Source: Mesostigma viride (Eukaryota; Streptophyta; Mesostigmatophyceae; Mesostigmatales; Mesostigmataceae). From it: a stretch of 64,000 nt of DNA. The number at the start of each line of letters is the position of its first letter. The stretch's first letter is position 1. The notes under the pieces were generated by a model, which saw nothing but the letters and a program-made list of their open reading frames with translations, ran no database searches and had not been told where the DNA came from. The position numbers were made by a program, and so were the translations under genes. The stretch spans positions 1,023,843 to 1,087,842 of the forward strand of contig RPFO01000584.1 of the NCBI GenBank assembly GCA_009746045.1, given 5' to 3'. Below are positions 1 through 64,000 of the stretch, piece after piece.

Positions 1-333
1 CCGCCTGCGGCCAAAAAGCCTGCAATGCCCCCTCCGATCCCCGCAAACAGTTCCAACACTACCGCACCCTTGGCAAAATCAGGGGCCTGCGGTAAGATTG
101 CAGCAGAAAAATTACCTTGGGCCTCAGAGAAACCCGGTTGCACCAAAGTGAGGCCATGGCTGGCCATCTGAGGAATGGTGATGACGGCTTCAGTCACCCG
201 CTTGCGCATAGCCCGCTGCCGCGTGGACGTCACAGCATCCAGCGACCACTGCGTGCGCATCTTGGCAATGCTCGCCGTTGGCTGAGGCAGCACCGTCCAT
301 GCTTGTCCCACGCCGATGACCCGCCGCCCGTAC
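1..333 (-). CDS. C5-cytosine DNA methyltransferase domain, N-terminal start, retroelement-borne (partial, runs off window)
   Basis: An open frame read right to left from about 333 to base 1 has no stop and leaves the window. Its last residues read VVLELFAGIGGGIAGFLAAG (motif core at 30-56), a good match to motif I of C5-cytosine DNA methyltransferases, the S-adenosylmethionine binding loop (consensus D/E-L-F-x-G-x-G-G). It lies on the same strand as, and downstream of, the gag and retropepsin remnants at 420-3286, so it probably belongs to that LTR element's polyprotein. LTR elements carrying cytosine methyltransferases are known from some algae and dinoflagellates, and this fits that class. 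Only motif I is visible; the catalytic PCQ motif IV would lie outside the window. Another Rossmann-type methyltransferase is possible but less likely, given the LFAGIGGG core. Confidence 0.6.
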
Positions 334-419
334 CTCCACCATGCTGACCTCCACCACGCCCGCAGCCGCGGAAGGGTTGAGGCGTGCAGCCCCGACTGAA
401 GAACTGAAGCATGAGACCG

Positions 420-805
420 CACACTGGCCCGCTTCAGGCAGCCCCATCCCAATCAGGGATGTAAGATGCCTCCTCCGCCCTATAGTCCACCTGAACCATG
501 GCGCGAGCAAGGACATCCACCCCGAGTAGTGCGGAATATCCACCTTGTTGACCACCAGCGCATACGCGGACACGGGTGGTCATGCTAGAGGCGCGCAACG
601 GATTGAAAATCACGTTGACTTTAACCGCCGTCATAGCGTACGGCTTACTAGCGGACCCTGCCAACCTGACACAGACACGGGGCTTTCTACTAAGCCACCG
701 TTCTCGTAGGTCAGGTTCAGCATGGTGGCCAAGTCCGTGCTGATGACTAGCGGCTGAGCACCGCTATCAAGCTTGACTGCGCCAACCAAAGGACATGTCA
801 CCATG
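420..805 (-). pseudogene. Retropepsin-like aspartic protease of LTR element (frameshifted)
   Basis: Reading leftward, the segment gives KLDSGAQPLVIS, with the catalytic Asp-Ser-Gly-Ala at 757-768, and later LLGVDVLARAMVQVDY at about 470-520. That second motif is the typical C-terminal retropepsin strand (LLG-x-D-x-L). These parts sit in different frames, so at least two frameshifts separate them. Neither is in frame with the Gag end that stops at 846. The domain follows Gag and precedes the methyltransferase-like frame, the position expected for gag-protease-pol order. It is probably a dead copy, although sequencing errors in homopolymers could mimic some shifts. Confidence 0.65.
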
Positions 806-845
806 TCGCTCCATACATCTCCACAGGCTCCAACTGCTTGGAACG

Positions 846-3286
846 CTATGGACGGCTCACCATTGGGTATGGAACCACTGTGGGAACCTGGGGAACTGCA
901 CTAGTGCGCTGCTGGCTACTTGTGCTGACCACTCCCGCTTGCACCACGGGCACTGCGGCTTCTACCGGCTGGCGCCCGTAGGTGACGGACTCAGAACTGC
1001 GCAAGGTGCGCACATCATGCCCATCTGCGAACAACTGGATCTCGGACACAACCGACCCCAGCCACTCAACCCCCTTCTGCCCGAAGGTGTCGACCACCTG
1101 CCGTGCTGAAAACATGGGTACGTCCACAATGAACGGCATTGGGTACACAGGCGCCAAGCGCCTACGCTGCTCCAGCCCAGCCGGGTTTGCATGCTCAAAA
1201 GCAGATTGCACCCCAGCCAGCGGCATAGAAAAGGACACGGGCAACTGCCCGGCAGGCAACATGGGTGCCTGCTGAAAAGAAGGCGGGCTGCGTGCCTGCT
1301 TGCCTTTGGTAGCCTCCGCAGCGTTGATCTCGACGTCACCCGGCATGGGCGCCCAGAATGGGTCCTCCCGGTACACCGTCGCGAATTGGTTGGGGGGCGC
1401 CGTCGCCTCCTCACCATGCTTGATGGCAGCCACCTGGGCTTCCATCGAGTCGGTCTTGCCCGCCATCTCGGCGAAGTGGACCGTCTTGATGCCGGCGGCT
1501 GGACACTTGTTCATCAGGTGCCACTTCGTGTCTGCCCCATGCGGCTTCGTGCAGCGGCTTGGACACTCGCGACTAAGGTGCCCATCCTTGTCGCAAAGGA
1601 AGCAGCCCGATTTGCGCGCATCCGTCCTAGTACCCGTCTGTGAGGACGTGCCCCCCCCAGCTCGCGTCGGGGCGGCAGCGTCTTTGTTGCCGCCAGCGGC
1701 GTTACCCTGGGTTGCATCATGCGATGAGGCGTTGCGAGACCCCCCTTGGTTCCTGCTAGCACCGTGGCCGCCTTGCGGGCCGCTTGTCTTGTGGCAGACG
1801 ACTCACCCGACTTGGCCTTGGTCAGCGCGTCGACCTTGGCCTGCAGCTCGGCCACCACCGTGCTTACCGAGATCCGGCCTTGCGCGTGTCGTCGCATCAT
1901 GGCCCTGACCTCAATGCACAGTGACCGCAATCGCCACGGCTGGCCGTTGGGCGGCGTGGGCAGCTCCATCTCCTTGGAGCTAGCGCTTGCAGCCATTTCT
2001 GACACGCCAGCTTTTCGGACCAGTCCTCCACTTCGCCGGCGAACTCCATGAGGCGCTCGTAAGATTGCTCCGGGGTTTCACCCTCGGCTATCTTGAAACT
2101 GCGCCACTCACGCTCTGCCTTGATGGTCTCCACCGGGTATTCCTGGCGAAGGAGCCCCACAGTTCCTCGGCAGGGTCGACACCATACATGATGTTGTCAT
2201 AGTCGGCTGGCCACGCCCGTCGAAGCCGAACCACACGTCCGTGTGACGCGTGTACAGCGAGACCTCTCTCCACTGCTCCACCAGCCTAGCCACTCGCCTC
2301 AGCGTAAGGCCGTGAAAGAAAAAATGCATGTTGTTCATCACAAACTCGTGCATTACAGCGCCTTGCGTAGTCATGTATTGCAGATCAATCCATGACTTGT
2401 ACGCGTTGTAGGCCTGCGCCAGCGTGGCCAGATTGCCGGTTGTGGAGAACTTCTCGCGCATGTCCACCCGTGGTAGGGTGGGCATCTTCGCGCCTTCCGG
2501 TATGAGGCGCACCCTTTGCGGGTACTGCACCCCATCGGCATCCTCCGGCGGTCGCTGAGCTGCGCGTCCCTGCGCCAGCGTGCTTGGTCGTGCTGCCTCC
2601 CGTACTCGGAAAGCCAGCGGCGTGGTTATGTCCTCCATGGGCGGAATGCGCCCGATTGGCACACTTGACCACCGTGCAGTCGACCCGCCGGTCAGCGCCC
2701 CACCGCCTCGCCCAAACGGAATTGAGGCCCCGCCTGGCAGCATGCGTCCTGGTGCACCCCTGCGTGGGTCCATCGCGCGCGCCAGCCCTGCCCCGTTCTC
2801 CTCGTGCAATCCGTCTCGCGCTTGATCGAAAGGCAGGCGCCTGGGCGCCAGCGTATACTCGCCCCGTGGCTGACCATCCGCCTCACCAAGCAAGTCGTGT
2901 TGGGTTAGCGACCCAGCCAAAACCCCCGGTTCCATCGAAGCCCTTCCCGCCGCATTACCTGAGGTTGGCGGCTGGTCCCGCTCCCTCGGCTCCGCGGCAA
3001 CACCACTGGGGCCCGGCATCGATGCCTGCCCGTCCCATGGTGTGGACTGCAGATGACGACCCTCTACGGCCACCAATCTGTCGGTCACTTCCCGCATCTG
3101 CAGCGCCAATTGCTGCTGCAACTGTTGCGACTGTTGCTGCATCTGCGCTTGCATCTGCGCGAACAGCGCCACCATACTCAGCGGCGCTTCTTGGTCGCGA
3201 CTCTCACCCACTGCGGTACGGCGGGAGGAATCCGCCATTCGACCCGGAGCGGACGTGTCGGCATCTGCTCTATTTACATCTGCCAT
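846..3286 (-). pseudogene. gag: Gag polyprotein of minus-strand LTR element, with CCHC zinc knuckle
   Basis: The frame starts at an ATG at 3286 (MADVNRADAD). A Gln-rich coiled-coil stretch follows (AQMQAQMQQQSQQLQQQLAL, about 3100-3180), then a Pro/Arg/Gly-rich linker, then the conserved capsid part. That part changes frame near 2230 and 2160 (EYPVETIKAEREWRSFKIAE) and again near 2000. A zinc knuckle CFLCDKDGHLSREC (C-x2-C-x4-H-x4-C) lies at 1563-1604 and would bind genomic RNA. The C-terminal 220 residues end at a stop at 846. Repeated frame changes mark it as broken. Order and spacing point to a Ty3-like or related element, but no RT is in view to place it. Confidence 0.7.
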
Positions 3287-4744
3287 GGCTCGAGTCTGCG
3301 CTCGCGTCAGTGGCATGCACCAGCTGACCGATGGGCAAAACATGAGAACCAACAAGCCTAGGTTTCGCTGAGAAGAAGCAACAACCAAAGGCTTTATAAC
3401 AGGTGTCAAGGATAACGACTCGACTAGCCTGCCAGAAAAAGACAAGAGCCAGCAAATTCTGGCTAGTTCTATTTTCTTAAAATCTGTCTCAAGACACTTC
3501 CTTTACAAACTGTCAGCCAGGCCGTTCCCTGTACTGCTGATGGTTGCTAAACACTAAAGCCAACGTCTTGGCTTCGAACAGAAGGAAGCAGACTACCGGG
3601 TAGTCTCTTCGAGTAAAGAAAGGAGGGCTCTCAGCCGAGGACAAGGAACTGTCCCTCGTGCCTGATAACCACCTTATTGCCTCCCCTGCTATAGAATAAT
3701 GCTTTCAAAACACACACTTTGCACAGTCTGATGATGAAGCCGCACATGCGGAGTTTATTGAGAAAGTTAATACAATTACAACACGTTGATAGTCTCAATA
3801 TCGATGCACTCCATGCTCACGAGCCCGCAGTTAGGCAGCGCTCCATGACATGCTACCGGCCTTGCTCCCAAGGAAAGGGAGAAACACGAAGGCCACTAAC
3901 GAGAGACTCGAAGAGACTACACGCTGCGTGAGAGTCCTCTTCGACTATGAACCAAACCATTCGTCATGCCACACGCATGACACACGCCACACTTGTCAGT
4001 CCAGCCAGGAATGCCAAAACTATCTTGCTGCCTGAACCATGCAAATAGAAACCGCATTCCAGTTGCCGTCCTGGCTTTCTACCACACATGCCAACAAAAA
4101 CAGGAAGGCATCCCGACAAATCTAAATTGCTACCCTGTTGCCGATCTCATCTCCTAGAGGCTCCGGCATTTCTGTCCCTGGGAATGTCCGGCATTGAGTC
4201 ACGTCCACCAAGGTCGAAGCATAATATCCTTCAGACAATCTGCACGTTCACACCTTGCGTGTGAGTGGCCCAGCAAACATTGCGTCTAATCGTTCCTTTC
4301 TATCTAGAAGAAATCCCTTTGTAGGGCTGCCAGCGATTTCGCATTCATTCCAGCGATCTGGCTCCGCACCGCAAATTGTCCTTTTCCATTTTCTGTCCAG
4401 TCCTCATAACGTTGACCCGCTATTCTACACCACAAAGACACCTGGCCTGTCAATAGCCTCGGCGCTGTTGAAGTCCAGCAGTCCAGCTTCAGCTCCAGCT
4501 GTCCACTAACACGCGTATGATCCTCTCGACGCTGCGCACTTGTGCTGCCGTCCGCTCAAGTCAGTGCTGCGCGCCCAGCTGTGCCTGGCCCGGCGCGCGT
4601 GCACGTACACTTTCGTCCGCTCTTATGCTGCAAGTGCTAGTGTCCCCCCCGGTCACTAGCCTTTGTCGAAAATGCGTAGAAAACAAATTCCTTGCGCGCA
4701 CGTCACCGGTCTTGTGCATAGTGGGCGCCGCCCGGATGACATAG
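3287..4744. other. Non-coding stretch upstream of the minus-strand gag
   Basis: I see no convincing protein here. By position the right part of 3287-4500 should hold the leader and perhaps the 5' LTR of the minus-strand element. With no second LTR in the window this cannot be tested. Near 4500-4744 there are short open frames that look random. Confidence 0.4.
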
Positions 4745-5537
4745 CTCGCGTCCGTGACATCATTCGATGAGACTTGGCGAGCAAATTCTGCTCCCCTGCA
4801 CGTCGCGAGTCCAGATGTCAACTTCCAGCTGCCGGCACCTGAGTCTGCCTCGGAATCTGGCGTGGCGCTGGTACCTTTGCCTGCACCCACTGAGCCTGCA
4901 GTGCTGCCGCCTGTCACTGCTGTGCCTGACTCGGTACCTGATGGTCCGGTCACCAGGGCCAAGGCTCGCCAACAGCTGGGCACTGTCACCGGTGCAGACG
5001 GCAGTGGCAACGCTGAGCATCCTGGTCCGGGTGCTGCTCCTGACTCTGAAATTTCTGATGCGGTGCCGGACGCCGGCAACCAAGTTGCGCAAGGAGTTCC
5101 TGCACCCTCGCCTGCGCCTGCGCCTCAAATTTCGAGTGCAATTGCTTTGCAGCAAGCCATCCACGCACTGCAGCGACCTTCATCTTCAGCACCCAGCAAC
5201 CAGGCAGGGGCGGATTCGGTGATAGCTGCTGCAACGATTGAGGAAAATGTTGGCGATGGCTACTGTCCCTCTAGTGACACATATGGCGCCTATGGTTGGA
5301 CCTCCTCTTCTCAACGTCTTGCTTCTCCTAAGTGGGCCCGTTTTTGCCCACATTACGCTGCTATTCGTGATGTGGTCGAGGATGTATATGCCACTAGTGT
5401 CGACCTGGACGTCCCTAAGTCTTGGCAACAAGCTCGTTCTCTTCCTGCGTGGCAGTCCGCCATGGATAGCGAGATGGCTTCTATTCGTTCTCACAAGGTT
5501 TTTTTCTTTGGTGAGTAGGTCATCTCTTCCTCGTGGC
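4745..5537 (+). pseudogene. pol: Copia polyprotein, integrase-to-RT linker and start of RT (left part, interrupted)
   Basis: After an in-frame TAG at 4742 the frame is open. It has a Pro/Ala-rich linker typical of the zone between integrase and RT, then PKSWQQARSLPAWQSAMDSE at about 5418-5477, the usual copia lead-in (W-x-x-A-M-x-x-E). The frame ends at 5518 because of a one-base shift in a run of seven T (5502-5508). The other frame continues as SLVSRSSLPRGTS, again copia-like, up to the insertion point at 5542. The sequence resumes at 24575. Gag, protease and the integrase core are missing upstream, so the element was already truncated on the left. Confidence 0.8.
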
Positions 5538-5542
5538 ACTTC
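5538..5542 (+). repeat. Target-site duplication ACTTC, left copy
   Basis: ACTTC at 5538-5542 is repeated at 24570-24574. Removing 5543-24574 joins the copia frame cleanly as ...RGT-SAIPSRWVYARK. Five base pairs is the usual duplication for LTR-element integrases, so this marks the outer borders of the composite insertion. Confidence 0.9.
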
Positions 5543-5754
5543 ATTTGCGCAGCAACTCGTCAGCAGAGCTTGTGAGCTCCTGGTCCTTGCCGGCTGGAAT
5601 GACCCTAGGCTGCTGGCTAGCAACCTTTATCCTCACACCAGGCCTACGACCCTCGATAGGCTCGCCACTCGTCGTGACGACCAAGGTTCGTGTGTGAAGA
5701 CGCTCGTTGCCTCGTTGAGCCTCGAGCTATATGCAACCTCGTTCCATCCTTGTT
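5543..5754 (-). repeat. Isolated 3' LTR end fragment of the minus-strand family
   Basis: About 212 bp that match 16189-16388 and 23916-24126 essentially base for base, including the intact terminus ATTTGCGCAGCA that is missing at 16189. It breaks off after TCCTTGTT and runs straight into part of the plus element's LTR. Confidence 0.85.
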
Positions 5755-6039
5755 TGCAAGGTAGCGGTAAGCTGAGCTCTGGCAAGGTAGCGGTGCACTG
5801 TGCGAGGCCGACGGGAGATGCCTTAGGGCACCATGGAAATGAGGTAACATAAAGCTATGGCCTAAGGCAGGTCAAGGCAGTTCTTTGCCGACGCACCGTG
5901 GTTGTCACTTGGAGTGAGCAAGCCAGCGAGAGCGTTACCTGGGGCGAGGAGCAAAGGTTGCAAGCTACGCGACCTAGGTCCTAACAGTTGCGACAAGGAC
6001 CAGGAGCTCACGGCAGCTGCCTGGCCGGCGTCGCTAAAT
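5755..6039 (+). repeat. Truncated 5' LTR of the plus-strand element
   Basis: This segment matches the last 280 bp of the 3' LTR at 15908-16188 with only about three differences by eye. The first 380 bp or so of the LTR are absent. It ends ...GGCGTCGCTAAAT, followed by CGTATTATTG. The minus element has the similar CGTACTATTG after its LTR, supporting this as the LTR end. Confidence 0.8.
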
Positions 6040-6923
6040 CGTATTATTGTTCCGGGTTTTTGAGAAGAGCTCCGGGAGCAGTGGTTTCTGCTCTGCGACA
6101 GGCACGAGAAGCAATGACGCCAGGCGAGCTAGGCTGCAGGCGGTTATTTTCCTCGGTGCTCGGCAGGGCGGAGACAGTGTTATAATATGATGTCGAGACG
6201 GCCTGATTGACGGGTTTGGTGGTCTTGCTACGTGCTCGGGACTTTCTTGGGCGAAGTTGCTGTGATGTCGCTAGGTGGCGCCAGGTGTTTGCTTGCGTCG
6301 TGGCTAGTTAAAGCTATGGCGAAGGGACTTTGGTGACGCTAGCGGTAGTGAAAGCGGCAAGCGAGACAACCCGTGCGTTTCGGCAGCCAGATCTGTCCAG
6401 TCGGCGAGGAATTGAGCTTTGCCTGGACTGGTGTGGGTTTGAGGATTTATAGCCTGTGCCCTCGTTGCTTGGCAGCATTTCCGGATGAGCGTTTTGGTCG
6501 GCATATTCGTCAGAGCCAGGAGCAGCCTGTCGTTTTCCCTGCCACGCTTGAGGTGGTAGAGGTCTGCAAGGGCTGGACGTCCAGGACGTGTATTGCGGCT
6601 TGTAGAACGACTGAGACCGGAAAGAGCAACTGCAGCTGTCAGAGTGGCAGCAAGCGACTGGTAGCGGCATTGTCACGGCAGTGGTCTACAAAGAAAGCGG
6701 TGGACATTGTGGCGAAGCTTGAGACCTGTGCGGGGAAATCATGCAGGGTGCGTGGTTTGGTATGAGCTCCTTCTGAGGCTTTGTCAACTGTCGAGCGCCT
6801 GGAAGAAAGGCGACCAGTAAGCCGGTGTTGGGGCTAGTTCCTCTGCTTGCAGGATCAGTTCGGCCTACGTCTCTTCGGTCCGGGCGTTGCTTTCATTGCT
6901 GCTACCTTGTATCTGTGTCCATA
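6040..6923 (+). other. Leader region of the plus-strand element
   Basis: Lies between the LTR end and the gag start. The first 20 bases resemble the matching place in the minus element, after which I can see no similarity. The spliced reading frame found there in the minus element (22766-23892) is not recognisable here. No convincing protein is present. Confidence 0.4.
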
Positions 6924-8146
6924 ATGCTTAAGGGCAAGAACGGGGTCGGCGGCGGGAGCAAGGCGGTTGCGACGGAGGGTGAGAGGCGGAAAGCGTCAGT
7001 GCCAGCAGTCGGCCAGCCAGAAGGGGAGACGATTCCCACGATGGAGGGCGTGGCGGGGCAAAAGACGCGGTACCGGAAGCGAAAGGAGGAAGCACGGGGA
7101 AGGAGCGCGCAGAAGGGCCATCGGACAGCTTTGAGCTGGCTGGAGGAGGCCAAGGGAGGGGATGCAGGCCAACGGTGGTAAGACGGCCCGTGTGGCCGAG
7201 GCAGTCGTTCCTCCTCATGTTTCTGTAGACGCTTGGGCTGGGGGTGCTGGGGCTTCTGCTGTGGGTAGTGATGCTCGCGCGTTGCCAGGAACTAGACCCC
7301 ACATAAGTGCTGTAGCCGTGATGAACGGCCAGAAGCCTCTGAAGCCACCCGTGAGTCAGGAGGAGTTAGACAAGTGGTTAGAGGATATGGAGCTAGTCAC
7401 CTACTCCGTAGATCCCACTGTCAATCTCGTCCAGGTGTTCCATGCTTCCTCAGTGAATAGGGATTCTTCTGAGCGTGTGAGGGACAAAGCCAGGTCTGCA
7501 GTGAAGGATAAGCTCTCTTAGGAGCAGTTTCTCCTGGGCCTGCGTCAGGAGTTTTCTGACAAAGTCCTCAACCTCACTAATCACTACAAGCTGGCCTATG
7601 ATGCGTTTGAGATCAGGGGCTCAGTGTGGATGGTCGCAATGCAGCTAGGCTGTTTGCAGATCAGACAGATGGGTCGCTGGCTGCCTTAGAGAGGGTAGTC
7701 TTGAGCATTCGCCCATCTGCCCCTGCTTGTAAACCCATTCAGACCTCAGGTGCTTCAGCCTCCGCTAGCCAGGTGCAGGGGGATGCCCCAGGGCAGGCAG
7801 CCCAGGGAGGTCCTCATCCTAGCAGGCGTCAGAGGGCTGGGAGGCGCAGGGGGGTTGGAAACCAAGGTGGCAAGGGCCAGCAGCAAGGGGCTCAGAACAA
7901 GGGTCAGAAGCAGGCTGGTGGTCACCAAGGGGGGCAGCAGGGGGGGAGGTAGCCAAGGGCAAGGCAAGAGCCAGGGCCAAGGCAACCAGAATAAGCCAGG
8001 CAACCAGAACCAAGGGGGGTCAGAGGAAGGCCCCGGCTGGGAAGGAGGATAAGTGCTTTGGCTGTGGTAAGACAGGTCACTGGCACCGTGATTGCCCTGA
8101 TCTGGCCAATGCTGCAGGAGCAGGTGGTCAGTCCAGGAAGCCGTGA
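6924..8146 (+). pseudogene. gag: Gag of the plus-strand element (decayed)
   Basis: Starts at ATG 6924 (MLKGKNGVGGG), with a Lys/Arg-rich N-terminus paralleling the minus copy. A capsid-like part (SQEELDKWLEDMELVTYSVD, about 7354-7413) follows, then a Gln/Gly-rich basic stretch and a zinc knuckle CFGCGKTGHWHRDC at 8054-8095. Damage: a TAG at 7519-7521 where the minus copy has Trp, a deletion of roughly 110 bp with a frame change near 7620, and further frame changes to 8040. The frame ends with TGA at 8144-8146, which is conserved in the minus copy. Confidence 0.8.
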
Positions 8147-9012
8147 CTTAGTGCAGTGCCCCATGTAAATAGTCAGTCACCCCAGGTGGGGCAGGTGGCA
8201 CTTGTAAAAATGGATGATAGGGGTGCACCTCCTGTTCAGCAGCAGGGGGTTGGGAATACTGATGGGTTTGTTCTTCCACATGATTGCAATGTCGCTGCTG
8301 CAGCAGTGCAATTCCCTGGGCCTGTGGCAGGTACAGGGTCTTCAGTGAGTGTTGGCTCTGGGAGTCAAGCAGCTCAGCTGGAAAGTCCTGCTGGCGCCGA
8401 GGGAACCACTGTTGGCTCTGGGAGTCAAGCTGTGGAGGTCCCTGGTTCCAAGGAGCAGGAGGTGGGTCGTGCGGTCCCGCGCACACAGCCAAGTCCTAGT
8501 TCCTCCTTATGCAGTGAGACTGATAGGGGGTTGAGCTATGCAGCCGCTGGGCATACTCTACACCATGTATTTGGGCACTCTAAACAGGCAGAAATGTTTG
8601 CTTGGAAGCTAGGTAAGCAGCCTCTGTTGGAGGCCTGCACTGCAGCTGCTGAGAACTGTATCTGTCAGGAGAATCAGATTCACCCACCACGGTCCCACGC
8701 TAGAGAGCCTGCTAGAGAGCGGGGAGATATCGAAGTAGATATACAGCACATGCGTGGATTGTATCTGTTGGTGGGGGTGGATAGGTTCAGCCGGTATGGG
8801 CTGTTGACCATCCTGCCTGGCATGGATGAGCATCACTTGTTGTTGGGTCTCCAGTCTTTGTTGCCATGCTTTGGGGTGTACACCTTGGTGCAAGCTGACT
8901 TGCAGTTTGACTGCTTGAGAAAGCATGCTGATCAGCTTCCGTGTAAGCTGGTAGTGGTCCCTAGAGAGAGTCATGGGCAGCAGGGGCTGTAGAGAGATCT
9001 ATCCGTGAGGTA
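8147..9012 (+). pseudogene. pol: Integrase of the plus-strand element
   Basis: In the same frame as gag and separated only by TGA 8144-8146. A low-complexity Gly/Ser/Val linker comes first. Next is a zinc-binding pre-integrase motif (LHHVFGHSKQAE ... NCICQE, about 8560-8670), then the catalytic core with EVDIQHMRG (first Asp, about 8738) and VQADLQFD (second Asp, about 8897). One G is missing near 8987, turning the GAVERS motif that carries the third acidic residue into a stop at 8990. The minus copy is intact at that point. Confidence 0.8.
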
Positions 9013-10007
9013 AAGAAAGTGGTGCTAGCAGCAAAGACTGTGCCAGTGGTAGCATCTGCTTTGGAAAAGGCAGCCTGGTGCAAGGGGATTGAGGAACAGC
9101 TTAACCACAGGGTAAACTATTACTATGATGGTGGGGCAGTCTCTCCCTTAGCAGCGCAGTTTGGGTTGTTATCCCCAGAGGTAGTGGGTGCCTGCCTGAG
9201 AAAGGCAGATAGAGTGTTTGCTCGGCTGTGGCGCAAGGACAAGGGCTGGAAAATGCTGAGGCCCCTTGTGGGAATGGGGGTCAGGATGTGGAAGGAGCCA
9301 TCAATACCAGGCAAGCGTGGCAAGTGGCAGGATGGGCTGGTAACCCAGTTGGATGAGGCCAACCATTCTTGTCTGGTAGCCTTGGACAGGGATCCTAGGC
9401 GCGTGTACAGGTTGTCCTGGGCTCATATCCGAGAGAAAAGGCCAAGTGCAATCTGGCCTGTAGACGGCCCTGAGCCTCCCTTGGAGGTTGAGGCTCAGGA
9501 GGAGAGCCAGGCAGTAGATGCTAACCCTCCATGCTTGGATGATGGTCTGTCCTGGATGGACGAGGGTGAGCTGGAATCTGCTGCATCAACTGTCACAAGG
9601 CCAGTAGGGGGCCAGGGCTGGACCAAAGCCCAAGGGGCTCCTCATGGAGGACGTCATCCGGGCATTGATGAGCGGCAAGCGTGATCCCAAGGTATCTAAG
9701 CTCACGGGGTGGGGGTCATGCTGGGCAGCAACATTAGAGGTGGATACCAACTCGCAGGTGTCCATTCTGAGGGCTGAGGATGCTGCAAGGTTGCAGATGT
9801 CTGTAGCCGGTTGCCCAGCCGTGTCTGATTTCTCGAGGAATGTGTCCATGAAAGTTCTGGGGGAGGTGAGTGTGCCTATTCTGGGGGTGCCCACGGTGTT
9901 CTGTGTGGTAGAGGGCTATGAGGGTCCAGCCATACTGGGGCAGAATTTCTTATGCCAGCCGGAGGTGACGATAACCTCTGAGGAATTGGCACTAGAAGGG
10001 CAGGGTA
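9013..10007 (+). pseudogene. pol: Integrase C-terminus and retropepsin-like domain of the plus-strand element
   Basis: Continues the integrase with a basic segment (RMWKEPSIPGKRGKWQDGLV, about 9289-9348) resembling a copia integrase C-terminal SH3-like domain, followed by an acidic linker. After a frameshift near 9640 comes a retropepsin-like domain: LEVDTNSQVSIL with Asp-Thr-Asn at 9743-9751, and PAILGQNFLC near 9940. The DTN in place of DTG also occurs in the minus copy. The CACTA-like insertion at 10008 cuts the frame just after this domain. The protease lies downstream of integrase, which is unusual. Confidence 0.75.
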
Positions 10008-10150
10008 CACTAGGAACTCGGCTTTGAGAATGGGTGAGAAAAGGTGAGAAAAAGGGTGAGATGGGTGAGAAAAAGGGTGAGAAATGGGTGAGAATGGGTG
10101 AGAAAAGTGAGAAAATAGGGTGAGAAATGGGTGAGAATGGGTGAGAAAAG

Positions 10151-10176
10151 GGCAATCTCACCCGGGTGAGATTGCC
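10151..10176. repeat. 26-bp perfect palindrome in CACTA-like subterminal zone
   Basis: GGCAATCTCACCC followed directly by its exact reverse complement. A similar palindrome built on AAAATCTCACC lies at about 13106-13129 near the other end, so the pair is symmetric within the element. Confidence 0.85.
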
Positions 10177-10489
10177 CCAAAAAGGTGAAAAAAGGGGAAA
10201 AACGTGAGAAAAATCTCAAAAAACAGGACGTGAGATAAGTGAGAAAAACGGGAGGTGTGAAACGTGAGAAAAGTGAGAAAAACAGGACGTGAGAAAAGTG
10301 AGAAAAGTGAGAAAACACAGCGCTGAAAAACACACCCATAATGCAATATGCTGGCAGCAGACACATGCATGCAGTGCCAGTAACAACCGCTGTTCAAAAC
10401 AGCACGAACAATAATGATTTTTTCATTAAATGTTTGAATAATTTTAATGTTTACAGCTGCAAGAACCCGTTGATTCAACTATTCAACAC

Positions 10490-10632
10490 TGTTATGGCGT
10501 TATGTACATCTTCGGCATTCAAATATGCCTGTTCAACACAGTCTGTTATGGCGTTATGACATCTTCGGCATTCAATGCCTGTTCAACACAGTCTGTTATG
10601 GCGTTATGACATCTTCCGCATTCAATGCCTAT
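10490..10632 (+). repeat. Tandem repeat, about 2.5 copies of a roughly 55-bp unit
   Basis: CTGTTATGGCGTTATG ... CATCTTCGGCATTCAA ... GCCTGTTCAACACAGT recurs in direct order within the 3.2-kb CACTA-like element. No coding sense is seen. Confidence 0.7.
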
Positions 10633-11309
10633 CATCATATACTATATGGTAGCTAGCTAACAAAGCGGGCCGGTCGACAGGGCGTCACATGCTGACTTGA
10701 AAGTGGAACCGCTTGCATTTTACTCTCGTGGTCCCTGCAAGAAATAAACAAACCGACACAATATACGCAAGAGGAAAAGAAATCAGATCCTTGACATAGA
10801 TGTAAGCGTTCTACAAGGAAGAGCTCACCAGCACCTAACGGTCCATGCAGCAAATGTGTAGAACCCAACACTCACTCTTATGGCAAAGCAGTCCCATGTG
10901 GCAAGGCAGCACCATACACATGAATCACACCATGCGCCAGATGTCACACGAGCAAGGCACAACGTTGTCGTCGGATCAGAAAGCAACAAACGTGAAAACG
11001 CTAGCGGCCCAAATCTGAGATTCCGCGGAACACAGAAAATAAGAAAGCTCAGAAGCTACCAGCAAGGGATCGAACATATGACCTTTGGCATGATTTCGCG
11101 GCTGTGTGAGTCTCCTGATCCGAAGGCATCTCACTTAATTAACGTTTCGAAACAGCCAAACTGCGGAAAATCTCTTTCCGGAGAGAGTTGCCAATATCAA
11201 GGAGACAACCAGCGCAGGCCAGAAATCGGGAGAATCCGGACCATGGTAGCTCGAGCCTGCCGTTATCTTGTCCGCGTTTTCGAGTCGTGCAGGATTATGA
11301 ATATGAATG

Positions 11310-12270
11310 GAGATGGAAATGTGTAGCCTTGCGCATTGAAATTACGGCTGGCTGACGTGAAGAGCGACTACATGACCTACACGGTGGGGCCGGAAACGGC
11401 TTGCTTGATTGTGTTTCATCGTGGGCAACGAGTCCAACAACTACTTTCTCTGGGCGGCAAACTGCGGCAAATTGAACGCAAACCTCATCATGAAATCTTG
11501 ACCGTCGAAATGTAACCATCCGACGACTTATGCAGTATGCCGCGTAATTTTCTGTTGCGGGAGAGCCGTTGGGCCGGTTCCCGACGCGGGCGACCAGTGG
11601 TTTGCGTTAAGTTAACTTAGCTGAAGTTCTCCAACAGAAGTGACCCAAGCCGCATGATGGCACTCATCGACGGCCTCAGTCTATTGACGCGTCGGCCCGA
11701 TTTTGGCGGCACCCAATTTGACCCCAACGGCACCTACCGACAAAGGGCATAGGTACGTACGTTTCACGCGCACCACGACCTTCGAGCTCTGCTATGGCGG
11801 TGGTGCCGTGGGGCCCGCATCAGACTGCGGGCCCTTATCTGCTTTGGCGGTGCTGCCGCTGGGCCCGCATCAGAATTCAGGCCCTTTATGCAGGCGGGCC
11901 CTTAATGCATGTTACTTTTTTATTCTTCTGCATACAAATATGAAGCAATGAGGTCGTGTCCTCCGGATTTTTGCATTTGCACCGTGGGCAGTTCTTGGAC
12001 GTTTGGAAACATGCATGATGGCATGTGGCTAATGCAATGACTGAATCAAGCTAGACCGTTTCAGTGGTTTTTCATTTGCGGGTATTTCCTCGTAAATGGT
12101 GGGAAAGCGATCGCAGCAATGGTTCTCACCACTAGACACTCCCGGCCAGTGAAGCTCGAAAAACACGCCCTGATCAAGCAAGCTGTTTCCGGCCCCACTG
12201 TATAGGTCATCTTACAGTCGCTCTTTGCGTAAGCCAGCCATAATTTCAATGAACAAGGCTGCACATTTGC
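11310..12270. repeat. Internal inverted repeat of about 110 bp within the CACTA-like element
   Basis: The segments near 11310-11425 and 12165-12270 are diverged inverse copies. They share GGGGCCGGAAAC(G/A)GCTTGCTTGAT and flanking bases. The region between them contains no recognisable protein. A tRNA B-box-like GTTCGATCCC lies on the minus strand at 11066-11075, just upstream of this block. Confidence 0.6.
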
Positions 12271-13250
12271 ATACTCTTTTCTTGGTTATCGGTGTGCCTT
12301 TGTTTGGATGCAGGGGGGATCGCTGTGCTGACACAACGCGTTCAACGTGCTGGGAATCAACAATCCTGACGTCCCAAGGTTTACTGGAGGGGCGGGGACC
12401 TGATGATCAACCACGAGATGTGGACGCCCCCTGCGGGCTAGAATAGCCCTAGCTTGTACTCATTGGCAGTCTCTGCCGCCATGGCAGCCATGCCTAGAAT
12501 GTTTGCCTAGCTGAGCCATTATACCTAGTCACGTGCACCGCTAACACACGGTACACAACCAGCCATAGCCTTAGCTTAGTCCTTGTACAACCATGCTACG
12601 TCATGGCAATGCTCAGATTACTTGCCCATGCACCCGTTATGATATGCTCACATGGGTCTTATTGCACCCACAGATTGCCGGATCGTTTATCGGGTCCAAT
12701 AGCAGCTGCGACATGCCTTTGGCATGAAGGAGAAAGGGGGTCTGTGCCCTTCCTGTTGTGCACACACAGGGATTAAAAGCACTTCGGTGCTCCGTGATCC
12801 AACGGGAGCACGAGTTCAATTAATCATGTAATTAATTAATTAGTGGTGCTGAGTTTATTTTCACATTAATGACTTAATGAAATAAAGCTCATGATTTTTT
12901 TCGTGTTACACTCTTGGTGAGAAATTTCTCACCACGTTGACTTGTGATTTTTCTCGTGTTAGTATTTTTTCTCGTGTTGGTGAGAAACTTCTCAATTTTT
13001 TCACTTTTTCTCACTTTTTCTCACTTTTTCTCACCCATTCTCACCTTTTTTCTCACTTTAGGGTTTTTTCTCACCCAAATCTCACCCAAACCCCCTTTTT
13101 CTCACCAAAATCTCACCCTGGTGAGATTTTGTTGCCTAGCGTTTGCGGAAAAAAATTGAGATTTTTCTCACTTTTCTCACCTTTTTTCTCAAAGGGGTGA
13201 GAAAATTGAGGGTTTTTGAGAATTTTCTCAGAAATTGAGTTCCTAGTGTA

Positions 13251-13896
13251 GTTTACCCCTCCAGAGATATCGCTACTCCCAGGGACTTAGTGTGGCTGTA
13301 AGGGCTGTGAAGGGTGTTGCAGTGGAGGGGCCTGATTCTAAGGAGCCCATTGCTAAGGACCTGCTGATCATCCCAACTACGTTTGACCCACGCCAGTTGG
13401 GGGTGCAGAGGTACCAGATCCCTGGAACGAGTCCTGTACCTTGGCGCAAGCTAGTGGAGATGATGCAAAGCCCCAAGATGGCTAAGGCATGGACTCCTGG
13501 CTTCGTTGCTTCTGGGCATGAGTGGATGATTGCCAACTGTGCAGAGCCTGTAGAGGTCCTCCCTGAGGATCACCAGCTGCTCAGATTGATGTTTGTCCTC
13601 AAGCTCAAACAGGTAGATGGTGTCAAGGTGCCACATGTCAGACCAATTGCAACCGAGTACCATGGCACTAGACAGATAGCACATGAGGAGCTCTATACAC
13701 CAGGGATGCTGCATGACACGTGGAGAATGTTGTTGTGTGTTTTCTTATCCTTCCTGGTCAAAGGCATTGCCTATGGCTCTGCTTTGATAGATTTCAAGGG
13801 GGCTTTTCTCAAGGGTGACCAGGAAGCGGCTAGGGAGACATGGCGAACAATACCACCTTTCTTTGATAAGTGTGCTTGCTGTGTTAAGTGTCCCTG
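13251..13896 (+). pseudogene. pol: Reverse transcriptase, N-terminal part, of the plus-strand element
   Basis: Resumes after the CACTA-like insertion with RYRYSQGLSVAVRAVKG and runs through SGHEWMIANCAEP and the first catalytic segment ALIDFKGAFLKGD (about 13783-13821). Near 13870-13890 the frame jumps from PPFFDK to LQEPITRPRG. About 420 bp holding the second catalytic box, present in the minus copy as HGDD, are deleted. The enzyme cannot be active. Confidence 0.85.
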
Positions 13897-14583
13897 CAGG
13901 AGCCCATTACCCGGCCAAGAGGTGCTACCATACGCGGTATGTTGGCATGGTTGGCTAGCATTTGTGCGCCTGACCTGCTGGTCTTGAGTCGGTTGACAGA
14001 TTCCCAGCTGGTCGAGGTGGGTGTTGAGAGTGTGATGCAATCTGTGAGGATGTCTCCACCTCTCATCTTGGGTCCTTTGGATTAGTACAGGCCCTTGGAC
14101 ATGGTTCTCTATGTGGACAGTTCTATGGATAGAAGGAAGGTCACAGAGGTCAGGGGGCGGGCAGCAGCATTAAACACCCTGGTGCAGGAACAGTCCTCTC
14201 TGGTCTGCTGGTACAGTCGATTGCAGAATAGGGTAACCCCCAGCAGTGACATTGCTGAGTGCAGAGCAATCTGTGAGGGGCTGCACACAGCCCTTTACTT
14301 GAGGGAGCTTTTCTACCAGCTATGTAAGGTAGCTTCCTGTCGGTTGCAGATGCACACACTGGTGAAAACTGGCAGCATGGGCATGGTGCAGTTCGTGCAC
14401 AGGCAGCTGGCCAGAAGCAGGGACCTTGATTATCTGTTGCTCAAGGCACTGTCCTGCTTAGCTGACATTGAACATGTGGCTGGCCTGGATAACCCTGCAG
14501 ATGCTCTCACCAAGCTTGAGGAGAAGGCCGTGCAGCAGTACCCTCTGCTCCGTGGGCTCATGGGCCCCATGGTGGGGTGCTAG
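13897..14583 (+). pseudogene. pol: RNase H region of the plus-strand element
   Basis: Copia-like connection (GMLAWLASICAPDLLVLSRL) and RNase H. Visible acidic sites are MVLYVDSSMD near 14100, DIAECRAICEG near 14250 and LDNPADALTK near 14490. A TAG at 14083-14085 replaces a Leu of the minus copy just before the RNase H core. Otherwise the frame is open to the stop at 14581. The third RNase H motif reads KTGSMGM here but RTDSMGM in the minus copy, so an acidic residue is lost. Confidence 0.8.
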
Positions 14584-15527
14584 GGAGACCAACGCCTTGC
14601 TCTGAGGTGGGATGTGTCCCGGTGGGCTGGGTAGCCAGAAATGGCTGACAGCGGGTTCTTCAGGGTTCGTACACCCTGCTGAACAGGGGTCAGGGTGGAG
14701 TCACTCCCCTGGCTGAGAATATCGCCTGGCCCTGTCATGGGGTTGCAGAAGGGTCTTAAGGACCTTGTAACCGGCCTTGGGTCTTCATGGAATGGACCCT
14801 GAAAGGGCAGCCCAAATGTTGGCTCTTACAGGTTGCTGTACATTTGTTTATATTCTCTGTAACCAACCTGTTGCATGCTAATAAAACCCTGGTTGTGTGA
14901 CCATGTTGGACGTGGTTGCCAGGGAGCCTCATTATGGGTTATTCTCTCTATATTAATAAGTCATAATCGTGTTATCTCCATTTCATGTTTGTTTGTAATG
15001 TACAGTTCCAGGAGCTGTTCCAAACCTGGAGGATATGGGGTGGGGTTCGATTCCCCAGCTGACCACAGCCTGGCATGTGTGAATCCTGAGTTTATCCCTC
15101 AGTGAGGACATGGGCTCCCCAGCTTGGCAAGCATTAACTGGGCTCTATCCGTGTCTGTTGAATGAAAAGGAAGGGGAATGGTTGTGAGCGGGCGCCTCTG
15201 ATACGGGCGCCTGTGATAACTGGAAAGGACCAGGAACTCACAATAATACGTATCATAACTTCCTCTGTCCAAGTTCAGCTGCCTGGATGTAGAGACCTCA
15301 CTTTTCTCCTCAACCAGGTTCCCAAAAGAAAGGGTTGGGGGCTGACATCTGGGTCAGGGCTGGGCCTTGGAACCAATGTTGGCTCTGGGCTAATCTTTGG
15401 GTAAAACCTCAAGTTCCAAAAGAAGGGCAGCCCTGGCCTCTGGGAGAGGTCAGGAGTCTGTGGCATGAGTGAGCATGGCTGATTGGAATCTCAGGCTGGT
15501 CCAGCCTCCAAAACAAGAAAGGGTTGG
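14584..15527 (+). other. 3' untranslated region of the plus-strand element
   Basis: About 940 bp between the pol stop and the 3' LTR. It is the diverged mirror image of 16831-17767 in the minus element. It holds a tRNA T-arm-like GGGGTTCGATTCCCC at about 15042-15056 on the sense strand. Confidence 0.6.
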
Positions 15528-16188
15528 AGTTAGCATATTGGGACGCCAATGTGCTAGTTGGATGCAGGATGAGGAGACCTTTCTAACGCCGTACTGACCG
15601 CCTGAAACAGACAAGGGACGTGAGAGTTATCAGGTCCCGAAGTACTGCCGACCGGCGGCGGCGGCAGTGCACACCGAGGTCGCCGTGGACAGGACACGTG
15701 GCAGGCAGGGCCTGCACAGGCTTAGCCTGGACCATCACGTGACTAAGGTCCACGGAGGCTGAGGACGCAACGGTCCTGTGGCTAAGTAGAGACCAGTAGG
15801 CCAGTCGCGGGCTCTGCAAGGATACGCATCCGTGCAGAGCTGTGACAGGAACTGGTGATACCTAGTCACGGGATGTCAGAGGTCCTTAACGCTACCTGCA
15901 GCGAGGATGCAAGGTAGCGGTAAGCTGAGCTCTGGCAAGGTAGCGGTGCACTGTGCGAGGCCGACGGGAGATGCCTTAGGGCACGATGGAAATGAGGTAA
16001 CATAAAGCTATGGCCTAAGGCAGGTCAAGGCAGTTCTTTGCCGACGCACCGTGGTTGTCACTTGGAGTGAGCAAGCCAGCGAGAGCGTTACCTGGGGCGA
16101 GGAGCAAAGGTTGCAAGCTATGCGACCTAGGTCCTAACAGTTGCGACAAGGACCAGGAGCTCACAGCAGCTGCCTGGCCGGCGTCGCT
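15528..16188 (+). repeat. 3' LTR of the plus-strand element
   Basis: About 661 bp beginning AGTTAGCATATTGGGA and ending GGCGTCGCT. It is a diverged reverse-complement relative of the neighbouring LTR at 16189-16830. Its last 280 bp are almost identical to 5755-6035. It lacks the terminal AAAT and abuts the other LTR directly. Confidence 0.8.
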
Positions 16189-16830
16189 ACTCGTCAGCAG
16201 AGCTTGTGAGCTCCTGGTCCTTGCCGGCTGGAATGACCCTAGGCTGCTGGCTAGCAACCTTTATCCTCACACCAGGCCTACGACCCTCGATAGGCTCGCC
16301 ACTCGTCGTGACGACCAAGGTTCGTGTGTGAAGACGCTCGTTGCCTCGTTGAGCCTCGAGCTATATGCAACCTCGTTCCATCCTTGTTCCTCGGTCATGA
16401 GCAACGCTGGGCAACGCTACATTGCCAGAGCCTCGTATCGCTGCCCTGCATCCTTGTTGCAGGCAGCATACAGGAATCTCTGGCTATCCTGTGTCTAGGA
16501 CAGCACAGGACCTGCCACAGTCCTGCAAGGACTTACATCCTTGCAGACCTGCTGGCTGGTTACTGGCTTCTACTAGCCACAGTACCGTTGAGCCCTCAGT
16601 ACACTGTGTCCCAGTCACGTGAGAGTACAGGCTAAGCCTGTGCAGGCACGGCCTGCCACGTGTCCTGTCCACTATGCCCTGAGTGTGCCCCGCCCTCGCC
16701 CACCGGTCGGCAGTACTTCGGGACTTGATAACTTTCTAGTCCCTTGTCTGTTCTAGGCGGTTGACACGGCGTTGGAAAGGTCTCCTCAACCTGCATCCAT
16801 CTAGCACATTGGTGCCCCAATATGCTAACT
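16189..16830 (-). repeat. 3' LTR of the minus-strand element
   Basis: 642 bp that appear identical to 23928-24569. Relative to that 5' LTR it lacks only the 12 terminal bases next to the junction at 16188/16189. Identity of the two LTRs indicates a young insertion or recent gene conversion. Confidence 0.9.
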
Positions 16831-17767
16831 CCAACCCTTTCTTGTTTTGGAGCTTGGACCAGCCTGAGAACCTATCAGCCACTGTCCCCACAAGCCTTCA
16901 GACATCTGATCCCTCCCAGAGACCAGACCTGCCTTTTCTTTTGGAACCTGAGGTGCCTCCAAATATTAGCTAGGCCTGCTCATTGGTTCAAAGGTTGCCC
17001 TCTGACCCACATGACATCCCAACCCTTTCTTTGGGAACCTGGTGTAGATTAAAGTTAGGTCTTCACTTAGTCAGAGGAGTTTGGATAGAGGAGTCCATGA
17101 ACGTACTATTGTGAGTTCCTGGTCATCCAGTTATCACAGGCGCCCGTTCATATGGCGCCCGCCACGGAGCCTCCTTTATCTTTTAAATCCTTCCAAAGAC
17201 TGAGAGAGCCCTGACAAATGTTAGCCAACACATGGGGAGCCCATGTCCTCACTGAGGGATAAACTCAGGATTCATACATGCCAGGCTGAGGTCAGCTGGG
17301 GAATCGAACCCCACCCCATCTCCTCCAGGTTTGGATCAGCTCCTGGAACTGAGCATCACAAACAACAAGACATGACAATAACAAGATTATGTTTTATTAT
17401 AAAGGAGTATAACCCATAGTGAGGCCCCTGGCAACCACGTCCAACATGGTCACACAACCAGGGATTTTATTAGCATGCAACAGGTTGGTTACAGAGAATA
17501 TATACAAATGTACAGCAACCTGTTAGAGCCAACACTTGGGCTGCCCTTGCAGGGTCCATTCCATGAAGACCCAAGGCCCATTACAAAGTCCTTAAGACTC
17601 TTCTGCAGCTCCATGACAGAGCCAGGCGAAATTCTCAGCCAGGGGAGTGACTCCACCCTGACCCCTGTCCAGCAGAGTGTGTCTGAACTCTGAAGGACCT
17701 GCTGTCAGCCACCACGTGGCTGCCCAGCCCACTGGGATGCCTCCCACCTAGAGCAAGGCTGTTTGGT
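16831..17767 (-). other. 3' untranslated region of the minus-strand element
   Basis: Non-coding stretch between the pol stop at 17768 and the 3' LTR. It carries the same T-arm-like sequence as its counterpart (GGTTCGATTCC on the minus strand, 17300-17310), again on the element's sense strand. Confidence 0.6.
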
Positions 17768-20467
17768 CTACTCTGGCCCTCCCCCCTTGGAGGCCATGAG
17801 CCCACGAAGCAAAGGGTATTGCAGCTCAGCCTTCTCCTCCAGCTTGGTGAGAGCATCTGCAGGGTTGTCCACGCCAGCCACATGTTCAATGTTAGCTAAG
17901 CAAGACATTTCCTTGAGCAACAAATAATCAAGGTCCCTGCTCCTGGCCAGCTGCCTGTGCACAAACTGCACCATGCCCATGCTGTCAGTTCTTACCAGTG
18001 TGTGCATCTGCAACCGACAGGAAGCCACTTGACATAGCTGGTAAAATAGCTCCCTCAAGTAAAGAGCAGTATGAAGCCCTTCACAGATTGCCCTGCACTC
18101 AGCAATGTCACTGCTGGGAGTTACCCTGTTTTGCAACCGACTGTACCAGCAGACCAGAGAGGACTGTTCCTGCACCAGGGATATTAATGCTGCTGCACGG
18201 CCCCTGACCTCTGTGACCTTCCTACTATCCATAGAACTGTCCACATAGAGCATCATGTCAAAAGGCCTGTACAAATCCAAAGGACCCAGCATGAGAGGGG
18301 GAGACATGCGAACAGCCTCTACCACTCTCTCAGCACCCACCTCAACCAGTTGGGAATCGGTCAACCGACTCAGTACCAACAGGTCAGGAGCACAAATGCT
18401 GGCCAGCCATGCCAACATACCTCGTATTGTTGCACATCTGGCCTGGGTGATGGGCTCCTGCAAGGCATCTATGATCTGCTGAGGATAATCCTTACCACCC
18501 TCCAGCTGGATGGACCATGTACCCTGCTGATGGACCAAGGTCGCCTGCATTCCACAAAACACCATGGGCTCATTCTCAACCATGTACTGGATCTTACCCA
18601 GTTCAAACCGTTTCTGGATCCTGGCCAGAGTCAACTCTTGCCAAGTGGGATGGCCCAGGAGATGCAGATCATCACCATGCAGGGAGGCAAACGCTGGCAG
18701 CCCCTCATAGCTACCCTGAAACAGACAAGGATCAACTGGAGAGACTGAGAGACCACAGACAGACCTGAGGTACTTCTCCAAGCTCTTCCTCCAGATGATG
18801 GGACTCGATCTAAGGCCTTCCACGCCTTTGAGAATCCTCAAATACCTCGTCTTCAGCTCTGCCCTCCACACTGCAGGCACCTTAACAAAGAAAGGGGGTA
18901 TTGTGCGCCAAGTATCCTGTGCTTCCTGCTGATCACCCTTAAGAAAAGCCCTCTTGAAATCTACCAACACAGAGCTATAGGGTATCCCCTTCTGCAGAAA
19001 AGACAAGTAAATGCACAACAAAATCCTCCATGTATCATGCAGCATCCCTGGTGTGTAAAGCTCCTCATCTGCTAACTGTCCAGTGCCATGGTACTCAGTC
19101 ACAACTGGTCTAACATGTGGCACCTGCACGCCATCTACCTCCTTGAGCTTGAGGACAAACATCAACCTGAGCAGCTGGTGATCCTCAGGGAGGACATCCA
19201 CAGGCTCTGCACAGTTGGCAACTATCCACTCATGCCCAGAAGCAACAAAGCCAAGAGTCCATGCCTTAGCCATCTTGGGGCTTTGCATCATCTCCACTAG
19301 CTTGCGCCAAGGTACAGGACTCGTTCCTGGGATCTGGTACCTCTGCACACCCAACTCACGTGGGTCAAACGTAGTAGGGAGGATCAGCAGGTCCCCAGCA
19401 ATGGGCTCCTTTGTATCAGGACCCTCTGCCTCTAGACCCCTCACAGCCCTTACAGCCACACTAAGACCCTGGGAGTAGCGATATCTCTGCAAGGGAAGGC
19501 GGCCCTGCCCTTCTAATGCTAGCTCCTCAGAGGATATCCTCACCCCTGGTAAGCACAAGAAGTTCTGACCTAGAATGGCAGGCCCCTGATACCCTTCAAC
19601 CACACTGAACGTGGTGGGCACCCCCAGGATAGGCACACTCACTTCTCCCAAGATCTTCATGGACACATTCCCAGAGAAATCAGACACAGCTAGGCAGCTA
19701 GGGGATGACCACTGCAAGCCTGCAGCATCCTCTACCCTTAGAATGGACACCTGTGAGTTGGTATCCACTTCTAGTGCTGGTGCCCCACATGACCCCCATC
19801 CCGTGAGCTTAGATACCTTGGGATCACGCTTGCTGTTCTGCAGAGCTCGAATGATGTCCGCCATAAGCAGCCCCCTGGACTGTGGTGCAGCCCTGGCCAC
19901 CTCTGGCCTTGTGACAGACGTCTCAGCAGACTCCTGCTCACCCTCATCCATCCAGGACAGACCATAATCCAAGCATGGTGGGTTAGCATCTGCTGCCTGG
20001 CTCTCATCCTGCTCATCTCCCTCCAAGGGAGGATCAGGGCCGTCTTCAGGCCAGATTGCAGTTGGCCTTCTCTCCTTGACGTGAGCCCAGGATAGCCTGT
20101 ACACGTGCTTGGGATTACTCTCCAAAGCCACCAGACAAGAATGGTTAGCTTCCTCAACATGGGTTACCTGCCCATCTTGCCACTTGCCACGCTTGCCTGG
20201 TAATGACGGTTCCTTCCACATCCTGACCCTCAGTCCCACCTGGGGCCTCAGCATTTTCCAACCCTTGTCCTTACGCCTCAATCTGGAAAACACCCTGTCT
20301 GCCTTCTTCAGGCAGGCTGCCACCACGTCCTGTGATAGCATACCAAACTGCAATGCCAGGGGAGAGACTGCCACACCATCATAGTAATAGGTTACCCTGT
20401 GGTTAAGCTGCTCCTCAATCCCCTTACACCAAGCTGCTTTCTCTAGAGCTGATGCCACAACAGGCAC
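17768..20467 (-). CDS. pol: Pol: integrase C-terminus, retropepsin-like (DTN), reverse transcriptase (HGDD), RNase H
   Basis: An unbroken frame of about 899 residues. In order: integrase tail with LPGKRGKWQDGQ (residues ~85-105); acidic linker; a retropepsin-like domain (~215-320) with LEVDTNSQVSIL (Asp-Thr-Asn at 19757-19765) and PAILGQNFLC; copia-like RT with VLVDFKRAFLKGD (~510) and the second box SLHGDDLHLLG (HGDD at 18668-18679); RNase H (~740-870) with LYVDSS, DIAECRA, RTDSMG and VDNPADALTK. Known copia elements place protease between Gag and integrase, while here it sits between integrase and RT. The frame lacks a convincing own ATG. It follows the integrase frame with one base missing near 20475, where the plus copy reads straight through, so the join is a frameshift lesion or, less likely, programmed frameshifting. 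Confidence 0.85.
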   Translation of the reverse strand: MPVVASALEKAAWCKGIEEQLNHRVTYYYDGVAVSPLALQFGMLSQDVVAACLKKADRVFSRLRRKDKGWKMLRPQVGLRVRMWKEPSLPGKRGKWQDGQVTHVEEANHSCLVALESNPKHVYRLSWAHVKERRPTAIWPEDGPDPPLEGDEQDESQAADANPPCLDYGLSWMDEGEQESAETSVTRPEVARAAPQSRGLLMADIIRALQNSKRDPKVSKLTGWGSCGAPALEVDTNSQVSILRVEDAAGLQWSSPSCLAVSDFSGNVSMKILGEVSVPILGVPTTFSVVEGYQGPAILGQNFLCLPGVRISSEELALEGQGRLPLQRYRYSQGLSVAVRAVRGLEAEGPDTKEPIAGDLLILPTTFDPRELGVQRYQIPGTSPVPWRKLVEMMQSPKMAKAWTLGFVASGHEWIVANCAEPVDVLPEDHQLLRLMFVLKLKEVDGVQVPHVRPVVTEYHGTGQLADEELYTPGMLHDTWRILLCIYLSFLQKGIPYSSVLVDFKRAFLKGDQQEAQDTWRTIPPFFVKVPAVWRAELKTRYLRILKGVEGLRSSPIIWRKSLEKYLRSVCGLSVSPVDPCLFQGSYEGLPAFASLHGDDLHLLGHPTWQELTLARIQKRFELGKIQYMVENEPMVFCGMQATLVHQQGTWSIQLEGGKDYPQQIIDALQEPITQARCATIRGMLAWLASICAPDLLVLSRLTDSQLVEVGAERVVEAVRMSPPLMLGPLDLYRPFDMMLYVDSSMDSRKVTEVRGRAAALISLVQEQSSLVCWYSRLQNRVTPSSDIAECRAICEGLHTALYLRELFYQLCQVASCRLQMHTLVRTDSMGMVQFVHRQLARSRDLDYLLLKEMSCLANIEHVAGVDNPADALTKLEEKAELQYPLLRGLMASKGGGPE

Positions 20468-21354
20468 ACTCTAGCTGCTAGCACCACTGTTTTTACTTCA
20501 CGTATAGATCTCTCTACAGCTCCCTGCTGCCCATGGCATTCCCTAGGGACCACTACCAACTTACAAGGAAGCTGGTCAGCCAGCTTGATCAAGCAGTCAA
20601 ACTGCAAGTCAGCTTGCACCTTGGTGTACACCCCAAAGCCTGGCAACAAAGACTGGAGACCCATCAACAGCTGATGCTCCTGCATTCCAGGAAGAATGGT
20701 CAGCAACCTATATCTGCTAAACCTATCCACCCCCACCAACAGATACATGCCCCTGATGTGTTGGATGTCCACCTGGATATCCCCCCGCTCTCTAGCAGGT
20801 TCTCTGGCATGGGACTGTGGGAGGCGAACAGCATTCTCCTGACAGACACAATTCTGAGCAGCTGCACTGCAGGCCTCTAGCAAAGGCTCCTTGCCAATCT
20901 TCCAAGCAAACATCTCTGCCTGCTTAGAGTGACCAAAGATATGGTGTAGAGTGTTTCCAGCCTGAGCATAGCTCAACCCCCTGTCAGCCTGGCTGCACAG
21001 AGAGGAACGTGACAAAGACTGTGTGCTTGGGATAGCACGACCCACCTGCTGTTCTCTTGCTCCAGGGACCTCCTCCAAGGTAGCTCGGCTCCCAGAGCCA
21101 GCCCCGGTTCCCACAGAAGCTGCAGGTCCTTCCAGTCTGGCGGCTTGACTCCCAGAGTCAACCCCAACAACTGGAGACCCTGCACCTGCCACAGGCACAG
21201 GGAATTCCACTGCTGCAGCAGCGTTATTGCAATCATTGAGTGGAAGCACCTCATCATTCCCAACCCCTTGCTGCTGCACAAGAGGGACACCCCCATTACT
21301 ATGTACAACTGTTCGTCCCACTAGGGGTGATTGACTATTTACAGGGGACAACAT
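20443..21354 (-). CDS. pol: Pol: integrase zinc-binding and catalytic core
   Basis: About 303 residues, in the gag frame and separated from it only by a TGA. The first 120 residues are low-complexity linker. LHHIFGHSKQAE ... NCVCQE is the HHCC zinc-binding pre-integrase motif. The rve core shows IQVDIQHIRG (Asp codon 20767-20769), VQADLQFD (Asp 20608-20610) and GQQGAVERSIREVK (Glu 20512-20514). The second and third acidic residues are 31 apart, shorter than the usual 35. The frame ends at 20443 after a one-base deletion relative to the plus copy, overlapping the next frame by 25 bases. It inserts element cDNA into the host genome, and the 5-bp duplication ACTTC is consistent with that. Confidence 0.85.
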   Translation of the reverse strand: MLSPVNSQSPLVGRTVVHSNGGVPLVQQQGVGNDEVLPLNDCNNAAAAVEFPVPVAGAGSPVVGVDSGSQAARLEGPAASVGTGAGSGSRATLEEVPGAREQQVGRAIPSTQSLSRSSLCSQADRGLSYAQAGNTLHHIFGHSKQAEMFAWKIGKEPLLEACSAAAQNCVCQENAVRLPQSHAREPARERGDIQVDIQHIRGMYLLVGVDRFSRYRLLTILPGMQEHQLLMGLQSLLPGFGVYTKVQADLQFDCLIKLADQLPCKLVVVPRECHGQQGAVERSIREVKTVVLAARVCLLWHQL

Positions 21355-21360
21355 CTCAAG

Positions 21361-22753
21361 TCATGGCTTACCCACCTGGCCAGAGCCTGCTCCAGCAGAC
21401 TTGGCCTGGTCTGGGCAGTCACGTCGCCAATGACCCGTCCTGCCACATCCAAAGCATTTGTCATCCTTCCCAGCAGCAGCCTTCTTCAGGCCACCCTGGT
21501 TCTGGCTGCTCTGACTGGCCTGGGTGCCCTGGCCCTGGCTCTTGCCTTGCCCTTGGCCACCCTTGTTCTGCTGACCACCCTGGTGACCACCAGCCTGCTG
21601 CTGACCCTTGCCTTTGGATCCCTGCTGCTGGCCCTTGCCACCCTGGTTACCATTCTGCCTGCGCCTGTTAGCCCTCTGACGCCTACTAGGTCTGGTTTCT
21701 CCCTGAGCACCCTGCCCAGGGGCGTCACCATGGACCTGATGAGCGGAGGCTGAAGGGGCACCAGTCACCTGGATTGCCTTGCAAGCAGCATTGTCAGATG
21801 GACGGATATTGAAAATAACCTTTTGCAAGGCTGGCCACGTCCCATCTGTCTGATCAGCAAACATCCTAGCTGCATTTCTCCCATCCACACTCAGCCCCAT
21901 GCGATCCAGGAAGTAATCTGCCACTGCTCTATCAGTCAGATTGAAGCCATGCTTGGCCCCCTTCTCCCTGATGCGTGTGAGCCGCTGCAGCTCCTCAGCT
22001 ATTGTGCCCTTGATCTCAAAGGTATCATAGCTGAGCTTATAGTGATTAGTGAGGTTGAGTACCTTATCAGAAAACTCCTGACGTAGGCCCTCTAGGAACT
22101 GAGACCAAGTCAGCTTGTCCTTGACAGCCTGCCTAGCCTTGTCCCTCACCCGCTCACTTGAATCCCTATTAGTCGTGGATGTGTGGAATACCTGCACAAG
22201 GTTGACAGTGGGATCTACAGAGCATGAAACTAGCTCCATATCCTCCAACCACTTGTCTAGCTCTTCCTGTCCCACAGGAGGCTTGAGAGGCTTCTGGCCA
22301 TTCATCACAGCCACAGCACTCATATGAGGTCTAGTCCCAGGCAAAGCACGAGGGTCACTGCCAATGACAGCAGCTCCTACTGGTGCTAATGGCGCAGGAA
22401 CATAGCTGCAGGAACACCAGACGCAGGCACACATGGTCTCTTACCAGGTGCTTGACGTTCAGCATCATTCTGGCCCTCCCCCGTCAGCACCACGCCGTCG
22501 GTTGGCCACCCTGCACGCTCCTCCCCTTGTGCCACCTCTTTCCTCTTCCGGTTGGACGCCCTCCTGCCATTGACGCCCTCTGCCGTTGGGATTGCCTGTC
22601 CCTCTGGCACGACGTTGGCGGGGCCTCCCGTGTCTGCCCTTGCCTCACCCCCGCCATCCCCCGCTCCCGCCCCGCTCCCGCTGCCGCCCCGCGCGTGTTA
22701 CGAAGCATTATAGAATACACAAAAACACACGCAGATATGGCGCTGGAACCCAC
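21361..22753 (-). CDS. gag: Gag of the minus-strand element with zinc knuckle; ends at a UGA in frame with pol
   Basis: The main frame (22434-21361, about 357 residues) holds a capsid-like region (QEELDKWLEDMELVSCSVDP, then WSQFLEGLRQEFSD and DRAVADYFLDRMGL), a Gln/Gly/Lys-rich tail and a zinc knuckle CFGCGRTGHWRRDC (21415-21456). Upstream, 22753-22386 carries a basic N-terminal piece (PEGQAIPTAEGV, NRKRKEVAQGEE) in other frames, homologous to the plus copy's start at 6924. Frame changes or an intron are needed to join it. The stop is TGA at 21361-21363 followed by CTT. The next codons continue in frame into integrase. The plus copy has the same arrangement, which suggests stop-codon readthrough makes Gag-Pol. 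Confidence 0.8.
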
Positions 22754-22765
22754 TCAGGCTCACGC

Positions 22766-23892
22766 ACTTACTCCAGACGAGGCCGCCTCCTGGCTTGCAC
22801 TCGCCTGCCCCTCCTCACGGTCTGGACGCTGCTCAACACCCTCAGCAACCGATGTGGCTGCTGCTGCCTCTGCGACAATCTGGAGGTCTGGGTTAAACTC
22901 TCCCAGCACGCAGGTCACAGGTCGCCCGTCTCCTTGCGTTCGACTGGATGTTGTGTCTCACCTGGGTTGCGATGCCAAGCAAGATCGCGTACCCACCGCT
23001 TACCGCCGCCGACAAGCTCGTTCTGCTCGCCTCGGCCGTAACGATCGTACTCGTGAGTCACCTCACGAGGGATATGCAGATCAGCTCTCTGCCTTCCTCG
23101 TAGGTCTCGGTAGTGCCGTCGCCCTCGTTTATCTGCTGGGCTGAGCGCTTGACGGAGCCCTCTGGCTTGTCAGTCCACTCAAAATGGACGTCTTCAGGCG
23201 TCTTCTCGACCCCTGCGACAATCTCCACCTCCGGACCCCACGCAGTGGTGGTTTCCGGCCTCGGTGTATCAAGCCTGGAGTACACTCCGAAAGGCTGCGT
23301 GGTAATATAGAACCTGTCTGCGTACCCTCTCGACTCTTGCAAAAGGACAGCAACAAGATTCTCAATGGTTTGGGCAAATACCTCCGCCGTGCTCCAAGGA
23401 TTTACCGTCTCCCGAGCACGCGCGTTCCGGATGATGTCGGCGTCTGGTACCCCCTCTCCTAGCACTGCTGTCGCCACCCAGTGGTTGAACAGTCTGGTGC
23501 TGCCGAGCGCTGTTGCCACGATCTGGCTAAGCGCCTCCCTGGCTAGGTCGAGACCGGCAAGCGTGATATGGGCGCCCTGATAAGCGACCTCCACACGATT
23601 AGCAGTTTCAGCTAGCGCGTCCGAATGCGCACCAACTCTTCCACCGCCACTCGCCCCGTCTCACCTGGAGAAATCACGACGCGAGCCCGTTGTATAATCG
23701 GGTCCGCCGCCGCTGGCCTGTGCCTCCCCCACTCACCGCCACCCACCCCTCTTCTGCCAAGTGCCTCGCTACGTAGGCCGCTTGCACGAATGTTGGAGCG
23801 TTTGCTTGGTTACGGTAGGGGAAAAACGCTTGCGCGTCTCTCTGCTCGTTCGCCTCACCAGCACCGTGGCTGCTTGACGATGAACCAGACAT
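22766..23892 (-). CDS. Unrecognised protein between 5' LTR and gag of the minus-strand element (ORF0, probably spliced or broken)
   Basis: An ATG at 23892, about 24 bases inside the LTR end, opens MSGSSSSSHGAGEANEQRDA ... ARHLAEEGWVA. Then comes a GTGAGT splice-donor-like site. A second open block of about 178 codons (23594-23058) reads VEVAYQGAHITLAGLDLARE ... WSTAEVFAQTIENLVAVLLQ ... EEGREL. A third in another frame gives PREVTHEYDRYGRGEQNELV. A fourth gives VLGEFNPDLQIVAEAAAATS and ends at about 22766. The block composition looks protein-like with amphipathic helices, but I recognise no family. Splice phases do not all fit in my reading, so some joins may be frameshifts. No counterpart is visible in the plus element. 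Confidence 0.45.
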
Positions 23893-23915
23893 GAAAGCGT
23901 GGAAGCAATAGTACG

Positions 23916-24569
23916 ATTTGCGCAGCAACTCGTCAGCAGAGCTTGTGAGCTCCTGGTCCTTGCCGGCTGGAATGACCCTAGGCTGCTGGCTAGCAACCTT
24001 TATCCTCACACCAGGCCTACGACCCTCGATAGGCTCGCCACTCGTCGTGACGACCAAGGTTCGTGTGTGAAGACGCTCGTTGCCTCGTTGAGCCTCGAGC
24101 TATATGCAACCTCGTTCCATCCTTGTTCCTCGGTCATGAGCAACGCTGGGCAACGCTACATTGCCAGAGCCTCGTATCGCTGCCCTGCATCCTTGTTGCA
24201 GGCAGCATACAGGAATCTCTGGCTATCCTGTGTCTAGGACAGCACAGGACCTGCCACAGTCCTGCAAGGACTTACATCCTTGCAGACCTGCTGGCTGGTT
24301 ACTGGCTTCTACTAGCCACAGTACCGTTGAGCCCTCAGTACACTGTGTCCCAGTCACGTGAGAGTACAGGCTAAGCCTGTGCAGGCACGGCCTGCCACGT
24401 GTCCTGTCCACTATGCCCTGAGTGTGCCCCGCCCTCGCCCACCGGTCGGCAGTACTTCGGGACTTGATAACTTTCTAGTCCCTTGTCTGTTCTAGGCGGT
24501 TGACACGGCGTTGGAAAGGTCTCCTCAACCTGCATCCATCTAGCACATTGGTGCCCCAATATGCTAACT
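23916..24569 (-). repeat. 5' LTR of the minus-strand element
   Basis: 654 bp from AGTTAGCATATTGGGG (at 24569, reading leftward) to TTGCTGCGCAAAT (at 23916). Both termini are intact, with ACTTC directly outside at 24570-24574. It does not start TG or end CA, unlike most LTRs. The sequence after it (CGTACTATTGC) shows no obvious primer-binding site. Confidence 0.85.
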
Positions 24570-24574
24570 ACTTC
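24570..24574 (+). repeat. Target-site duplication ACTTC, right copy
   Basis: Pairs with 5538-5542 and marks the right border of the composite insertion. Confidence 0.9.
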
Positions 24575-25849
24575 GGCCATACCTTCCCGTTGGGTGTATG
24601 CACGTAAGTCGGATGGACGTGAGAAAGCACGTTTTGTATGCAAGGGCTATGCCCAGCGTGAGGGTGTTGATTTTCAGGACATCTTTAGCCCCACTGTTCG
24701 TTCCTCCATGCACAGTGCGTTTGGCTCTTGCTTTTGCAGTCACGCATGGCTATACTCTGCATCAATTAGACGTCCGCACTGCGTTCTTGTATGCTCCTTT
24801 AGAGGAGGATGTCTATGTACGTCCACCCCTGGGCTATGAGGAGTATGACGCCTCTGGCGAGCTTCTTGTATGGAAGCTTCATCGCAGCCTGTATGGCACA
24901 CGTCAGGCTCCGCGCAATTGGCATCGCACCTTCCGTTCTCATCTCGTGTCGGATGGTGCAGTGCCTAGCGCTACAGACACATGTCTTTACCTTTATCCCA
25001 GTGCCAGGGGCTTTGTGTTTGTACATGTTGATGACATGATCGTTGCCAGCCCCTCTGCCCCTTGGGTAGCCGCCTGGGTTTCTCGCCTTGGTACACGTTT
25101 TCAGCTGTCCGATTCGGACCACCCTTCCTTGTTTCTAGGTGAGAGTCGTGGTGTTCCCACCCCGGTTGTCCCGGGTGCCGTGTTGAGCGAGGGGGGACAG
25201 TGTGACCAATCGCAACGGGAGGTGTTCCAGCAAATAGTGGGGGCGCTCATCTACGTCACCCAATGGCAACAGATGCAATCACCCACGCTAGGTGATATGC
25301 AGGCTGCCAAGCGGGTCATCCGCTACCTGCTGGCAACCCACGGCCTCGGTCTCCGCTTCACTGGCGGGAGCCTTGAAGGCTGGTCAGATGCGGACTGGGC
25401 AAATGACGTCAAGACCAGGCGGTCTGTCAGCGGCAACCTGGTCATGTACGCTGGTGCCCCTATTGATTGGGCAAGCCGCCGCCAAACGGTGACCGCTCTT
25501 TCTTCATGCGAGGCCGAGTACATCGCTGCGGGCACCTTGCTGCAGTCGGTGCTCCCCCTGCGGAGGATCTTGATGGAGCTGACGGGCTCTACTACGGCTG
25601 CACCTACTCCGGTCTACTGCGACAACACCGGTGCTGTGGCACTCTCCAAGGACCCGGTTCACCCCAAGCGCACATGCAAAACACATTGACGTGCGTTTCC
25701 ACTTCATTTGTGAGAAGGTGGAGGATGGTGACATCAATGTCCAACATTGCCCCGGTGAGGAGATGGTGGCGGATATCCTGACCAAGGCACTTCCGCGACC
25801 ACGCTTCGAGCTGCTTCGAGGACGGCTCCTGCATTCCTGTGTGACTTGA
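24575..25849 (+). pseudogene. pol: Copia reverse transcriptase and RNase H (right part)
   Basis: Resumes copia RT at SAIPSRWVYARKSDGREKAR ... GVDFQDIFSP. A one-base shift near 24700 leads into LHQLDVRTAFLYAPLEEDVY, then FVHVDDMIVAS with the VDD box at 25026-25034. RNase H follows with EGWSDADWAND, SSCEAEYIAAG and VYCDNTGAVAL. One extra A in AAAA at about 25676-25681 shifts the frame. The other frame completes HIDVRFHFICEKVEDG ... EEMVADILTKALPRPRF to the stop at 25847. The region expected to hold the RPD motif between RT and RNase H seems shortened. The copy is dead: three frame changes plus the 19-kb insertion. Confidence 0.9.
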
Positions 25850-25883
25850 GCTGCTAGTGGGCACGTCATTGGACTAAGGGGGG

Positions 25884-26595
25884 TGTCTGGATATTAGTGT
25901 ATCCACCTGCCCTGCCCACATTGTGCTTGTATATAGTCAGCTTGATAGAGATTTAATAGCTGGACTTGTAGCACTTTTTCCTACTCGATTCGGACTACGA
26001 ATGGCTGAGATACGGCCTTCCAAAGTTATATGCACTATGGTCTTGCCAAGTAGACTAGTGTGTCAGCATATCACGCGACAATTGTGCTGACAACTGGCAT
26101 GCCAACTGGCCTGAACATGTTGCTAGTTCATGAGGTAGATTCATGGTACAGTGACTACTGTTGTGTCAGATCTTACGTCAGTGTTTCTTGATTCCTGACA
26201 AGGATTCTAGATACTTTCTTTATATTCCATGGACATGTGGCGAATGCCTAGAACACATTGCTTAGTTTATTGACAGATGGCAGTTCCATATGATGGTTAT
26301 TTGCATGTTGACAGATGGCAATCATTCCTTATGTTGTATTTCAGCAAATGCCATCTGGCAATCACACAACAGAATATTCTAGGAATCTAGAAGTGTTGCA
26401 ACCCTTGCTTGACATGTGGCAGTTCTACCTTTGCCACCTAATTGCCTATATAATGAAATGAACAAAGGCAGCAAGGGTATCTCAAGCTGCCAATTTTCTG
26501 CGTGAACATTTTGTCTCTCAGTCTCTCACTTTCTCAGCCTTGATCTTGACCTGTGATCTGCAAGGAAGGATCATAAAAGAAAACATACCTGTCGG
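25884..26595 (+). repeat. Putative 3' LTR of the copia element
   Basis: A polypurine stretch AAGGGGGG (25876-25883) is followed by TGTCTGGATATTAG, a typical LTR start. A promoter-like TATATAAT lies at 26447-26454. The right end is uncertain because no 5' LTR is present for comparison. Confidence 0.6.
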
Positions 26596-26739
26596 CCACT
26601 TGTGACCCGTGGGCTAGGCGCATTCGAATGCGGATTTCCCGTTAGTTGCGGCTCCATCGCTCCAGTTTTCTAGGCTGCATGCCATGAACCGACGGGGGTT
26701 CCTGGATTGAGACACGTTTTTTTTCTCCATGCACAGCTG

Positions 26740-26830
26740 AAAAAAACTGCGCCCGGCGCGTTGGGGGGCTGCCGCCCCCCAACCCCCCGCGTGGGGGGCT
26801 CCGCCCCCCACACACCCCCGCCCCCCCCCC
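26740..26830. repeat. GC-rich double hairpin
   Basis: Two adjacent inverted repeats: TTGGGGGGC/GCCCCCCAA near 26760-26782 and GTGGGGGGC/GCCCCCCAC near 26792-26812. They are followed by C runs. No gene is seen in 26596-26830. Confidence 0.7.
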
Positions 26831-26862
26831 TGGGTGGCTTCCACGCCTCAGTCAGGCCCTGA

Positions 26863-27505
26863 TTGGTCATGGACGACCCACGACCCCCTCCGGCCAACGG
26901 CTCCCCCGCCCCCCGGTTGGCGCCTCGGCGGTCCTCTCGGCTTGCGGCCCTTCTTGCGGATGTGGGAGACCCGGCTGCGGGGGGCTCGGGCGCCCCGGTC
27001 TCCCCCTCCTTGGTCTGCGAGGTCTGCCGGAGCGGGCACCGCGGGCACCACATGTTATGTAGTTTGTGATGCTTGCAATTCCGGGTGTCACTTGCAGTGT
27101 CTTACTCCCCGGCTCTACCGGGTCCCGCCGGGCTCCTGGACGTGCCCTCGCTGTCCCCCCCGGCGGGCCCCCGGGCTGCCCTCCCCGCCGGGTGCTCCGG
27201 CCCCCTGCCCCGTGCGCCCCCCTGCCGGGGCCCTCGGGGCGGGCCGTGGCCTGCCCGGTGGGGCCGCTGTTGCTCGGGCCCTGGCGCCCTCGGCCCCGGG
27301 GCCCCACCCGTCGCCTGGCCCCGCCGACGGGGGCGCGGCGCTGTCGCCGGGGCTGGGCCCGGCCGACCCCCCGGCGGGCCTGGCGCCCCCGGCGCCCGCC
27401 CCTGGCCCCTCGCTCCCCGACGCTCTGGCCTCCCTTCCCCCGGGGGGGGGGGAGGGGAATAGTAGTAAGTCCTTCTTGTCCTTCCTGTCTTACCCACGCG
27501 CGTAG
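26863..27505 (+). pseudogene. PHD-finger protein with proline-rich tail, frameshifted
   Basis: Starts at about 26869 (MDDPRPPPAN). RRSSRLAALLADVGD is followed by the first half of a PHD finger, LVCEVCRSGHRGHHMLC. One base later the other frame gives CDACNSGCHLQCL ... GSWTCPRC, the second half (C4HC3 pattern, spacing normal). So a single-base frameshift near 27065 splits the finger. A Pro/Ala/Gly-rich tail of about 110 residues runs to the stop near 27503. PHD fingers bind histone tails and also occur in some transposon proteins. The neighbours are all mobile DNA, so a transposon origin is likely but not shown. The region is about 75-80 percent GC. Confidence 0.6.
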
Positions 27506-28196
27506 ACAAGGGGTTTCTGTTTTCTGTCGTGTTCTGTATTCATGTTTGTGCCTGTTGGTATCGAGGTTGCCCCAGAGGCCAACCTTCGTGAGCCGTGAGC
27601 GGACCCCCAGAGGGCAACGCCGCTTCCGGTTTGAGGGTATAGTCACCGGCTGGCAGTTGCCGATTGTGTTGCCGGTGGCTGGACCTCAACGTTTGCGTAC
27701 TGTTTGTGAACGTACTGTTTCTGCCTCGTGTTTCTCTCTCGTTGTGAGCACGTCACCTGCACGTAGAGGTATCCTGGGTGGGCTTTCCTCCTTTCTTTCC
27801 CCTCCCTGCATCTCATGCTTCCATACTGTGTGATATTGCTTTATACCTAATCTGTAATTCATGGGAACCTCTCGCAATAGACGTAATAATGACGGAGGTT
27901 ATAGACGTATTCATCACAGAGGCAGATTGGTCTATTAGGGATAATATACTACTCCCATAAGGGCTTCACCATGCAGACTAGGTATCTCACACAGCTACAT
28001 GCACATGATGTGTTGCGAGCACTAGAGCAGCTCCACCTGGGCACCTCCTTTAGGTCATAAGCAATATTGTATGTTTGATACAGCAGCTATACAGCACTAC
28101 TGTTCATAGCCTAGTGTTAATAGTTAATAGCTAATAGTTAATATCAGTAATAAGTACTACTATAAAAGTATACTACTATATATACATTACGCGGTT

Positions 28197-28200
<4 letters not shown>
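27506..28200. other. Intergenic stretch, AT-rich toward the right
   Basis: No coding region I can support. The right part (28064-28200) is AT-rich with repeated TAATAGTTAATA motifs. Confidence 0.4.
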
Positions 28201-28245
<45 letters not shown>

Positions 28246-28250
28246 CTCTC

Positions 28251-28302
<52 letters not shown>
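28201..28302 (+). repeat. TC-rich microsatellite
   Basis: About 100 bp of CT/TC dinucleotide with short TG interruptions. TCTCTCTC continues at 39539, so the 11.2-kb element sits inside this microsatellite. Confidence 0.9.
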
Positions 28303-28303
<1 letters not shown>

Positions 28304-28321
28304 ACTAGGAACTCAGGAACC

Positions 28322-28900
28322 GTAAAAGTGGTAAAAGTGGTAAAAGTGGTAAAAGTGGTAAAAGTGGTAAAAGTGGTAAAAGTGGTAAAAGTGGTAAAAG
28401 TGGTAAAAAGTGGTAAAAAGTGGTAAAAAGTGATAAAAAGTCGTAAAAAGTGGTAAAAAGTGGTAAAAAGTGGTAAAAAGTGGTAAAAAGTGGTAAAAAG
28501 TGGTAAAAAGTGGTAAAAAGTGGTAAAAAGTGGTAAAAAGTGGTAAAAAGTGGTAAAAAGTGGTAAAAAGTGGTAAAAAGTGGTAAAAAGTGGTAAAAAG
28601 TGGTAAAAAGTGGTAAAAAGTGGTAAAAAGTGGTAAAAGGTGGTAAAACGGTGGAAAACCGGTGGAAAAACGCTAGGAGAAAAGCAGGTGGTAAAATTGT
28701 TTTACCACCTTTTACCACCTCAGTTTTACCACTTTACTGTCAAAGTGGTAAAAAATACCACAAAGTGGTAAAAGCGAGGGTGGTAAAAACACGCCACAAA
28801 GTGGTAAAAGTGAGGGTGGTAAAAACACGCCACAAATTGTGGTAAAAATGAGGGTGGTAAAAATATCACAAAGTGGTAAAAATGACAGTGATAAAAAAGG
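28322..28900 (+). repeat. Left subterminal tandem array of the 11.2-kb CACTA-like element
   Basis: More than 30 tandem units of GTGGTAAAA or GTGGTAAAAA up to about 28640, then scattered copies to 28890. In CACTA elements such motifs are binding sites for the element's DNA-binding protein. Confidence 0.85.
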
Positions 28901-29463
28901 GGAAAATGCAGATTTTGCCAGCATTACAACACAAGCACTGTTAAGAACCATCATTCCAAATGGTTTCTTTATTAGAAATAATAATACATCCCATTTACAG
29001 TTGTCTCTCTTGATTTACAATGAGGATTTAGCCCCACATTGGGCGTCTCATCGATACGTTTACACCATTGTGAAATAACACAGGCCGCATCAAGCCCAGC
29101 CAATTAATTTACTTCTTCTTCAGGTGTCATCATGATCATGCAATGATGCTTCTTTGCATGAACAAAGCCACACAGTTGCCAGCACTCATGCTCTGGAGGC
29201 GTGCAGGCACACAGAGCACCACCATTGAAGAGGACACAAGCCGTGCAGCAAGGCAGGGGGTGGGGGGGCAGTCAGGCACGGCAGATAGTTGTTGCCCAGC
29301 AAAACATCCTGCATGGTGAAATGGGTTATGCCTGTGGGTATGATGCATGACCTAGCATGAGAGTGATACATACATGAGTAACAAAAATATACGCACATGG
29401 CAATTGGGTGTGACAACACCACATCACTACATAGCTAAAACGTGCGTCAGAAAAAACATTCCA

Positions 29464-31960
29464 CTAAATTACCGGATCAGGAGTCTGACTCTGGGACTCC
29501 TTTGCTTGCCGCTCCAGCTCAACTTTCCGCTGCGCTTTTGCCATCATGGCCTTGATCGCGGCAAGCTCCAGTTCCGCCTCGGTGAGATCTGGCGCGGAGG
29601 GAGCATCGGCAGACGCCGTTGCGGGCGAAGAGCTAGCGGCAGGCGGGATTGCTGGCGCGGAGGGAGCATCGGCAGACGCCGTTGCGGGCGAAGGGCTAGA
29701 GGCAGGCGGGATCGCTGCATGGCGCGGAGGGAGCACCGGCAGACGCCATTGCGGGCGAAGGGCTAGAGGCAGGCGGGATCGCTGGCGCGGAGGGAGCACC
29801 GGCAGACGCTGTTGCGGCCGGAGAGCTAGAGGCAGGCGGGATCGCTGGCGCGGAGGGATCACCGGCAGACGCCGTTGCGGTCGAAGAGCTAGAGGCAGGC
29901 GGGATCGCTGGCGCAAAGGGAGCATGCACCGGCAGACGCCTTCTCCTTGGGTGGCGCCCGCGCTCGCTTGGCCGGTACATACTCATCCGACACCTCCTCC
30001 TTCTCCTCTGCTGGCCCCCAACTCTCCTTCAATTTCGCACGTGCGCCTCGAAGGTCGTCGTCAGTAACGTTGCCCAGAAGGACCCACGCATTCTCGTTGC
30101 CCTCGGCGTCACCGTAATGCATCGTGGCAAAGTCAACAAACAACATTTGCGAGCCCCCATCGCGCTCCACAAACCGCGTGCCATAAGGGGTCTTGAGCTT
30201 CGGCTTCACCTCCACCACTTTGCCAGGCTCCCAAACATACGCAGCCGGCCGCGCCCCATCGCGCTCGTACTTGTACCTTTGTGCCACGAAGGCCCGGTGC
30301 AGTGCTTCTCCAAAACCACCAGGGCCCGGTCGCTCTTGAACCACCGCGGTTGGCAGTAAGGTGCTCAGATAGTGCGCAAGCCCCAAGTCCATGGGACCAC
30401 TAGGATTAGCTTTCGCTTTGCAGCCGGCTTCTTGCTGGCGGCCGGCTTGTTGCTGGCGGCCGGCTTGTTGCTGGCGGCCGGCTTGTTGCTGGCGGCCGGC
30501 TTGTTGATGGCGGGGCGCGACGTGATGGGCTCGAAGACATCTGGCTTGATGGCAGGCACACGAGCAGGTGGGAGACCAACCGGCATTGGCAGGTCGGCCA
30601 GCTTGGGCACCATGCAGAGTGGGCGGCTCCACGGTGTTGTTGGGCACCGGAGGGGACGGCTGCACAGCGTTGCTGGGCACCGGGGGGGGCGGCATGACAG
30701 GCTGCGTGCCAACGGGAGGGGGCGGCGGTACAACCTTCTTGGCCACCGGAGGGGGCGGCATGACAGCCTGGCTGCTTGCCAACAGGGGGGGGCGGCGGTA
30801 CAACCTTCTTGGCCACCTGAGGCGGCGGCCTCACATCCGATGCCTCCACAGGTGGAGGCGCGTACCCTGCGACTTCCTGCTCTAACTCCTCCTCAAGGGC
30901 TTGGAGCCGAGCTCTGAGTCTCCGAATTTCATCTGCTCGGTAGCCTGTGGCATGCTGCACAGGCTTGGCCTCCGGCTTGACCTCCGGCTTGACCTCCGGC
31001 TTGACCTCCGGCTTGACCTCCGGCTTGGCCGCTGGCTTGGCCGCCGGCTTGGCCGCCGGCTTGGCAGCAGGAATTGCCTGCAAGCAGAGGGCGGGGCATG
31101 GAATAAGGACGTTAACATTCGGGAAGTCGGTTAAGAGCAGACCCGCGATGAAAGAAAAAACCAAGAAGCTTGCAGACTCCTGTAGCTAAAGATAGCGTTA
31201 TTACCTTTGGCATGTTCGTCACGTCGCCCAGCGCTTGTCAATTTTCCTTCAGGTCGCCGTCATCATCCTCGTCCTCGGCGCCAGCACTCTGCCGCTTTTT
31301 GGAGCTCGTGTTGCTTAGCCACCGGCTCAGCTCCTTCCTTACAAATTCGTCCACACTTCAGTAAAGCTTTGGGTTTGCAGCCCTTGGGCTTCTGGGGGGT
31401 GAGCTCACCAGTCGTGGGGTCTAGCACCCAGCATGATGCCTCATACTTATCCAGCTCGGCACGGTTGTCGTCACCCACAGCTGTTTCTAGAAAGTTACTG
31501 CAGCTCTTCTTTACCCGGTTAATCAGCGCCTCGACCATGGTGCCATCCTGTTCCTTGAGGACATACCCCTCTACCAGGTATGCACGGCCAAAGGTCGTTA
31601 TTTGCAGTCTTAATTAGGTCCGCACATATTCCTTGGGACCGACGTTTTGTTTCGGCTTTTCATCTTCGGTCGCTCTTGCATCAAATCGCTCCCACTCCTC
31701 GGCACTGCACAAGTGAGCTGGTCGGAGCACTGCTACCCTTCTCGGCATTTACAACGTTCGGTCGCACACCACCATGCAGATGACCAAGGCTGGCAAAGCC
31801 CGGAATCCCCCCGTTTTGCGAACGGAGACGGTGCCAACGTATACATGACGCACTGCACCTGCCTCTGTCCACCGTTGGATTCGATCAGCAGATCGACGAA
31901 CCTGAAAGCATCCCGCGCAAAATTTTTTTGAACGTCTTTCGCCAAAAGCCACCAACGGCA
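29464..31960 (-). CDS. Second gene of the CACTA-like element, unrecognised, multi-exon
   Basis: Read leftward, protein-like blocks are: KDVQKNFARDAFRFVDLLIE near 31900; TFGRAYLVEGYVLKEQDGTM ... INRVKKSCSNF near 31540; a Lys/Pro repeat (AAKPAAKP, EVKPEVKP) near 31040; a coiled coil RADEIRRLRARLQALEEELE near 30900; PPPPVA repeats; VFVERDGGSQ-like then LFVDFATMHYGDAEGNENAW near 30100; and an Ala/Pro/Ser repeat tail ending KAQRKVELERQAKESQSQ near 29490. A GT...AG intron fits at 31078-31204 (donor AAAG|GTAATA, acceptor TTGCAG|GCAATT). Other joins are unclear. Position opposite the transposase suggests a TNPA-like accessory role, but I see no known domain. Confidence 0.45.
29590..29945 (-). repeat. 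In-gene tandem repeat, about 6 units of about 60 bp
   Basis: GCAGGCGGGATCGCTGGCGC plus GGAGGGAGCA(T/C)CGGCAGACG recur in register. In the minus-strand frame this gives APSAPAIPPASS-type repeats. Some units shift frame. Confidence 0.8.
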
Positions 31961-32340
31961 ACTACACAAACGGCCTTCCTGCACGCCCCGCGCGGGGCCC
32001 GCACGCCCCACGCGGCTGCGCGTGCGGATCGGCTAAACTCTGTACTGCTTGGTACAAGTACAGAGGCCTCAGGAGCTAAGGCTGTACCGTTTCAGTAGAC
32101 TTCTACCAATGAGCCCGTGACTAACCAATACCCCCGTACACTGACCGTAATATCTACCATTTGAATGACTGGCCCAGGTTCGTGGGGAAAATGGCAGCCC
32201 TGAGAAAATGTCCGTTTGATCAAAAGGGATCGACGACATCGAAAGTGTTGGCGAGCAGACTCAAACTTGCAACGGGTGACTTAGCGGCTATCACGGCGGC
32301 GGGTGGCACGCAGGCAGGCACCAGAAAGATGGCGGTCGGC
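31961..32340. other. Non-coding stretch inside the CACTA-like element
   Basis: A GC-rich repeat of GCACGCCCC near 31980-32030, then nothing recognisable. Confidence 0.35.
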
Positions 32341-32344
32341 TTTT

Positions 32345-32566
32345 GCTACCTGACCCATGGATACCGGACTCGAGCCGATCAGTTACATCGACACACATGC
32401 TAGCTGGCCAAATTTCGTGATATCTCCTTTCCCTTCCTCCATGGATACCTACATTGTCCAGTTGCATTGGTCATCCTCCAGGCTTCCTCAGTTTTATCGC
32501 GAAATTATGGTGGATGCGTTCCTGGAAATGTGGACAGAGCCGGACTTCATGCTCACTGTTGATTAG
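32345..32566 (+). pseudogene. Possible TNP2-like transposase fragment
   Basis: The frame reads SYIDTHASWPNFVISPFPS and QFYREIMVDAFLEMWTEPDF. The first part resembles SFMDTHSSWPAFVSCVNLP in the transposase core at about 34361-34420. It could be a decayed second copy of that segment. The similarity is short. Confidence 0.35.
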
Positions 32567-32644
32567 TGAGCTGCCAGCGGTCTCACTGCCGCAGACGTCC
32601 CAGCGTGGCTCGATTTGTGCGCCCGATGGCAACTGGTTAGCCAC

Positions 32645-32686
32645 GGAGGGCCGGCATTGACCATCAACGGTCGATGCCGGCCCTCC
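32645..32686. repeat. Strong hairpin, 13-bp perfect stem plus inner stem
   Basis: GGAGGGCCGGCAT and its exact reverse complement are separated by 16 bases. The loop adds TGACC/GGTCG with near pairing, so the full stem is about 18 bp. It lies 19 bases before the transposase start codon at 32705. Confidence 0.8.
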
Positions 32687-32704
32687 ATCTAGAGATTGTT
32701 TGAA

Positions 32705-33206
32705 ATGCGTCAAGGACAGACAGTCGATGAATTCATGGCCGAGGACCCTGACGACGGGTCGGCCAGTGGAGAGGATGCAGCACGCCAGTTTGCTAGAAAT
32801 TATGACGAAGCAGTGGCCAGAGTCAAGGACGATACGCCATTGTACCCGGGATCTGAGAGCAAGGCGTTGATGTTTACATTGCAATTGCTGACGCTAATGG
32901 GGGAAAACTCATGCCCTCAGACCTTTGCTGATGAGCTCTTTAAGCTGTTGGGAAACGTTCTCCCCGCGGGCAACACTCTGCCCGACAGTATCTCGAAGGC
33001 ACGGAAAGTGATCAAAGGCTTGGGCTTGGGGTACCGTGTGTACGATGCCTGCCCATGCGAGGGTTACTTGTACAAGGACAAGATTACTAAGAGCTGCCCT
33101 CTTTGCAAGCTGTCGCGCTACGAGACGTACACTGACAGAAACGGTGACGTCGTCAACTCGCGGAAAGCGCATCGCCAGGTTAGGCACTTCCCCCTGATGG
33201 ATGGGC
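32705..33206 (+). pseudogene. TNP2-like transposase, N-terminal exon
   Basis: The frame from ATG 32705 (MRQGQTVDEFMAEDP) leads to the conserved TNP2 N-terminal pattern: ADELFKLLGNVLPAGNTLPD, KARKVIKGLGLGYRVYDACP, YKDKITKSCPLCKLSRYE and RQVRHFPLMD. The zinc-ribbon-like Cys pattern (ACPCEGYLY ... CPLC) fits Transposase_21 proteins of CACTA elements. The exon stops where the foldback array begins at about 33207. Confidence 0.75.
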
Positions 33207-33990
33207 CGAATTAACTTGGGTGCTCGGAAGTGGTTATTCCGGGCAAAATAGTGTGACGGACCGATTTGCCTCAGTGGGCAAAAGGTTCCAGCACTTTTTA
33301 ACCTAACTAAAACCTGGCCTCGTGGAGGGGGGACGAAGAGCCCGAGACATCCGCCTAGGCCGCTGAGCACGCAAATGATATTGCGCCGGAGCTGCCTCAG
33401 TGAGGATTCGAACCCCTGACCTCCAAGGTGCACAGGTTTTAGTTAGGTTAAATAGTGCTGGAACCTTTTGCCCACTGAGGCAAATCGGTCCGTCACACTA
33501 TTTTGCCCGGAATAACCACTTCCGAGCACCCAAGTTAATTCGGCCGAATTAACTTGGGTGCTCGGAAGTGGTTATTCCGGGCAAAATAGTGTTCCGGACC
33601 GATTTGCCCCAACGGCAAAAAGGTTCCGGCACTATTTAACCTAACTAAAACCTGACCCCGTGGAGGGGGAACGAAGAGCCCGAGACATCCGCCTAGGCCG
33701 CTGAGCACGCAAATGATATTGCGCCGGAGCTGCCTCAGTGAGGATTCGAACCCCTGACCTCCAAGGTGCACAGGTTTTAGTTAGGTTAAATAGTGCTGGA
33801 ACCTTTTTCCCACTGAGGCAAATCGGTCCGTCACACTATTTTGCCCGGAATAACCACTTCCGAGCACCCAAGTTAATTCGGCCGAATTAACTTGGGTGCT
33901 CGGAAGTGGTTATTCCGGGCAATTAAAATAGTGTGACGGACCGATTTGCCTCAGTGGGAAAAAGGTTCCAGCACTATTTAACCTAACTGA
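33207..33990. repeat. Array of three foldback elements with tRNA B-box-like cores
   Basis: Units at about 33207-33543, 33544-33880 and 33881-33990 (last truncated). Each full unit starts CCGAATTAACTTGGGTGCTC and ends with its reverse complement, about 85-90 bp arms. Inside, on the minus strand, lies GGTTCGAATCC (33404-33414 and 33742-33752), the pol III B-box. The array separates FPLMD from RVPEMAEALQ in the transposase frame, so it disrupts coding. Units meet at TTAATTCGGCCGAATTAA. Confidence 0.85.
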
Positions 33991-34004
33991 TTAGGGCCTG
34001 GTTC

Positions 34005-34974
34005 CGAGTCCCGGAAATGGCGGAAGCCCTTCAGTACGCTGCGAACCATGAAAACAGGGAGCCAGACTCATCCACGCGCGTTGTGGACGGCTTGAAAGGC
34101 AGGTTTGCACTTGTTTCTACGCCTTCTGTTATGCAATGTGTGCCAAAGTATCAAGTTCGAGATTTTTCCTCTGGCGCGTATCTTTTGTTTGTACTGCTCT
34201 GATGGATACCTTTCTTCTTACGTCTGGTGTTTCTTGTGCATGGACCTGTTCGTGCAGACAGCCGTGCCATTCAGCACATAAAGAACAACTGGGACTTTCG
34301 CAGCCAGCCGCGGAACACCATCTTCCTTTTGAATTTTGACGGTGTATGTCCAAGGTCTTTCATGGATACCCACAGCAGTTGGCCCGCGTTTGTTTCCTGT
34401 GTGAACTTGCCCGAGTGGGTTATGGTGAATGGGCGTTTTTGCCCTATGGTGCTTCTTGTGGGTGCAATGAAGGGAAAGGCACCGAAGAACATGAGCATTT
34501 TTTTGGACTTGATCGCTGAGGACTTCCTGGTACTGTGGAAGGGGTATTACATTTGTGATGTGACGCTGGACGTGGCCGGTGTTTACACTACGACATTTGT
34601 GAGGTCCATTCTTGCTGGCATAATTCACGACTACCCGGCATACTCCAAGTCCCTGAACATTCCAGATGCAGGGTACTATCAATGCGTCCTACATGGTGAT
34701 CAGTGGCGTGGGGTTTTTATCTCAAATGGCCGTATCGTTCTCCTTGGCAATGACCGCATGTTTCCCGAGGGTGACCCCCGCCGGCCGGCTCACGCTCCTG
34801 TTGTTCAGGAGATGGACCATGCTGGCTACCTGAAGTACTGTGCTACGCTAAAAAAGCAGCCCGAGCCGTTTCTCAAGTTACCGTACGGGGTTCACCTGAA
34901 GATCCGTCATTTTATTGACGAGTTCCATCTGTGTCCCAACAACTTCAAGCGGGTCATTCATTGCACAACAAGCG
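34005..34974 (+). pseudogene. TNP2-like transposase, catalytic core exons
   Basis: After the foldback array the frame resumes RVPEMAEALQYAANHENREP. A segment at about 34103-34257 has GTTTGC...GTGCAG intron-like ends but an uncertain phase. Then RAIQHIKNNWDFRSQPRN, FLLNFDGVCPRSFMDTHSSW, VMVNGRFCPMVLLVGAMKGK, EDFLVLWKG and GIIHDYPAYSKSLNIPDAGY follow. These match the TNP2 core, with NFDG as the likely catalytic Asp region. It ends at a 5' splice site AGCG|GTAATT (34974/34975). Confidence 0.8.
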
Positions 34975-34989
34975 GTAATTGCTAAACAT

Positions 34990-36348
34990 TTAACCCTTAG
35001 TCCGTTAACCCCCCGACCTGTCGGGGGGTTTGACTAACGGTCGAATTTCGCGCCGCGCCGAGAGCGCCGCGCCACTTGTGACGGATGTCAGTGGTCCGGT
35101 GGGTCCGGGAACACTTAGGGACGAAGGTGATGCATAGGTTTGGGGGTAATATTCGCCATAGCCTGGTAATTACAACGTGCATTGAGAATGTATCACGTGA
35201 CTTTGGCGGGAAATTTTCGCTCGCGCGCGCGCGTAATGAGATATGGCTGCATGCTGCAACGTGCCGCTGTTACGAAATGTTTGCGTCTCGCGGCTTGAAA
35301 CGGTTCAGAATGTTGCTCAGAATGACGATGCATGATTTTCGTAGGTCAGGCACGGCCAGATTTATAGGGTTGGGAAAATACAGGTAGGAAAATATAACTT
35401 TCCTGGTCGTCAGTTCCAGATGAGTCATAGCTTATCATAGGTCGATTTCCTCCCTATGGCCGGGCAAATCTGCGCCATGCAGCCCGGGCATCCAGTTTGG
35501 GTATGGGACGTCAGCTGCAGCGTTTGCTGAGAATGCGGACTAGTTTAGTAGCCATCTTTGCACGGAACATCGACCTGGTAGTCATGGCGGATCATGAAGT
35601 ATGCGGCTATGGCGGCCTTTGCATGTAGAGCATCAGTATGTGTGAGATTTGAGGGTCCCGGCCAGCGGAATCCGGGTAGGGCATGAACGAGCCAGGTACG
35701 ACAACGTATTTGCGTGTTGTTTGCAGCGGAATACGTATCCCATGCATTATAAATGACGATTGTATCCATGCATATTTCAGCAAGTTCCATGCCTGTTGTA
35801 AAGAGTGGTATTAGCCCTGAAAGTGCCCAGTTTTTGGCATTTCTTTGGAGTATACCACTCCGTCAGTGCAGGTAGGCAACGTGTTTGTATTCCAGCACTT
35901 TTGGCAGCCTTTGATAGCTTGTTATAATGCATTATTGTGTTGCATGTCATAGATAGCTGTTTACACGCGCGTAACCCACACACATGTATGAGCACGTTAT
36001 ATAGGGGTAATGGGTTATACGGGTGGTCTGACCCAAGGAAACCACCATTGGACTATCCAACTAAGTTGTCCAATGTTGTTATTGAGATTCCCTGCCCTCC
36101 CTGGGAAGTTAGGGTGGGGTAGACTTTTCCTTGGGGAAAAAAGATCGTCTTTTGGCCAACTTTGACTGGAGCTATCATCCAAATGCTTTGATAAAGCCAA
36201 GGTATTATTGCATATTCTGAAAGCCCTTGAAGTGTAGATACTCCTAGAATCTTGGTTGGGGTATTTGGAGTTGTGGCCTGTGAGTTATGATTTTTTTCAT
36301 TTTCAGGGGTATGAAAGTGCCAAAATGGGTCAGCGGACTATGGGTTAA
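34990..36348. mobile_element. piggyBac-like non-autonomous element A (TTAA-flanked, 1.36 kb)
   Basis: TTAA-CCCTTAGTCCG at the left (34990) and CGGACTATGGG-TTAA at the right (36348): terminal inverted repeats starting CCC with TTAA target sites, the piggyBac signature. It is an inverted relative of element B (45223-46577). Shared inner sequence includes TATCACGTGACTTTGGCGGG and an alternating CG tract. No transposase is encoded. It lies entirely inside a transposase intron, 15 bases after the 5' splice site. The left end holds a hairpin around CCCCCCGAC/GTCGGGGGG (35010-35031). Confidence 0.8.
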
Positions 36349-36459
36349 TTGTATCATTTGATTGTGATTGTTGCTTGCATACATTGACTGTGGCCTATCT
36401 GTTCACATGGAAAGCTGATGAAATATTGTTTTTTTTTTTTCTGTAGGTACTATATGCAG

Positions 36460-38251
36460 GGAAGGCTATGGCGAGCGGGTCACTTCGTGGCAGGCTGAAG
36501 GTCCTCGGTCTGAACCCGGAGCTGTGGCGGCCTGATGAAGACCCTCCACCGGAGGGAGACCCACCACCGGAGGGAGACCCTCCACCGGAGGGAGACCACC
36601 AAAGTCCACCGAAGAAAGGCCGCAAGAAGAAGAGGGCGCCAGCACCGCGCCCCGGGTTCCAGCTGACGGCTGAGGAAAAGGCTGATATCAAGCGTAAGTG
36701 TGACCTTGGGTTCTTATTTTTCCCGTAATTTGGAAATTTAATATGTAGGACTGACTATGGTCTGTGTGATTTACATAGGACTGACTATTTTTTTCGGCTG
36801 TCGTGTTACTACTATATGTTATTTTTTTGCGTGTGGTTGTCATGCGCAGGTCTCGATGACATCATGGCGCATAGCCTACCCGACTACTTCACCGGCCGGA
36901 TCAGTGGCTTGCTCTGCGATGCGAAGATTACTGAAAAATCCAAGACGCGTGACAAAATCCTCTACTTTTGCAAGCAACTCCCGACCATCTTGCGTGGGCG
37001 GTTAGATGACGATGCATGCACGGCATGCATTTCTCCTTCAATCAGCGGCCTGGGACTTTGTGTTTTCTAGCGGCCCGGCGACTCAGCAGCAGTTGGATGA
37101 CTGCGGCGAGATGTTTTTGCTTGCTGCAGTGGCGATGGAGCGTGTAGCGCCAGCGTCTGAGATGGCAAAATCTGTTCATATGATGGCCCACCTGGCCCAG
37201 CAAATCCCCTTGTTGGGTCGATGTGACACCCGCACCATGGCGTCGGGCGAGCGGATGATGGGGGCCATCACGAAAGCTAAGCTGTCCAACGTCAATGTGG
37301 AGAGCTCCATGGACGGAGCATATCGCAAGTCTGAGGCGCTGACCCATCTGGCCTATCACATGGTGAAAACCGGGATGGTAAGTACACGCTAGTGACCGAT
37401 TTTTTTTTAATGGATTTGTGTGCAGATTTAGTGTTATGTACGCGCTGCTTGTGGCCCGGTCTTGTGCTGCATGCAGCTAATTTCTTTGCATATTTGTGTG
37501 CGCTGCTTGCCATGTCTTGTTTGCTTTCTTTTTTTTTTTCAGCCAAAAGACCGCTACTACATCTGGGACGTTATCCACGCAGACCCTTCCAAGAAGGTTG
37601 AGTTGGGGGGGCGCAGCCGCAAGGTTAAGAATTTCTGCACTTTCACCGCGCCGCAGAATCTGATGAAGTGGGCGCGATTTTGTTGGAGTATGCGCTGCCC
37701 AATGCGGAGTACATACAAAGATCCCGAAGTCAACGGCGATGAGGCCTACTGGTAAGACGCCGCTGTCCTATTATTGTAAGTTGCTATTCTTTGAGCTGAC
37801 TTTCTTTCAGTATATGGAACTTCATCTGATTTACAAGGACTACTGCCGTTATTCTAATTTTTTTTTTCTTGCATTGCTATCTTGCTTTGTATGCGATGTG
37901 CATGCAGGCGGCCCTTGTGCAGCGCGCCATGAGAGGTCGCGCGACCTCTCATGGCTCAAAGACTGGATCGGACTCAACCAGCAGCCGCTGGTCCCGGAGC
38001 TTGTCCAGGCTGCAGCAGCCGGCGTGCAGCTCAAGGCTGAGGAGTATGATAGGGTGCACTTGTACGGTTTCAATTACCGGACGAAAGAAGCTGACAGGAA
38101 GCAAGCATGGCGGACTGCAAACTGTGGTGTAGCCTACCATAAGGAGGGAAGCAGCACTCAGTACGGCTACCTGACCCACATTCTCGTGGCGAAGCTGCAT
38201 GGTGCAGCCGGTGGGGAAGTGGACTCAACAGCTTGTGCTGAGATCGAGTAG
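36460..38251 (+). pseudogene. TNP2-like transposase, C-terminal exons
   Basis: Exon 36460-36693 (SGKAMASGSLRGRLKVLGLN, then a PPPEGD repeat), intron 36694-36849, exon from 36850 (RLDDIMAHSLPDYFTGRISG) with a one-base shift near 37010 into FLLQSAAWDFVFSSGP and MMAHLAQQIPLLGRCDTRTM, intron 37378-37542 (GTAAGT...TTTCAG), exon 37543-37751 (PKDRYYIWDVIHADPSKKVE), intron about 37752-37907, and a last part with DLSWLKDWIGLNQQPLVPEL and EEYDRVHLYGFNYRTK to a stop at 38249. Three of the junctions keep phase. The His/Met-rich block resembles the domain that follows TNP2 in plant and algal CACTA proteins. Confidence 0.7.
37927..37954. repeat. 28-bp perfect palindrome in a transposase exon
   Basis: CCATGAGAGGTCGC is followed directly by its reverse complement. 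The reading frame changes at this point between QRAM and DLSWLKDW, so the palindrome probably arose by a local inverted duplication. Confidence 0.85.
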
Positions 38252-38958
38252 AGCTTTTCGATGCATCGGAGGTGGCTTACATTCGGGATCAACGCTTGGT
38301 GTTGGTCCGCAGCGCCGAGGCACCACGCACGGCAAAGCTAGTGTGGCCAACATCTGTTAGCTCTGTTGGGTTTGTGCTGGACCCACGGCATCAGCCCCAT
38401 TCGGTCATTCACTGCAAGCTGCCCCGTCACCTGGCAACCGGGTGGGCTTTGGAGAACGAGTTTTTCCAAAGCACGGCGACAAGGTGGCAGGAAGACATCA
38501 GGTACTTCCCACCTGAGCCGCCCGCTGAACGGCCGCCCGCTGAACCGCCGCCCGCTGATCCGCCGCCCGCGCCAGCGAGCACGGCGGCACGACCTTCACG
38601 CGCAGCCCCGCCGCGCAAGAAAAAGAAGCCGCCCGATGAACGGCAGCCCGCGCCGGCAACCACGGCGGCAGGACCTTCACGCGCAGCCCCGCCTCGCAAG
38701 AAAAAGAAGCCGCCCGCTGAACGGCAGCCCGCGCCGGCAACCACGGCGGCAGAACCCTCACGCGTAGCCCCGCCTCGCAAGAGAAAGAAGAAATCTGAGG
38801 CTTTGGCGCCTGCATCACACAAGGGGAAGGAACCCATGCCCCCGTTGCGCACAAGTGCACGCGCGCGCACGGTCAGGGACTATAGAGGACAAACCCCTAG
38901 CAACGAGGGGAATGACAGTGATTTTAACGGTAGTGATGCCAAGGATGATTCTGATTGA
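38245..38958 (+). pseudogene. C-terminal domain and basic repeat tail of the transposase
   Basis: Continues the transposase in another frame (ELFDASEVAYIRDQRLVLVR), a pattern like the domain at the C-terminus of CACTA transposases. PPAERPPAEPP and three basic repeats of SRAAPPRKKKKPP follow, a likely nuclear localisation signal. The acidic end GNDSDFNGSDAKDDSD stops at 38956. The shift at 38249 may be a lesion or a missed intron. Confidence 0.6.
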
Positions 38959-39099
38959 TGCTGCTGCGCCAGCATTTTGCGGCCTCATTAGATGCTGCAC
39001 ACAAGTGTAATCATGCCGATATTATGTTGAATAAAGATGCATCATTCATTGTTTGGGCCTAAACTGACTTGTTGTCGGTTCAGCCCTTGTATTTTTTAC

Positions 39100-39515
39100 C
39101 ACTTTTGTGCTCGTCGTGGTGTTCTTTTTACCACTTTTTACCACTTTTTACCACTTTTACCACTTTTTACCACTTTTTACCACTTTTTACCACTTTTTAC
39201 CACTTTTTACTACTTTTTACCACCTTTTTCCACCTTTTACCACTTTTACCACCTCCGTTAGGTGGTAAAAGTCGCTTTAGGTGGTATTTTTTATCACTTT
39301 TTATCACTTTTTATCACTTTTTATCACTTTTTATCACTTTTTATCACTTTTTATCACTTTTTATCACTTTTTATCACTTTTTATCTCTTTTTACCACTTT
39401 TATCACTTTTTACCACTTTATACCACTTGTGGGTGGTAAAAAGTGATAAAAAGTGATAAAAAGTGATAAAAAGTGATAAAAAGTGATAAAAAGTGATAAA
39501 AGTGGTATTTTTTAC
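39100..39515 (-). repeat. Right subterminal array of the 11.2-kb CACTA-like element
   Basis: Tandem TTTTTACCAC (39120-39240), TTTTTATCAC (39290-39400) and inverted AAAAAGTGAT (39436-39500) units, mirroring the left array with local foldbacks. Confidence 0.85.
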
Positions 39516-39610
39516 CACCCCTGAGTTCCTAGCTAGTGTCTCTCTCTCACTGGGGAGGTGTTGCTTGCAGTGTACGGTGTTGGTAAGGTACACTTAGTTA
39601 CGGCCTAAAT

Positions 39611-41525
39611 GCCCCGGAGGCATAGGAGGCGAGGTATACAGGCACTGCACAGTCCCCAGAGGACAATAGTGAGAAAGAAGACGCGGCTAGCGCGTCCAGC
39701 CAAAGTTCCAGGGGATCCCAGAGATCCGGTGCTGCCATCAGCTATAGGGCTACTGCATAACGGCATATCAGGCGACCCGTGATCCGCAGCTTAGTAGAAC
39801 GAGCTGCCCTAGAGGTTGATCAGCAACAACACTGAGCTGCCGCAGCGGCAGCATCATTATCATCATCATCAGCAGCAGCAGCAGTTACAGCCGGGAGCCG
39901 CAACATCAATCGCGACCGCGACCGAACCACTGAGCATCCGAGCGAACCGGATAGGGTACCTCCTACGCAGCGAACCCCTTCCGTGGTGGAAGATGCGCAG
40001 GAGGAGGAGGATGTAGAGGACGCAGGTAGCTCAACGGCCAGCTCCCCGTTCGTACCCCCGCCTGGCTTCGTGGATCGATCGGTACTACCCGGCGACGTAC
40101 GCGCGCGGGACTCGCGCGTCTGTCTTGACCCATGCATGGGCCGGGCGTGGACGGGGGGGGTCGGGGCCGGAGCCCGGGCGGGTCCCTCGTCGGGTATCCT
40201 TCGGGTCTTACGAGCGAGAGTCCAGGTCCCCGCATAGAGTGCCAGGATCGTCGGCCTACGTCCACGGCGACCAATGGGACGATGGACACGCTCCTCCTGG
40301 CCCATTCCCCACCGTACCGCCATACACACCCGCCAGGAGCGCGCCCACGAATGTCAACTTCAGTCGGCTGCCCTTGGACGACCCTGGCTTAGTACGAGCA
40401 TCCCACGTCGGTCCGCGTGCGGCGTGAGTCGGACCGCTTCGCCTTTCGGCGGCAATCTGACGCCTACGCACCCTGACGTGGGACTGGCGACTATGCAGCT
40501 TGGCGCGCGGCGGACGCTGAGTCTCGTATCCCGGCGCGAGTCTGCCCCGTATGCTCCCTCCCATGGGTCCCATTATGAAGCGTGGGTGAGGCGCCAACAG
40601 CCCCCCACCTTTTCCAGTCCCGCGTACTGCGAGAAGGGCGGGCCCCTGGGAGAGCCGGTCAAGGCCCCGCCCCTGTCAGATTTCAAGGCGGTGCCCAAGC
40701 TCCACGCGGGCATGAGTCCCCGCGAGATAATTTGACGAGTGGGCCCGTATGACATGGCAACAGTTATACATCGTGTGGTGCGATCATAACCAGTGGCAGC
40801 TGGCCACCAAGCCTGGTGTTGATCCCCTATACGTGGTGGTGAAGTGCATGGACCCGTCCGGCGTTGGTATGCTCAACGTCGAGAGCGTGGCCTCCCAGTC
40901 TTATCCGCGGACGTACGGTGGAGGAGCTCCTGGACCGCATCCGGCGCAAGCTCATTCCACCTGGCTACCAGTTCACCGAGCGGTTTGAGTTCGCGCGTCT
41001 GCGCCAGGGCAACACTGCATGACCTGGCCGAGTTCCTCACCACCTTTGATTCCTTTGCGGCGCGGCTGACCGGGGACCTGACGTGGACCGAGTACAAGAG
41101 TCGGTTCTTGGAGGCCATCCACCCTGACCTCCGCGCCGAGGTCAAGAAGCACTACGCGGAGGTGCCCTGGGCGAATCTTGACATCCACGCCGTCCAGCAG
41201 TACCTTCTCCAAGTGGCCGACTTCATCACGCGCCGGGGCTCAGCCAGCCCGCGGGAAGTTGAACCCGGCCGTCCGGGAGGAGGAATCCGAGGACGATGAG
41301 GTGCCCGCCACACAGCTACACACCATCGACGTGTCCAAGGCCCGCTGCTTCAGGTGCAACGAGATCGGACATCTCAAGAAGGACTGCCCGCGACTCAAGA
41401 TGCGCACACGTGTTCCAGCGTGGTCCCACAAGTTCCAGCAAGGCCCCCCAGATGACGACGACCAGCGCGCGGACGCGCGGGATCCCCTGGGGAAGGCCGG
41501 GGAGGGATCCCACACTCGGGTTTGA
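39611..41525 (+). pseudogene. gag: Gag of a Ty3-type LTR element
   Basis: Basic N-terminus MPRRHRRRGIQALHSPQRTI from ATG 39611, then several frame changes. A gag core lies at 40920-41300 (QFTERFEFARLRQGNTLHDL ... DLTWTEYKSRFLEAIHPDLR). A zinc knuckle CFRCNEIGHLKKDC is at 41346-41387. A short acidic/basic tail ends at 41525. It directly follows the right border of the CACTA-like element, which may have removed or moved the 5' LTR. None is visible at 39539-39610. Confidence 0.7.
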
Positions 41526-41929
41526 TCCCTCAGTGCGCTGGAACCTCTCGGCCCTCCTGTGGTCGTGGCGGAGTACCTATATACCAGGCACGTGACCAGC
41601 AGGAGGAGGCGGAGGAGGCCGACGTAAACACGGTCACTTCCCCAGGGAGACGTGATGGTCGCAGCTAGTAATGGTGCCTGTGTAAACTAGCTGCGGGCCA
41701 TTGGTGCCTCTCGCTCATACGTTTCCGGGGCGACATCTTCGGACGAGGGGGAAGGGAGGAGTAGAGTTAGTCAACCAGGTAGAATTACAGACGCCCGCAC
41801 CAGATGCAGACGCATCGGCCCCAGATCGAGGCCAATAACGTAGATAGGAATGACGGGCAGGCCCCAGAGGTCTCCCCGCCTTCTGCCTTACCTGGAGGTG
41901 GCAGCCACCGTGGCGCCTCTGGGCGCCGC

Positions 41930-42506
41930 CGACATCATGCATCCTCGGCGTGGACTGGCAGGATGCCCAGGACGTAACGATCAGTGTCAAGCGCCGCGTG
42001 GTGTGGTTCCCGGATGCATGGTTCCTTCTGGTGCCCTCAGCACCAATACCTTGCGCAGGGCATTGAGGTTCACAACGTCCAGTACGAATCCGGTCCCGAG
42101 CGACAGCAACGGCATGCCTCCCAGATGCTCATGAACGGCATTCTGCGACCCGTCATGGGTTACTACCGCACACCTGCTACAGGTGTCCAGCGACTTGCGC
42201 GACCCTCGCAAGGGCGGGGACAAGCCGCCCGGGTCCTGGAAACGCACGTGCGCATTGGCCTATTGTCTTGACGACATCCCGTCCCCTCCTTTTGTGGTCG
42301 CGACGGATGCGGGCAAGGTGGCCATCGGTGGGGTTCTGTTGCAGGACCAAGGCAAGGGCTTGCAACCGGTTGAGTATATCTCCCGCACCATGATCCCCGC
42401 CGAGCGGAACGATCCGGTTCATCAGCAGGAGCTGCTGGCCGTGGTCTACTGTTACATACATCACTTGCCACGCATGGCGCCACCACTTGCTGGGTGCGCA
42501 GTTTGA
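41930..42506 (+). pseudogene. pol: Protease end joined to RNase H of the Ty3-type element (RT deleted)
   Basis: CILGVDWQDAQDVTISVKRR at about 41935-41995 is the retropepsin C-terminus. From about 42262 the Ty3-type RNase H begins: PPFVVATDAGKVAIGGVLLQ and PVEYISRTMIPAERN ... HQQELLAVVYCYIH, with a frame change at about 42470. Less than 300 bp lie between them, so the whole RT is missing. Confidence 0.75.
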
Positions 42507-43911
42507 TGCTGCCGACCTCTTCGGACGCGATCCCAGTTGGCGGCGTTGTCTGTGTATTTCAGCCCCTGGGCGCCTTCCGCTGTGGTTGACTCGACATCAG
42601 GTGTCTTGAGTTGTGAGCCACAGTTGTAAACGCCACAGCCGAGCAAAGGCCAAAATATGGATCACCGCAGTCGTCATCAACGACTACGGGAGGTGCTCGC
42701 GTGCAGAACTGACCAATGCGGTCGATGCAGCTAGGAGGACCACCAAGCTGAATCACGTCTTGCCTGTGCGGAGATGCGCGCGCAAGCGCTGAACTCGTCA
42801 TGTACATGCTGGCGCGTGCGCGCCCGCGGACCACTGTTGCGCACCCCAACTGTTGCGTGCCCGCCACTGTGCATGGTCGCGCGCAACGTGTCCGCCACGC
42901 GCGTATTACTATCCCAGTTGTGATAAGCATCGTCGCCTGCAGCCGTGCATCCGGTAGTATATTGGTATCGGTCGACCCCATCAATTGGGTTGTCTTGGCG
43001 TTGATTGGTGTGCGCCTCTGATTCGGGTCGCTGGCGGAATTTTATATGCTGCCGCGGCCCTGCACTACTAGTGCGGTCGCCAGGGAGGGCAGCGGTGAGA
43101 GGGAAATTGATGGATTTGTGGGAAGTGGGGGAGATTCCAGGAAGGATTATGGGGGTTCCTGTTCCTGCTGTTCCAGTCCAGAGATCCAGAGTTTCCAGTC
43201 ACATTGCCCTGTGATTTGTTCCAGTTTCCATGCAGTGGTGCCTCATGTGATGAGGACACGGTATTATGTTGCTTGAGTCGACCGTGAAATGTCATGCTTG
43301 ACCTGGGGTAGGTAGCCGGCCTTAGGCCAACCTGGACCTGGTTCTTGGCGTAAGGTCCCGGTAGATAGGACAAACGTGGGAGTCGGAAGGTGGACACTAT
43401 AGGAATCACTTCGTGGTGGGAAGACAGCCAGCAGGCAAGGTGGAGCGCCCCACACCTATAATGCCAATGGATGCCCTGTACCGTCAGTACTGGGAATATC
43501 CCCGCCGTCTGGAGCAGTCTCTAGTCATGGAAGCCCCGCCATGGCGAAAAAGTCAAACGAGCTGTTCATTCAGGCGAGTCACTGTTAACCCACGCGGAGA
43601 AGTTTCTGTGGTCAAAACCCGAAAGCCCTCACGTGATAGGATCTGGCTGGTTTCCTCCCTTCGGCCTATAGTCGGGAGAGACGTTGACTACGTCAAGACT
43701 TGTTCTTGTGTGGCGAGTTTTGGGGGAATTGGTTTTACTGGCCCGTTGGAGAACAAGGGTTGGGACATAGTACCCCTATGGTCAACCTACGGCCGCGATG
43801 ATCAGCGACCGATCAGCTACTCAGACTTAATTGTTATGTGTGTTTTCTTTTCCTGTGCTTCTTCACCTCTATGACGGTAGAGACTACCGTCCCCTGGGGA
43901 GGGGGAGGAGT
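42507..43911 (+). other. Degenerate 3' part of the Ty3-type element
   Basis: An open stretch at 43413-43874 (MPMDALYRQYWEYPRRLEQS) has some protein-like composition but no family I recognise. No integrase motifs are visible. A polypurine tract GGGGAGGGGGAGGAG (43897-43911) precedes the LTR. Confidence 0.4.
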
Positions 43912-44516
43912 GTTGCGGGCCCGACCCTTGGAACCGGCGCAACAATGGAATAAATTATGTATTTTGGCTTGTTGTCATAGTCCGTAGGACTTTGGGACTC
44001 ATTTCAGGACTTAATTTGGGAATCGTCCCTTGGTCAGGACTTTTGTATGGAACTATGATAGTTTGTGTGATTCGGACCAGTTTTTTTGGGCCTAGGTTGA
44101 TGTATGCGATCTTCTAGGTCTAGGGGCCGGTGCAGTCGCGCCGCGCTGCGTACTTTATAGCTGGTTGAGATATTGTACTCATGCGTGGATTCTGTAGCCT
44201 GGCGAGGGTCGATGTCGACCCGAGGATCTTGTGTGGACTGCATGTTTCGGAATTCTCTGGAAGGTAGGCGCCATGTCGGCGCCCCTTGCCAGCTTGGTGG
44301 CAGACCTATAGGTGAAATTGGTCCGAGGACAAGAGTCTCGTCCTCTTGGTTCGATGAATGTAAAGTGCGATGAAGCCTACACATTGAACCTGGGGCACTT
44401 ATCCATTTGTAATTGGTCTTGCTACATATGTAGCCATTATAAGTTTGTATTAAATAGCTTGGCATCAAGTCGTGGTGCCAGATATCTCACGACCCCAGTC
44501 GTGAAGCGCAATCTGC
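43912..44516 (+). repeat. Putative 3' LTR of the Ty3-type element
   Basis: Begins TGTTGCGGGCCCGACCC immediately after the polypurine tract and ends at about ...GCGCAATCTGCA. A 40-bp part (44125-44165) is closely similar to 62910-62955, so a fragment of the same LTR family lies there. Confidence 0.6.
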
Positions 44517-44614
44517 ATTAGGCCACCTTGATTCCTCCCATTACCGGCATAGTTGATCTTTCGCGAAGTAGCTCAGGTTTAGGTGTAAATCTGGGCACGT
44601 TACAGCGCCGCTGC

Positions 44615-45093
44615 TTATATAATGGTGCCGGTGATGTATGGCATGCCGAGGTACAGGTCCTCGTTGCGAACATGGGCAGCATATCCTACTCTGAAAATGG
44701 ATCGCAGCATGTTGGTGACCGCGCCGTCCAGCTTTCGGGCCAGGTCGGCTGTGAGGGTCCACGTCTTGGCCCCATACGGAGGAACAAGAAGGACGAGGAA
44801 GCACGATGGACTGGAGGTGAGCTGATGCTGCCGGTGAGCACAAGAGGCCCACACCACCTTGACCCGGCGCGTCGCCTCCACCATTTAATGGAACCGCCAG
44901 CCCGCGCGGAGGTCGTCGACCAGAAGAGTCCGTTGACCCCTTGCTGAGGGTCGACGGTGCGCCGATGCTCCTGGACCCCGAGGACGGCGATCTTGTTGTC
45001 GGCGCACAAGGCGATCAGCGCGTCGACGCGTTGGCGTGCGGGGGTGCCGCCGCTCCTAGAAGGATCTGCAGGGAGGGTGCGCACGTTAAAGCT
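44615..45093 (-). pseudogene. LINE: AP endonuclease start fused to RT C-terminus (internal deletion)
   Basis: Reading leftward from 45093: SFNVRTLPADPSRSGG, RVDALIALCADNKIAVLGVQ and EHRRTVDPQQGVNGLF, the start of an endonuclease/exonuclease/phosphatase domain. After a frame change near 44850 it continues YGAKTWTLTADLARKLDGAV ... FRVGYAAHVRNEDLYLGMP, the typical LINE RT C-terminal segment. Most of the endonuclease and all RT catalytic motifs are missing. With ORF1 at 46826-47556 on the same strand it may be one LINE, split by element B. Confidence 0.75.
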
Positions 45094-45119
45094 TGCAATA
45101 CCAAGAATGGGCCGTTGCC

Positions 45120-45222
45120 CTATTGGCGGGGGGGTGGGGGTGGAGGTGGGGGTGGAGAAGGGTAGTGCTGGAGGTGGGGGTGGGGGTGGAGGGGGGGGGG
45201 GGGAGGAGGGTGGCGATTGGGG
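45120..45222 (+). repeat. G-rich tract GGGGGTGGAGG
   Basis: About 100 bp of G runs broken by T and A, directly left of element B. Confidence 0.8.
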
Positions 45223-46577
45223 TTAACCCATAGTCCGGGAATGGGTTTTTGGCATTTTTTGACCCCTGAAAATGAAAAAAATCATAACTCATAGACCACA
45301 ACTCCAAATACCCCCAACCAAGGTGCTAGGAATATCTACACTTCAAGAGCTTTCAGAATATGCAATAATATCATGAGTTTATAAAGTGGTTTGCAAGATA
45401 TTTAATGTCAAAGTTGGCCAAAAGACGATCATTTTCAGGCAAGGGAAATCCCCTTAGTAGTTTACCCCTGCAGGGAGGGTTCTAAAAAATTATTCTGGGG
45501 TTGGACAATGTCAATAGATAGTGCCACCATGCTTTCCTTGGGTCAGACCGCACGGATAGCCCATCTGACCTATATAATGCGCTCACTTACGTGTGTGGGT
45601 TACGCGCGCGTATGCAGCTATCCATGAATTGCCACACACTTATGCATTGTATACAGCCACATAGGACTGTCAAAAGTGCTGGAAAACAAAGAAGTTGCTA
45701 AACCAGCACCAACGGAATGGCATCCTCCAAAGAAACACCACAAACTGAGCAGATTTGGGGCTAATAGCACTCATACAGCAGGCATGGAAACCTGCTGCAA
45801 GAGGCACTGATACACTCGTGAAACAAGGATGCATAAACGACAGGTTCCCGTGCAAACGACATGCAAACACGTTGCCGTACCTGGCTCGATCACGACCTTT
45901 CCGGGTTCTGCTGGCCGGGACCCTCATATCTCACACGGGCTAATGCTTTCCAGGCATAGGCCGCCATAGCCTGATAATGCATGCATCCTTTATGATTACC
46001 AGGTTGATGTTCTGTGCAAAGATGACCTATAAACGCATCCGAATTCACAGGGACGCTGCTGCGGATGTCCAGTACCAAAACTGGGTGCTCGGGCTGGCGA
46101 AGCCTGCCCGGCCATAAGAAGAAAATCGAAATATGACGTGCAATTACTCATCTGGTACTGGCGACCAAGAAATCAGTAATTACCTACCTGTATTTTCCCA
46201 ATGCTATACATCTGGCCACCCCTGACCTACGAAAATCACGCATCATCATTCTGAGCAACATTCTGAACCGTTACAAGCCGCGAGACGCAAATTTCCATGA
46301 CAACGGCACGCTGGCAGCCATATCTAGTTACGCGCGCGCGCGAGTGAAAATTTCCCGCCAAAGTCACGTGATACTTTCTCAATACACGTTGTAATTACCA
46401 GGCTATGGCGAATATTACCCCCAAACCTATGCATCACCTTCGTCCCTACTAAGTGTTCCCAGACCCACCGGACAACTTCCCTCCGTCACGGGTGGCGCGG
46501 CGCTCCTGGAATTGAGCGCCGCGCCACCGGGGGTCAAACAGTTCGATATATCGAACTGTTTCCGGACTATGGGTTAA
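45223..46577. mobile_element. piggyBac-like non-autonomous element B (TTAA-flanked, 1.36 kb)
   Basis: TTAA-CCCATAGTCCG (45223) to CGGACTATGGG-TTAA (46577). In opposite orientation to element A and similar along most of its length, including the region near TATCACGTGA and the block near AACTCCAAATACCCC. Next to the right terminus is a hairpin CAGTTCGATATATCGAACTG (46540-46559), where element A has an unrelated hairpin at the same place. No transposase is encoded. Confidence 0.8.
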
Positions 46578-46825
46578 TGCTTGTCAACGCATGGAGTCTT
46601 TCTTTCAGGGCGGATATGCGTCGTCTCCGTCCTGTCTGGGGTTGCCGGCGTGTAGACTGATGAGCCTCATCCCGCTCAAGGCGGGCCAGGAGGCGTGTGA
46701 GGCTGGTAAACTGGCGGGAAGGTTGACCGTGGCGTGCCTGGCGACCTTGCATCCTGGTCATGCTCGCACGGTGCGACATGAGGATGGAAAGGGGCTTGTT
46801 TATTAATAAAGGCTGTGCCCAAAGC

Positions 46826-47556
46826 CTATCGTACCGCGAGGCCGCGAGGGTGTGCCCTTACCGGGCGCCCTCCATACTGGGGACGTGCGTTGACGACGAC
46901 GATGCAGCCGGGGCAGGCTTGGGGCGTGGCTTGGTTGGGCCGCTTGTTAGGAGCTTGCACAGCCGTGTGCTTCCCGTCGATGAAAAGGACGGGGGTGTCG
47001 TTGACAAGGCGGACGTAGGTGCGAATGCCATCGCGCCTGGCCTGGACCGCTGCCTCGCTGCCCAGCAAGCAATTCTTGATGAGGAGATGGGCTGGGGAGA
47101 GTACTAGATCGTCGAGGCTGGGCGCGTTTCTCCCGCCCAGGAGCTTGCGGGCCTGCAGGACTTTCACCTTGCTGGCCACGTTCGTGAAGGTCACCCGGAT
47201 GGGGCCAGGTTGGCCTGCCATCCATGCTGCCGACTCAATGCGGATGCGTTCGTCGCCCAGATGAAGCCGGCCCACTATATGAGGCTCTGGTGCAGGCGTT
47301 GTGCAAGCATGAGGTCCGTTTCCTGGTGAGGCACGACCTCGAAATAACGTATCACAAGACTGCGTGATCGTTGGTCTTCCTCGACTGCGGTCTTGTGGGC
47401 TGCTGCCCCCCTCCGTGCAGCGTCCGCCATCATGTTAGCAATGTCCGCCTGCTTCACCATGGTAGCATAGCTGGGAGGTGCGGGGGCGGCTTGCTGGGGC
47501 GAGGTGGCCAGGGCTGCCTTCACCTCAGCCATGCTGGTGCGTAGCTCAGCGGTCAT
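46826..47556 (-). pseudogene. LINE ORF1 protein (L1-like, RNA-binding)
   Basis: N-terminal part 47556-47275: MTAELRTSMAEVKAALATSP ... DQRSRSLVIRYFEVVPHQET. After a one-base shift the frame continues RLHLGDERIRIESAAWMAGQ, VTFTNVASKVKVLQARKLLG, LDDLVLSPAHLLIKNCLLGS and RDGIRTYVRLVNDTPVLFID. This pattern resembles the RRM and C-terminal domains of L1-type ORF1 proteins. Stop at 46826. Confidence 0.65.
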
Positions 47557-48180
47557 GGCTATATAAAGGCTAGGGCATGGCCTCTCATCAGAGAGTGACT
47601 CTCTGTATATGCAGGGCTGAGCTAAATTCTTAATGCATCATCCATGGGGGTCCCCATTATAGGCAGGGCGTGGCTAAACTCTTAATGCATCATCCATGGG
47701 GGCCATTATGGGCGCACATGCGCGTGGGCCACGACTTGACCCTGGCGCAGCAACAACGGCGACGGGAGCTATGGCCGACCTACCTCCAGCTCCGGCAGAC
47801 CAAGGCGGGCCAGCCGGTGTACTGGAAGGGGGCGGCCATCTACGTCGGCCACAAGCCCTGGCACGTGACCCCCTCGACCACCACGGCCCTGGCGACTTCA
47901 GCAGCCCCAGCCTAGGGGACTACAGCAGCAGTAGTGTAGAATAGTTAAGACAGTGGCCTTGTACATGCCCGCCTACTACAGGCACTATACCAGCTGAGGC
48001 CTAGCATTTTTAGTCATGTACATGTGTGCCTATGATGAGCCACCCTCCAGATGATGCCTAGCTTTATTTAATTATGCAGTGCCCATGCAGGGAGTCACTC
48101 TCTGCTGAGAAGCCATGCCCTAACTCTTGTATAGCCATGATGATCTTCCCCACCTATGACGGGCTCCCCTTAGCTGGGAG
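47557..48180 (-). other. LINE 5' leader with tandem duplication
   Basis: A segment of about 55 bp containing CTTAATGCATCATCCATGGG occurs twice (about 47603-47656 and 47657-47704). No gene is supported in the rest. Confidence 0.45.
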
Positions 48181-48355
48181 TTGCCCGAGACTCTGGGTGG
48201 TGCAGGTGCCCTGGTGCAACTAGAGCAAGTGTTGTTTACATTCCCACCCTTGCAGGAAGTAGCTTAGAATGTATTATAGGCCATATGCCCCTTCTCTGGG
48301 CTATGTGCTACAGATACTCCCAACAGAGTTATGTTCCTAATTAATTAATTAATTA
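48180..48355. repeat. Dispersed repeat copy 1
   Basis: Contains CTTGCAGGAAGTAGC, CATATGCCCCTTCTC and ACTCCCAACAGAGTTATGTT, then AATTAATTAATTAATT. The same order occurs at 49262-49401 continued at 50050-50111, where a LINE insertion splits it. Confidence 0.8.
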
Positions 48356-48413
48356 ATGCGCGTGGGCCACATGGTAGGCTAAGCCTTACTAATCTACACT
48401 ACTGCTATATTCC

Positions 48414-48722
48414 CTAGACTGGGGGTGCCTCGAGGACATGGGTGCGCTGTTCCACGGTGGCCCGGAGTTCCTCTTCGACGTAGTCAGGGTCACCCACAGG
48501 GACGCCCAGGCACGAGAAACCACGCGTCCGCGCCAATGCCCCCGGGATAGCCGCGGGGAAGCCAGTGGGGCAGTCCCCCTGGGGCGAAAAGACTGCACCC
48601 TTGGGGAGGGTGAGCAGAAGGTTGATGGCCGCCATGGCCACTTCAAGGGCAGCCAGGGCTGCAACCACAGCGTCGGCCGGGCGGGGCATGGATATCGTCC
48701 ATATAGGCGAGGAGCTAGCACG
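48414..48722 (-). pseudogene. LINE reverse transcriptase fragment with YMDD box
   Basis: Reading leftward: LAYMDDIHAPP with the catalytic YMDDI at 48691-48705. After a one-base shift, ADAVVAALAALEVAMAAINL, LTLPKGAVFSPQGDCP and GFSCLGVPVGDPDYVEEELR follow, the usual segment after the LINE RT active site. Truncated on both sides. Confidence 0.75.
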
Positions 48723-48776
48723 ACATCCGGGTGCATGCGTAGTTTTTATATATCAGAATAACAAGAAGAAAAAGTA

Positions 48777-49261
48777 AAGTAAAAAAGTGAAATGAAAATG
48801 ACGTGGGGATGGAGACCCCTTACAACAACCAGAAAATGAGTTTGCGAGGTGTGAGAACTTAATTGTAGTAGTGACGAAGATAAAGCAGCCCAAAGATGCG
48901 ATGAGGGTTACCGAAGATGTGTGGAGGCAAACGGACCTGCAAAGCTGGGAAGCGACGTTGAGAGTAGGTAGTAGCCTGGAAAATGCAAAGGAAAATATGA
49001 CTGGACTGCCGGAGATATTAATTAATTAATCAGTTAATTATTTAATGCTCAATCCGCAGCTCCTTAACGGGACTGCGTGATTCATGACGCAGTCAATTAT
49101 CTGTCACGCGCTCTTACACCTGGGCCTTGGCTTTTGTCGGGCTGTCTGTATCATACCACTATTTTTTTTGCGTTTTCTTGCTTTCCCCACTGCTCGTCCG
49201 ACCCTTTCGCTTCCTCGACCTTGAGCAGACCCCTACCTTTCAAGAGTAGATCCACCCCATG
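48777..49261. other. No gene seen
   Basis: A-rich start after the LINE fragment, then unremarkable sequence with an ATTAATTAATTAAT run at 49018-49030. Confidence 0.4.
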
Positions 49262-49401
49262 CCAGGCCCCCCCTTAAGTGCTCTGAGAGATCGTGGTGGT
49301 GCAGGTGCCCTTGGTGCACCTAGAGCAGGTGTAGTTTACATCCCTACCCTTGCAGGAAGTAGCCTAGAATGTATATATGCCATATGCCCCTTCTCAGGGA
49401 T
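49262..49401. repeat. Dispersed repeat copy 2, left half (continues at 50050-50111)
   Basis: Matches copy 1 at 48180-48355 and is cut at TTCTCAGGGAT by the LINE insertion. It resumes at CTCAGGGATATGTGCTAC. Confidence 0.8.
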
Positions 49402-50049
49402 TTTTTTAAAAACAAAATAACATGCCTCCGTTGGGAGATCATGTAGCACAAATTCCTTGATGGGTGGTGGAAAGGAGAGAGCCGCGTAATCTAACTATCC
49501 TAACGCTAATCTACCTAGTCTAGAAAAATCCTGACTGCCCTATTCATCAAAACGCCTCCTCCTCTTGGGGGGAGGGGGCTTGCCCACAGGGTCGGCTGCG
49601 TGTGAGCCTTGACAATCTTCTGCCACCGTGTCTTGTTCTGCATGGCAGTCCAAAGAAGAGAGAGAGAGTGGATGCGGTATTCAAACTGGGCTGGGACCAG
49701 TAGGTCATCCAGCAACATCTGTACGTAGTTCGTGACATGTTTCCCTACCATTTTGGCAATGCCCTTGGGGCCAGGCCAGGTCAGAATGTGCCGCCCTGGC
49801 TGGCCAAGCCGCTGGGGGCCTGCCAGACCAAGGGCGGTGTCGACCTGGCTGGTGCGAGCAAGGTGGCCTACAAGTGCTATCCTACGCTGTCTAATCTCGT
49901 CCGAAATACGAGGCATGCCCTGATACAAAGACTCTAATGACGGGCGCTTGGAAAACCCTACGTTCAGGACCTGTCGGAGCATCCTGTAAACTGTGCCGTT
50001 TAGCTTAGCTGCCAGTGTGGGTGTGAGTGTCCACGCCTCGGCGCCATAC
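49402..50049 (-). mobile_element. 5'-truncated LINE insertion with target-site duplication
   Basis: CTCAGGGAT occurs at 49393-49401 and 50050-50058. Between them is a minus-strand LINE 3' end: EYGAEAWTLTPTLAAKLNGT, SLESLYQGMPRISDEIRQRR, IALVGHLARTSQVDTALG and a stop at about 49515. A T-rich start at 49402 (an A-rich tail on the element's strand) follows. This is the classic outcome of target-primed reverse transcription with 5' truncation. Confidence 0.85.
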
Positions 50050-50111
50050 TCAGGGATATGTGCTACATGTACTCCCAACGGAGTTATGTTCCTAATTAAT
50101 TAATTAATTGA

Positions 50112-50400
50112 GTAGATTCTGATTTGGCACGCCGCAAAGGTGAAAACCATTTGCGTTCAGTGCCGGTCCGCGGAAAACGCGGAAAAACGCGATCTGCAAA
50201 TGAATCCAGGCCGGAATCGAACTGGGGACCTCTCGCACCAATTTTGCTGACTATAGGACGGACGTCTCCGGATCCTAGGGCAACGCCAACTGACACCTAC
50301 AGTCATCCGCAAAAGTTCTCCTTTTCGGGGAGTGATGCAAGCCTTTCGGATTTGGTACTAGATAAATCATTCGAGATCTGTGTGTAGGAGTACTACACAC
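50112..50400 (-). repeat. tRNA-related (SINE-like) segment
   Basis: On the minus strand TATAGTCAGCAAAATTGG resembles an A-box region and AGTTCGATTCC a B-box, about 30 bp apart (50215-50265). The anticodon arm is not recognisable, so it is not a functional tRNA. Confidence 0.5.
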
Positions 50401-50914
50401 GTGTCTGCACGATAGATCGTTACTCCTAGAGAGTCACCATGCTACCGCGATTTCGCATCTGTCCTCAAAGACAGGCTGTATTGCCCAAGTAATGGCCTTG
50501 GTTGCCCATGCGACAGTTGACTATAGAGTAAGATAATTATCCTCCACGCATGATGTTCAGTCTATGGGTTGTCGTTGGAAAAAGTTTCAATTCTCGCCAT
50601 GACGACGGTAGTCAAAATATCATCTTCAATGTAATAAAAATTTTAAGACAAAAGTTTTAGTACCAGGTACGTAGCTAGCACAGTGCTACATGTACCATAA
50701 CCATAGGTAAAGCGCAGCGGGGTGCTATCACTGCAAGGAATCGCTTGTAAACGTGAACAAATTGCAGTTCACCATTACTCTTTGTCAAGCATTGAGCATG
50801 ACTGCCAGGAATATACATATGAAAGCCAGCATGGCTCATTCCACGAAAACCCTGGGGCGTTTCGCCGTTCCATGGTTTCCTAACAAGCTGGCCTTTCTCC
50901 GCTGTTTATTTCTC
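50401..50914. other. 3' flank of the EF-hand gene, no gene seen
   Basis: Nothing coding that I can support. Part of 50640-50914 may be the 3' untranslated region of the minus-strand gene to the right. AT-rich segments occur near 50630-50660. Confidence 0.4.
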
Positions 50915-51640
50915 TCAGTTTTGCTCCTCTTGTCCATCCTCCTCGTCTTCCACGCCAACCCACGTTGCGAATGCAAACAAGAATTCTTTGAAAGAGATTC
51001 TCCCCATCCCATCGTGGTCCATCTCATCAAAACGCTTTTCGCTGAGCACCCCGCTGCTGGCTCCAGGGGAGGCCTCACTGAACACGACCGTGACCTCATC
51101 TCTGGTCACATAGCCGTCACAATCCCGGTCAAAATGGAGAAAAGCATCAACGATGGTCTCAATGGTCTTCTCGAGCTGGACAATCTCCTTCCGCTCCTCA
51201 GTTGCATGGGGCCTGGTTAGATACACCAATGCGAGGCAGACAATGAATTCCTTGAAAGAGATAGCATGACTGTGGTCAATGTCGGCCTCTTGGAATATCT
51301 CTTTCAGGTCATTTTCGTTGAACTGAACACCGAGTCGCCTAAAGCATTCTCGCAGCTCGTTATACTCGATGGTGCCGCTTGAATCCGCATCGAATTCCTT
51401 GAACTCAATCCGGCAGTCGTTGAACGTCCGCTCGATGCGTGGGAAAGAAAGCACGATGCTGTTGAAAGACTTCTGCTTGCGATTCGGCTCGGTGCTCCGC
51501 GCCTTAATGGCCCTTTCTAACTGCCTTTCCAGCCCGGACTTCACGTCTGGCATCTTGTTCTTTTTAGCTTGGGGGGACTTGTTAGATTTTGACCTCAGTG
51601 CACGTTTCCCGTGCCCAGATTTCACCAAACAAGCACCCAT
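50915..51640 (-). CDS. Four-EF-hand calcium-binding protein, CML21/22-like
   Basis: An intact 241-residue, intronless frame. The first in-frame ATG is at 51640 (MGACLVKSGHGKR). A basic N-terminal tail of about 60 residues precedes four EF-hands. Loops: DADSSGTIEYNE (canonical), DIDHSHAISFKE (position 6 is His, not Gly, likely weaker), DRDCDGYVTRDE (canonical) and DHDGMGRISFKE (canonical). The C-terminus is acidic (EDEEDGQEEQN). Layout and segments such as LSFPRIERTFNDCRIEFKEF and EFIVCLALVYL resemble plant calmodulin-like CML21/22 proteins, which sense calcium. A TATA box lies 38 bp upstream. This is the only clearly intact host-like gene in the window. The MGAC start could allow lipid modification, but position 6 is Val, which is poor for myristoylation. 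Confidence 0.85.
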   Translation of the reverse strand: MGACLVKSGHGKRALRSKSNKSPQAKKNKMPDVKSGLERQLERAIKARSTEPNRKQKSFNSIVLSFPRIERTFNDCRIEFKEFDADSSGTIEYNELRECFRRLGVQFNENDLKEIFQEADIDHSHAISFKEFIVCLALVYLTRPHATEERKEIVQLEKTIETIVDAFLHFDRDCDGYVTRDEVTVVFSEASPGASSGVLSEKRFDEMDHDGMGRISFKEFLFAFATWVGVEDEEDGQEEQN

Positions 51641-51677
51641 GCCCAGCAAATCCCCCTCAACGCCGCGAATACCCGGC

Positions 51678-51685
51678 TATATATA
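51678..51685 (-). promoter_or_regulatory. TATA box of the EF-hand gene
   Basis: TATATATA on the minus strand, 38 bp before the ATG at 51640. Transcription starting about 30 bp downstream would give a leader of only some 5-10 bases, which also favours the ATG over any upstream codon. Confidence 0.6.
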
Positions 51686-52225
51686 CTGTATCTTTCCTGC
51701 CCATGCACAGCAGCGGGGGAGTTGACCAGAGACGCGCGCTGAGGCACACACTGGTCAAAGTAGGGCGCGCGAAATTTCCTGCGCAGTTAGCGTCATGACT
51801 CCACGGCGGGCAGGAAGGCGGCTTGCACCGGCAGGCAAACACTATGATACTTCAGAGCAAGCGGCTTGGCGTTTCCTTCATAAATCCGAGCACCGCTTGT
51901 ATGCATAGCGTTTGCTTTCGCCTGGTTTAGTGGTTGCCACTTGCCACTGGTGGCGGTCAGCGGCACCGACTAGAAAGATACCATGCAGGATCAGGTGTGC
52001 GTCTCCGACGAAGTGAACTGACAAGGCCGAGTTGTGGGGAGAGGCTCGAAGCCTGGGACCTCCGGGGTTGTTGAAGGTTGTTGAAGAAGAAGATCCTATT
52101 TATTAATTTAGCAATCTAACCCATTAGAAGTCCAGTGGCTGCCGTGGTCTAGTACAGAGGCTCCGTTTTAGCCACTGACATCTTGATAGGCTTAGCAGGG
52201 ATTAACTACTGGCTATCTAACCATA
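51686..52225. other. Upstream region of the EF-hand gene, no gene seen
   Basis: No coding evidence. The right end (52190-52225) shares GGGATTAACTACTGGCTAT with 55262-55280, part of the repeat mosaic further right. Confidence 0.4.
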
Positions 52226-52229
52226 TTAA

Positions 52230-53387
52230 AAAAGGAGCGGTGACATACAGCCATGCTATTTGGGGGCCCAATACCGCCACCGCCATGTCGAAATGTCCGG
52301 CCCCCATATTTAACTCAGGGTCCAATGCCAACCGCCGGAATGAAACTTGCTGGCCCCCAGTATGCTAGCGCCCCCCTGGGGCGCCGCCACCGGTGCGCCG
52401 ACAGCCGGCCCCCATATGTCCCCCCCCAACGCGCTGAATTCGTGTTCAGTGACCAGATCACACTTTGATCCGGGAGCAAAATGATTTGCTGTAAGTTAAG
52501 AACAAAAAACGAAATTTTTGTATCTAAGTTCCGCAGCGCTTGCTGAATTTGCCCCCTTTCCAAGGCCCGCTGACAATACTTGAGAAATTCACTTACTTGA
52601 GAACAGTGCCGTAAGCGGAACCGCCCACACAATACTTGAGAAATTCACCCATGAATGTTCGGTTTGAAACTGACCATGGATTGTTACTGGTGGATACACC
52701 TGGTGTAGACGAGCACTTGCCACGTGGCAAATCCCCTTGGGCAGTAGGCTCGCCATATGGGGGCCATGACCACCCGCCGGCAGGCTATTTCAGCCGCAGC
52801 CCCTATATTTATTTAGGGGCCGGACCAATGCAGCCACCGGCAGCCTTGGGGCCAGACCCTAGTACCCGTGAAATTTTGGCTGGGCATGTCACCGCTCCTA
52901 AATTGGTCATGGCCCCCATATGGCGAGCCTACTGCCAAAGGGAATTTGCCACGTGGCAAGTGCTCGTCTGCTGCGTTGTCTTCACACGCTTCCGCGTTGG
53001 CTACAATTCGGTTCCGCGGACACCTTTCAGCGGGGAAAGTCCCCCCGGGCTTCCGGGGCAAATTCAGCAAGCGCTGCGGAACTTCGATACTAAAATTTCG
53101 TTTTTTGTTCGTACCGTACAGCCAATCATTTTGCGCCCGGATCAAATTGTGATCTGGTCACTGAACACGAAAATTTCAGCGCGTTGGGGGGGGGCATATG
53201 GGGGCCGGCTGTCGGCGCACCGGTGGCGGCGCCCCAGGGGGGCGCTAGCATACTGGGGGCCAGCAAGTTTCATTCCGGCGGTTGGCATTGGACCCTGAGT
53301 TCAATATGGGGGCCGGACATTTCAACCTGGCGGTGGCGGTATTGGGCCCCCAAATAGCATGGCTGTATGTCACCCCTCCTGCTCCTA
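52230..53387. mobile_element. Foldback element with long nested inverted repeats, TTAA target
   Basis: Outer arms of about 325 bp (about 52231-52556 and 53055-53387) are inverse copies that share the blocks around GGTGACATACAGCC, CCCCCAGTATGCTAGC and GCAGCGCTTGCTGAATTTG. Inner arms of about 66 bp (52709-52775 and 52907-52972) form a second inverted repeat around GACGAGCACTTGCCACGTGG. TTAA flanks it at 52226-52229 and 53388-53391. The sequence at 59380-59400 (AACCATATTAAAAACCATCGGG) looks like the empty site. No protein. Confidence 0.75.
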
Positions 53388-53391
53388 TTAA

Positions 53392-53760
53392 AAACCATCG
53401 GGCATCCTGTGGCCGTACGCCGTAACTTTTTACGGAATTCCGTACATTTCAGTAATCAACCCGTGATCGACGGGTGTCCTTTTTGCCTTTTCCCGTTGGT
53501 CGCAAGTCGGCGGAATTTGGATATCGTACGGGCTTCCGTGCGTGGTTAGACGGAAGCCGTCGTATCCTGGGCGGCAAACGGAGATCATCGGTGCAGTGGG
53601 ATAGGTATCGGGCGTTCACTCGCTGGAATGTTTAATGGCTTTAAAGTCGTCTCGCGACATTTTGACGTTAGCGACTCGATCGAGCTTGACTGGAGCGTAG
53701 TTGGTAGAGCTGTAACGACTTGCCACCTGTCGGCTCACCGAAACTGGGTCATGATCAAGA
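53392..53760 (+). repeat. Dispersed repeat R1, copy 1
   Basis: Starts AACCATCGGGCATCCTGTGG and ends CGGCTCACCGAAACTGGGTC. Close copies or parts occur at 59391-59755, 53848-54090, 58627-58700 and 59810-60040. Non-coding by eye. Confidence 0.8.
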
Positions 53761-54095
53761 CGTGATATGTACTTCGACCAACTATAGACGTTCGGTTTGA
53801 AACTGACCAAACTTTCTAACAGGCTCACCGAAACTATCTATCAACTATATGAAAAACCATCGGGCATCCTGTGGCGGATCTCCGTACTTTTCCGGTCTTT
53901 TTCAGGGGTCCTCGTGGTCGACGCCTGTCCTTAACGCCGTTTCCCGTTGGGCGCAAGTCGACTGAATTTGGAGATCGTACAGACTTCGGTGCGTGGTTGG
54001 ACCGAAGACGCTGTATCTCGGGCATCGGACGGAGTGCTTTGGTGCAGTGGGATACGATTGGCGTTCACTCGCTGGCGTCTTTAATGGCTTTAAAG

Positions 54096-54463
54096 TGTGG
54101 GCGGTTCCGCTTACGGCACTGTAGATAGCAGCTGATGGGAACATGCAGAAAACTTAGGACCGCTAGCCCCTGCGCGGGTTTGAACTGGGGACTTCCGGAT
54201 CCGACGGAACGACCAGTAAAAACTCCCACTTTATTTGCGCAATGCTTCTTGCCGGGAAGGTGGGCGAGTAAGTTTTCATTGCTATCCAGCCGAGGTGGGT
54301 TCCTATAAGGGAGTGTGGGCGGTTCCGCTTACGGCACTGTAGATAGCAGCCGGCTGATGGGAACATGCAGAAAACTTAGGACCGCTTGCCGCCCCTGCGC
54401 GGGTTTGCCGAACTGGGGACTTCCGGATCCGACGGAACGACCAGTAAAAACTCCCACTTTATG
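54096..54463 (+). repeat. Direct duplication of a tRNA-like segment
   Basis: 54096-54232 and 54314-54463 share GTGGGCGGTTCCGCTTACGG through AAAACTCCCACTTTAT. Read on the minus strand the first has CCCCAGTTCAAACCC, a B-box-like T-arm. In the second a three-base CCG insert breaks it. An inverted part of the same unit lies at 52601-52628. Confidence 0.7.
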
Positions 54464-54585
54464 GGCTAATGGCTTTAAAGTCGTCTCGCAACATTTTGAC
54501 GTTAGCGACTTGATCCAGTTCGACTGGCGAGTAGTTGGTCGAACTTTCGCGACTAGCCACCTGTCGGCTCACCGAAACTGGGTCG

Positions 54586-54905
54586 TACTAGAGTGACGGT
54601 CAGCTTGACGGCTTTCGCCTTTTCGCCGTTGCTCTCGCCGTGCTCGACTTATTAGTAGTGGTCTCGACCCAGTTTCGGTCAGCCAACCTACGACGATTGT
54701 CGTAGGTTGGTACATGGCTAGCGGCCACGTTCTGGTCTGAGCACGGTTGCGAAATCCTAAACCGCGACTTTCGACGACTTAGAAAGGTTGGTCAGTTTCA
54801 AACCGAATGTCTATTGGTGCCTCTACTAGAGTGACGGTCAGCTTGACGGCTTTCGCCTTTTCGCCGTTGCTCTCGCCGTGCTCGACTTTTTAGTAGTGGT
54901 CTCGA
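54586..54905 (+). repeat. Direct repeat pair and a perfect hairpin
   Basis: CTAGAGTGACGGTCAGCTTG ... TCTCGCCGTGCTCGACTT occurs at 54588-54655 and 54826-54893. Between them CCAACCTACGAC and its reverse complement (54683-54710) form a 12-bp stem with a 4-base loop. Confidence 0.8.
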
Positions 54906-54948
54906 CATCAGCGCATGATCGATGAATATCGATGCAATGATGTGAATA

Positions 54949-56583
54949 GTCGGGGTAAAGTCGGGGTAAAGTATGAATAATCTGATGCTTTGCTTGACGA
55001 AATGGCCGATATGGACGAACTGGATTACTGAGATGAAGCTGCGTGTAACGGATGAGGCTAGAGAAAATCGTTACGTATGAATTAAGTATGAATTACTTGG
55101 TTTACCAAGTATCAACGAACTGAATTACTGGGATGAAGTACTTTTAGTTCCATAATGCGTGAAAACGAAAATTGGCACCTCTTTGGTCCATAATTGGCTA
55201 ATAAAATATACCCATTTCCCCGAAAAAAACGAAAATTGGCATCTTGACACCCTAGGCTTAGCAGGGATTAATTACTGGCTATATTTGGAATAAACGTACA
55301 CCTATTTACCTGGAAAACGAAAATTGGCTCTTTTTTAGCAAATTTAGCAAATTAGCAAATTAGCGGAGGCCGGGGGGCGAGATTAATTAAGAGGTACCTT
55401 GAAATTAAATAAGACGCATGCCTCTATCGAGATATATAAAACGCGGAAAAGATAACGGCAGGCTCGAGCTACCATGGTCCGGATTCTCCCGATTTCTGGC
55501 CTGCGCTGGTTGTCTCTTTGATATGTTTGGAGGCGAGTTTCTATTGGCGTTAATTTGTAGTATTGTACGACAACTGTCAAGGGTGACGGCATGTACTGAA
55601 ATCGCGGATACTTTCTAGATCGATTGCGCATTCGACGGTTAAAAGGCAGAGCTGCGGTTGAATTAAGTACTGTACGTGGGGGGGGACGGTGTTACAACGG
55701 GGGGGGGGACGCATTTATGGGGGGGGGGGTCGGTGTTACAACGGGGGGACGGTGTTACAACGGGGGGACGGTGTTACAACGGGGGGACGGTGTTACAACG
55801 GGGGGGCGAGATTAATTAAGAGGTACCTTGAAATTAAATAAGACGCATGCCTCTATCGAGATATATGTTTGGAGGCGAGTTTCTATTGGCGTAAATTTGC
55901 AGTATTGTACGACAACTGTCAAGGGTGACGGAAAGTACTGAAATCGCGGAAGTGTCGCGGAGACGTTTCTACTTTCTAGATCGATTGCGCATTCGACGGT
56001 TAAGAGGCAGAGGTGCGGTCGACTGGCAGTACTGTACGACGGTGTTGGACGGAATTTCCGGTTAGCGATGCGGTCTAAAGCTTTGCATGTCACGTTGTCG
56101 GATCTTAGCCCTTGCGTCGCGCTATGCTGTGGCGAACTTATTCTCCGCCGTCAGATTGCACCGTCGATGAGCGTCGATGCTCGTCGATGAACCCAACGCA
56201 AGCCATGTGACGAAAAGAAGTAAAAATTGGTGCGGCGGCCTCTACGGCTAAGTTCGGTCAAGTACGCAACTTGTAGCCCGGCGACTCCACGTAGAGCAGT
56301 CCGCAGGTAGTACGCCGGCGTTAATTTGTTAATTTGTTAATTTGTTAATTTGTTAACTGGGGACAACCTAGTCGGGGTAAAGTATGAATAATCTGATGCT
56401 TTGCTTGACGAAATGGCCGATATGGACGAACTGGATTACTGAGATGAAGCTGCGTGTAATGGATGAGGCTAGAGAAAATCGTTACGTATGAATTAATTAA
56501 GTATGAATTACTGGGTTTACCAGGTATCAACGAACTGAATTACTGGGATGAAGTACTTTTAGTTCCATAATGCGTGAAAACGT
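54949..56583 (+). repeat. Long segmental repeats (two pairs)
   Basis: 54949-55160 is repeated at 56371-56583 (GTCGGGGTAAAGTATGAATA ... CCATAATGCGTGAAAACG). 55379-55440 with 55545-55650 is repeated in condensed form at 55806-56020 (GGCGAGATTAATTAAGAGGT). The order suggests local duplication. Confidence 0.8.
55678..55806 (+). repeat. Minisatellite GACGGTGTTACAACGGGGG
   Basis: About five to six copies of an 18-20-bp unit, with variable G run length. The open frame through it (Gly/Val/Thr repeats) is incidental. Confidence 0.85.
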
Positions 56584-56594
56584 ATGGGTACGCA

Positions 56595-57724
56595 ATGGAT
56601 GAGGCTAGAGAAAACCGGAGATTCCGCCTGCAAGAAAGGAGGAATTCGAGACAACGGATCCAAACGGAATTGCTAGCAAGAGTAAGACGGAGACAGAGAC
56701 AAAGCCGGGCAGAACAGCTTCGACAGCATCGTCACACTGCGATTGAACGTGCAAGCAGGTGAGAATCTTTTGAATAATCTTCTTTCCTCTACGTATACGT
56801 CCTCGATATTGCTTTCAACGATCAGTCAGCCGGGTGGTCGTCGACCTTCGGAGACGGCTGTTTGACCACGGGCAACTCGGCGTAGCCATCAGCCGAGTCC
56901 TGGGCAGTCGTGACGGCCTCCTGCTACTCGTGGACCCGTCTCAGATCGAGCCCGACGGCCGCGTGCGCACGCAGATATCGTGTTCCAGGAGCTTCTACTC
57001 CCACGCGCGACGGACAGCCACCCACGATCGCCACAGCCGGCGAGACTGTACCGCCGGCGCCAACTACGTCAACCGACGCGACGGCACCCAACCATGACAC
57101 GACGCGCCCCGACGAAGAAACGCACTGCGTCATCTGTCTCACCCCCGTCGACGACGATGACGGCAGGGAGGTACTGGCGTGTGGCAGCTTTATGTGGCGG
57201 GATTGCGATCACTGGAAGAACGTCCACCTCGCGTGCCTGCGCCGATGGGCCACGACATGCAGAATAGACGACGTGCATTGGGAGCATGCTCTGCCGGCGC
57301 CACATTGGCGTCGGCCGTCGACCCATGCAAGATCACGAGCGTAATTGCGTCGTACCTCCACCAGCACAAACGCATTCAGAAGTGTTCGTGGCGATGTTGC
57401 AGCACGTCGCGAACGCCGCGCACGCGCCCACGTTCCATACGCCACACAATTGGGACCGAATCGTCACACGATATCGCAACACATTCGAACAGGCGGGCAT
57501 CGACGTCGCCGACATCCTAAGACGCCAACAACAGCCGGCGACTCGCGCATTACGTGGACGCAGGGGTGCAGGAAGTCCTGTTAGAACAGCTGCCCGCGAC
57601 AGCGAGCCTGCTGCAACAGTGGGACGAGTCGCATCGTCCTAACCGCATTGAATTGCGCGCAGACACAATCGAGCAGGAAAGGCAAGAATTCGCGGTGCGC
57701 ATACCAGACATCTCACACCTGTGA
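56595..57724 (+). pseudogene. Helitron-type (PIF1-like) helicase C-terminus spliced from an Arg-rich exon and followed by a RING-like domain
   Basis: Exon 1 (56595-56758) is Arg/Gln-rich (MDEARENRRFRLQERRN), like Helitron N-termini. A 71-bp intron (56759-56829, GTGAGA...GTCAG) joins in phase to exon 2: RRRLFDHGQLGVAISRVLGS (helicase motif VI, 56867-56899) and DGLLLLVDP. One base later the frame continues IVFQELLLPRATD, the usual Helitron helicase end. Then follow THCVICLTPVDDDDGREVLA (first Cys pair at 57126-57137), NVHLACLRRW and LCRRHIG in another frame, a RING-like pattern. A helical tail (HNWDRIVTRYRNTFEQAGID, LLQQWDESHRPNRIELRADT) ends at 57724. The helicase core is missing, so this is a deletion derivative. 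The RING fusion is unusual. Confidence 0.55.
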
Positions 57725-58300
57725 AAACTGTAACATCTAGCAAAGCCGATCCTGTGGCTTCTGCATGCTTCTGTTCAGCTACTGCATCTATCTTGGAAGT
57801 TGCATGACATGCGATGGGACTTGGCAGTGCTGTATGATCAGATGCCCAGTATGTCTCACCTGTGAATTAAAGTTGTAATAGATCTATCCTTCTATCGGAT
57901 GCCCAGTATCAAGGAGACAACCATTACAATGCCCAGTATGTCTAATATTACTACTCAGCGTATACTAGAATTAGGATTAGTACCATCATTGGACATACAT
58001 GATTTTAGCTTACATGCAAACTAATTAATTGATTGACTAACTAGCTAACTCACCAACCTGGACTACAAATCAACTATGAACCGAGACAACTATGCCTGGA
58101 CGACCTCGCCTCACTGGGGCGTCTCACTGAGGCGGCGAATGGCCTCCGAGTGGGTGGGAACTGGGAAGAGCGGACCGACCGACTGCGGTGTTTCAGGCCC
58201 ACACAGCATGTCGTTATTTGTCCTTTCTTCAGCCCCCTTCATAAGCTTCAGTTGACTCAAATCGAGTTGCCACCTATCGGCAGACGAATCCAATCTCGAC
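57725..58300. other. No gene seen
   Basis: Contains short direct repeats of ATGCCCAGTAT (57840-57945) and a fragment ATCAAGGAGACAACCA shared with 11199-11214. Confidence 0.4.
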
Positions 58301-59150
58301 TACTAGAGTTACGGTCGGGGGGGGGGGAGGGGAAGGGGGGGGGGAGGGGGGGGGGGGGAGGAACTCCGGGTGGGTGGGGGCGGGGGGGGCGGGGGGGGGG
58401 GGGGAGGGGGGGGGCGGGGGGGGAGGAACTCCGGGTGGGTGGGTGGGCGGGGTGGGCGGGGGATCCCGCAGACTCTGGCGTCTTGCAGCTGAGGAGGGCG
58501 GGGGGCCCTGCGACCTCGCCCGGCCGGGGCGGACCGTCTTACTGTCCTGGGGGGGGGAGGCGGGGGAACCTCCGGGTGGCGGGTGGGGGGCGCGGGGGCC
58601 TTGCGACCTCGCCGTCTCACTCAGGCGGGGAGGCATCCTGTGGCGGATCTTCATACTTTTCCGGTCTTTTTCAGGGGTCCTCGTGGTCGATGCCTGTCCT
58701 TCGCGCCACGCCTTTTCGCGGGGGGGGCCGGGGGGCGCATCATGCCGGCTGGCTGAGGGGTCCCGAGGGCGGGGGGGGGGGGGGCCGGTACCGACCTCCG
58801 GGTGGGTGGGTGGGCGGGGTGGGCGGGGGATCCCGCGGACTCTGGCGTCTCGCTGCATGAGGAGGGCGGGGGGCCTTGCGACCTCGCCGTCTCACTCAAG
58901 CGGGGAGGCATCCTGTGGCGGATCTTCGTACTTTTCCTGGGCCGGTCGGCGGGGGGGGCGTTATATCATGGCTGAGGGGGGAGGGGGGGGGGAACCTCCG
59001 GGTGGGTGAGTGGGGGCGATCCCGCAGACTCTGGCGTCGACTCGCTCAGGAGGGTGGGGGGCCTCATTGCGACCTCAATACATGTAAAGACCATCGAGGG
59101 GGGGGGTTGCGACCTCGCCTGGGGCGGGGCGTCTCACTGAGGCGGCAAAT
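58301..59150 (+). repeat. G-rich degenerate repeat region
   Basis: Repeated CTCCGGGTGGGTGG, ATCCCGCAGACTCTGGCGTC and TTGCGACCTCGCC blocks with long G runs. Open Gly/Arg or Pro frames here are artefacts of composition. Confidence 0.8.
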
Positions 59151-59390
59151 GGCCTCCGGGTGGGTGGGAATTGGGAAGGGCGGACGCCGGGACTGCGGTG
59201 TTACACGCCCACACAGCGTGTCGTTATTTGTCTCCCGACTTTTTCCTTTTTCCAGCCCCCTTCATAAGCTTCAGTTGACTTGAATCGAGTTGCCATGTGT
59301 CGGCGGACGGATCGAAACTCGACTACTAGAGTTACGGTCGGCTTTGTGCCTTCTTTTGGGGGGGATGCGAATGTAACCATATTAAAAACC

Positions 59391-60060
59391 ATCGGGCATC
59401 CTGTGGCCCGTACGCCGTAACTTTTTACGGACTTTTACGGAATTCCGTACATTTCAGTGATCAACTCGAGATCGACGGGTATCCTTTTCGCCTTTTCCCG
59501 TTGGGCGCAAGTCGACGGAATTTGGAGATCGTACGGGCTTCCGTGCGTGGTTAGACGGAAGCCGTCGTATCCTGGGCGGCGAACGGAGATCATTGGTGCA
59601 GTGGGATACTATTGGCGTTCACTTGCTGGAATCTTTAATGGCTTTAAAGTCGTCTCGCGACATTTTGACGTTAGCGACTCGATCGAGCTTGACTGGCGCG
59701 TAGTTGGTAGAGCAATAACGACTTGCCACCTGTCGGCTCACCGAAACTGGGTCGCCTACTAGAGTGACGGTCGGCTTGACGGACGAAAGCCGTCAAGCCC
59801 TGACGACCGAATTTGGAGATCGTACAGGCTTCCGTGCGTGGTTGGACCAACGACGGCGTATCTTGGGCGGCGGACGGAGCGCGTTTGTTCAGTTGGATCA
59901 CTATTGACGTTATTTGTTCAGTTGGACCTTTAACGGCTTTAAAGTCGTCTCGACGTTGGCAACTCGATCGAGCTTGACTGGCGGGTAGTCGGTCGAACTT
60001 TTACGACTTTTGACGACGAAACTGGGTCGCCTACTAGAGTGACGGTCGGCCTTACGGCTT
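59391..60060 (+). repeat. Dispersed repeat R1, copies 2 and 3
   Basis: 59391-59755 closely matches 53392-53755. 59806-60045 is a shorter diverged copy. A hairpin CTTGACGG/CCGTCAAG lies at about 59774-59799. Confidence 0.8.
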
Positions 60061-60440
60061 TCGTGTTTTCACCGTACTTCATTTTAGTTTACCATTGAGT
60101 TCAATCCTTCGCGTTCCCTGTCACCTCCACACGTTGTGTGCTTACCTTTAATTAGGATTCGCTGATACTCATTTCCCCTCTCACCTCTTCGGTCCATAAT
60201 TGGCCAATAAAAATATACCCATTTACCCGAAATCCTTCGCGTTCGGCTTTAGTTGCGGTCTCCAATCGCATTCGGCAAGGCTATATATTAATTAATTAAT
60301 TAGACTCGTGCTCCCGTTGGGGAGTCACGGAGCATTATATAAGGCTATATATATGTGGCTCTGTACATAGGTTTATAGCTGGGCGTTTGCTTTGGTTTGA
60401 GTGATTTCACTCTGCTGTAAGTAATTATATTTTTAAATAT
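60061..60440. other. No gene seen
   Basis: AT-rich. GACTCGTGCTCCCGTTGGGG at 60303-60322 is an inverse relative of sequence at 12789-12815 within the 3.2-kb CACTA-like element. Confidence 0.4.
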
Positions 60441-60479
60441 ATATGTGGCGGATCTCCGTACTTTTCAGGGGCGGGGGGG

Positions 60480-60527
<48 letters not shown>

Positions 60528-61340
60528 CGCGGGGGGGGGGAGCGGGGGGATCCCGCAGACTAAGGCGTCTCGCTGAGGAGGGCAGGGGGCCTTGCGACCT
60601 CGCCTAGGGCCGGGTCTCACCTTGCGTCTCACTGTGCGGGCCGGGGGGTGCCGGTGGTGTGGGGATGGAATCTCCGGATGGAGGGGCGCGGGGGACGGGG
60701 GATCGCGCAGACTCTGGCGTCTCGCTGAGGAGGGCGGGGGGCCATGCGACTTCGCCCGGCCGGGGCGGGCCGTCTCACTCAGACGACTGAGGAGGGGGGG
60801 GGGGAACCTCCGGGTGGGTGGGGGGGGGGGGGCGGGGGATCCCGCAGCGGACTCTGGCGTCTTGCTGAGGAGGGCGGGGGGGCTTGCAACCTCGCCGTCT
60901 CACTCAGGCGGGGAGGATCCGCCAGTGCATCATGGAGGGCCCTCGCTGAGGCCCGGGGGTGGGGGGGGGGACCTCCGGGTGGGTGAGGGGGCGCGGGGGG
61001 CGGGGGATCCCGCATACTATGACGTCTCGCTGACGGGGGGGGGGGAGAGGGGGGGGGGCACCTCCGGGTGGGGGGGTGGGGTGGGTGGGTGCGGGGGACG
61101 GATCCGCCATCGCATCGTGGCCGGCCCTCGCCGAGGGGCCGGGAGGCGGGGGGGGGGCACCTCCGAGTGCGTGGGGGGGCGCGGGGGATCCCGCAGACTC
61201 TGGCGTCCCGTCCTCAGCGAGACGCCACATTGCGGGGGCCTCATTGCGACCTCAATACATGTAAACTGAGACCATCGGCTCGCTGAGGGGGGAGGGGGGT
61301 TGCGACCTCGCTGGGGCGGGGCGTCTCACTGAGGCGGCGA
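60441..61340 (+). repeat. G-rich repeat region with a very long G run
   Basis: A nearly uninterrupted G tract of about 60 bases lies at about 60480-60530, then repeats of the same blocks as 58301-59150. Such tracts are prone to sequencing error. Confidence 0.8.
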
Positions 61341-61719
61341 CTGCAGATGGGGAGGGCGGACCGACTGCGGTGCTTCAGGCCCAAACGGCGTGTCGTTATT
61401 TGTCTCCTGACTTCTTCCTTTTTTCTTTGACATTTAGCTAAGCTTCAGTTGACTTGAATCGAGTTGCCATCTGTCGGCGGCCCGCCAGACGGATCGAAAC
61501 TCGACTACTAGAGTTACGGTCGGCTTTGCGCCTTCTTTTGGGGGGGGATGCGAAGCACCCCCCCCCCTTAAGCTTGTATTTGGAATAAACGTACACCTAT
61601 TTACCTGGAAAATTTAGCAATCTAACCCTTGATCTAACAGCAGCCCCGAGCATTCAGGGCATTCCGGAGTACCCCGCCAATCCAAAAGAACCGGAATCAC
61701 TGACCACCAATCCGCGCGA

Positions 61720-62064
61720 AGCGCCCAGCGAGCGAGCGAAGCGAGCGAGCGGCCGCACCAGCGGCCTGCGCGCAGCGCACAGCGAGCGAGCGAGCGAGCA
61801 CCGTACTGCGCACCATTCCGCGAGCGAAGCGAGCACCGTACTATTCCAGCGGGCAGCGGGCAGCGTACTGCGCACCAATCCGCGAGCGAAGCGAGCACCG
61901 TACTATTCCAGCGGGCAGCGGGCAGCGGGCAGCGGGCAGCGGGCAGCGGGCAGCGGGCAGCGGGCAGCGGGCAGCGGGCAGCGGGCAGCGGGCAGCGGGC
62001 AGCGGGCAGCGGGCAGCGGGCAGCGGGCAGCGGGCTGCGGGCTGCGGGCAGCGGGCAGCGGGGC
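61720..62064 (+). repeat. GCGAGCGAAGCGAGC repeats and a CAGCGGG heptamer minisatellite
   Basis: A unit of about 70 bp is duplicated at 61790-61910. Then about 22 tandem CAGCGGG heptamers run from 61910 to 62064, with two CTGCGGG variants. Confidence 0.9.
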
Positions 62065-62116
62065 GAAGTACTGCCAAAAAAAGGGACCCTGTTTTGGGCT
62101 GGGCGGAGCCAGCGGG

Positions 62117-62226
62117 TTACTCTACTGTAGTTTGTCCCAACTCGGGATCACAACAGGATCCTCCTCGTCCCCGAAGGCCCGAACTCCGAAGCCGGCGAAG
62201 CGTGACGCCCATCACGTTCCCTGTAC
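62117..62226 (+). repeat. 110-bp direct repeat, left copy (right copy 63238-63347)
   Basis: TTACTCTACTGTAGTTTGTC ... CATCACGTTCCCTGTA occurs at both places with no differences seen by eye, 1.1 kb apart. Sequence outside the repeat differs at both ends. Confidence 0.85.
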
Positions 62227-63237
62227 TGTAGACGGGTGAATAGTTGTCCACACGTCCACACGTACCCCCCCCCCCCCCGTTTAAGATTCCCAGGTTTAAG
62301 ATATGAGACCCTAGATTTGACCTCTAGTAGTATTAGTAGTATTAGTTGTTGTTGTTGTTGCCAACGCCGCACATGGGCAGCCTCTAATAGTAGTAGAAGA
62401 TTATTTTCCAGGGAAGATTATTATTATGCATGGCATTCGTCGCGATCTTTTTGTTTATCTCCTGTACACCAGCCCATGGTGTTGTGAATGTTTCATCAGC
62501 AGCAGAGCCCTCGCCTTCCATAGCCGGTGGCAAGAACACCAAGTACTTAGTAGGAACACAAGTCGGTTTCCCAGGGCCTACTCAACTGTCACCAGGTCAT
62601 TACGTTCGTGCCTATCTATGACAGACATGAAGTCGGTGCATTTTAGTATGGACTTAAGCGTCACCTCCGCCGCCGTCTGTCAGCGTGCCACGCGACCCTG
62701 AGTGAGCTACGCGGCCACCGTGAGCTACGCCACGCCTGAGCTGCGCCACCGGCATGAGCTACGCGCATTTCGGCATAGAGTACACCTTAACGAAAATTCT
62801 GGATACTTGGTTGATCTTACTATCTATACATTCCATGTTTTGCTACGGCGGGCGAGCTGGTGCCGCTATCTCGAAACTGGCTTGGTGGTGGGGATATTGT
62901 ATGGTAGTGCACGGTGCAGTGGCGCCACGCTGCGTACTTTATGGCTGGGCCAACGGTGTCTTGCGTGGGCAACAACTACTACTACAACTACAAATGTACG
63001 AAACGTTGGGACAAATCTGCGACGAAATATTCGACTAGTAAGGTACTGCCCAGTTCAGCAATAATTGCTCAGGACCTAGGAAACTTGAAGCTAGCGCGCG
63101 CTCCTTGGCGGGACTAGCGCCACTTGGCACTGGATGGAGGTACGTGGTGACTCACATGTCCCTAGCCGGGGCTCCCTGGCCGGGGACCGGCCACAAAAAG
63201 TACAAGCTCTAATGTCGCGGGCGAAGCCCGCAAAACT
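62227..63237. other. Sequence between the 110-bp direct repeats, no gene seen
   Basis: Contains short GAGCTACGCC repeats at 62702-62765 and an LTR-like fragment at 62910-62955 (CGCTGCGTACTTTATGGCTGG) related to 44140-44165. No protein is supported. Confidence 0.45.
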
Positions 63238-63347
63238 TGTTACTCTACTGTAGTTTGTCCCAACTCGGGATCACAACAGGATCCTCCTCGTCCCCGAAGG
63301 CCCGAACTCCGAAGCCGGCGAAGCGTGACGCCCATCACGTTCCCTGT
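63238..63347 (+). repeat. 110-bp direct repeat, right copy
   Basis: Pairs with 62117-62226. Confidence 0.85.
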
Positions 63348-63529
63348 AGGAGGGGTGGCATGCCCGGGCAAAATTTCCAGGAGCCGCGGTACCAGAGAGG
63401 GTTGTCCCAGGGGCTGACGGTGGTGGATTTTCGCGGGGCCCATGGTTAACCGCGGGGTTTGAGGGTAAAAAACTTGCCGGTGGCGGTTCGTGGGCCCTGG
63501 GTGAGCAGAACCGTGGTTTACAACGTGCC

Positions 63530-63800
63530 AGTAGAAATCTGCCACGTGTAATATGTTTGACTAGGGCTGTACGTCACGCCGGGTTGGCTCAGGACCGTGG
63601 TAGCCTATGGACCAGTAGAAATATGCCACGTGGAAAATGTTGTAGGTACTGTACTTGTGCCTGCCACGTGGCTTTTCCTGGCCGCCACGTGCGAAGTCAC
63701 TTGAACCATCAGGCGCATGCCACGTCATTATGTGCATCATGTGTGCGTCAGGTGTGTGCATCATGATGTGGGTTTGTTTTGAGGGCTGTTGCCACGTGGC
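63530..63800. repeat. Cluster of GCCACGTGG palindromes
   Basis: GCCACGTG or close variants occur at about 63541, 63630, 63662, 63682, 63719 and 63791, several followed by AGTAGAAAT-like or TGG context. CACGTG is the G-box core recognised by bHLH and bZIP factors, but this may equally be a decayed tandem repeat. Confidence 0.55.
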
Positions 63801-64000
63801 AGAATAATGGAGTACGGAGAGAGAATAATAGTAGTAGAATGTTCAGTTTAGTGGGTAGTAGGGATAGTTACCGCAAATAGGAGTCCGAGGGTGGTACCGG
63901 CTCTCGGGCTTGCCGGCGGCGGCCGGCGGGTACCATGGTCCTGGACGCTACCGTGGTACCAGCAGCGTTGGGTGCCGGTTGCGGTCCACGCGTCATGGTT
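63801..64000. other. No gene seen
   Basis: GC-rich with several GGTACC-containing inverted repeats (63893-63960). Confidence 0.4.

Follow-up and report, generated by a model that had tools for sequence, protein, structure and literature searches.

The 64,000-nt stretch of Mesostigma viride contig RPFO01000584.1 analyzed here (the window) holds two copies of an LTR retroelement, one nested in the other: Copy B spans 5543-24569 on the minus strand, and copy A sits inside the 3′ LTR of copy B. The initial annotation had confined the element to 17768-22753, limits that proved too narrow. In order along the window, the features are as follows:

5543..5754, minus: final 212 nt of a B-type LTR, at the outer edge of the copy B insertion
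5755..6036, plus: copy A 5′ LTR, truncated to its last 282 nt (98.9% identity to 15908-16189)
7249..8146, plus: copy A Gag, with breaks and a deletion (tblastn against copy B Gag)
8144..8146, plus: in-frame UGA (UGA CUU) between Gag and Pol, copy A
8147..9604, plus: post-UGA linker plus core and tail of the integrase, copy A, with a frame break around 8985
9692..9991, plus: retropepsin-like domain, copy A (template match 9734-9952)
13250..14583, plus: reverse transcriptase (RT) and RNase H, copy A (tblastn, 84.0 and 87.3% to copy B)
15528..16189, plus: copy A 3′ LTR (LTR comparison)
16186..16830, minus: copy B 3′ LTR, main part (1 mismatch in 645 positions against the 5′ LTR)
17768..19500, minus: RT (palm motif HGDD) and RNase H, copy B (RVT_2, BLASTP)
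19517..19816, minus: retropepsin-like domain, copy B, ~100 amino acids (template match 19556-19774)
19905..20470, minus: integrase C-terminal tail, copy B, past a frame break (assigned by place only)
20443..20979, minus: integrase zinc-finger-like region and catalytic core, copy B (rve match)
20980..21360, minus: low-complexity linker after the UGA, copy B, the expected site of a copia protease
21361..21363, minus: in-frame UGA (UGA CUU) between Gag and Pol, copy B
21361..22440, minus: Gag ORF with CCHC zinc knuckle and the UGA at its end, copy B (zf-CCHC match)
23916..24569, minus: copy B 5′ LTR, 654 nt, AGTTAGC...GCGCAAAT

Copy B is a young LTR retroelement, with long terminal repeats and a target-site duplication. 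Over 642 nt, its 5′ LTR did not differ from 16830->16189, and the end of this LTR matched 5543-5754 at 212 of 212 nt. The sole LTR mismatch, at the 643rd position, adjoins the copy A junction. A 5-bp target duplication (ACTTC, at 5538-5542 and 24570-24574) flanks both ends of the insertion, and the host site is an ordinary copia RT gene, the empty site reading as an open copia-RT-like frame. As to coding capacity, copy B holds a Gag knuckle above the Pfam cut-off together with rve and RVT_2 matches below theirs.

Gag, integrase, and reverse transcriptase regions

The zinc knuckle of the copy B Gag ORF was recognized by zf-CCHC (24.9 bits, E = 2e-5; cut-off 20.8), and the interrupted Gag of copy A aligned to this ORF in pieces of 84.9, 71.6, and 56.3% identity (tblastn), with a dN/dS of 0.09 between the copies in the N-terminal part. 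Downstream of the UGA, RNA structure had a stability within the range of shuffled sequences in four overlapping stretches, two per copy (z = 0.03 to 0.92). Position 22753, the outer limit of the initial annotation, is not a Gag start: The ATG common to both copies lies at 22708 in copy B, in a different frame from the Gag ORF (22440-21361). We also weighed a join between the upstream peptide and Gag through an intron or a programmed shift but rejected it because the shifts differ between copies A and B. In both copies, the leader ORFs (23058-23660, 23674-24099, 6777-7181, and 6352-6765) gave no protease match. Elsewhere in the window, tblastn with Gag reached two further stretches, 1793-1554 (E = 0.002) and 41343-41390 (E = 0.032).

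The integrase core of copy B carries D198, D251, and E283 (numbering of ORF 21360-20443) and matched rve at 15.1 bits (E = 0.027, below the cut-off of 32.6) and an IS481 transposase model at 12.9 bits (E = 0.057, cut-off 224); copy A gave an rve match of 14.1 bits (E = 0.06), likewise below the cut-off. The tail of copy B had no Pfam match. Between the copies, dN/dS was 0.17 for the core and 0.21 for the tail. A PDB sequence search with the linker-integrase profile returned one chance-like match (E = 1.4). The Pol frame is disrupted in both copies: A frame break near 20470 splits the integrase of copy B, and copy A carries several breaks.

The RT of copy B matched RVT_2 at 18.7 bits (E = 0.0014, cut-off 31.6), its sole Pfam match at E up to 5, and aligned to the ordinary copia RT at 24598-25686 with a BLASTP E value of 5e-6 (a single comparison). 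Of the copia-like character that the initial annotation had given to RT, RNase H, and integrase, these two matches, the first of them below its cut-off, support that of the RT; the RNase H of copy B was recognized through alignment to the neighboring copia element alone (E = 0.1). A profile-profile comparison of Pol with that neighbor gave a probability of 0.6% (E = 0.1). The RT of copy A lacks a counterpart of copy B 18466-18867, palm motif included, and its remaining piece had no Pfam RT-family match, while its RNase H matched RVT_3 at 13.5 bits. The dN/dS between the copies was 0.23 for N-terminal RT and 0.17 for RNase H. Three chance-like matches came from a PDB sequence search with RT-RNase H (best E = 0.16, Ycf54). 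Within the window, Pol found only copies A and B by tblastn below E = 0.5.

A retropepsin-like domain between integrase and RT

Both copies show the same order, as had been noted for the diverged second copy from the outset: The Gag knuckle is followed by the in-frame UGA CUU, then by the linker, the integrase core with its tail, a domain of ~100 amino acids, RT, and RNase H. Since the copies share this order at a dS of 0.36-0.77 and a dN/dS of 0.15-0.23 across the integrase, domain, and RT segments, the order is inherited rather than a one-off rearrangement, in agreement with the initial annotation.

The domain fits a template, LEVDTNSQVSIL...PAILGQNFL (ALEVDT...ILGQNFL), in both copies. This pattern, drawn up post hoc from the sequence and with the glycine position left free, occurred in 16 of 200,000 shuffles of the copy B ORF and, in the window, only in these two copies (six frames, stop-free stretches of at least 80 amino acids, 41,557 residues). 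The canonical motifs of clan AA are DT/SG and ILG (PMC2642776). The ILG motif is present in the second half of the domain in both copies (PAILGQNFL), whereas the active-site triplet reads DTN rather than DT/SG in two of two copies, a point on which the initial annotation had not commented.

In copy A, the only Pfam match of the segment was PF13975 (gag-asp_proteas; 13.6 bits, E = 0.11, cut-off 28.2), which covered profile positions 14-90 of 92. No Pfam retropepsin match was obtained for copy B, where the only match was a chance-level one to UBA_RAD5A (11.5 bits, E = 0.21), and NCBIfam gave no match for the domain of either copy. Structures predicted from two-row alignments had pLDDT values of 33.5 and 45.2, too low to use, and a fold search with the second, low-confidence model returned unrelated matches. 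A PDB sequence search gave eight weak matches (E = 0.92 to 6.2): The first six, plant Adagio chains, look like chance, and the final two, titled “protease, tethered dimer” and of the HIV type, align over the region that holds ILG. The retropepsin of the initial annotation thus stands as to its place after integrase and before RT and its fit to the template, but neither the profile scores, below cut-off in copy A and absent in copy B, nor the structure models bore it out. That the domain is a retropepsin is plausible, but its profile score is below threshold.

The protease-like core had a dN/dS of 0.15 between the copies (bootstrap 0.07-0.30), which indicates that the domain is under purifying selection, as are integrase, RT, and RNase H. 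By the same measure, the linker between the UGA and integrase is weakly constrained, much more weakly than all of these (dN/dS 0.54, bootstrap 0.32-0.88); it contains indels and is 63% identical in amino acids. Besides the retropepsin-like domain, no protease was matched in the sense ORFs scanned and, as had been asserted, none lies visibly upstream of integrase in either copy.

Interpretation and comparison with known LTR elements

We consider it likely that the two copies belong to a copia-like LTR retrotransposon family with the Pol order integrase, retropepsin-derived domain, RT, and RNase H. In such a family, the first ORF would yield Gag, and occasional read-through of the conserved UGA CUU would yield Gag-Pol; the RNA would be packaged and then reverse transcribed, as in established LTR-element biology, and the integrase would insert the copy with the 5-bp target duplication observed for copy B. 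From its place between integrase and RT, the domain would dimerize upon Gag-Pol assembly and cleave the polyprotein, a step made doubtful by DTN in place of DT/SG; predicted catalytic activity is quite possible but falls short of likely. The likelihood given to the family includes a variant, to be held tentatively, in which the domain descends from a retropepsin but is catalytically dead (DTN) and is kept as a dimerization or structural part of Pol, so that Gag-Pol would be processed in trans by a protease of another element or of the host, or stay unprocessed. DTNSQVSIL is identical in both copies, and the recent insertion of copy B, with its identical LTR stretch, implies that a DTN-bearing family was recently mobile, both in keeping with a dead domain. 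Yet the Asp and the following Thr are kept in both copies, the constraint on the domain equals that of the enzymes, and processing in trans is conjecture.

It is unlikely that the segment is no retropepsin at all but a lineage-specific extension between integrase and RT with a chance likeness to one, in an element without protease. The subthreshold score of copy A, the missing one of copy B, the unusable models, and the unrelated fold matches would suit such an extension; the rarity among shuffles of two spaced motifs in the correct order, even for a post hoc pattern, and a copy A match that spans almost the entire retropepsin profile argue against it. An ordinary copia order, with an unrecognized protease in the linker and something else in the later segment, seems highly improbable: The linker of copy B does contain VDSGSQ, but copy A reads VGSGSQ, so the Asp is not conserved, and the low complexity, indels, high dN/dS, and lack of a protease match of the linker speak against a protease there. 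Returning to the favored order with the domain after integrase, the lineage may, as a tentative account, have lost its protease between Gag and integrase and carry, between integrase and RT, a retropepsin of another type, in which DTN either works without the glycine or marks a structural pseudo-protease.

The search for relatives by tblastn confirmed none in viral contigs or in prokaryote genomes, where little was expected; short-pattern matches arose in five of six contig scans, four of viral contigs and two of prokaryote genomes (46, 127, 25, 18, and 239 stretches), with zero confirmed by tblastn. Titles and abstract openings, a scope with few subscription journals or preprints, held no Gag-IN-PR-RT order (IN, integrase; PR, protease), and strings of the INT-PR-RT or IN-PR-RT type had zero occurrences within the same scope. 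At least one large plant survey discarded elements with unexpected orders as likely mispredictions (PMC6317226).

Pol domain order serves the classification of LTR retroelements, and a protease-like domain after integrase, if confirmed in relatives, would make the gene order here an unusual one. If true, Gag-IN-PR-RT-RH would be a Pol arrangement beyond the copia, gypsy, and Gmr1 orders, and an inherited order of this kind would mean that the protease can move or be replaced within a copia-like Pol. A strongly selected retropepsin with DTN for DTG would either probe how far the glycine is required or represent a pseudo-protease retained for another role.

The copia order is given as GAG-PROT-INT-RT-RH in the plant survey (PMC6317226). 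Like Ty1/copia elements (Pseudoviridae), the copies described here have integrase upstream of RT-RNase H, an RT that looks closest to copia, and a CCHC Gag. The target duplication of copy B has the 5 bp usual for copia elements. Unlike them, the copies have no detected protease between Gag and integrase, and the protease-like domain follows integrase. The LTR ends of copy B are AG...AT, not the usual TG...CA. For gypsy, the same survey gives GAG-PROT-RT-RH-INT (PMC6317226). The protease-like domain here resembles Ty3/gypsy in lying immediately before RT and in its ILG-type closing motif. Copia proteases close with a motif other than the ILG type. Integrase comes last in a gypsy Pol, whereas in both copies an integrase-like core precedes the protease-like domain and RT, and the RT looks copia-like. 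The Gmr1 group is described as a Ty3/gypsy lineage with a copia-like integrase position (PMC2774666, citing Goodwin and Poulter 2002), which shows that integrase is able to change place. In the Gmr1 group the protease still comes first, whereas here the protease-like domain comes after integrase.

Order of the Gag and Pol domains

In copy B, an LTR retroelement on the minus strand (24569 to 5543), Gag is followed by UGA CUU and then by IN, a protease-like domain of ~100 aa, RT, and RNase H. Copy A, a second and diverged member of the family on the plus strand, shows the same order, but in pieces, with an identical UGA CUU and a frame that is open on either side, which bears out the claim of the initial annotation that the order recurs in a second copy. 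The evidence for the order and for the domain comes from these two copies (n = 2). A peptide upstream of Gag (EG..IPT.EGV.G...RKRKE-like) is also common to A (6924-7181, plus) and B (about 22700-22390, minus); by eye, it is out of frame with Gag, and the shifts differ between the copies.

Features of the window (coordinates, strand, description)
846-3502, minus, Gag-like ORF with CCHC knuckle (by eye), probably of an additional retroelement
4745-5542 and 24570-25689, plus, ordinary copia element with its RT gene interrupted by B; flanks join in open frame at ACTTC
5755-16189, plus, copy A, between both parts of the B 3' LTR
10008-13248, plus, 3.2-kb insertion in A, 3' of the protease-like domain
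20470-17768, minus, IN tail, protease-like domain, RT, and RNase H of B; sense ORF after a frame break
21360-20443, minus, linker and IN core of B; sense ORF after UGA CUU
22440-21361, minus, Gag ORF of B; its CCHC knuckle exceeds the zf-CCHC cut-off with 24.9 bits
23916-24569, minus, 5' LTR of B, 654 nt
40823-41525, plus, Gag-like ORF with CCHC knuckle (by eye), probably of an additional retroelement
50915-51649, minus, ORF for a calcium-binding protein with four EF-hands, probably belonging to the host; together with the retroelements, it suggests a eukaryote

The profile scores behind the Pol domain identities are weak: rve (15.1 bits in B, 14.1 in A) and RVT_2 in the B RT (18.7 bits) fell below the Pfam cut-offs, and the A RT piece had no RT match in Pfam. 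The RT assignment is firmer, via BLASTP against the neighbouring copia element (E 5e-6, one comparison), though a profile comparison of the same pair performed poorly (probability 0.6%, E 0.1). The IN residues D198, D251, and E283 of the B ORF form D-52-D-31-E, tighter than the usual D35E, and an IS481 transposase model overlaps this region far below cut-off (12.9 bits, E 0.057). The RT palm motif of B reads HGDD (18668-18679, minus), but the residue preceding DD is usually V or A in copia RTs; this part is missing from A.

Nature and maintenance of the segment between IN and RT

The segment (B 19517-19816, minus; A 9692-9991, plus), initially annotated as retropepsin-like, contains a stretch ending in DT and, ~60 residues on, ILGQNFL. 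This spaced pattern, devised post hoc from sequence already seen, arose in 16 of 200,000 shuffles and did not recur elsewhere in the stop-free frames, which total 41,557 residues. In A, gag-asp_proteas was the sole Pfam match, over nearly the full profile length but below cut-off (13.6 bits); the B piece had no retropepsin match in Pfam, only a chance-level one to UBA_RAD5A. The segment had no NCBIfam match, and structure prediction gave no usable fold. Both copies read DTN instead of DT/SG, and glycine changes of this kind usually kill aspartic proteases. With DT/SG absent and ILG present, the segment misses one of the two canonical clan AA motifs (PMC2642776). We therefore call the segment retropepsin-like or retropepsin-derived, not a retropepsin.

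We computed dN/dS between A and B for eight segments, one nested in another: 0.09 for the N-terminal part of Gag, 0.54 for the linker, 0.17 for the IN core, 0.21 for the IN tail, 0.18 for the protease-like region (0.15 for its core), 0.23 for the N-terminal part of RT, and 0.17 for RNase H. Judged by these ratios, Pol, the IN-RT segment included, was maintained as protein in the lineages behind A and B, and the linker (B 20980-21360), where a copia protease would be expected, was far less maintained. The selection pattern offers the strongest argument that the arrangement is inherited and functioned as a unit.

Insertion history of the two copies

The first 642 positions of the B 5' LTR equal 16830-16189 without differences, and its terminal 212 nt are repeated identically at 5754-5543. 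ACTTC lies at both edges of the whole insertion (5538-5542 and 24570-24574), and joining the flanks restores an empty site whose open frame includes SLPRGTSAIPSRWVYARKSDGREKARFVCKGYAQREGVDFQDIFSP. We take this stretch to resemble ordinary copia RTs in their N-terminal part; the continuation of this frame (24598-25689) matches RVT_2 (89.1 bits, E 4.4e-25). Accordingly, B is a recent insertion; its target was a copia element, and 5 bp were duplicated. The B LTR ends are AG...AT. The sequence 3' of the 5' LTR is CGTACTATTG, and since its start is not TGG, the primer may be something other than a tRNA 3' end.

Copy A is nested in B, as it sits between the two parts of the B 3' LTR. The two LTR pieces of A share 98.9% identity across 282 nt, the 5' LTR is truncated, and its RT has no equivalent of 402 nt present in the B RT. 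The insertion at 10008-13248 has, by eye, 12-bp terminal inverted repeats (CACTAGGAACTC) with TA on each side, adjoins TGAGAAA-type repeats, and resembles a DNA transposon, either CACTA-type or TA-targeting. Both junctions (5543-6036 and 15908-16388) contain a B LTR end (~200 nt) and an A LTR end (282 nt), in opposite order, and the remainder of the A 5' LTR is absent; this reflects either an unusual nested rearrangement or an error in the assembly.

Proposed expression and comparison with known elements

By analogy with LTR-element biology, Gag alone would terminate at the UGA, and minority read-through would yield Gag-Pol. Read-through is supported by a UGA CUU common to two diverged copies, with the frame open on both sides; no RNA structure stimulating it was found in four overlapping stretches, two per copy. 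IN would act with a 5-bp stagger, the duplication being observed. If active, the retropepsin-like domain would free IN and RT on its two flanks; if inactive, processing would have to come from elsewhere.

We found no report of the Gag-IN-PR-RT-RH order in the literature searched, whose coverage was incomplete. The established orders are GAG-PROT-INT-RT-RH for copia and GAG-PROT-RT-RH-INT for gypsy, and a plant element survey discarded unexpected domain orders as probable mispredictions (PMC6317226). A fungal survey regards protease module exchange as conceivable and poor detection as likelier (PMC3248453), a caution that applies to the A/B family too. Gmr1 demonstrates that the position of IN can change in gypsy elements (PMC2774666).
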